Part shown: positions 1 to 34,705 of the stretch, piece after piece
Numbering within the stretch: the stretch's first letter is position 1
Layout of the letters: every line of letters begins with the position of its first letter
Assembly (NCBI GenBank): GCA_004143605.1
Contig: AWVY01000032.1
Span: 107,761 to 142,465, forward strand
Length of the DNA: 34,705 bases
Direction of reading: 5' to 3'
DNA from: Desulforamulus aquiferis
Lineage (GTDB): Bacteria; Bacillota; Desulfotomaculia; Desulfotomaculales; Desulfotomaculaceae
The notes under the pieces: model-generated
Database searches by the model: none
What the model was told of the DNA's origin: nothing
What the model saw: only the letters and a program-made list of their open reading frames with translations
Position numbers and translations under genes: made by a program

Positions 1-613
1 GATAATAGTCCTCCCTTTGGCAACTTAGTTTGTTTCTATCATAAATTGGCAGTTCACCTGGCTCAGGTAAGATAACCTTCTCCCTCATGTGACCTACCAC
101 TTCATCCATCAATATTATTACAGGTATACGGAATTTCTCAGCTAAGTTAAAGGCCTTAACCGTCAAATCAAAGGCCTCCCTCACCGAGGATGGGGTTAAG
201 GCAATAATGGGATGATCCCCATGGGTACCCCAGCGGGCTTGCATCACATCACCCTGGCAGGTGCCGTGGCAACTCCTGTGCTGGGTCCTAGTCTCTGGAC
301 ATTCACCACCACGCAGGGTATTTCGGCCATGCAGCGAAGCCAATATTCTCCTGCTTCAGGGAAAAGCCTGGTCCACTGGTGGCGGTCATGCTTTTTGCCC
401 CGGTAAGGGAGGCACCTACCACCGCTGCCATACTGGCAATTTCATCCTCCATCTGAATAAACTTCCCACCCACCTGGGGTAATCTTCTAGCCAGTATTTC
501 AGCAATTTCCGTTGATGGTGTTATGGGGTAGCTGCATAAAAGCTCATACCCGCGTATATAGCTCCTTCGGCACAGGCTTCATTGCCCTGCACTAATCGTG
601 GTTCCTGGCTCAT
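1..613 (-). CDS. 2-oxoacid:ferredoxin oxidoreductase, alpha subunit (partial, runs off left edge)
   Basis: This is the N-terminal part of the pyrimidine-domain (alpha) subunit of a thiamine-dependent 2-oxoacid:ferredoxin oxidoreductase (KorA/VorB type), which oxidises a 2-oxoacid to an acyl-CoA and reduces ferredoxin. Reading in shifting frames gives MSQEPRLVQGNEACAEGA, then PSTEIAEILARRLPQ, then QMEDEIASMAAVVGASLTGA with SGPGFSLKQENIGFA, all typical of the family's first 200 residues. The ATG at 613 follows a run of GGAGG repeats and overlaps the preceding ferredoxin gene by ATGA. At least four single-base shifts are present: near 525-528 (one C missing), 330 (one A missing), 255 (one C missing) and 205 (one extra A). 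The beta and gamma subunits would lie beyond the window. 2-oxoglutarate is favoured as substrate because rocA is next door, but a 2-oxoisovalerate enzyme is possible. Confidence 0.75.
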
Positions 614-851
614 TCCTCCTCCTCCTCCAGGGTTATGGCATAGTCTGGACATAGGCTCTCGCAAATACCACAGCCCACACAATTATCTGACCTGACAGAT
701 TCCACCATCCCTCCATCCCCCAGGCTAGCACACCCTTGGCGCAAAAAGCTATACAGATTCCACATTTTTTACACCAGGCCTGATTAACTACAATACGATG
801 GTTTTTGAGCCTGGGAACCGGAGTATTTCCTTTCACGGTATCAACTCCCAT
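610..851 (-). CDS. 2-oxoacid:ferredoxin oxidoreductase, delta (2x[4Fe-4S] ferredoxin) subunit
   Basis: This is a small ferredoxin subunit of about 80 residues carrying two 4Fe-4S motifs. The first reads CKKCGICIAFC. The second, after a one-base frameshift near 715, reads CVGCGICESLCPDYA, followed by a glutamate-rich tail. It would pass electrons from the oxidoreductase core to free ferredoxin. Its TGA stop overlaps the ATG of the alpha gene (ATGA), so the two are probably translationally coupled. The order delta-alpha matches the common korDABC/vorDBAC arrangement. The start is set at the ATG at 851. An in-frame GTG five codons later (836) is an alternative, and neither has a strong ribosome binding site. 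Confidence 0.75.
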
Positions 852-1010
852 TTCTACACGCCTTATTTTCTAACTATTTTGATAATTATCTCCAGGTTAA
901 CCCTAATGTGTATTTCCGTCAACTTCACTCCTGACCGGGATTTGTTAAACTAATGGTATTTAGGGAACTAATTACAAATTATTATGTATATTCTGATATT
1001 TAGACTTTGT
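852..1010 (-). other. Intergenic region upstream of the ferredoxin oxidoreductase genes
   Basis: This 159-bp AT-rich stretch should hold the promoter of the oxidoreductase operon, since a terminator precedes it. I see no -24/-12 element. A TTGACG about 17 bases before TAACCT is a weak sigma-A candidate and is not called as a promoter. Confidence 0.4.
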
Positions 1011-1043
1011 AAATGAGATGTACCCAGGGGATACATCTCATTT
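1011..1043 (-). terminator. Intrinsic terminator after rocA
   Basis: A perfect 12-bp stem (1011-1022 with 1032-1043) encloses a 9-base loop. It lies 16 bases beyond the rocA stop and before the promoter region of the ferredoxin oxidoreductase genes. A short T-rich tract follows on the minus strand. It separates the sigma-54 operon from the genes to its left. Confidence 0.8.
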
Positions 1044-1058
1044 TTAGCTTAGGTAAAT

Positions 1059-2598
1059 TTAACCGATAATTTCCGAGGTTATTTTCATCTGCAGGAATAG
1101 CCCCAGATAGTCAAAGCCACCAGCCTTGGAACATGTTCCCGACATATTAAAACCACCAAAGGATGAACACCAACCAGGCTCCTGTACATTTACGGTTAAA
1201 GTACAGATTGCCTACATGGAAATCCTCTTTTGCCTTGACAATATTCTCTCTGCTATTGCTGTAAAGGGAGCCTGTTAAGCCATATTCAGTGTTATTTGCC
1301 ACTTCCAGGGCTTCATTAAAATCGCTAACTTTAATCATAGCTAATACAGGTCCAAAGATCTCTTCTTTAGACAATCTGGCATCAGGCGCAATGTCTCTGA
1401 AATGGTAGGTTTAATAAACCAACCAACCTCTCCCAATCTCTCTCCGCCCATAAGCAGCTTACCTTCTTGCTTGCCAATTTCTATATACTCCAGGATTTTT
1501 CCATGGCTCTCTTTTCAATCACGGGGCCCATATTGTAGTTTTCTTCAGGAGATCCCTGATTTAGCTTTTGTGCCAATGCCACTGCTTTCTCAATTACCTG
1601 TTCATATACACTTTCCACAATAATTGCCCGGGAGCAAGCTGAGCATTTTTGTCCCTGGAAGCCAAAGGCGGAGGCTACAATACCCTGGGCCGCCTTATCC
1701 AGGTCAGCAGTCTCGTCTACAATAATTGAGTCCTTACCACCCATTTCAGCAGCCACCCTCTTAATCCATTTCTGTCCGGGGGCAACCTTTGATGCGAGGC
1801 CACTGATGCGTAGACCAATTTCTTTGGAACCAGTAAAATTAATAAAACGAGTCAGTTTATGGCTTACCAAAAAGTCGCCTATGGCACCGCCAGAACCAGG
1901 CAAGTAATTCACAACTCCACCAGGCAGACCAACCTCCTGCAGTAATTCCATAAACTTTGCTGCAATAATTGGTGTGGTGCTGGCAGGTTTGAGAACCACG
2001 GTATTACCTGTAACCACTGAAGCGACGGTCATGCCGGCCATAATGGCCAAGGGAAATTCCAGGGCGGAATTACCAGGCCAACCCCCAGGGGGATATATTT
2101 CATTTGATTGTACTCACCACTAATGGGAACCAAGGCCGGTGGATTTGCATATCTTAACATTTCGTGGGCGTAAAAATTCATAAAGTCTATGGCTTCAGCT
2201 GTATCTGCATCGGCCTCAGCCCAATTTTTCCCTGACTCTAAAATTAACCAGGCTGAAAAATAATGTTTACGCTGCCTCATTAATTCCGCAGCCTTAAATA
2301 AAAAGATGGCCCTTTCTTCAGGAGAAACCTTTGACCAATAGGCAAAGGTGCTATTGGCAGACTCCATGGCTTTTTCAGCCAAAACAAGATCTGCCTTTGA
2401 AGCAAAACCTATCACTTCATTTTCATTGGCCGGATTGGTGGAGGTTATAACTTCATCGGTATATATGGCTTCCCCACCGATATATAATGGATACTTCTTT
2501 CCCAGTTCCTGTCTTACCTGAGCTAACGCTTCTTTAATTGCAGTGGCATTCTCAGGTAGAGAAAAGTTAGTAAAGGGTTCGTTTGCAAATGCCTTCAT
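1059..2598 (-). CDS. rocA: L-glutamate gamma-semialdehyde (1-pyrroline-5-carboxylate) dehydrogenase
   Basis: This enzyme oxidises P5C/glutamate semialdehyde to glutamate with NAD+, the second step of proline catabolism. It follows the Bacillus RocA pattern from end to end: NEPFTNF at the N-terminus, [13 protein letters not shown], the PPWNFP cofactor loop, [16 protein letters not shown], the general-base region AEMGGKDS, the catalytic cysteine region GQKCSACSR, and a C-terminus with [32 protein letters not shown] and the stop at 1059. The implied length of about 515 residues is normal for RocA. The ATG at 2598 has GGGAGG 6 bases upstream. About five one-base frameshifts break the reading (near 2065, 1500, 1400, 1170 and 1155); the one at 2065 is explained by one C missing from CCCC. 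It sits 59 bases after the flavoprotein gene, with no terminator between, so it is probably the last gene of that operon. Confidence 0.93.
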
Positions 2599-2657
2599 GT
2601 GAATCCTCCCATTAAATATTTATTGTTAAGGCTTAGTTTTTTATACCACAGAGGGCT

Positions 2658-3785
2658 CTACATAGAGTTCACCCTGGCAAAACGGGTAAAGTCAAACATA
2701 CTGATAGGCAAGCTGGTTTTTTCACCTAAAATATGCTCGGCCATCAATTTGCCGGTCATGGGGGCAATCATAAATCCATGTCCGGAAAAGCCTGCTGCCA
2801 AGTGGAAACCTTCAACTCCTGGTACACTGCCCAGAATTTGCTGCTTATCAGGTGTCAAATCGTATAAACCGGCCCACTGGCGCACAACCCGCAGGTTAGC
2901 TAGGTGGCAGCAGAAATGTTACCTTGGCAGCCATTTCGTGCAAAAACTGCCAGGTGCCATTATGATATATTCCTTTAATTCATTGGGATCTCCTAGGCCC
3001 ATGATAAAGCTGCCATGGGGTACCTGCTGGCAATAAAGTCCATGATAAAAACTCATCACCATGGGACCCTGCATCATTTCTACCGGCTCGGTCACAAGTA
3101 TTTGGTGCCTTTCCGGGGTAAGGGGTAAATCTATGCCTATGGTCGCTGCCAATTCACGGGAATAGGAACCGGCACAGCAAATAACCGCAGGTGATTCAAT
3201 TACTCCCTTGTTTGTTTCCACACCGCAAATTTTATCCCCTTTTGTAAGGAGCTTAGTGGCCTCGGTGTAGGTTATTATTTCAACCCCAAGCCTTTGGGCC
3301 GCCTGAGCATAGGCATCGGTAGTCTTAAAAGGGTTGCAATGCCCATCCTTAGCACAGAAGGTGGCTCCAAGTAACCCTTGGGTATTTAAGTGGGGTACAA
3401 TTTCTTTGGCCTCTTCAGGTGTCACCCAGCGGGAAGGTATGCCCAGTTGGTGCTGAACCCCCAGATTTTTATGAAACTGCTCCACCATTTTTTCTGTGTA
3501 GGCAAGGAGCAGATAACCCCCCTGCTTAAACTCAATGGAGCCTTCATATTCCAGATCCTCTTCCAAACTTTCAAACATTTCTATGCTATTCTTAGCAAGT
3601 AGGCAGTTGGTCTCTGTTCCAAACTGCATTCTGACCCCGGCGCCACATCTTCCGGTTGCTCCGCTGGTCAGATACTTCTTCTCCAGCAAAACTATGTTTT
3701 TAGCACCCTTTTTAGCCAGGTTATAGGCTATGGCACAGCCAATAACACCGCCACCAATTATCACATAATCTGCCCTTTTAATCAT
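2658..3785 (-). CDS. FAD-dependent amino acid dehydrogenase, DAO/sarcosine-oxidase-beta fold (candidate proline dehydrogenase catalytic subunit)
   Basis: This is a flavoprotein of about 375 residues. It has a Rossmann FAD motif at the very N-terminus (YVIIGGGVIGCAIAYNLA) and the classic DAO-family ending YDLTPDKQQILGSVPG plus AAGFSGHGFMIAPMTGKL. The family includes sarcosine oxidase beta, glycine oxidase, D-amino acid dehydrogenase and the beta subunit of archaeal dye-linked L-proline dehydrogenases. Its gene partners are the usual accessory subunits of multi-subunit versions, and rocA directly downstream points to proline or a related imino acid. The ATG at 3785 is chosen because AGGAGG lies at suitable spacing; a GTG at 3794 is possible. 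The start overlaps the BFD-type gene. Two frameshifts (near 2965 and 2900) interrupt the C-terminal third. The substrate cannot be read from sequence alone. Confidence 0.8.
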
Positions 3786-4065
3786 CTCCTTCACCTCCTG
3801 CCAAAATACCCAGTTTTACTGGTGAAGTAGGCTGGCGAAAGGCGGTAAGGGGAATGTCCTTAACAGCTTTACCTGTAGCCCTGGCCAATTCGTTAACTAT
3901 CAAGGGTGTACAGGTTCTGCCCTGGCAAGGACCCATGCCGACCCGGAGCAATCTTTTAAGCTGCTCCAGGTCGGTGATGCCCTTATCAATATAAGCTCTG
4001 ACTTCATCTAGGGTGATATCTTCACACCTGCAGATAACTGTAAGACTCTCCGAACCCTGGCACAT
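3778..4065 (-). CDS. BFD-type [2Fe-2S] protein, small subunit of amino acid dehydrogenase complex
   Basis: This intact 95-residue protein has a bacterioferritin-associated-ferredoxin-like [2Fe-2S] domain. The four ligands are visible as C12-x-C14 (VICRCEDIT) and C47-x4-C52 (GMGPCQGRTC), the CXC-X32-CX4C spacing of this family. In fused enzymes such as octopine/nopaline or hydroxyproline dehydrogenases, the same domain forms the C-terminus of the alpha chain; here it is a separate gene. It probably relays electrons between the two flavoproteins. It begins 2 bases after the preceding gene's stop and its end overlaps the next start, consistent with co-translation. Confidence 0.85.
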   Translation of the reverse strand: MCQGSESLTVICRCEDITLDEVRAYIDKGITDLEQLKRLLRVGMGPCQGRTCTPLIVNELARATGKAVKDIPLTAFRQPTSPVKLGILAGGEGDD

Positions 4066-4067
4066 AT

Positions 4068-4562
4068 TTACCGCACCTCCTTAACTAAGAAGTGACGGCT
4101 TTCCATCATTAAATTCTTTGGCACTGCCAACCAGACCAGGGCCGTTTTGTCCTGGGCTTTAGTATTTTGTACTTTAACGACCTTAGCGTTTCCCAACTCT
4201 TCCCCAGCTCGATTAACGGCGGTTACAATTTGATTAACCCGTGGCAGGGGTAAAAACTCGTAGGGTATTTTCACTAAAGCTTCACTATCGGAATAGGTAG
4301 CATCCACCACAAATATGGCAAGTCCTGGACAGCGGCTCATACAGGAACCACAGCCATTACATTTATCAAAATCTATTTGTGGACGTTCATTTATATCTGT
4401 AAAGGCTTTAATTGCTCCCCTTTTACAACTGTGGTAGCAGGGATCGCAGGGTATATTTTGAAAGCATTCTGTTATAGCCACCGGACCCTTGGACAGTCGT
4501 TCCTCAGTTGGCATGACCGCTGCAATATCTTCCGGTGTAGGAATGCCGTTTAATGGCAGCAT
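4068..4562 (-). CDS. 4Fe-4S ferredoxin-like subunit of amino acid dehydrogenase complex
   Basis: This intact 164-residue protein carries two cysteine clusters. The first reads CDPCYHSCKRGA and the second reads CNGCGSCMSRCPGLA, the latter a full [4Fe-4S] CxxCxxCxxxCP motif. The first is shorter and may use an additional upstream cysteine (ECFQNIPC). The C-terminal half has no obvious motif. It lies between an HcnB-like flavoprotein and the BFD-type protein. Its likely role is electron transfer out of the dehydrogenase, possibly to ferredoxin or a membrane carrier; this is inference from position and cofactors. Confidence 0.8.
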   Translation of the reverse strand: MLPLNGIPTPEDIAAVMPTEERLSKGPVAITECFQNIPCDPCYHSCKRGAIKAFTDINERPQIDFDKCNGCGSCMSRCPGLAIFVVDATYSDSEALVKIPYEFLPLPRVNQIVTAVNRAGEELGNAKVVKVQNTKAQDKTALVWLAVPKNLMMESRHFLVKEVR

Positions 4563-4580
4563 ATATTTTCACTCCTCCGA

Positions 4581-5657
4581 CTATAGAGCGGCCTGGGCTA
4601 GGCCTTTACGGATTTTTTCGCCCACATGACCAGAGCGCAGTGCCTCCAGTTGCTCTAATACATTTGCCCTGTCCTCATTAAGATCAGGACCCGTATAACC
4701 AAGACTGGAGGCTGAGTTAAGTCCTGCCAGGGCACCCTCCATCATAGCTGCTGATGCCTCTTCAATTCCCGCCACATCACCAGCCACATAAATTCCCGGC
4801 ACAGAGGTTTCCAGACCTTCACTACGAAGGGGAACATTCCCTCCCAGTTCCGGCACAAAGGTCATCTTACACCCTGCTTGCCAAAGGATCTCAGTCAATG
4901 GTGTTAGACCCACTGACAGGCAAATCACATCTGCATCTATTAACCGTTCCGTTCCTGGTATCTGCTGCCAATTATCATCCAGTTGAACAATGGTTGCTCC
5001 CGTAACTTCCCTTTCACCATGGGCACACTTAATAGTATGCCTGGTAAATATAGGAACTCCCGCCCGAACAACCTTAGCCGCATGCACCCAATAGGCTCCA
5101 ATTTTAGGCCCTGCCTCAATAATTCCTGCCACTTCGACCCCCGCCTGGAGAAGCTGATAGCTGACAATAACACCTATGTTACCGGCCCCAACCATCAATA
5201 CTCGATTACCAGGCTTGACACCGAAAACATTTACCAAGGTCTGAACGGCCCCAGCACCATAAACGCCAGGCAAATCATTATTGGGGAAAAGTAAAGACTT
5301 TTCTGCACCACCTGTTGCAACAATAAGGCGTTGCGGCTTAATGGTGGTGATTTTACCTTGCTGCTCTACCGCCAGAACACCGTCCTCATAATAACCCAGG
5401 ACAGTAGCCTCAGCCATTACCACTATTTTTTCATTGGCCATTACTTCATCAGATAGCTCCCGGGCTATGTCAATACCCCTTTCCGAGGCACGCTGCTGCT
5501 TAGAACCGAAAAACCTATGGGTTTGTTTAATTAACTGACCTCCTAGATAATCATTACGGTCAATTAAAACTACTCCTGCACCTAGCCTTGCCGCCTTGAT
5601 TGCTGCCGCTAATCCTGCTGGGCCGCCCCCCACAATTGCTATTTCAGTATGTATCAC
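4581..5657 (-). CDS. HcnB/OoxA-like NAD(P)/FAD-dependent oxidoreductase subunit
   Basis: This intact 358-residue flavoprotein has two dinucleotide-binding folds. An N-terminal GGGPAGLAAAIKAARLG binds FAD, a central VLMVGAGNIGVIVSYQL binds NAD(P) or ADP, and a C-terminal IYVAGDVAGIEEASAAMMEG forms the FAD/NADH family signature. It resembles the alpha chain of hydrogen cyanide synthase, opine oxidase and multi-subunit sarcosine or proline dehydrogenases, where it accepts electrons from the catalytic DAO-fold subunit. The GTG start at 5657 lies inside the end of the 2Fe-2S gene (14-bp overlap). It is one of the few long genes here without a frameshift. Confidence 0.87.
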   Translation of the reverse strand: MIHTEIAIVGGGPAGLAAAIKAARLGAGVVLIDRNDYLGGQLIKQTHRFFGSKQQRASERGIDIARELSDEVMANEKIVVMAEATVLGYYEDGVLAVEQQGKITTIKPQRLIVATGGAEKSLLFPNNDLPGVYGAGAVQTLVNVFGVKPGNRVLMVGAGNIGVIVSYQLLQAGVEVAGIIEAGPKIGAYWVHAAKVVRAGVPIFTRHTIKCAHGEREVTGATIVQLDDNWQQIPGTERLIDADVICLSVGLTPLTEILWQAGCKMTFVPELGGNVPLRSEGLETSVPGIYVAGDVAGIEEASAAMMEGALAGLNSASSLGYTGPDLNEDRANVLEQLEALRSGHVGEKIRKGLAQAAL

Positions 5658-5957
5658 TTGAGTTCACCCTTCCCCTTCTGGTCTCAACAACCATACCTTC
5701 AGCCAGGCGTTCTACACAAACCCTGACATTTGGCTCACCGTTTACCACCATCAAACAGGAAGAACAGTTTCCAATATTGCAGAACAATCCCCTGGGGCGA
5801 TGCAGGTGACCGCTCTCCCTCATTATTCTAATCCCGGCAGCATGAAGTGCGGCGCGATGGTCTCACCTTCGAAACCCTCTATTTCTTTGCCATCATAGGT
5901 AAACCTAATTTTATTGCCAGGCTTAAAGTCTAAAATAGGGTGTTTTATTATGCGCAT
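5644..5957 (-). CDS. HcnA-like [2Fe-2S] ferredoxin-fold subunit of amino acid dehydrogenase complex
   Basis: This is a protein of about 104 residues and the first gene of the operon. After a one-base frameshift near 5848 it reads RPRGLFCNIGNCSSCLMVV and then VRVCVERLAEGM. The cysteines C-x4-C-x2-C plus a downstream C match the plant-type [2Fe-2S] domain (Fer2_4) found as HcnA or as the N-terminus of sarcosine oxidase alpha. The ATG at 5957 has a strong GAGGAGG 8 bases upstream, and a -24/-12 promoter lies 30 bases further upstream. The stop overlaps the following flavoprotein gene. It likely carries electrons within the dehydrogenase complex. Confidence 0.82.
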
Positions 5958-5986
5958 AGGAAATACCTCCTCGTTTAATAGTTACT

Positions 5987-6002
5987 TGCAATATTAATGC
6001 CA
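5987..6002 (-). promoter_or_regulatory. Sigma-54 (-24/-12) promoter of the dehydrogenase-rocA operon
   Basis: On the minus strand the sequence is TGGCATTAATATTGCA, matching the RpoN consensus TGGCAY-N5-TTGCA at every defined base, with the right GG-N10-GC spacing. It lies 30 bases upstream of the first gene of the operon. Two sigma-54 activators are encoded nearby, one of them immediately upstream. Confidence 0.88.
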
Positions 6003-6095
6003 TTTTGTCAGTTGATTGCTATGACTGAGGGAATATTCCTTATAAGCCCTTAATACTGTCACATAATATAATATTTTATACCTTGTAGAAACAAC

Positions 6096-6121
6096 AAAAA
6101 CACGTCTTTAGACGTGTTTTT
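6096..6121 (-). terminator. Intrinsic terminator after the CBS-PAS sigma-54 regulator
   Basis: A perfect 11-bp stem, AAAAACACGTC with GACGTGTTTTT around a TTTA loop, lies 95 bases after the regulator's stop. It carries a T-run on the minus strand. It isolates the dehydrogenase operon, which therefore needs its own promoter. The A/T-rich stem could work in both directions. Confidence 0.8.
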
Positions 6122-6131
6122 GTTTATACTT

Positions 6132-6171
6132 GACGTTCAACATATTGTACAACGTGTCATATTATTGACAC
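6132..6171. promoter_or_regulatory. Candidate upstream activator (enhancer) sites for the sigma-54 promoter
   Basis: The stretch holds GTGTCA-N6-TGACAC (6154-6171) next to a looser dyad with TGACGTT (6131-6137) and AACGTGTCA (6151-6159). It lies 130-185 bases upstream of the -24/-12 element, the usual distance for bacterial enhancer-binding proteins. Which of the two encoded regulators binds is not known. Confidence 0.5.
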
Positions 6172-6216
6172 TCCACAAAATGTATCAAAAATTAATAATG
6201 TCCTTGACATTACCCC

Positions 6217-7942
6217 TTACATTATCCCTAGCTGATGCATTTTATAATATAGTGTACTCCTTGGTATACCCAGCATTCTTGCAGCCTCAGAGCGATTACC
6301 ATTTACTTGTTTTAATGTTCTTACAATCAAATCCCGCTCTGTTTGCTCTGTCACCGAGGCAAGTCCAATGGTAGTTCCTATCTGATCCTGTTGACTTGTT
6401 ACCCTAAGGGAATCAGGTATGGCACTTTCTGGAACTGTATCACCCTCTGACAATATCACCATCCGCTCTATGACATTCTTAAGCTGCCTGATATTTCCTG
6501 GCCAAGAATAGGATAAAAAGGTGGCCATAACCCCTGGTTCCAACTTGGTGATTTGTTTATTATACAGTTGGCTGAATTCCTGCAGGAATAGATACACCAA
6601 CTCAGGAATGTCTTCTCTTCTTTCCCTCAAGGGAGGCAGCTCCAAGGATACTACATTGAGGCGATAATATAAATCCTCTCTAAACTCTCCTTTATTGATC
6701 ATTTCTTCTAAATAACGGTTTGTTGCAGCGATTAAGCGTACATCTACCTTGACAGGCACAGAACCCCCTACCCTGAAAAATATCCCGTCCTGAATTACCC
6801 GAAGAAGTTTAACCTGCATTTCAGGGGGAAGCTCACCTATCTCATCTAAAAATAATGTTCCGCCATCGGATAGTTCAAATATTCCCTGCTTACCCCTTTT
6901 ATCGGCACCTGTGAAGGCACCACCTTCATAGCCAAACATTTCGCTTTCAAAAAGACTTCTTGGTATAGCTGCACAGTTTATTACATTAAAAGGCTTTTCA
7001 TTTCTGGTGCTAGTTTGGTGGATGGCCTTAGCCACCAGCTCTTTACCAGTACCGCTTTCACCCCTGATTAGTACTGCTGCGTTGGTGGTTGCCACCTTTC
7101 TGGCGACATTAATCACTTCCATTAGGCGCCTATGATGCCCTTTAATTGATGCGAAGGGATTTCTGTCGGCAGTAAATTGAATAATCTCCTGCTCTAGCCT
7201 CTGAACCTGATAACTGGCCTGGCTAAGCTTCTGATTTAATTGAACAATTTCTGTAACATCCCTTCGGCCGAAACCCCACCAATAATTTTGGGCCCCAGCC
7301 TTACTGGTGTTGCGTTGATCAAGACATGAGTTCCCTCCACCGGTTGGTGGGGGAGGGATCTTATTTCCTGCCACTCCCTATTGATTCTAGTTATAACCAG
7401 ATTAGAGAAATATTGATTTATTGGCTTACCCAAGATATCGGTGGCTTTAATACCATATAGCGATTCCGCCTGCTATTCCAGGCCAGCACTGTATCATTAG
7501 CATCTACAATACAGATGGCCTCATCCACCGTTTCAACCACTGCATTTAACCTGGCATCGGCCTCGCAAACCTTTAAGGTTAAATCATGGAATACCTGATC
7601 ATAGGAGAGAACACCAAGAACCTTCCCTTCTTTATTGCGGCATACCAATGCATGATACCGCAGCTCAGGAAGGAAGGTTAATATTTCACGGTCTAAATCT
7701 TCTTCATCCAATGATGAAAAATCTCGCCGCATAATTTTACTAACCTTAACATCAGATTCTAAATTGCGATTGATAACTTCTTTCCAAAGCAGAACCCCGA
7801 TAAGTCTGTCCTCTTCTGTAATCAACACCACGGGGCGATTAGGAATACCCTTTTCCCTTACTTCACCAATGGTACTGTTAGGACCGACGGGCAGGAGATC
7901 CCTGTATAACATTTCCTTAACAGTTAGAAATCCCTTATGCAT
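6217..7942 (-). CDS. Sigma-54-dependent regulator, CBS-PAS-AAA+-Fis HTH (PrdR-like)
   Basis: This enhancer-binding protein activates sigma-54 RNA polymerase. The domains in order are a CBS pair (about residues 5-125), a PAS domain (about 135-245), the AAA+ domain and a Fis-type HTH. The AAA+ part shows Walker A GESGTGKE, the sigma-54 contact loop GAFTGA, Walker B GGTLFLDEIGE and the arginine-containing [13 protein letters not shown]. The HTH reads [20 protein letters not shown]. The ATG at 7942 follows GTGGAGATAT at good spacing. Two frameshifts, near 7470 (a G missing) and 7262 (an A missing), split it; the joined protein is about 575 residues. The layout resembles PrdR, the proline-responsive activator of Clostridioides. 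It lies just upstream of the sigma-54 operon and is the best candidate for its activator, sensing an amino acid or nucleotide through CBS/PAS. Confidence 0.9.
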
Positions 7943-8034
7943 ATATCTCCACCCCAGTATCCACAAAAATATTTTAGTTTAAAAGCTTCCAGCTTGTTTA
8001 AGAGAAAGATTTTTGCTTTGTATTTATTATAATC

Positions 8035-8060
8035 AAAAAGTAGGAATACTCCTACTTTTT
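8035..8060 (-). terminator. Intrinsic terminator after the second liv operon
   Basis: A perfect 11-bp stem, AAAAAGTAGGA with TCCTACTTTTT around a 4-base loop, lies 14 bases after the livF stop at 8075. A T-run follows on the minus strand. The downstream regulator gene should therefore have its own promoter in 7943-8034, which I could not place with confidence. Confidence 0.85.
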
Positions 8061-8074
8061 GTTGATACTTTTCA

Positions 8075-8782
8075 TTATTCACCTAGATAGGCCTTTTGAA
8101 CCTCAGGATCCTTTGCTAAATCAGAAGCCTGACCTGCTAGTACTACTTCTCCTGTTTCTAAAACATAAGCCCTACTGGCAATAGACAGAGCCATGTGTGC
8201 GTTTTGTTCCACCAGCAGGATAGTAGTGCCAGCCTGATTTATCTCCTTAATAATGGAGAAGATTTCTTGAACCAGCATGGGTGCCAGCCCCATGGAAGGC
8301 TCGTCCATTAGCAGAACCGTAGGTTGTGACATTAAGGCTCTACCCATGGCCAGCATTTGTTGTTCTCCACCAGATAGTGTCCCAGCTAACTGTGCCTTTC
8401 TTTCCTCTAACCTCGGGAATCGTGCAAATACCTTTTTAATGTCTGCCTTGACATTTGCTTTATCATTACGAATATAAGCACCCATTTCAAGGTTTTCTAA
8501 TACGGTCATTCTGGTAAATACACGTCTTCCCTCTGGAACTTGAGAGATCCCTTGACTTACTATTTGATGGGGGGGCATTTTTATTAACGATTTCCCTTTA
8601 TAGGTTATGTCACCTGATATAGGTCTTATTAGTCCTGATATTGTCCGCAAGGTGGTTGTTTTGCCAGCACCATTGGCACCAATTAAAGCGACAATTTCAC
8701 CTTCTTTAACACCGCAAGAAACCCCTTTGAGGGCACGGATGGCACCGTAGGAGACATGCAGATCCTTTACCTCAAGCAGCAC
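8075..8782 (-). CDS. livF: Branched-chain-type amino acid ABC transporter ATPase LivF (copy 2)
   Basis: This intact 235-residue ATPase is one of the two nucleotide-binding subunits of a HAAT-family importer. It shows Walker A GANGAGKTT, the Q-loop region QVPEGRRVF typical of LivF, the signature LSGGEQQM and Walker B VLLMDEPSMGL followed by the H-loop region. The GTG start at 8782 lies only 3 bases after the livG stop. It ends with AYLGE, the usual LivF/LivG tail. Substrates are amino acids of the Leu/Ile/Val type in known members; proline or other substrates cannot be excluded. Confidence 0.93.
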   Translation of the reverse strand: MLLEVKDLHVSYGAIRALKGVSCGVKEGEIVALIGANGAGKTTTLRTISGLIRPISGDITYKGKSLIKMPPHQIVSQGISQVPEGRRVFTRMTVLENLEMGAYIRNDKANVKADIKKVFARFPRLEERKAQLAGTLSGGEQQMLAMGRALMSQPTVLLMDEPSMGLAPMLVQEIFSIIKEINQAGTTILLVEQNAHMALSIASRAYVLETGEVVLAGQASDLAKDPEVQKAYLGE

Positions 8783-8785
8783 GGC

Positions 8786-9553
8786 TTAAACCACTTCCTT
8801 TCCCAAATATGCAGCAATTACTGCGGGATTTTTTTTGATTTCCGCCGGGGTGCCTGAGGCAATCTTTTTGCCGTAATCCAATACAGCAATGCGGTCGGAT
8901 AAACTCATAACGAATTTCATATCATGCTCAACAAGGAATATGGTAAGATCCATTGACTTTATTTTATTGATCATACTCATAAGTGTCTGCTTTTCTTGGG
9001 GGTTCATACCTGCAGCTGGCTCATCCAATAAAATTAATTTAGGATTTGTTGCCAATGCTCTAGCAATTTCCAATCTCCGTTGTTCCCCGTAGGGTAAGTT
9101 TTTTGCCAATTCATCCTTTTTATGGCCAAGCTCCATAACTTCCAAGGCATTAAGTGAAGCTTCGACAATAGCCTTCTCTTCTGCCTTGACACCTGGACTT
9201 CTTAATATTGCACCTATAAAATTCGCCTTTGTACGGCAGTGCTGACCTATCATTACATTTTCCAACACTGTCATATCGCCAAACAATCTAATATTTTGAA
9301 AGGTCCTGGCAATTCCCATTTCTGTTATCAAATGGGGTTTTAGTCCATTTATTTTCTGTCCTAGGAATCTTATTTCCCCCGATGTGAGGGTAAATTCCGG
9401 TAATTAGGTTGAAAATGGTACTCTTCCCAGCACCATTAGGACCAATTAGTGCACGTATGGTTCCTTCCTGGATATTTAAGTTAACACTATCAACCGCAGT
9501 AAGTCCCCCGAAGCGATGGTGACATTGTCCATTTCCAATATTGTTGTTGACAT
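8786..9553 (-). CDS. livG: Branched-chain-type amino acid ABC transporter ATPase LivG (copy 2)
   Basis: This is the second ATPase of the importer. The ATG at 9553 follows GGAGGTGTAAT. The N-terminus reads [13 protein letters not shown], then in another frame [11 protein letters not shown] and Walker [19 protein letters not shown], then [16 protein letters not shown]. The LivG signature [15 protein letters not shown], Walker [14 protein letters not shown] and a C-terminal AAYLGKEVV are all present. Frameshifts near 9510 and 9385 break the first third; together the pieces give about 255 residues, the normal LivG length. The RBS lies directly behind the livM stop, implying coupling. Confidence 0.9.
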
Positions 9554-9565
9554 ATTACACCTCCA

Positions 9566-10465
9566 TCAGTTGGACCCGCCAGCAGCGGTGGAATCAGTTT
9601 TTTCTATCTTATTTTTAGCAAAAAGCCTGCTAAGCTTAACTCCACCCAGTAAACCCCTGGGTCGTACTATCATCATAATAACCATCAGCAGGCCATAAAC
9701 CATCATACGATAATCGGCTATGAAACGTAAAAACTCTGGAGCCAGGGCAAGGATTGTGGTACCAAGTATAACGCCTGGTATACTTCCTAGCCCGCCTAAT
9801 ACAATAAAGGTTAAAAATTCGAAGGATTTACTAAAGCCAAAATCAGATGGGTTCAAATATTGTAGTAAGTGGGCATAAAGTCCCCCGCTTAAACCAGCTA
9901 AAAAGGAACCTATGGCAAAGGCAGTAATTTTACTAGTGGTAATATTAACGCCCATGGCTTCGGCCGCAATTTCATCCTCACGGATAGCAATTAACGACCG
10001 CCCAAAGCGAGAATTTTCAATGCGATACATGGCCCAAACAACTAATGCCACCAATATTACAACAATAGTTAATGTTGTTGTTCTAGGTATGCCAGCCATA
10101 CCCAAAGCACCGCCAGTAATACTCATGTTTAAAAAGACAACCCTGACAATTTCACCGAATCCTAAAGTAGCAATACCTAAATAATCCCCGGTCAATCTTA
10201 GGGTAGGATATCCCAGTAATATTCCCCAAAACGCGGCCATTAGGCCACCTGCTATTAAAGCCACTCCAAAGGGCATGTTCAACCTTAAGCTAAATATGGC
10301 AGCAGTATAAGCACCAATACTGATAAAGGCAGCATGCCCAAATGATAATTGGCCGGTAACACCTGTAATCAAATTTAGCCCCAGGGCAGCAATAATATAG
10401 ATACCCAGCATAGTTAATACCTGGATATAGTAGTCGTTTAAAAATGAGCTGAAAATAATATCCAT
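9566..10465 (-). CDS. livM: Branched-chain-type amino acid ABC transporter permease LivM (copy 2)
   Basis: This intact 299-residue integral membrane protein has about 8-9 hydrophobic segments. The LivM hallmarks are visible: GLNLITGVTGQLSFGHAAF near the N-terminus, RLTGDYLGIATLGFGEI in the middle, the cytoplasmic loop RFGRSLIAIREDEIAAEAMG that contacts the ATPases, and a C-terminal VRPRGLLGG followed by a charged tail. The ATG at 10465 lies 9 bases after the livH stop. Confidence 0.93.
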   Translation of the reverse strand: MDIIFSSFLNDYYIQVLTMLGIYIIAALGLNLITGVTGQLSFGHAAFISIGAYTAAIFSLRLNMPFGVALIAGGLMAAFWGILLGYPTLRLTGDYLGIATLGFGEIVRVVFLNMSITGGALGMAGIPRTTTLTIVVILVALVVWAMYRIENSRFGRSLIAIREDEIAAEAMGVNITTSKITAFAIGSFLAGLSGGLYAHLLQYLNPSDFGFSKSFEFLTFIVLGGLGSIPGVILGTTILALAPEFLRFIADYRMMVYGLLMVIMMIVRPRGLLGGVKLSRLFAKNKIEKTDSTAAGGSN

Positions 10466-10474
10466 GGCTATAAC

Positions 10475-11345
10475 CTACACTTTCCTTTGGATTGGTCGTC
10501 CCAGCAACCCTGTTGGACGGAAAAGTAATACAATAATTAATAGGGTAAAGGCAATGGCATCTTTATATAGGTCAAAGCCCGCGGCAATTCCCAAGGTTTC
10601 CGCTACACCCAGGAACAATCCTCCCAGCATAGCTCCAGGAATACTGCCGATACCACCAAGCACCGCAGCACAAAATGCCTTCAGACCAGCTGAAACCCCC
10701 ATAAAGGGTGATACGGCGTTAAAATAAATCCCTACCAGCACACCACCCGCTGCAGCAAGGGATGACCCTATGGCAAAGGTAAAGGATATAACACGGTTAA
10801 CGTTTATACCATAAGAGCTGCCGTGTCGTAATCTTCAGAAGCAGCCCGCATGGCCTTGCCTATCTTTACATATTTTACGATGAAGTTTAATGCAAGCATC
10901 AACGTGCTGGCAACTATCAAAATAATAATTTGAACCTTGGTAATTTCTATAGGACCAACTTTATAAATTGCATCCGCAATAACAGGAGGAAAACCCACTG
11001 GCTGTGGCCCTTGGATTTTCGTCATCAGTGTTTGAATAAATATCGAAACTCCAATCGCTGAGATCAAAGGTGCCAAGCGAGTAGACCTTCGCAAAGGACG
11101 GTAGGCTACCTTCTCTATGGTTACACCCAAAATCATACAAGCCATCATGGCAGCAAATAATGAAACGATCAAGTCTTGCTGAAATACTGTAACCATCAGC
11201 ACCCCGACGAAGGCCCTATCATGTAAATTTCTCCGTGGGCAAAGTTAATTAATTGGATAATACCGTACACCATGGTATAACCTAAAGCAATAAGGGCATA
11301 GGTAGCCCCAAGGGTTATTCCATTTAGTATCTGTTGCGACAGCAT
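10475..11345 (-). CDS. livH: Branched-chain-type amino acid ABC transporter permease LivH (copy 2)
   Basis: This is the first permease of the importer. The N-terminus reads LNGITLGATYALIALGYTMV and then INFAHGEIYMIG, both LivH hallmarks. After a frameshift (near 11212, one G missing from GGGG) it continues GVTIEKVAYRPLRRS and ends GKAMRAASEDYDTAALM. After a second shift near 10804 it reads GIYFNAVSPFMG and AVLGGIGSIPGAMLGG. The full length is about 290 residues. The ATG at 11345 has AAGGATG 8 bases upstream. A 107-bp gap separates it from livJ. Confidence 0.9.
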
Positions 11346-11452
11346 AAGAAAACATCCTTCCTGCGGGGGATTAACAAGTAAACATGGTTAGCAGCCATTA
11401 CGGTTCATATCGCAATGGCTGCGACCATGTGATTCCTATCTAGCTAACTTAA

Positions 11453-12647
11453 TTACTTAACGTCTGCAGTGTCCTTAAGCTCAAATTTTCCATCTTTAAC
11501 TTCCAGAATATAAACTGGGCTCTTAATGGGCTCGCGATTTTCCTGGAAGGTAATGGTTCCGGAAACACCTTCCCAATCACTGGTCTTGGCTAATTCTGCA
11601 CGGAAGCTTTCTGGAACATCGCTGTTAGCAGCGGTGATTGCATCAGCAATCAGCATAACTGCATCATAACCCTGGGCAGAGAACATATCGGGAGAACACC
11701 GTTATTACCGGCTTTGTAGGCTTCGATAAATTTCTTGGTCTTTTCTCCTGCTCTGGCTTCGTCAGCAGCAAATCCTGCATAAAGCATGCTGCCTTCAACT
11801 GACTCGCCGCCCATCTTCATAAATACGTCAGATAGCAGGCCGTCGCCGCCGATCATCAGAGCTTCCATACCCTGCTTACGGGCTTCCTTCATAATCAGGC
11901 CACCCTCGGTGTAGTAGCCGGTGAAGACAATACCATCGGGATTCTTACCTTTAATAGCAGTAATCTGGGCGGCAAAGTTCTGGTCGCGTCCTGGATGCTC
12001 TGCTCAGCAACTATTTCAACACCATTGGCAGTTAATGCATCTTTGAAGAGCTTGGATAAGCCAACACTATAGTCATTGTTCATGGAGGTGATTACTGCAA
12101 CATTTTTCCAACCAAGCTGCTCCTTTAAGTACTTGGTAACTGCAGGTGCAGCAACTGCATCCAGCAGGGTGTCACGGAAGATATAATCGCCAATTTCAAC
12201 AACGCCGGTACCTACGGCTCCAGCAGACATTAATACTACCTTGTTTTGCTGGGCAATGGGTGCAGCCAATTTAGTAATACCTGTTGTGGGGTCACCCACG
12301 ATAGCAACTACTTTATCACGGGTAATAAGCTTCTGTGTTACTGTTGCGCCCTCAGACAGCTTGCTACCATGATCTTCTTCAATAATTTCAATCTTTTTGC
12401 CTAACAGACCACCGGCATTATTAATATCTTCAGCGGCCATTTTCATGCCCTTAAGGGTTTCCACACCGTAAGCAGCGTGTCCACCAGTCTTAGCACCCAG
12501 GAAACCAATCTTAATGGTTTCTGTTGCAGCTGGAGTTTTATCTTCACCATTTTCTTTCTTTTCTTCTCCGCCGCCACCACAGCCCACAGCTAACATAGCT
12601 ACAATTACCAGCATGGTGACTAATGACCAAAGCTTACCTTTTTTCAT
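11453..12647 (-). CDS. Amino acid ABC transporter substrate-binding lipoprotein LivJ-like (copy 2)
   Basis: This is the extracytoplasmic binding protein (peripla_BP_6 family) of the importer. A lipoprotein signal reads MKKGKLWSLVTMLVIVAMLA ending at the lipobox VGC, with the modified cysteine at 23. The mature part begins with TIKIGFLGAKTGGHAAYG and contains GKKIEIIEEDHGS, VVAIVGDPTTGITKLAAP and AQGYDAVMLIADAI, as in LivJ. Frameshifts near 11995, 11885 and 11690 cut it into three frames; the joined length is about 397 residues. The start at 12647 is chosen from the signal peptide; the GGGAGG motif is 13 bases upstream, further than usual. The ligand is not identifiable by eye. Confidence 0.88.
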
Positions 12648-12739
12648 TTCTTTTTCTTTACCTCCCACCGTATTATTCACTAAATAGTTAATATTCGACC
12701 TTGAGTGCCTGCTCACCTCCCGATCTTGATAAAAATTAA

Positions 12740-14490
12740 TTATCCTTTTGCAGGAATTCCTAGCTGCCTAAGTTTATAATATAGTGTGCTTCTAGGTATA
12801 CCAAGCACTCTAGCAGCTTCTGAACGATTACCCCGTACCTGCTGTAAAGTTTTGATAATTAGTTGCTTTTCTGCTTCCACTGCCACATCAATCAGCTTAC
12901 CCTGAGCCGCAGGGGCAGTAACCAGGGAAATGTAGGTGTTTCTTCTAAGATTCTCAGGTAGTGACTGTTCATCAATAATATCACCCTCGGTTAACACCAC
13001 CAGTCGTTCAACGGCATTCTTTAATTCACGGATATTTCCGGGCCAAGAATAGTCTAAAAAGGAAGTCATAACCGAAGGCTCTATCTTAACCACCGATTTT
13101 CCGTATTTTTGGCAAAATTCCTGCACAAAAAGATGCACCAGTTCCGGAATGTCTTCCCGCCTTTCCCTCAGCGGAGGTATTTCCAAGGTTACAACATTTA
13201 ATCTGTAATACAGATCCTCCCTAAATTGTCTTCGACTAATCATGGATTCTAAGTCCCGGTGTGTAGCTGCCAATACCCTTACGTTAACCTGAACCGACTC
13301 AGAGCCTCCAACCCGGTAATAGCTTCCTTCCTGCAGTACCCTGAGTAGTTTTACCTGCATTTCCAGGGGCATTTCTCCAATTTCATCAAGGAATATTGTG
13401 CCGCCATTAGCCAACTCAAACATGCCCGGTTTCCCTTTACGGTCTGCCCCGGTAAAGGCTCCACTCTCATAACCAAACAATTCACTCTCAAAGAGGTTGT
13501 TGGGAATGGCCCCACAGTTTACAACAATGAATGGCCGTAGATGCCTTGTACTGTTTTGATGAATAGCCCTGGCAAATAATTCTTTCCCTGTGCCACTTTC
13601 CCCCCTCAGGAGGACTGTTGCATCCGTTGAGCTAACCTTTTTCCCAAAGTTAATTAAATTTTGTATGGCCAGACTGCGACCTGTTAATTTTCTAAAAGCA
13701 CAATCCTGACCTGACATTTTTCTGATTTCTTGCTCCAAAAGCTTGACCTGGGAACTGGCCTTGGATAACTCCTGATTAAGTTGAACTACTTCTGTAATAT
13801 CCTTTTCTACCGACACTCCGCCAAGAATGCCATCGGCAGCTGCAACAGGCCCTGAGTTAATCAATACATGGGTTCCATCACAGGGTTGATGATAGTGACC
13901 CCTGAGTTCCTTATTTTCATGCATACAATTGGTAATTCGTATATTCGAGAAGAAATCTTCAATCCGTCCCGAAAGAATTTCTTCAGACTTAACCCCATAT
14001 AGTTCTTCTGCCTTAGAATTCCAGATCACTACCTTGTGTCCTAGATCAATACCGCAAACACTTTCATTCACCAGATTCAAAACACTGTCTAAATATGACC
14101 TTACCTTAACAAATTCCTGGTGCATTAATGCTGCTGCCGCTAGAGGGTCGACGATACCTAAAGGCTGATCATTTTGTCCGGTTACCACCGGAACAGAATC
14201 CTGAGTCAAAGTCCATTTCTCAAACAGTTCAGAAACAGGTGTTTCCGCCGCAAAATAAATAGCTGGTCTCCTAGCTACAGAGACAATTGATAAACTGTCA
14301 TCAGAAGCTCCCGCAAGATCTGCAGGAAGGATGACACTATGTTCATTTTCTTTTTTATCAATAGTCCTCCCAGTAACCCAGATTGCAGTAATCGCTGTCC
14401 ATCTTGGACGGAAATAGAGTGGTCAACTTCCTGGACAGGTAGGCTGTATAATTCATTGGCACTGGGGTAGAACTTATGATACCTACCCAT
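12740..14490 (-). CDS. Sigma-54-dependent regulator, CBS-like-PAS-AAA+-Fis HTH (second PrdR-like copy)
   Basis: This is the second enhancer-binding activator, about 580 residues and a paralogue of the one at 6217-7942. The AAA+ core shows [15 protein letters not shown], the GAFTGA loop, [11 protein letters not shown] and [13 protein letters not shown]; the HTH reads [24 protein letters not shown] domain precedes it ([19 protein letters not shown]). The N-terminal 150 residues look like a diverged CBS pair (for example [18 protein letters not shown]). A single frameshift near 14355 splits the N-terminus. The ATG at 14490 is the first plausible start in the joined frame, with a weak RBS. It sits between the two liv operons, 93 bases before livJ copy 2, with no terminator seen, so it may run into that operon. 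Confidence 0.88.
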
Positions 14491-14534
14491 AAAGGATCAC
14501 ATCCAAATAATTTATTTATTGACAAACAGTTCAA

Positions 14535-14603
14535 CAACATTCATTAAAATTCCTGCAATATGTTTTGAATGTTGAAATAAATATTTGAACATGGTTTGTT
14601 CAA
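14535..14603. promoter_or_regulatory. Inverted repeats upstream of the second regulator gene
   Basis: Two dyads are visible: CAACATTC (14535-14542) with GAATGTTG (14567-14574), an 8-bp perfect pair, and TTGAAC-N7-GTTCAA (14585-14603), a compact 6-bp pair. They lie 45-113 bases upstream of the gene and could be an autoregulatory operator. Confidence 0.4.
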
Positions 14604-14633
14604 TTAATCGACATGGTACATATAGCTAGCATT

Positions 14634-14678
14634 ATAAAAAGGCCTCCCAAGGAACTATTAGATTTTCGATGGGAGGTC
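14634..14678 (-). terminator. Intrinsic terminator after the first liv operon
   Basis: A 9-bp stem (GGCCTCCCA at 14641-14649 with TGGGAGGTC at 14670-14678, one wobble pair) is followed on the minus strand by TTTTT. It lies about 30 bases after the livF copy 1 stop. Confidence 0.8.
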
Positions 14679-14708
14679 AGTGAATATCATTTTTTTACCC
14701 TTTGCGCT

Positions 14709-15412
14709 TTAACCGCCAAGATATGCCTTCTTAACTTCGGGAGATTCCAAAAGCTCTTTGGCATCTCCGGCTAAAACTATTCGGCCAGTCTCTACTACAT
14801 AGCCTTGTGGGCAATGGATAGAGCCATTTTTGCATTCTGCTCTACCAGCAATATGGTGGTTCCCTGTTCATTCAATTCCTTAATTATAGAAAATATCTCT
14901 TTAACTAAAATAGGTGACAGACCCATAGAAGGCTCGTCCAACAGCAGCAGCCTTGGTTTAGACATTAGGGCTCGTCCCATGGCCAGCATTTGCTGCTCAC
15001 CACCAGAAAGACTTCCGGCCAATTGGTTTTTCCTCTCCAGCAGCCTGGGAAACCTTTTATAAACCCTTTCCATACTCTCTGCTACTTCTTTTTTATCCTT
15101 CTTCAAATAGGCTCCCAATTCTAAATTTTCATAGATGGGCATGTTGGCAAATATTCTTCTGCCTTCAGGAACCTGGGTTAATCCCCTTTTTACAATTTCC
15201 TGGGTGGCAACACCTGTAATGTCCTTGTCTTCAAAGTAGACCTTGCCTGTCTTCGGCTTGATTAAGCCACAAATGGTGTTTAGGGTGGTTGTTTTCCCTG
15301 CGCCGTTAGCTCCAATTAGTGTTACAATTTTCCCTTGAGGTACCTCCAGCGAAATACCTTTGATTGCATGAATAGCTCCGTAATAAACATGTATATCATC
15401 AACTTTTAGCAT
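14709..15412 (-). CDS. livF: Branched-chain-type amino acid ABC transporter ATPase LivF (copy 1)
   Basis: This ATPase of about 234 residues shows Walker A GANGAGKTT, TQVPEGRRIF, signature LSGGEQQM and Walker B LLLLDEPSMGL. After a frameshift near 14803 (one T missing) the protein continues YVVETGRIVLAGDAKELL and ends AYLGG. The ATG shares one base with the livG stop (TAATG). It is clearly paralogous to the livF at 8075-8782 but well diverged, so the duplication is not recent. Confidence 0.92.
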
Positions 15413-16177
15413 TAGGAGGCCTCCTCTCCCAGATATGCTTCAATAACCCTTGGGTTATTTCTGATATCATCCGGGGTTCCTACAGCAATAATTTGACCAT
15501 AGTCTAGTACATAGATTTTTTCACAGACACCCATAACCAGAGACATATCATGTTCAATTAACAGGATGGTCAGGCCAAACTCATGTCTAATCCATCGAAT
15601 AAGCTCCATTAAATCATGGGTTTCTTGGGGATTCATACCGGCTGCAGGTTCATCTAATAGCAGAACCGGGGCTGAGTGGCCATGGCCCTGGCAATTTCAA
15701 GACGCTCTGTTCACCGTAGGGTAAGTTTTTAGCTAATCCTTCAGCCTTATTATCCAGCTTGAAAATCTTTAGCAATTCCATAGATTTGTCATGCATTTCT
15801 TTTTCACCGGAATAAAATCCAGGTAGTCTTGCGATGGCCCCAAGCAAACCATATTTGGCGTGACTATGGTACGCTATTTTTAAATTGTCAATAACTGTTA
15901 GATCAGAAAATAAGCGAATGTTTTGGAAGGTCCGGGCCACCCCCCGGTGGTTGATCTGATAAGGTTTTAATCCTACCAAAGACTTTCCGTCAAGCAAAAT
16001 ATCTCCTGACGTTGGTAAGTAAACCCCGGTTAGCATATTAAAAGCTGTTGTCTTGCCAGCACCGTTAGGTCCGATTAAACCGGCCAAATCGCCCTGTTCA
16101 AGGGAAAGGTTTAAATCGGATACAGCCTTTAAACCACCGAAAGATATGGATAAATTATTGACCGACAGCAGAGCCAT
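15412..16177 (-). CDS. livG: Branched-chain-type amino acid ABC transporter ATPase LivG (copy 1)
   Basis: The domains are in order: Walker [19 protein letters not shown], the LivG region [20 protein letters not shown], signature LPYGEQ then [13 protein letters not shown], Walker [17 protein letters not shown] and the H-loop [12 protein letters not shown]. Two frameshifts near 15705 and 15665 interrupt the signature to Walker B segment. The complete protein is about 255 residues. The ATG lies within the tail of livM if the livM frameshift is corrected. Confidence 0.9.
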
Positions 16178-17128
16178 GTTGTTTACCCTCCTTATCTTTC
16201 GATTTCTTTCTAAACATTTTTAAGCTAAACTCCTTGGTCCCCATTAAGCCTGTGGCCTAAACAACATAATGACGATAAGCAGTAGTGCGTAAATCACCAA
16301 ACGTAACGCAGCAAGGCTCTGCAAGGAAGCAGACAAGATGGTCAAGCCAACGGCTGCAATAATAGAACCTGTAATACTTCCCTGACCTCCCAATACAACC
16401 ATAACTAATATATCAAAGGACTTAAGGAAGTTGAAGGTATTAGGCTGAATGGTGTAAAAATAGTGGGCGTGCAGACCACCTGCCAGACCAGCAAAGAATG
16501 ACCCGATAACAAAGGCCATAACCTTATACTTTGTGGTATTAATGCCCATGGCCTCTGCGGCAATTTCATTTTCCCTAATAGAAATAGTTGCTCTACCGTG
16601 GGTGGAGTTAACAAAGTTAGCAATAACAATAACAGTTAATACAGTTAACGCGAAAATCCAAGTCCAGTTAGCTAATTTTGGGATGCCAGAAAGGCCATAG
16701 GCACCTCCGATATAATCAATGTTAACGATCATACCTCTAATAATTTCACCGAAGCCAAGAGTAGCAATGGCTAAATAATCTCCCCGCAGACGAAGAGTAG
16801 GCAATCCAACCAACAAGCCAAAGATACCAGCTAAAACTGCTCCGAATAACAGTGCTATGGCAAAGGGTAGTTGGGCCTTAAGGGTAATGATAGCTGCACC
16901 GTAGGCACCCACCGCCATAAAACCAGCGTGACCGATGGAAAATTGACCATTGAAGCCGTTAATCAAGTTCAAACTAACTGCCAGGATAATATTAATTCCA
17001 ATAAGAATTAGGTTCAACTCATAAAAGGGGTTTAAAATGCCGGTTTTAAGCATAAATTCTACAACGCCCCAGAAGGCTACCAGCAAAAGTAAAATGCCAA
17101 ATTGTTTACCGAGCTTCCGTTCAAACAC
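16155..17128 (-). CDS. livM: Branched-chain-type amino acid ABC transporter permease LivM (copy 1)
   Basis: This membrane permease shows SLNLINGFNGQFSIGHAGF, RLRGDYLAIATLGFGEI and the ATPase-contact loop STHGRATISIRENEIAAEAMG. The open frame stops at 16244 right after FRPQA. If one G is restored near 16249 (GG to GGG), the reading continues GLMGTKEFSLKMFRKKS with a charged tail to 16155, overlapping livG by 23 bases. Copy 2 has a comparable C-terminal extension, so I take the longer form. The start is a GTG at 17128. Length about 323 residues in the long form, 294 in the short. Confidence 0.88.
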
Positions 17129-17138
17129 CGGACATCAC

Positions 17139-18020
17139 CTACACTTTCTCCCGGATGTTCTTACCGAACAGTCCGGCGGGCTTGACTATGAGGATAATGA
17201 TCAGGATTATAAAGGCAACCGGGTCACGATACAGTGACTTTCCATAACCACTTACCATTGCCTCAACAATACCCAGTAAGAATCCACCAGTCATAGCTCC
17301 TGGAATGATGCCGATACCGCCTAATACTGCGGCAACAAAAGCCTTCAAACCTGGCATGATACCCATAAGCGGGTTGATGGCATTGTAATAAATACCTACC
17401 AGAACACCTGCAGCGGCTGCTAGGGAAGAACCGATGGCAAAGGTAGCTGAAATTGTGTTGTTTACATTGATACCCATTAATTGGGCCGCCTGCTTATCAT
17501 GGGACACCGCTCTCATGGCTTTACCAATCATTGTTTTGTGCACAATATATTGAAGCAATAGCATAAGTGCAATGGTTACCACAAGAATGATTACCTGCCT
17601 GTTTGTTACGGTAATACTGCCAAACAGCTTCCACTGAACCTCAGTCAATACCTGGGGAAAGGTCCTAACCTGCGGACCTACCAGAAGCATCATACCATAT
17701 CCAAGAAACAGTGAAACACCGATAGCAGTAATAAGTGCTGCAATTCTTGGAGCCATACGCAAAGGCTTATAGGCCAGCTTTTCAATTGTCACACCAAGGC
17801 AGGCACAAACAAACATGGACATGAGCAGTGCCGGTAGGAAAGACCAACCTAGAATGGCTGTGGCAAAAAATCCAAGATACGCACCAACCATATAGACATC
17901 CCCGTGGGCAAAGTTAATAAGCTGCACAATACCATAAACCATGGTGTAGCCTAGGGCAATTAGAGCATAAATGCTCCCTAGGGAAACTCCGTTAATTAAT
18001 TGTTGTAGAAATACTTCCAT
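17139..18020 (-). CDS. livH: Branched-chain-type amino acid ABC transporter permease LivH (copy 1)
   Basis: This intact permease of 293 residues reads MEVFLQQLINGVSLGSIYAL at the N-terminus, then INFAHGDVYMVGAYLG, the loop GKAMRAVSHDKQAAQLMGI, and AVLGGIGIIPGAMTGG near the C-terminus. The ATG at 18020 is preferred over an upstream in-frame start at 18044 because it aligns with copy 2, although the RBS is weak. It follows a strong hairpin in the livJ-livH gap. Confidence 0.92.
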   Translation of the reverse strand: MEVFLQQLINGVSLGSIYALIALGYTMVYGIVQLINFAHGDVYMVGAYLGFFATAILGWSFLPALLMSMFVCACLGVTIEKLAYKPLRMAPRIAALITAIGVSLFLGYGMMLLVGPQVRTFPQVLTEVQWKLFGSITVTNRQVIILVVTIALMLLLQYIVHKTMIGKAMRAVSHDKQAAQLMGINVNNTISATFAIGSSLAAAAGVLVGIYYNAINPLMGIMPGLKAFVAAVLGGIGIIPGAMTGGFLLGIVEAMVSGYGKSLYRDPVAFIILIIILIVKPAGLFGKNIREKV

Positions 18021-18060
18021 GACTTCCAAAGAGGGCCACCCCAATCAGATGATTTAAAAT

Positions 18061-18092
18061 ACCGTGAAAGGGGGAAGCCCCCTTTCAACGGT
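18061..18092 (-). terminator. Intercistronic hairpin between livJ and livH (copy 1), partial terminator
   Basis: ACCGT-GAAAGGGGG pairs with CCCCCTTTC-ACGGT around an AAG loop with one bulged A, giving about 14 bp. A short T-run follows on the minus strand. It lies 22 bases after the livJ stop and inside the transporter operon, so it likely lowers readthrough or protects the 3' end of the binding-protein message. Confidence 0.7.
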
Positions 18093-18113
18093 GTTAACTG
18101 GTAACTTTAAATA

Positions 18114-19292
18114 CTAGGGATTAACGTAGGTCTTGTAAACCTGCTTGCCATCTACCATTTCAAGGATAGCAGCACCCTTGATTGGGTTGTGGTTAGCATC
18201 CAGGGACAGTTTGCCGGTTACAGCTTGAACGTCCTTGGTGGCAGCCAGGGCTTCCTTGATTTTTTCAGGAGTGCCATCGCCGGAGTTCTTGATAGCTTCT
18301 ACAATCAGAACAGCAGCATCATAACCAAGAGCAGCCATGGAATCAGGAGTTTCGCCATACTTGCCCTTATATTTCTCAACAAAGGCTACTACGTTGGGGT
18401 CATCCTGTTCGGAGGAGTAGTGGTTGCTGAAGAAGGTTCCGGCTAGAGCAGCAGGACCAGCGATTTCAGCCAATTTGGGGGAATCCCAGCCGTCGCCGCC
18501 CAGGAAGGGAACATCAATGCCAAGTTCACGACCCTGCTTAACGATTTTACCAACTTGCTCATAGTAACCAGGCAGGTAGATAACATCTGTTCATACCTTT
18601 AATTTTGGTCAGAGTAGCTTTGAAATCCTGGTCTTCAGGAACATAAGCTTCTCTACCTACAATGGTGCCGCCTTGCTTAACAAAGGATTCTTCAAAGAAC
18701 TGGGCCAGACCCTTGGAATAAGGGGACTGGTTGTCTACATAAATTACAGCAGTTTTCGCTTGCAGATCCTGTATGGAGAAGTTAGCCATTACAGTACCCT
18801 GGAAGGGATCGATGAAGCAGGCACGGAATATATAGTCACGTACTGCTTTGGTATTGGGGTCAACAGTTACATCAGGGTTAGTAGCAGAGCTGGAAAGTAC
18901 AGGGATTTTATTGTCAGCAGCAACCTGGATATAGCCCAGGGTATTACCGGAAGTGGTTGCGCCAAGGATTGCTACTACTTGTCCTGGGTGATCAAACGGG
19001 TTGCTACGTTAGCAGACTCGGTTGCGTCGGATTTGTTGTCAAGGGTAACAAACTTGATTTGCTTGTCAAGTACGCCACCGGCAGCGTTTACTTCTTCAAA
19101 ATACAACTTAGCACCGTTAACCGCAGCGGTACCAAAGGTAGCAACGTTACCGCTCATTTCAAAGTTTCCACCAATTACGATTTCTTTTGCATCAGCAGCT
19201 TTTTGCTCTCCGCCGCCGCCACAACCGGTTACTAAACCGGCCAGCATGACCAAGGCTACAAAAACGGCCAGTAGACGATAATTCTTTCTCAT
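18114..19292 (-). CDS. Amino acid ABC transporter substrate-binding lipoprotein LivJ-like (copy 1)
   Basis: This is a peripla_BP_6-type binding protein of about 392 residues. The signal peptide reads MRKNYRLLAVFVALVMLAGL and ends at the lipobox VTGC (Cys24). The mature protein includes EIVIGGNFEMSGNVATFG, LDKQIKFVTLDNKSD, then FRACFIDPFQGTVMANF and ALGYDAAVLIVEAIKNSGDG. Frameshifts lie near 18983 (one A missing) and 18590. The ATG at 19292 has a near-perfect GAGGAGG 7 bases upstream; upstream in-frame starts lack both RBS and signal. It heads the operon after a leader of about 310 bases. Confidence 0.9.
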
Positions 19293-19679
19293 TCTAATCC
19301 TCCTCAAATTTCTTAATCTTTTAAATCTGCACATCCACCTTTAGGAACTGTCGGACCTTTGATCACCCCCTACCATTTAGAAAAAGCAGAGTTGATTAAA
19401 AATTTCTACGGAAAACATATTCCACAACACAAGATAAATTCCTTCAGGTTAACGACAAAATGTTTGTTTTTTGTAACTAATTAAATTATCAATATATGTA
19501 CAATGTACTGACACCCTCATTTTTTTAGAAGCATCCCGGTCCCATAAGCATCTTGACTGTTGAAGTTAGCATATAATCGCTTAAATTTTTCGACAGTTGT
19601 ACTAAAGAGTATTATACTACATTTGTCCATCAGACAAGGACTTTATTTTTTTCCAAAGGGTAATTAATATTCCAAAACC
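19293..19679 (-). other. Long leader/intergenic region upstream of the first liv operon
   Basis: This 387-bp stretch carries no convincing ORF. It contains a candidate sigma-A promoter (19611-19637), giving a transcribed leader of roughly 310 bases. Inside it is TGTACAATGTACTGACACC (near 19497-19515), part of which resembles the dyad region upstream of the sigma-54 operon. I do not recognise a T-box or other known riboswitch core. Confidence 0.55.
19611..19637 (-). promoter_or_regulatory. Candidate sigma-A promoter of the first liv operon
   Basis: On the minus strand, TTGTCT is separated by 15 bases from a perfect TATAAT. The spacing is short of 17, so the -35 assignment is weak; the -10 is good. 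Confidence 0.45.
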
Positions 19680-19706
19680 GAAAACCTCCCTTAGCGGGAG
19701 GTTTTC
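19680..19706 (-). terminator. Intrinsic terminator after adk
   Basis: An 11-bp perfect stem (GAAAACCTCCC with GGGAGGTTTTC, TTAGC loop read on the plus strand) lies 4 bases after the adk stop, with T-rich sequence following on the minus strand. Confidence 0.88.
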
Positions 19707-19710
19707 TTAA

Positions 19711-20351
<641 letters not shown>

Positions 20352-20392
20352 AACTATCCCTCCTGAGTTTTATATTAGCTTGTCTATGTAAT

Positions 20393-20420
20393 ATTGTATA
20401 TTATATCACAAACTGGTCAA
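20393..20420 (-). promoter_or_regulatory. Sigma-A promoter of adk
   Basis: On the minus strand, TTGACC is followed after 16 bases by TACAAT, about 42 bases upstream of the adk start. Confidence 0.6.
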
Positions 20421-20453
20421 GATGGGTTTAGCAAGAAACAAAAAATGTTTACC

Positions 20454-20483
20454 TTGGAATTAGTTTCTTTTCAGGTTTATAAT
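20454..20483 (+). promoter_or_regulatory. Sigma-A promoter of the small plus-strand gene
   Basis: TTGGAA, 18 bases, then TATAAT lies 44 bases upstream of the ATG at 20528. It is divergent from the adk promoter. Confidence 0.55.
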
Positions 20484-20527
20484 ACTTATTGTATATTTAA
20501 TATTTGTCAATAAAGGATGTGATTATA

Positions 20528-20758
20528 ATGAAGAAAATTGATGTGGACAAATTTGTGCAAGAACATCAGGAAGAAATAATAACCCTTGTAAACCACAGTT
20601 TAAACCGGGCAGGTGATATTGTTAACAAGCGGGTGCAGGCTGGTGAAGTTGGAGCAACCCTCCAGGATGTTCTACCTATTATGCTTTATGAAATAATACT
20701 TACAAACACCGTCACCACCCTGCGGCTGGCAGCTGATATGGTCAATGAAAGCCAGTAG
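20528..20758 (+). CDS. Small conserved-looking hypothetical protein, 76 residues
   Basis: I do not recognise this protein. It is a soluble-looking, mostly helical 76-residue product starting MKKIDVDKFVQEHQEEIITL and rich in hydrophobic heptad-like positions, with no cysteines, no signal peptide and no TM segment. The ATG at 20528 follows AAAGGATGTG at 7 bases; a TTG at 20504 in the same frame lacks an RBS. It has its own promoter and a hairpin behind it, and is the only plus-strand gene in the window. The coding frame is clean and the RBS is good, which supports a real gene. Confidence 0.7.
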   Translation: MKKIDVDKFVQEHQEEIITLVNHSLNRAGDIVNKRVQAGEVGATLQDVLPIMLYEIILTNTVTTLRLAADMVNESQ

Positions 20759-20783
20759 TTTATAGATTATCCGGGCAATAATT

Positions 20784-20814
20784 ATGGGTCCTGTGGTTTG
20801 CCGACAGGACCCAT
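20784..20814. terminator. Hairpin between convergent genes (bidirectional terminator candidate)
   Basis: A perfect 11-bp stem, ATGGGTCCTGT with ACAGGACCCAT, surrounds a 9-base loop. It sits 25 bases after the 76-residue ORF and 17 bases beyond the stop of the minus-strand rubredoxin-like gene. No strong T-run follows on either strand, so termination efficiency is uncertain. Confidence 0.6.
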
Positions 20815-20830
20815 GGAATACGGTATAAGG

Positions 20831-20938
20831 TTAACTCTCTTTTACAAAATCTTCCTTAGTGGCTCCACATACGCATTTCTGTGGACGGCAGCGACCTTCC
20901 TTTGTGGCACCACATTTTTGGCATTTCCAAACGGCCAT
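20831..20938 (-). CDS. RCKP-type rubredoxin-like mini zinc/iron protein, 35 residues
   Basis: This tiny ORF encodes a protein beginning MAVWKCQKCGATKEGRCRP and continuing QKCVCGATKEDF. Four to five cysteines in two knuckles (CxxCG, then C before RP and CxC-GA) match the very short rubredoxin-like family with a G-R-C-[KR]-P core that is common in Clostridia. It likely binds one zinc or iron ion; its function is unknown. The ATG at 20938 follows AAAGGGGGTGA. It lies behind the rpe terminator and ends before a hairpin, so it may be transcribed alone. Confidence 0.82.
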   Translation of the reverse strand: MAVWKCQKCGATKEGRCRPQKCVCGATKEDFVKES

Positions 20939-20970
20939 TCTAGTCACCCCCTTTAATATACTTCTTATAA

Positions 20971-21004
20971 AACTGAGTCACGGGGAGGGTTCTTTGACTC
21001 AGTT
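20971..21004 (-). terminator. Intrinsic terminator overlapping the rpe stop codon
   Basis: AACTGAGTCA pairs perfectly (10 bp) with TGACTCAGTT around a 14-base loop. On the minus strand it is followed by TTTATA. The rpe TGA stop lies in the first stem arm, so a terminating ribosome could cover the hairpin. Confidence 0.75.
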
Positions 21005-21652
21005 TGCAGCAGCTCTGATGGAGATTACAGCTTGGGCGGGATCCGGGGCGCCGAAAATGGCAGAGCCGGCCACAAGGACATTGGCACCTGCAGCTGTAAC
21101 TAGCCCGGCAGTTTCTATGTTGATTCCTCCGTCTACTTGTATTTCAGTAGATAGCCCCTTTTCCTTTATACTATTAGCCAGTATCTTGATTTTGGGAATT
21201 ACCTCTGGAATAAATTTCTGTCCCCCAAAGCCTGGATTAACTGTCATGAGCAGTACCAGATCCAGCATGGGTAATACATATTCAATTATGTTTAAAGGAG
21301 TATGGGGGTTCAGGGCAACTCCCACCTTAACTCCTGCTTCCTTTATCTGACTAACACACCTGTGCAGGTGGGTGCAGGCTTCGGCATGTACACATACCAA
21401 ATCTGCTCCTGCCTTTATGAATTCTTCAATATAGCGATCAGGGTTTTCGATCATCAAATGCACATCAAAAAACATGCTGCTCTGGGGTCTTAATGCCTTC
21501 ACTATTAGTGGTCCAATGGTAATGTTAGGGACAAAATGCCCATCCATAACATCTATATGAAGATATTCTGCCCCTGCCCGCTCCACTACCTGAACCGAAC
21601 TGGCCAGATTAGCAAAATCCGCTGAAAGAATTGAGGGTGCGATCTTTACCAT
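20999..21652 (-). CDS. rpe: Ribulose-phosphate 3-epimerase
   Basis: This enzyme interconverts ribulose-5-phosphate and xylulose-5-phosphate in the pentose phosphate pathway. The intact 217-residue TIM barrel shows KIAPSILSADFANL at the N-terminus, the metal and catalytic motif HIDVMDGHFVPNIT, FDVHLMIENPDRYI, MTVNPGFGGQKFIP and VDGGIN. The ATG at 21652 lies 5 bases after the rsgA stop. The rsgA-rpe pairing is common in Firmicutes. No frameshift is seen. Confidence 0.97.
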   Translation of the reverse strand: MVKIAPSILSADFANLASSVQVVERAGAEYLHIDVMDGHFVPNITIGPLIVKALRPQSSMFFDVHLMIENPDRYIEEFIKAGADLVCVHAEACTHLHRCVSQIKEAGVKVGVALNPHTPLNIIEYVLPMLDLVLLMTVNPGFGGQKFIPEVIPKIKILANSIKEKGLSTEIQVDGGINIETAGLVTAAGANVLVAGSAIFGAPDPAQAVISIRAAAN

Positions 21653-21657
21653 ATTAC

Positions 21658-22536
21658 TTAGTATCTCCTCTCCTGCTGGGTAACCTCTTCTAGAAAAGCT
21701 AGATAATTTTGGTATCTATCCCCACTGATTAAACCTTGCTGCACGGCCTTTTTTACTCCACAATGGGGCTCATGACTGTGCAGGCAGCCATTAAATTTGC
21801 AATCTGTAATAAAGCCTTCAAACTCTGGGAAAAAGAAACCAAGGTCTGCCTTTTCCATTTTTGGCAAGTCCAGGCTGGAAAATCCTGGACTATCCATTAC
21901 ATAGCCACCTGTCAGGAGGGGAAGTAGCTCTACATGTCTGGTGGTATGCTTACCCCTTTTTAGCTTATGACTTATCTCACCCGTCTTTAACTCCAGTCCC
22001 GGCTGAATAGCATTAAGTAGGCTTGACTTTCCTACACCCGAGGGTCCGGCAAATACAGATGCTCTACCTGTAAGTACTTCCCTAGCTCCTCTATACCTTC
22101 CTGCAGCTTGGTGCTGGCAATGATTGTTTTATAGCCTATCTTGCGATATGGTTTAAGCCATTCAGGCCCTCGGCGACCAGACAGCAAATCAGCCTTGTTT
22201 AAACAAATCACTGGGATTATGTTGGCATGCTCGGCCAGAACTAAAAATCTATCCAATAATGTAAGGTTTGGGTCAGGGCTCTGGACTGCAAAAACAATGA
22301 CTGCCTGGTCTATATTGGCCACCGGAGGACGGAATAACTCTGTGCTTCTCGGGAGGACCTCATCAATACGGCCTGTCTTTCCTCTTATGGGCGTAACTTT
22401 AACCCGATCACCCACCAGGCAGTTGAAGTGTTTTTTCTAGACGAAATTTACCCCTGAGGGAGCACTCCCATACTTCCTCTCCCTTTTTTACATAGTAGAA
22501 GCCGCCATAAGCCCTGATTAATACCCCTTCAAACAA
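21658..22536 (-). CDS. rsgA: Ribosome small subunit-dependent GTPase RsgA
   Basis: This circularly permuted GTPase matures the 30S subunit. An OB-fold N-terminus (FEGVLIRAYGGFYYVKKG) is followed by the G4 motif CLNKADLLSG, G1 GPSGVGKSSLLNAIQ, G3 MDSPGFSSLDLP and a C-terminal zinc knuckle (CKFNGCLHSHEPHC). Two homopolymer frameshifts are seen: an extra A at 22431-22436 and a missing G near 22083. I choose the TTG at 22536, because GAGGTGAAGG lies just upstream and RsgA proteins usually start this close to the OB fold; a GTG at 22548 overlaps that RBS. It is about 293 residues and follows the kinase gene by 26 bases. Confidence 0.93.
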
Positions 22537-22562
22537 TTGTTCCTTCACCTCAGATTAAGAGC

Positions 22563-24418
22563 TTATTCAATACTTTTACTGTCCACCAAGTTGCCGTCAA
22601 TTAATACCTGTACTGTACCCTTGCCATAAAAGCGAATATTTTTGGAAATCTCGTCACCTGGCTGATGTGAGCTAACATAGGCGAAGTTTTCTCCTCTCAC
22701 ATCAATGGTTTTAATCCTCACTTCATGCACCTTGCCATCCTGGGGAACAGTTATGGAACTAATACGTCCCTGGGGGTAGGACCTGGCCCGGTACTTATAG
22801 TTACATTAACCCCGGTTCCTGTTCTACCTCTGTCTCGGCTTGAGGATTTTGTGCTATTATTTGCCCGGTAAGGTAATCCTGACTAGGCTGGGCTGAAATT
22901 TCAGCTAAGTTAAGACCCATACCTGTAAGTCTTGATCTTGCTTCTTCCTGGGTCAAACCAATAAGGCTGGGTATCTTTAAAATCTGCGGCTCGGGACCCC
23001 TGCTAACCTTAAGCTTAACCCTGCTTCCCCTTGGTGCCTGGGTTTTACCCCTTGGCTCCTGCTCTACAACCTTTCCATCGTCTATGGTAGGATGATAAAT
23101 GTATTCCGGCACCTCGGGCTGGAACTCGTTGGATATTAAGGTAAGGCGGGCTTCGTCATAGCTAACGCCTGTAACGTCAGGGACATCGACTAAGTCCGGC
23201 CCATTACTTACCAGTAGGACAACCGTCCGGCCCCTTTTTACAACCTTATTAGCCTCCGGTTCCTGGGATATAACCTCATCCTTAGGTACTGTTTTATGGT
23301 TTTGGCGACTTACTTTAACAATAAGTCCCCGCTCCTTTAATAGACTTTCGGCATCCTCTAGCTTCATCCCCACTACAGGAGGTACTTTAGCCTCTGCCAC
23401 GTTTAAATAACTGTTAAAGGCAAATATAAGTCCGCTCATCAGAACCACTACCACAACCGCCAGCATTACCCAGCAGCAGGTTTCAACTTTTTGCCCTTAG
23501 GTTTTGCTTCATTTTTAGGTATTCTATTATCCTCTTTATTAATGCCCGCCAAGGGGAGAATTCTTGTATGCTCGTCGTCATCATTTATAGGTGCTAGGGT
23601 TTTGGTTTCCTCACTTATTGATACTAAATCGTCACCCAGTGCTTTGGCATTTCTATGTCTTCTGTCAGCAATCTTATTCATAGCCCTAAGAACTACTTTT
23701 TCCAGGTCCTGAGGGACCCCTGGGTTAATCTGTGTTAATGACAGGGGCTGCTCCTGGATGTGTTTTAGGGCCACACCTATGGCACCGTCACCTTGATAGG
23801 GTACTTGACCCGTTAACATCTCGTACAAGACAACCGCCAGAGAATAGATGTCGGATTTTGGGCCAGCCGGTTCTCCCCTGGCCTGTTCCGGGGAAATGTA
23901 ATGTACCGACCCCACAATTGTATCTGTATGAGTGAGGGTGGAAGCACTGGCCTGGCTATGCCGAAATCTGTAAGTTTAGCCCTGCCGCTTCTAGTTATCA
24001 GTATATTATGGGGCTTAACATCCCGGTGAATGATATTATTCTCATGGGCATGCTCCAACGCATCGGCAATCTGCCGGCCTATCTGAATAGCCCTGGCTGG
24101 CTCTAAGGGAGCTTCCCTCCGGATTAAATCCTTTAAATTCTCACCTTCAACATATTCCATTACCAGATAGTAGCTATCATTTTCCTGCCCTACATCATAG
24201 ATGCTAACAATATTGGGGTGTGAAAGGCTGGCAATAGCCTGAGCTTCTCGGCGAAAACGACGAACGAAATCTTCGTCACTGGCATATTCCGGCCTGAGCA
24301 CCTTGACGGTAACCAAACGGTTCAAAAAGGTGTCTTTCCCTTTCCAAACCAGCGCCATTCCTCCACCGCCTAATTGTTCCAATATTTCATATCGGTTACC
24401 CAGAATTTTGCCGTTCAT
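22563..24418 (-). CDS. prkC: Membrane Ser/Thr protein kinase with PASTA domains (PrkC/PknB/Stk1 type)
   Basis: This transmembrane kinase senses cell-wall fragments and phosphorylates envelope and division proteins. The N-terminal kinase shows the glycine loop [16 protein letters not shown], catalytic [18 protein letters not shown] and [23 protein letters not shown] helix ([20 protein letters not shown]) follows, then three PASTA repeats (starting near [31 protein letters not shown] and [14 protein letters not shown]). About 75 further residues form an extra extracellular C-terminal segment, with [17 protein letters not shown], up to the stop at 22563. Frameshifts lie near 23928, 23470, 22805 and 22770. 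The ATG at 24418 has GAGGAG 10 bases upstream. The gene lies next to its PP2C partner and the RodA/PBP pair, as in actinobacterial pknA-pknB clusters. Confidence 0.93.
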
Positions 24419-24458
24419 CAACTGTCCACTCCTCACTACTCCAGATCAACCATTTTTA

Positions 24459-25873
24459 TCACTTACCAGCCAGTGCTGCTGCCATAACCTGCCTGGCAAT
24501 AGGTGCCGCAACTGCTGATCCGGCACCGGATTTCTCTACTATAACAGCCACCACCACCTTGGGCTGCTCTGCAGGGGCAAAGCCAACAAACCAGCTATGG
24601 GGCAGACTGTTTGGATCTTGTTCAGTCTTGGTTTCTGCAGTACCTGTTTTTCCGGCAACCTTTACACCCTTGATGGCTGCATTACCCGCTGTACCCCGCT
24701 CCACTGCGGCCAGCATGCCCTGGGTAATAACCTCAGCAATTTCAGGACTTGTTGCCGTCAGCCAGGGTGATATTTTTGTTGTGCTAATTTGTTTACCGTC
24801 GGGCTTGCGTACCTCATTTACTAAATAGGGCTTCATAATAACCCCTTGGTTAGCAATGGCAGAGCAGGCCAGGGCCATATGCAAGGGGCTAACCAGGGTA
24901 TCGCCTTGTCCTATGGAGGACTCTGCTAATTGACTTTTGTTTTGTCGGCTTTCTGTAGCAAGGTTCCCCTTCGGATGCTTATACCTATATCCGGCGAGCT
25001 TGTCAACCCAAATTGCTCAGCGCCTTTAATAAAGCCGGGCCAACCCAGTTTTAACCCTTCCTGTGCAAAAAAGGTGTTGCAGGATACTGCTAAAGCTTCG
25101 ATCAAATCCACTTCTCCATGGGCCCGGTTATCAACAAGTTTCTGTCCATCCACCATCAAGTATCCTGGACACTCAAAACTTTCCGGCGTATGATGGGCTA
25201 AAATTCCTGCCCCTGTAACCAGCTTTATTACAGAACCAGGGGGATAAGCACCCTGGGTTGCACGATTAAGCAAAGGGGCATTTTTCTCATCTGTGGCTAG
25301 CATTTCCCAAACCTTTTGCTCAGTAATGGCATTGGTATCGTAGGTTGGGGAACTAACCATCGCCAGTATAGCACCTGTTGCAGGGTCAATGGCCACCACC
25401 GCCCCGCGTTTACCCTTAAGGGCTCGCTGGGCGGTCTTTTGAACAGCAGCATCAAGGGTGAGAAGCAAATCGTTCCCCTGGGGTCTTCGGTTAAATAATT
25501 TGTCCATGAAGTTCTCAAGGACATCAGCATCAGTTAGACCAAGCAGTTCCCTGCTGTAGGTAGCCTCCAGACCAGAGGAGCCATATCGTTCGGAAGTAAA
25601 ACCCACTAGATGAGCAAAGGGAGCAACATTATCATCCTTAAGATAAACCCTCTGGCCCCGCTCACCCACCCACTTTGTCTCAGCCAGCACTACTCCTTTA
25701 TGATCATAGATAGTGCCCCGCAATATTTCGGCCTCTTTGGCTGCCATGCGGCGGTTTTGTGGGTGTGTGGCCAGGGCCTCGCCCTGCTGCATAATTAAAT
25801 AGGTAAGATATACTATTAATACTATAAAGCTACACAATAAAAGGTAGCCTAGTCTTTTAATATTATGTTTCAT
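24459..25873 (-). CDS. pbpA: Class B penicillin-binding protein (PbpA-like transpeptidase)
   Basis: This is a septal/elongation peptidoglycan transpeptidase of about 470 residues, anchored by an N-terminal TM helix (LGYLLLCSFIVLIVYLTYL). The three active-site motifs are present: SVIK in AYPPGSVIKLV (nucleophile Ser), SCN in AVSCNTFFAQ and KTG in KVAGKTGTAE. It lacks the long dimerisation region of typical FtsI, matching the short PbpA form paired with RodA. A frameshift near 24938 (one A missing) separates the two halves; the sequence then reads SQLAESSIGQG. The start overlaps the RodA stop by ATGA. Confidence 0.93.
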
Positions 25874-27175
25874 TGCCCGTTTACCTCATGGGAAATATTG
25901 AGCAGTAAACCTAATAAAATAAAGTTTGCCACCAGGGAGCTGCCCCCGTAACTAATAAAGGGTAGAGTTACGCCTGTTAAAGGTAGGAGTTTAATAACCC
26001 CCGCAATAATAATAAAGGTTTGCAAGCACATCAGGGAGGTTATACCAGTGGCCAATAGGGCAGTAAAATCATCCTTTGCGGCCAGGGCAATCATTAATCC
26101 CCTGAAGACAAAACACATGTACAATATGATTACCGCGCAGGCTCCTAAAAGTCCCAGTTCCTCTCCAATGGCAGAAAAAATGAAATCAGTATGCACCGCT
26201 GGAATTAAACTAGGGATACCTTGACCTAATCCCGAGCCAAACAAGCCGCCTGAACCAAGGGCAAATAAAGACTGAACAATTTGATACCCGCTCCCTCCCA
26301 TCAAGGCCAGGATCAAGCCAAATATCTACCCTAGCCTGGACATGCCCATATAGGTGATAGGCTGCGGTGCCTCCTAATAAGAATAAACCTAATCCTGTTA
26401 TGATATAAAACATCCTGCAGTTGCAGCATAAACCATGGCCAAAAAGGTGGAAAAGTAAATCAAGGCTGTCCCTAGGTCCTTTTGAAAGACCAGGATAACC
26501 AGGGAAATTCCCCACATGGCTGCCAGGGGCCCATTCACGGATTGCCGGTATATTTACCCAAAGTATTTCATTACTTGCGGCTGAAAGCATACGTCGATTC
26601 TCTGCCAGAAAACTAGCTAAAAAAAGCACCAGCAATATTTTCACAAATTCAGAGGTCTGTAGTTGGAATACCCCTATGTTGAGCCAACTTCTGGCACCGT
26701 ATTGCTCTTGGCCAAAAAATACCGGCAATATAAGCAGCAACACCCCTGCAGCAACATAAAGATATTTGTACTCTGCCAGCCAATCGAGATTTCTTAATAT
26801 GGTGGTGATGACTACTAAAGCAAGCAATCCAATTAACAGCCAAGCAAATTGCCGTTCTGCGTACTCCGGACGTAAGCGAAATAAAAACACCAGACCTGAG
26901 GCAGTTAGAGCGGCGGTAATAGGCATTAAGTAAGGATCGCACTTGAACCCGGCCAACCTCCAATAAACACTAATGCTTATAAAGGCTGCCATTGTTCCCA
27001 TGCTTAAAAACATCACAAACCACCAAAAGGGTAAAGTTGTACCGGAGGCCAGTGCTAGATCATAGGCAGTATTAAGTTCAGGTTCACCAAGATAGAGTGT
27101 CAAAACTCCAACTGCCAGGTAGGCCGCCACATAATATAGCAAGGCCCGCTCTTCTTTACGAAGAAGTGCCGTCAT
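25870..27175 (-). CDS. rodA: RodA/FtsW/SpoVE-family peptidoglycan glycosyltransferase
   Basis: This is a polytopic SEDS glycosyltransferase that polymerises lipid II with its partner PBP. Hydrophobic segments run through the whole length. SEDS marks include FGQEQYGARSWLNIGVFQLQ followed by SEFVKILLVLFLA, then QKDLGTALIYFSTFLAM in a shifted frame, VQSLFALGSGGLFGSGLGQG and the C-terminal LPLTGVTLPFISYGGSSLVA. Three frameshifts (near 26520, 26412 and 26320) break the middle. The joined protein is about 435 residues. FtsW is an alternative name; RodA is favoured by the PbpA/PknB neighbourhood. The ATG at 27175 lies 18 bases after the PP2C stop. Confidence 0.9.
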
Positions 27176-27193
27176 AGCAACACCCCCGAGCCA

Positions 27194-27906
27194 CTAGTCC
27201 ATTTCTATCAGGACCATAGTAATATTATCCAGACCACCCCGGTCCAATGCCATGTTTAAAAGAGTGTAAAGCCCCTGTTCCAAATTTCCCCGGGCTATAA
27301 CATCTTTTATTTCCTCAGGATTTAGGTGGTTGCTTAATCCATCAGTACAGAACAATATCCTATCACCCTGCTGAAGCTTAACTCGATAGGAATCAAGATT
27401 TACTGTAGGTGCAGTACCATGGCTCTGGTAAGTACATTGCGTTGGGGGTGGTGTTGTGCCTGCTCCTCAGTAATACCTCCCCCTCTGAGCATCTCAGCCA
27501 CCAGGGAATGATCATCTGTAATCTGAGCAATCTGATTCTGTCTTATAAGATAAGCCCTTGAATCACCTATATGGGCAATGAGCAATTCATCATCCACCAA
27601 TAAGCCGACTGTCACAGTGGTACCCATGCCTCGAAAATCAGCAAATTCAGTAGACATCCTAAATACCCTTAAATTTGCCTCCTCAAAGGACCTAAGTAGT
27701 GCTTCGGCCTTATCTGGAGATTCTTTAAGGTAAATAGGTAAGTTATCTTCCAGGTACTTGAGTGCTGTGCTGCTGGCTATCTCACCAGCCTTATGTCCTC
27801 CCATGCCATCAGCAACCCCATAGAGACCGATCTCCGGACAAACACATACACTATCCTCATTGGAGGATCTGACCCGCCCCACATCAGTTATCTGACTCCA
27901 TTTCAT
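27194..27906 (-). CDS. prpC: PP2C-type Ser/Thr protein phosphatase (PrpC/Stp)
   Basis: This metal-dependent phosphatase reverses PASTA kinase phosphorylation. It has the family motifs TDVGRVRSSNEDSV, the metal-binding GVADGMGGHKAGE, GTTVTVGLL and IAHIGDSRAYLIR. After a frameshift near 27418 it continues GDRILFCTDGLSNHL and DRGGLDNITMVLIE, supplying the remaining Asp ligands. The length is about 237 residues, normal for PrpC. The ATG at 27906 lies 23 bases inside the end of the FHA gene, suggesting coupling. Confidence 0.93.
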
Positions 27907-28374
27907 AGGCCCACCTCACAAACCGAAAATTTACTTCACCAATCCTAATACGATCACCATTGGCTAAAACCGTCGGCCTTTTGACCACTAGGTCATTTAA
28001 ATAGGTTTTATTTAAGCTTCCCAGGTCCTCCAGCCAATATTGCCCTTGGCGAAAAATTATGCGGGCATGATCCTGAGAGGCAAAATTTCCATGAAAAATA
28101 ATATGATTATCTAGACCTCGTCCAAGCTTAGTTAATTCTCCTAATTGAAACTCTTCGCCCTGTTCAAGGTCCTCTTCCCCTGGGGAAACCACCTGCAGTC
28201 TTGCCCCATCTCCACCGGCAGAAGCCGGCGGCGTACGCAGCCTATTAGACTGCTGTTCTTCCAATTGGGCACCTCTCCTTAGCTCACTTATCATGCTGCA
28301 GTAAGCCTAAGAATAAAGAGGAAAAGTAATATTAAGAATAAATATCTCAAAACCGTTACAGCTAGGCCCAGCAC
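27884..28374 (-). CDS. Membrane-anchored FHA-domain protein (FhaB-like)
   Basis: This forkhead-associated phosphothreonine reader of about 163 residues recruits proteins phosphorylated by the neighbouring kinase. The FHA core shows LGRGLDNHIIF, HARIIFRQGQYWLEDLGSLN and KTYLNDLVV, then NGDRIRIG. Upstream in another frame is a single TM helix (VLRYLFLILLFLFILRL) beginning at a GTG (28374) with AAGGAG 8 bases before it. A one-base shift near 28296 joins the two parts. A shorter form starting at 28294 would be soluble and has no evident RBS. The FHA recognition residues (Arg, Ser/Asn-type loop) look intact. Confidence 0.82.
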
Positions 28375-28376
28375 AG

Positions 28377-29166
28377 CTAAAACTCCTTAAATATTAATAC
28401 GGTACTGCCCAGGGATATTACATCCCCCGAGGTTAATTCAACCTTCTCAACCAATAGGCCATTTAGGTATGTACCGTTGGTGCTGCCCAAATCCGTTAAC
28501 CAGTAGCGTCCACCAGCCGGTTCCAACTGGGCATGCCTACGAGAAATACTTGAATCTAAAAGCACTATATCACACGAATCCCTTCGCCCCATAACAACAC
28601 GATAATCTCCAAGTAAAAATTCTCTGCCGGTGTCGGGTCCCTCTTCTACGAACAGTGAAGCGGATATTGCCGACTTAATCTTTGGTATGGGTGCGTATCC
28701 CTGATTGGCTCAAAATTCATGGTGTTTTCTATCTGTTCATACTTGCTTTCATCCACAGCTTTTTGCCAAATATCCCTGACTTCTTCAGGCTCAGCTTGAC
28801 CATATTTACATTCAATTAATATATCCCCTGACTTAATGCTATCCAGTTCGGCAAATTGTATTGTCGGTCTGGCCACCAGGGTAAAATTCTTTTCCTTGGC
28901 CTTTTGAATTAAATAATCAACCAATTCCGATGATAAAGCCGGAGCCATTGGCACAATGGTTTCGTAATCAGTCGGGTGCAAATAAACAAAGTATTCATTT
29001 GGCACATAAATATTAGCTACACTCACCCTACGCTTGTCTTTCATAGACCGAAAAAGTTTTTTTGCGATATCGGTAGGCTGTACACGGCGCCGGTGCTGAA
29101 TTTATTTTTAAAGAAACCCTCAATATATTTTTCTAGCTTATCTTCCAGTCCGGAAAACATCCCCAT
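28377..29166 (-). CDS. DUF3662-FHA protein (FhaA-like)
   Basis: The N-terminal DUF3662 (FhaA N-terminal) domain reads FSGLEDKLEKYIEGFFKNKF and continues, after a frameshift near 29085, with PTDIAKKLFRSMKDKRRVSV and IYVPNEYFVYLHPTDYE. After a linker and a second frameshift near 28650 there is an FHA domain with MGRRDSCDIVLLDSSISRRH, LTDLGSTNGTYLNG and GDVISLGS. This is the architecture of actinobacterial FhaA, which binds phosphorylated cell-wall proteins. The ATG at 29166 follows GAGGTGAAAAGC. About 262 residues. The next FHA gene's GTG begins 2 bases after its stop. Confidence 0.88.
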
Positions 29167-29193
29167 GCTTTTCACCTCACTAAAACCAATTAC

Positions 29194-30251
29194 TTAACTA
29201 TTTTCCCGCCCTTCATATCGACGTCTAAGCTGGCCACAGGCGGCGTCAATATCTGTGCCTAGTTCACGACGAACCGTTACAGCCAGACCGCCCTTTTCCA
29301 AGACCTCCTTAAAGGCTTGAACCTTCTCCTGAGAAGTTCTTTCAAAACCCCTGCCCTCTACGGGATTGGCTGGAATAATGTTCACATGACAAAGCAGTCC
29401 CTTTAGTAGTCCTATCAATTTTTTGGCCTGTTCCATATGATCGTTGACATCGGAAAGCAGCGCATATTCAAAGGTTATTCTCCTACCTGTTATTTCTATA
29501 TACCTTCTGCATGCGTCCATCAACTCGCCCAGTTTATAACGGCGATTTATTGGAACAAGTCGATCCCTCAGGGAATCCTCCGGCGCATGAAGGGAAATAG
29601 CGAGGGTTATGGGTAGCTTCCTTTGTGCCAGCTCCAGGATTTTGGGAACTAAACCACAGGTTGATAAAGTTATATGTCGGTATCCAATATTTAAGCCATA
29701 CCCAGCATTAATATTCTCTAGAAATTTCATGACATTGTCATAATTATCCAGGGGTTCTCCCGCCCCCATAATCACAATATGACTTATCCTTTCACCGCAA
29801 TCCTTCTGAATTACCAGCACCTGATCATAAATCTCACCAGGGCTGAGATTTCTCACCAGTCCCTCCATGGTGGATGCACAAAACATGCAGCCCATGCGGC
29901 AGCCGACCTGGGTAGAAACGCAGCGGAATTGCCATAGGAATGCTTCATTAAAACACTCTCCACCGCATGTCCATCTTCCAGCCCAAATAAGTATTTGATA
30001 GTATTTTCCTTAGCTGATTGCTGCCTGGTCAAAATCTTACCAGAATTGATTTTAGCAACCCGCTCTAGCTTTTCCCGTAAATCCTTGGATAAATTAGTCA
30101 TTTCATCAAAGGAAGTCACTCCTTTGGCCAATACCCAGTTGCAAATTTGCTCGGCACGGAATGGCTTTTCGCCCAGTTCCTGAAGAAACTGCTTCATTTC
30201 AGCAAGGGTTAAATCCTTTAAATTTAACTTTCCCAAAGAATTTCTACACAT
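29194..30251 (-). CDS. rlmN: Dual-specificity 23S rRNA/tRNA adenine C2-methyltransferase RlmN
   Basis: This radical SAM enzyme methylates 23S rRNA A2503 and some tRNAs. The N-terminal RNA-binding part reads [20 protein letters not shown]. The cluster motif is [10 protein letters not shown] (CX3CX2C), with [12 protein letters not shown] and [11 protein letters not shown] following; the second catalytic cysteine is in [14 protein letters not shown] near the C-terminus. A frameshift near 29930 (one T missing) joins the two parts just before the cluster. The ATG at 30251 overlaps the rsmB stop by 8 bases. About 353 residues, as expected. Confidence 0.95.
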
Positions 30252-31612
30252 TTCTATTCAAACCCTTTTTTCTCAGTCGGGCAATAAAAAACCCGTCCAT
30301 ACCATGAATATGAGGAAGCAGTTGGAGATAGCCCTCTTCGACGGAACTCTCATTATCCAGTCCAGGTGGTAGCAGTTGTCTTAAATCACCAAGGCTAAAC
30401 TCAGGGTGATTAAACAGGAAATCCTCAACCACTCCCATATTTTCTTCCCTGGTAAGGGTGCAGGTACTATAGACCAAAACTCCACCCGGGCGTAAGCACT
30501 TGGCTGCTGACTGCAGTATTTCCTTTTGCAGTCTTACTACACCGGGAAGTTGGCTTGGGTCCTTGCGCCATCTTGAATCAGGCCTTCTTCTCAAAACTCC
30601 CAAGCCTGAACAAGGGGCATCTACTAAAACATAGTCGGCCCAGCCTTGATACTTTTTATACAACTCCCTGGCATCGGAAACCTCTCCACGAATAGAGGTA
30701 ATACCAAGTCGCCGGCAATTCTCTTTGATCAATTCCAGCTTGTGGGCATACATGTCAACGGCAACTATTTCTCCCCGATCTCCCATTAGCTGTGCTATGT
30801 GGGTGGTCTTTCCTCCTGGGGCGGCAGCCACATCAAGAACCCTGGCACCAGAGGCCGGATTTAAAACATGGGCCACCATCATAGAACTTCGTCTTGAACT
30901 TGAAAAAGCCCCTCCTGAAAGGCCTTTAGGGATCTATATGATAAAAAACCGTTAATGTGAAGTCCTTCGGGCACATATCTAGTCTCCCTGGCCTCCACTC
31001 CCTCCTCCTGAAGTCTCTCTATCAATTCCTGCCTTGATATTTTCAAGGTATTTACCCTAACGGTATTTGGTGCAGGTCGATTATTAGCCTCACATAGTTC
31101 AATGGTTTGGTCAAAACCAAAGTCCTTAAGCCACCTCTCCACTAACCAGGTGGGGTGAGAGTACTTTAGGGCGACATAGTCCACCGGGTCATTCTGGGAA
31201 TCTGGATAATCCAGATTGTTTTGCTGCCTGCTACATTTCGCAGGACCCCATTGACAAACTTGGCCACCCCGGCATGACCATACTTCTTGGCCAATTCCAC
31301 GGATTCGTTGCAGGCTGCTGAATCAGGGACCCGGGGCATGAAAATAATTTGGTAGGTGCCCATCCTTAAAATATTTCTTACCCAAACGGTCTGTGAGGCC
31401 AAAGGTTGTTTAAGAAAATGAGCCAAAATCCAATCTATGGTGTTAAGCTTTCTCATTACACCATAGGTTATCTCAGTGGCAAAAGCCCGGTCTAACTTGC
31501 CGGGCTGGTATTGCTCAAGAAACTTATTTAAGGCTAGATTTGCATAGGCCCCTTCTTCTTCCACCGCTTTCAGCACTTGTAAAGTCAGATCCCTGGCGGT
31601 AACATTCTTCAA
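30244..31612 (-). CDS. rsmB: 16S rRNA (cytosine-967-C5)-methyltransferase RsmB
   Basis: This SAM-dependent m5C methyltransferase has an NusB-like N-terminus (ARDLTLQVLKAVEEEGAYAN) and a NOL1/NOP2/Sun catalytic domain. The SAM motif reads VLDVAAAPGGKTTHIAQLMG; the two catalytic cysteines lie in DAPCSGLG and VYSTCTLTREEN. Frameshifts near 31212 (one A missing) and 30893 (one A missing) split it in three. About 456 residues. The TTG start overlaps the DUF116 TGA stop (TTGA). Confidence 0.95.
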
Positions 31613-32414
31613 TTGGTATCCCTTTCCTTTCCAGTGGCTTCTGTTCCTAGAAAAAATTCAATGGCCTTAGCTACCCTAGGAGTAGTTACCCTTGTATTAA
31701 AACAAGTCCAAAGGGCCTCTCATTCAGCACCCCTAACACTGGGATCGGGCTGCAATCCTGAATACCACTGGATAAATCCCTCTCACAGGCTATGGCCACA
31801 ATACCCTTAGGTCTACATTCTTTGACATACTTTCTAGCTAGGGTTCCCCCTGTGGCCACCCCTACGTTAATCCCGTAGTGATCTCTCAAATTAAGCAGTT
31901 CAGCCACGTGACACTTGCCACAGCGTTTACAGTTGTTTATGTCATTGGTTACCTTATGGGGACAACCGTTATCCTGCAGACAATGGGGTGCCAGCAGTAA
32001 TATTTGATTTGGCTTTAGGGGCTTTTGATTTGCCCTTACTAATTCATTGTTTACTTCTATAAATGAGTTTTTAATTTTATCAGCATCTATTTTAAATATT
32101 CTACCCAGAACTATGGCAAAGGGGAAAAGAGTGGTCATGGCCACCCGCATCAAAGGTTGCAGCGGTGTTATGGTTTGTGCCAGCCAAATGGTCAGAACAA
32201 TTCCCCCAACACCAAAGGCAACTAACAGAATAGCCAAAATTACAAGGACAACAACACTAATTAGTATTACTTGATGATAAATGGTGGTGGGATGATACAT
32301 AAGATACCAAACAGTAAATACCAATAGACCTACCACAATAATGCTGGCTGCCAGCAATCCTAAAAATAACCTTTTTCTTACATGGGGAGCCTGAGCTTGA
32401 CCGGGAGAAATCAA
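31609..32414 (-). CDS. DUF116 membrane protein with cysteine cluster
   Basis: This protein of about 268 residues belongs to the DUF116 family; its function is unknown. Two TM helices lie near the N-terminus (FLGLLAASIIVVGLLVFTV and ISVVVLVILAILLVAFGVGG). The cytoplasmic part has clustered cysteines, PHCLQDNGCPHKV then NCKRCGKCHV, which may bind a metal or Fe-S cluster, followed by GVATGGTLARKYVKECRPKG and AIACERDLSSGIQD. The visible frame stops at 31686; restoring one C near 31713 gives GPCFNTRVTTPRVAKAIEFF and the stop at 31609. The start overlaps fmt by ATGA. The fmt-DUF116-rsmB neighbourhood is common in Clostridia. Confidence 0.87.
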
Positions 32415-33364
32415 CTTACCCTCAATCCTTTCATTGACAAAACTGTGCCCGGCGTGATTTGTTTACCCCGCAAAAAGCGACTTGCTTCCATTCTTTTGCT
32501 GCCCTGCAATTGCAATTCTTTAATCAAGATTTGCCCATAGCCCGTTTGCACCAGTATTCCACCAGTTTGCAATTCTAAAACCGTTCCCGGGCATGCTGAC
32601 AACATTAATGGTGCGGGAACACCGGTTTTCCAAATCTTTAGTACTTGTCCCTCCCAGGTAGTAAAGGCTCCTGGCCAGGGATCCATGCCACGAACATGAT
32701 TATGAATATCCTTGGCCTGACCCTGCCAATCAATAGGCTCATGTTCCTTACGCAGCATGGGAGCGTAGGTAGCGCTAGTATGATTCTGTGATTGCCTGGG
32801 GGCCTTTCCCTGTCCCATAAGTCCAAGGGTTTCCACCAACAGCTTTGCCCCCTGGGCAGCTAGCCGATCGTGAATCATCCCCACTGTGTCGTCAGGACCA
32901 ATGGGAATAGTTCCTTTTAAAATCATATCACCGGTGTCCATACCCTCGTCCATATACATGGTGGTTACGCCGGTTTCCTTCTCTCCATTAATAACTGCCC
33001 AGTGTATAGGAGCTGCCCCTCGATAATAAGGTAAAAGGGATGCGTGTACATTGACACAGCCCAGGGGCGGCAAGTGCAAAATCTCCCTGGGCAGTATCTT
33101 GCCATAGGCCACCACAACAATACATTGGGGTTGTAATAATTTTAATTGTTCAAGAAATTCATCCGTCTTTATGCTGACAGGTTGATATACCGGCAAACTA
33201 TTCTCCAGTGCTAAAACCTTTACTGGGGGAGGCTGAACTTGCTTTCCCCGTCCCTTTGGCTTATCTGGCTGAGTAACCACTCCAACTATTTGATGCTGTG
33301 TTTCAATCAATGCCTTAAGGGAGGCTGCGGCAAAATCCGGCGTTCCCATAAAAACGATACGCAT
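32411..33364 (-). CDS. fmt: Methionyl-tRNA formyltransferase
   Basis: This enzyme formylates initiator Met-tRNA using 10-formyl-tetrahydrofolate. The intact 317-residue protein shows MRIVFMGTPDFAAASLKAL, the folate and catalytic motif CVNVHASLLPYYRGAAPIHW, TTMYMDEGMDTGD and the C-terminal OB domain (NHVRGMDPWPGAFT onward). RBS AGGAG lies before the ATG at 33364. It follows def by 20 bases, the usual def-fmt pair. No frameshift is seen. Confidence 0.97.
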   Translation of the reverse strand: MRIVFMGTPDFAAASLKALIETQHQIVGVVTQPDKPKGRGKQVQPPPVKVLALENSLPVYQPVSIKTDEFLEQLKLLQPQCIVVVAYGKILPREILHLPPLGCVNVHASLLPYYRGAAPIHWAVINGEKETGVTTMYMDEGMDTGDMILKGTIPIGPDDTVGMIHDRLAAQGAKLLVETLGLMGQGKAPRQSQNHTSATYAPMLRKEHEPIDWQGQAKDIHNHVRGMDPWPGAFTTWEGQVLKIWKTGVPAPLMLSACPGTVLELQTGGILVQTGYGQILIKELQLQGSKRMEASRFLRGKQITPGTVLSMKGLRVS

Positions 33365-33384
33365 CTATAATCTCCTCTTGTTTT

Positions 33385-33841
33385 TTATTGCTCCGCTTTT
33401 CTGATATTGCTGGCCTTATCTACAAAGATCACTCCATCTAAGTGATCCAGTTCATGCTGGAAGCTCTAGCCATGAGTCCCCGGGCCTTGTAGGCAACTTC
33501 TTCTCCCTCTCGATTTAGACCGGCTATAACTATTTTCTCAGCCTGGTTACCTCGCCAACCATACCGGGCACTGAAAGACAACCCTCTGTATCCTCTTCAC
33601 TGCCTGAGGACTCTAAGATCCTGGGATTAATAAGCTCTATTAATCCTTCTCCGATATCAACAACTATTACTCTTTTGGAGACTCCGATCTGTGGAGCAGC
33701 TAACCCAACACCCCGGGCCTGGTACATGGTGTCCGCCATATTATTCAGCAGTTTGATAATGCTAGGATTAATTTCTTTAACCGGCTTGGCCTTCTCTCTC
33801 AATACATCGTCGCCTATTTCTACAATCTTATACACAGCCAC
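33385..33841 (-). CDS. def: Peptide deformylase
   Basis: This metalloenzyme removes the N-terminal formyl group from new proteins. All three motifs are present: [18 protein letters not shown] and, after two frameshifts (near 33540 one G missing, near 33468 one T missing), HELDHLDG. The protein starts [17 protein letters not shown] and ends SNIRKAEQ. About 152 residues. The GTG at 33841 is chosen because AAGGGGG lies 9 bases upstream; a longer ORF start at 33877 lacks an RBS. Confidence 0.95.
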
Positions 33842-33926
33842 CGCTATAATCCCCCTTAGTAATATAAGAAATGTCAATTTAATGCCAATTATCTATTCAT
33901 TTGAGTCGATTTCCGTAATTATTAGT

Positions 33927-33954
33927 CAATAATCCAGTAATTTTTGGATTATTG
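33927..33954. terminator. Hairpin downstream of priA
   Basis: CAATAATCC pairs with GGATTATTG (9 bp, AT-rich) around a 10-base loop, 38 bases after the priA stop. No clear T-run follows on the minus strand, so it may be a weak terminator or an incidental hairpin. Confidence 0.35.
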
Positions 33955-33991
33955 GAGGTATCCTGTACCCTTATATTATACCCTTATATAC

Positions 33992-34705
33992 TTAAGGATC
34001 TACATCAATACTTACGGTAACCTTCTTAAACCTTATTCCAGCTCGCTGTAACAGGGTCCCGGCAACCTTCCTCAGGTCTGTGCTAACTGCACCCTTTAAA
34101 ATTAGCTGCCATCTAAAACGTTCTTTTATTTTTGGTATTCCCGCAGGGGCAGGCCCTAGTACCTCTACCCCTGTAATTTTAGTTTCTTCTACAATGCCCT
34201 TTAAGCTTTCCTGCCACCACTCAGCAGCAGCCATTACATCGGCTTCGCTTATACCGGAAAATAAAATTCTGATCAAGTGGCTAAAGGTGGGTAGCAAAGG
34301 GCTTTTCTTACTGACATTTCCCTATGGTAGAAACTGATGAAGTCATGGTCCCTGGCCGTTAAAATGCTAAAATGTTCTGGATCATAGGTTTGGACGATTA
34401 CATCTCCCGATGCTTCCCCCCGCCCTGCTCTACCAGCAACCTGGGTTAGCAGTTGAAAGGTTCTTTCGGCAGCCCTAAAGTCCGGTATATTGAGGGAAAC
34501 ATCCGCACTAACTACTCCCACTAGGGTTACTTCAGGAATATCAAGTCCCTTTGCAATCATTTGGGTGCCAATAAGGATCTGTCCATCCCCATTAATAAAC
34601 TGCTCCAATATTTCTTTATGGGACCCCTTGCGGGAGGTGGTGTCTGCATCCATCCGAAATACTTTGCAGCCTGGGAATAATTTTTTAACCTCTTCTTCCA
34701 CCCTT
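33992..34705 (-). CDS. priA: Primosomal protein N' (PriA helicase), C-terminal part
   Basis: This is the C-terminal part of the replication-restart helicase, running off the right edge. The helicase motifs visible are FRMDADTTSRKGSHKEILEQ, QILIGTQMIAKGLDIPEVTL, VSADVSLNIPDFRAAERTFQ and QVAGRAGRG. After a frameshift near 34297 (one T missing) it reads YPPFSHLIRILFSG and ends VTVSIDVDP. The zinc-binding and 3'-DNA-binding parts lie outside the window. The gene precedes def-fmt, the usual order in Firmicutes. Confidence 0.94.

Follow-up and report, generated by a model that had tools for sequence, protein, structure and literature searches.

The window analysed here, a stretch of 34,705 nt from Desulforamulus aquiferis, carries an operon predicted to oxidise proline (or a close analogue), which is very probably driven by a sigma-54 promoter, with the adjacent activator acting on paired dyads upstream of it. 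A sigma-54 switch over oxidative amino-acid catabolism had been proposed in an earlier note on this DNA, and for an oxidative, proline-type operon it is supported by comparison with related genomes, which have kept the predicted promoter, the enhancer, the activator and the operon as a set. The new element, in the literature covered, is the combination of a PrdR-related activator and a predicted multi-subunit proline dehydrogenase, whilst other cases of oxidative amino-acid catabolism under sigma-54 are already known. For a regulator family familiar from the reduction of proline, the locus offers a concrete oxidative branch, represented in sulphate reducers and other anaerobes.

The promoter, TGGCATTAATATTGCA, lies on the minus strand at 5987-6002, 29 nt upstream of the ATG of the first gene (5957-5955), and both sequence and position agree with the near-perfect match that had been claimed. 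It has the GG of the -24 element and the GC of the -12 element at the right spacing, differs from TGGCAC-N5-TTGCW at one position (the common T for C) and is the sole exact match to TGGCA-N6-TTGCA in the 34.7-kb window, with 0.21 expected from shuffling. At two mismatches the window holds 19 matches to the sigma-54 consensus against 21 expected, and as this is no excess the near-exact match alone is informative. Transcription is predicted to start near 5976. Across the genome TGGCAY-N5-TTGCW is found at 16 sites, compared with one for a reversed control pattern, and four of the 16 are directly 3' of an activator gene on the same strand. Three further sites with this layout, close behind activator genes and in the same orientation, are found in G000 at C17:1272, C21:133128 and C52:37394. 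The rpoN gene, on whose presence the proposed switch had been made to depend, is found in the genome, split by indels in the assembly.

Table 1. Predicted features of the window that bear on the control and function of the operon.
Feature	Position	Strand	Remarks
L-glutamate gamma-semialdehyde (P5C) dehydrogenase	1060..2598	-	broken by indels
Beta subunit, FAD-dependent (DAO family)	2658..3794	-	frameshift near 2919
BFD-like 2Fe-2S subunit	3778..4065	-	
4Fe-4S ferredoxin-like subunit	4068..4562	-	
Alpha subunit, FAD/NAD-type oxidoreductase (soxA-like)	4581..5657	-	
First operon gene, 2Fe-2S (Fer2_4) subunit	5644..5957	-	one frameshift near 5855
Ribosome-binding site GAGGAGG of first gene	5966..5972	-	from sequence; conserved in alignment
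Sigma-54 -24/-12 promoter TGGCATTAATATTGCA	5987..6002	-	from sequence; same place in congeners; 27/29 activator-linked loci
Terminator hairpin of activator gene	6093..6124	-	perfect 15-nt arms; -18.3 kcal/mol, z -7; also in congeners
Candidate enhancer site B, TGTACA-N6-TGAACG	6134..6151	-	from sequence; in relatives TGTACA-N6-TATACA (TGT-N12-ACA)
Candidate enhancer site A, perfect dyad GTGTCA-N6-TGACAC (TGT-N10-ACA)	6154..6171	-	from sequence; architecture conserved in relatives
PrdR-like activator: CBS, PAS, AAA+ with GAFTGA, Fis-type HTH	6217..7942	-	in three frames via indels; orthologue intact in D. putei
Second PrdR-like activator	12740..14209	-	between two branched-chain-amino-acid-type ABC transporters; possible second enhancer binder

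Conservation of the promoter was assessed in a sample of 106 non-redundant loci from the Clostridia and a few other groups. Where the activator is immediately upstream the promoter is found with at most one mismatch in 27 of 29 loci (shuffle mean 0.46, maximum 4), it is present in 7 of the 25 loci where the activator is elsewhere and in 8 of the 52 that have no activator, counts which overstate the number of events given the shared ancestry of the loci, so that the 27 are not independent. In the activator-linked loci it is usually 42-62 bp ahead of the first gene. Most columns of the intergenic alignment have diverged, with the -24/-12 box, the ribosome-binding site and the enhancer half-sites being kept; a single promoter mismatch is seen in D. 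putei and in one other relative. The block that runs livF, activator, intergenic region, Fer2, alpha, 4Fe-4S, BFD and beta is found in all eight congeners (8/8) and in one further member of the family.

The operon encodes a predicted five-gene dehydrogenase that is closest to an archaeal L-proline dehydrogenase, followed by a P5C dehydrogenase. The closest solved relative of the D. putei beta subunit is 1y56_B, at 308 bits compared with 172 bits to sarcosine oxidase beta, and 1y56_B belongs to the FAD/FMN/ATP L-proline dehydrogenase complex of P. horikoshii (Tsuge et al. 2005, as cited in PMC1949818). For the alpha subunit sarcosine oxidase is a slightly closer match than 1y56_A, and dehydrogenases of sarcosine, hydroxyproline and opines belong to the same superfamily, the substrate here being assigned by homology. 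The substrate would seem rather unlikely to be a different cyclic or N-methyl amino acid such as hydroxyproline, sarcosine or pipecolate; the beta subunit does belong to the soxB/DAO superfamily, and the sox locus of B. thuringiensis, which has related subunits, is needed for growth on sarcosine and not on proline (PMC4941409), but L-proline dehydrogenase is the closest solved relative of beta by a wide margin, P5C dehydrogenase adjoins the operon in the window and in 14 relative loci, and proA-proB are downstream in Geosporobacter and, by sequence, in Anaerosolibacter. The enzyme is probably a dehydrogenase of proline or a close analogue. Past the P5C dehydrogenase, and beyond a further possible hairpin, the open frames encode, by sequence, a 2-oxoacid:acceptor oxidoreductase, so that about 1060 is the probable end of the regulated unit.

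One-base indels, of which the assembly as a whole has many, interrupt the genes for the activator, the first operon subunit, the beta subunit and the P5C dehydrogenase. Since rpoN, gapA and pgk are cut by similar indels in the same assembly, and the activator and dehydrogenase genes are intact in all congeners, these are probably assembly errors and not decay; a truly frameshifted pseudogene operon was considered on the same evidence and thought unlikely.

Paired candidate activator sites are found upstream of the promoter at looping distance. Dyads had been placed at 6132-6171, and whilst they are real their boundaries needed to be redrawn as site A (6154-6171) and site B (6134-6151), with 20 bp between their centres, which lie some 145-165 bp away from the promoter. 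The core of site A, TGTCA-N6-TGACA at 6155-6170, is perfect, the second half of site B is weak in the D. aquiferis genome, and in relatives the paired sites approximate TGTCA-N6-TGACA-N3-TGTACA-N6-TATACA. Both predicted dyads fit the TGT-N10-12-ACA class published for PrdR, a class of enhancer that PrdR shares with fourteen other activator groups (Nie et al., PMC6615313). Between activator and promoter the 29 loci contain 55 such sites, against 10.9 +/- 3.2 in shuffles, with at least one site in 25 of the 29. A 19-nt direct repeat (74%) between promoter and enhancer was set aside as chance similarity.

The gene immediately upstream had been read as encoding a CBS-PAS-AAA+ activator with a GAFTGA loop, and all of these domains were found, together with a Fis-type HTH; the D. 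putei orthologue is intact at 575 aa with the same domains and motif. Most probably dimers of this activator would occupy both of the adjacent dyads at 6134-6171, loop some 150 bp over the terminator of the activator gene and, once the CBS/PAS part has sensed a signal, open the sigma-54 RNA polymerase by means of ATP and the GAFTGA loop. Transcription would begin about 12 nt past the -24/-12 promoter at 5987-6002. In the predicted pathway the five-gene flavin and iron-sulphur dehydrogenase would form P5C from proline or a close analogue, and the P5C dehydrogenase would take this on to glutamate. The CBS/PAS part may sense proline or a redox or energy signal, proline or P5C being the natural guess.

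It is distinctly unlikely that the second PrdR-like activator of the window, alone or together with the adjacent one, drives the promoter from these dyads. The recognition helices of the two activators are near-identical (IPRSTLYYK), the two enhancer sites differ slightly in type, other members of the genus have kept the second activator gene, and no sigma-54 site with two or fewer mismatches was found ahead of the transporter genes that adjoin it; however, presence of the promoter tracks the adjacent activator far beyond the genus, and activators usually control the neighbouring promoter (PMC4428206). From 8075 to 19334 the window shows one arrangement twice in tandem, a set of genes for a branched-chain-type ABC transporter and after it a PrdR-like activator gene, and the second activator is kept near the first in congeners.

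The terminator hairpin of the adjacent activator gene was missed by a generic terminator scan because of the rules of that scan, and was revealed by folding and by a repeat search. It is placed between the enhancer and the promoter, which gives the order activator stop, enhancer, terminator, promoter. That an upstream sigma-A promoter supplies the transcription, with the -24/-12 match being decorative, is hardly credible, as the sigma-70-like matches at 6188-6144 on the minus strand are separated from the operon by this strong hairpin and are to be expected in an AT-rich region (mean 2.2 in shuffles), whereas the -24/-12 box is conserved amid diverged surrounding DNA. In the intergenic region between activator and first gene of G005 (L068) the enhancer palindrome and the terminator stem are apparently one inverted repeat, followed by a T run. 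An Rfam search of 5000-9000 gave no match, and thus no known riboswitch is reported in that interval.

The relationship of the adjacent activator to PrdR was assessed with the NCBIfam profile NF041552, for which the curated cut-off is 795 bits. The D. putei activator aligns to positions 5-575 of the 577 in the profile and has the CBS-PAS-AAA+-HTH architecture, but with 604.6 bits it is below the cut-off; the pieces of the window activator score 53, 44.7 and 458.8 bits. A maximum-likelihood tree, built without the PrdR of C. difficile itself, places the activator in a clade of 23 rows (support 100/98) apart from the PrdR-like clade of Geosporobacter and Alkaliphilus. The adjacent activator is therefore classed as PrdR-like, and not as PrdR, by both the curated cut-off and the tree. 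No prdA, and hence no proline-reductase target, was found in the D. aquiferis genome or its eight congeners (G000-G009), and with a regulator that is PrdR-like this makes the oxidative use of the predicted activator well supported by comparison.

In Geosporobacter ferrireducens a PrdR of 889 bits adjoins prdA, and a second copy, of 780 bits, adjoins the dehydrogenase operon. Copies adjoining the dehydrogenase operon are also found in Alkaliphilus peptidifermentans (789 bits, PrdR-like) and in Alkaliphilus serpentinus (805 bits, above the cut-off), in neither of which prdA was found. The linkage of these proteins both to prdA and to the dehydrogenase operon suggests that the PrdR family serves both directions of proline metabolism. 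Given this result the automatic label PrdR may be misleading in A. serpentinus, and more generally genes that are automatically named PrdR may adjoin oxidative operons. The proteins over the cut-off include G153:C43:23330-25057 (A. serpentinus) and G152:C15:92618-94342 (A. carboniphilus), both apparently copies beside the oxidative operon.

Each component of the system has parallels. PrdR/sigma-54 control of prd in C. difficile and other Clostridiales shares the CBS-PAS-AAA+-HTH activator, the TGT-N10-12-ACA motif, the sigma-54 promoter and the link to proline, but here the target is oxidative, prdA is absent in the genus and the regulator (605 bits, below 795) is in a separate clade. RocR/SigL control of rocABC, rocDEF and rocG in B. 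subtilis similarly combines sigma-54 and a PAS-type activator for oxidative amino-acid catabolism, including P5C dehydrogenase (PMC4941409 for RocR); both activator family and operon are different, with proline oxidation here predicted to proceed by a multi-subunit iron-sulphur flavoenzyme. The SoxR/sigma-54 sox locus of B. thuringiensis (PMC4941409) has an adjacent PAS activator and a related multi-subunit flavoenzyme, but sarcosine is its demonstrated substrate and the sox operons are divergent around the activator. The archaeal multi-subunit dye-linked L-proline dehydrogenase of P. horikoshii (PDB 1Y56) provides the closest solved relative of beta; in the window alpha, 2Fe-2S, 4Fe-4S and BFD are separate genes and the proline activity is predicted.

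In B. thuringiensis SoxR, GabR and BkdR all represent sigma-54 control with a neighbouring activator for oxidative amino-acid use (PMC4428206, PMC4941409), and both proline dehydrogenase and P5C dehydrogenase are among the sigma-54-controlled groups that a 2025 survey gives for Bacilli (PMC12316311). The control by RocR and SoxR being already established, the "opposite use" of a PrdR-like regulator, as the earlier note had described it, holds as regards oxidative use, by comparison and with prdA absent, and is otherwise a variation within known control. In a literature search that took in few subscription journals, no paper was found that paired PrdR with proline dehydrogenase or proline dehydrogenase with aldehyde:ferredoxin oxidoreductase.

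The expectation of a dehydrogenase-rocA operon is correct for the window, where P5C dehydrogenase is next after beta, but this gene is not a fixed part of the operon: of the 9 Desulforamulus-genus genomes examined, only 2 have "rocA" behind the operon. In the 88 loci whose downstream sequence was long enough, the slot that follows beta holds P5C dehydrogenase in 14 and aldehyde:ferredoxin oxidoreductase in 41, with no locus having both. In D. putei (100% complete) the best match to a P5C dehydrogenase model is only 22 bits, and in G011 (99% complete) no P5C dehydrogenase was found; both genomes carry aldehyde:ferredoxin oxidoreductase in the slot. We infer that this enzyme may oxidise glutamate semialdehyde in place of P5C dehydrogenase, and a likely replacement by a ferredoxin-linked enzyme would alter the energy yield of proline oxidation. 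An example of the alternative occupant is at L067 9397-11373, the counterpart slot in the window being 1060-2598.

There is about an even chance that the PrdR family is a general proline switch of the Clostridia, with reductive (prd) and oxidative outputs on separate paralogues, and that aldehyde:ferredoxin oxidoreductase commonly replaces P5C dehydrogenase in the oxidative branch, passing the low-potential electrons of glutamate semialdehyde to ferredoxin. The proline dehydrogenase cluster of Geosporobacter (L129 13470-15065) has proA and proB close behind its aldehyde:ferredoxin oxidoreductase, and judging by sequence the same placement is found in Anaerosolibacter (the equivalent in L136). 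A reverse, ATP-yielding use of such a Geosporobacter-type proA/proB cluster is conceivable.
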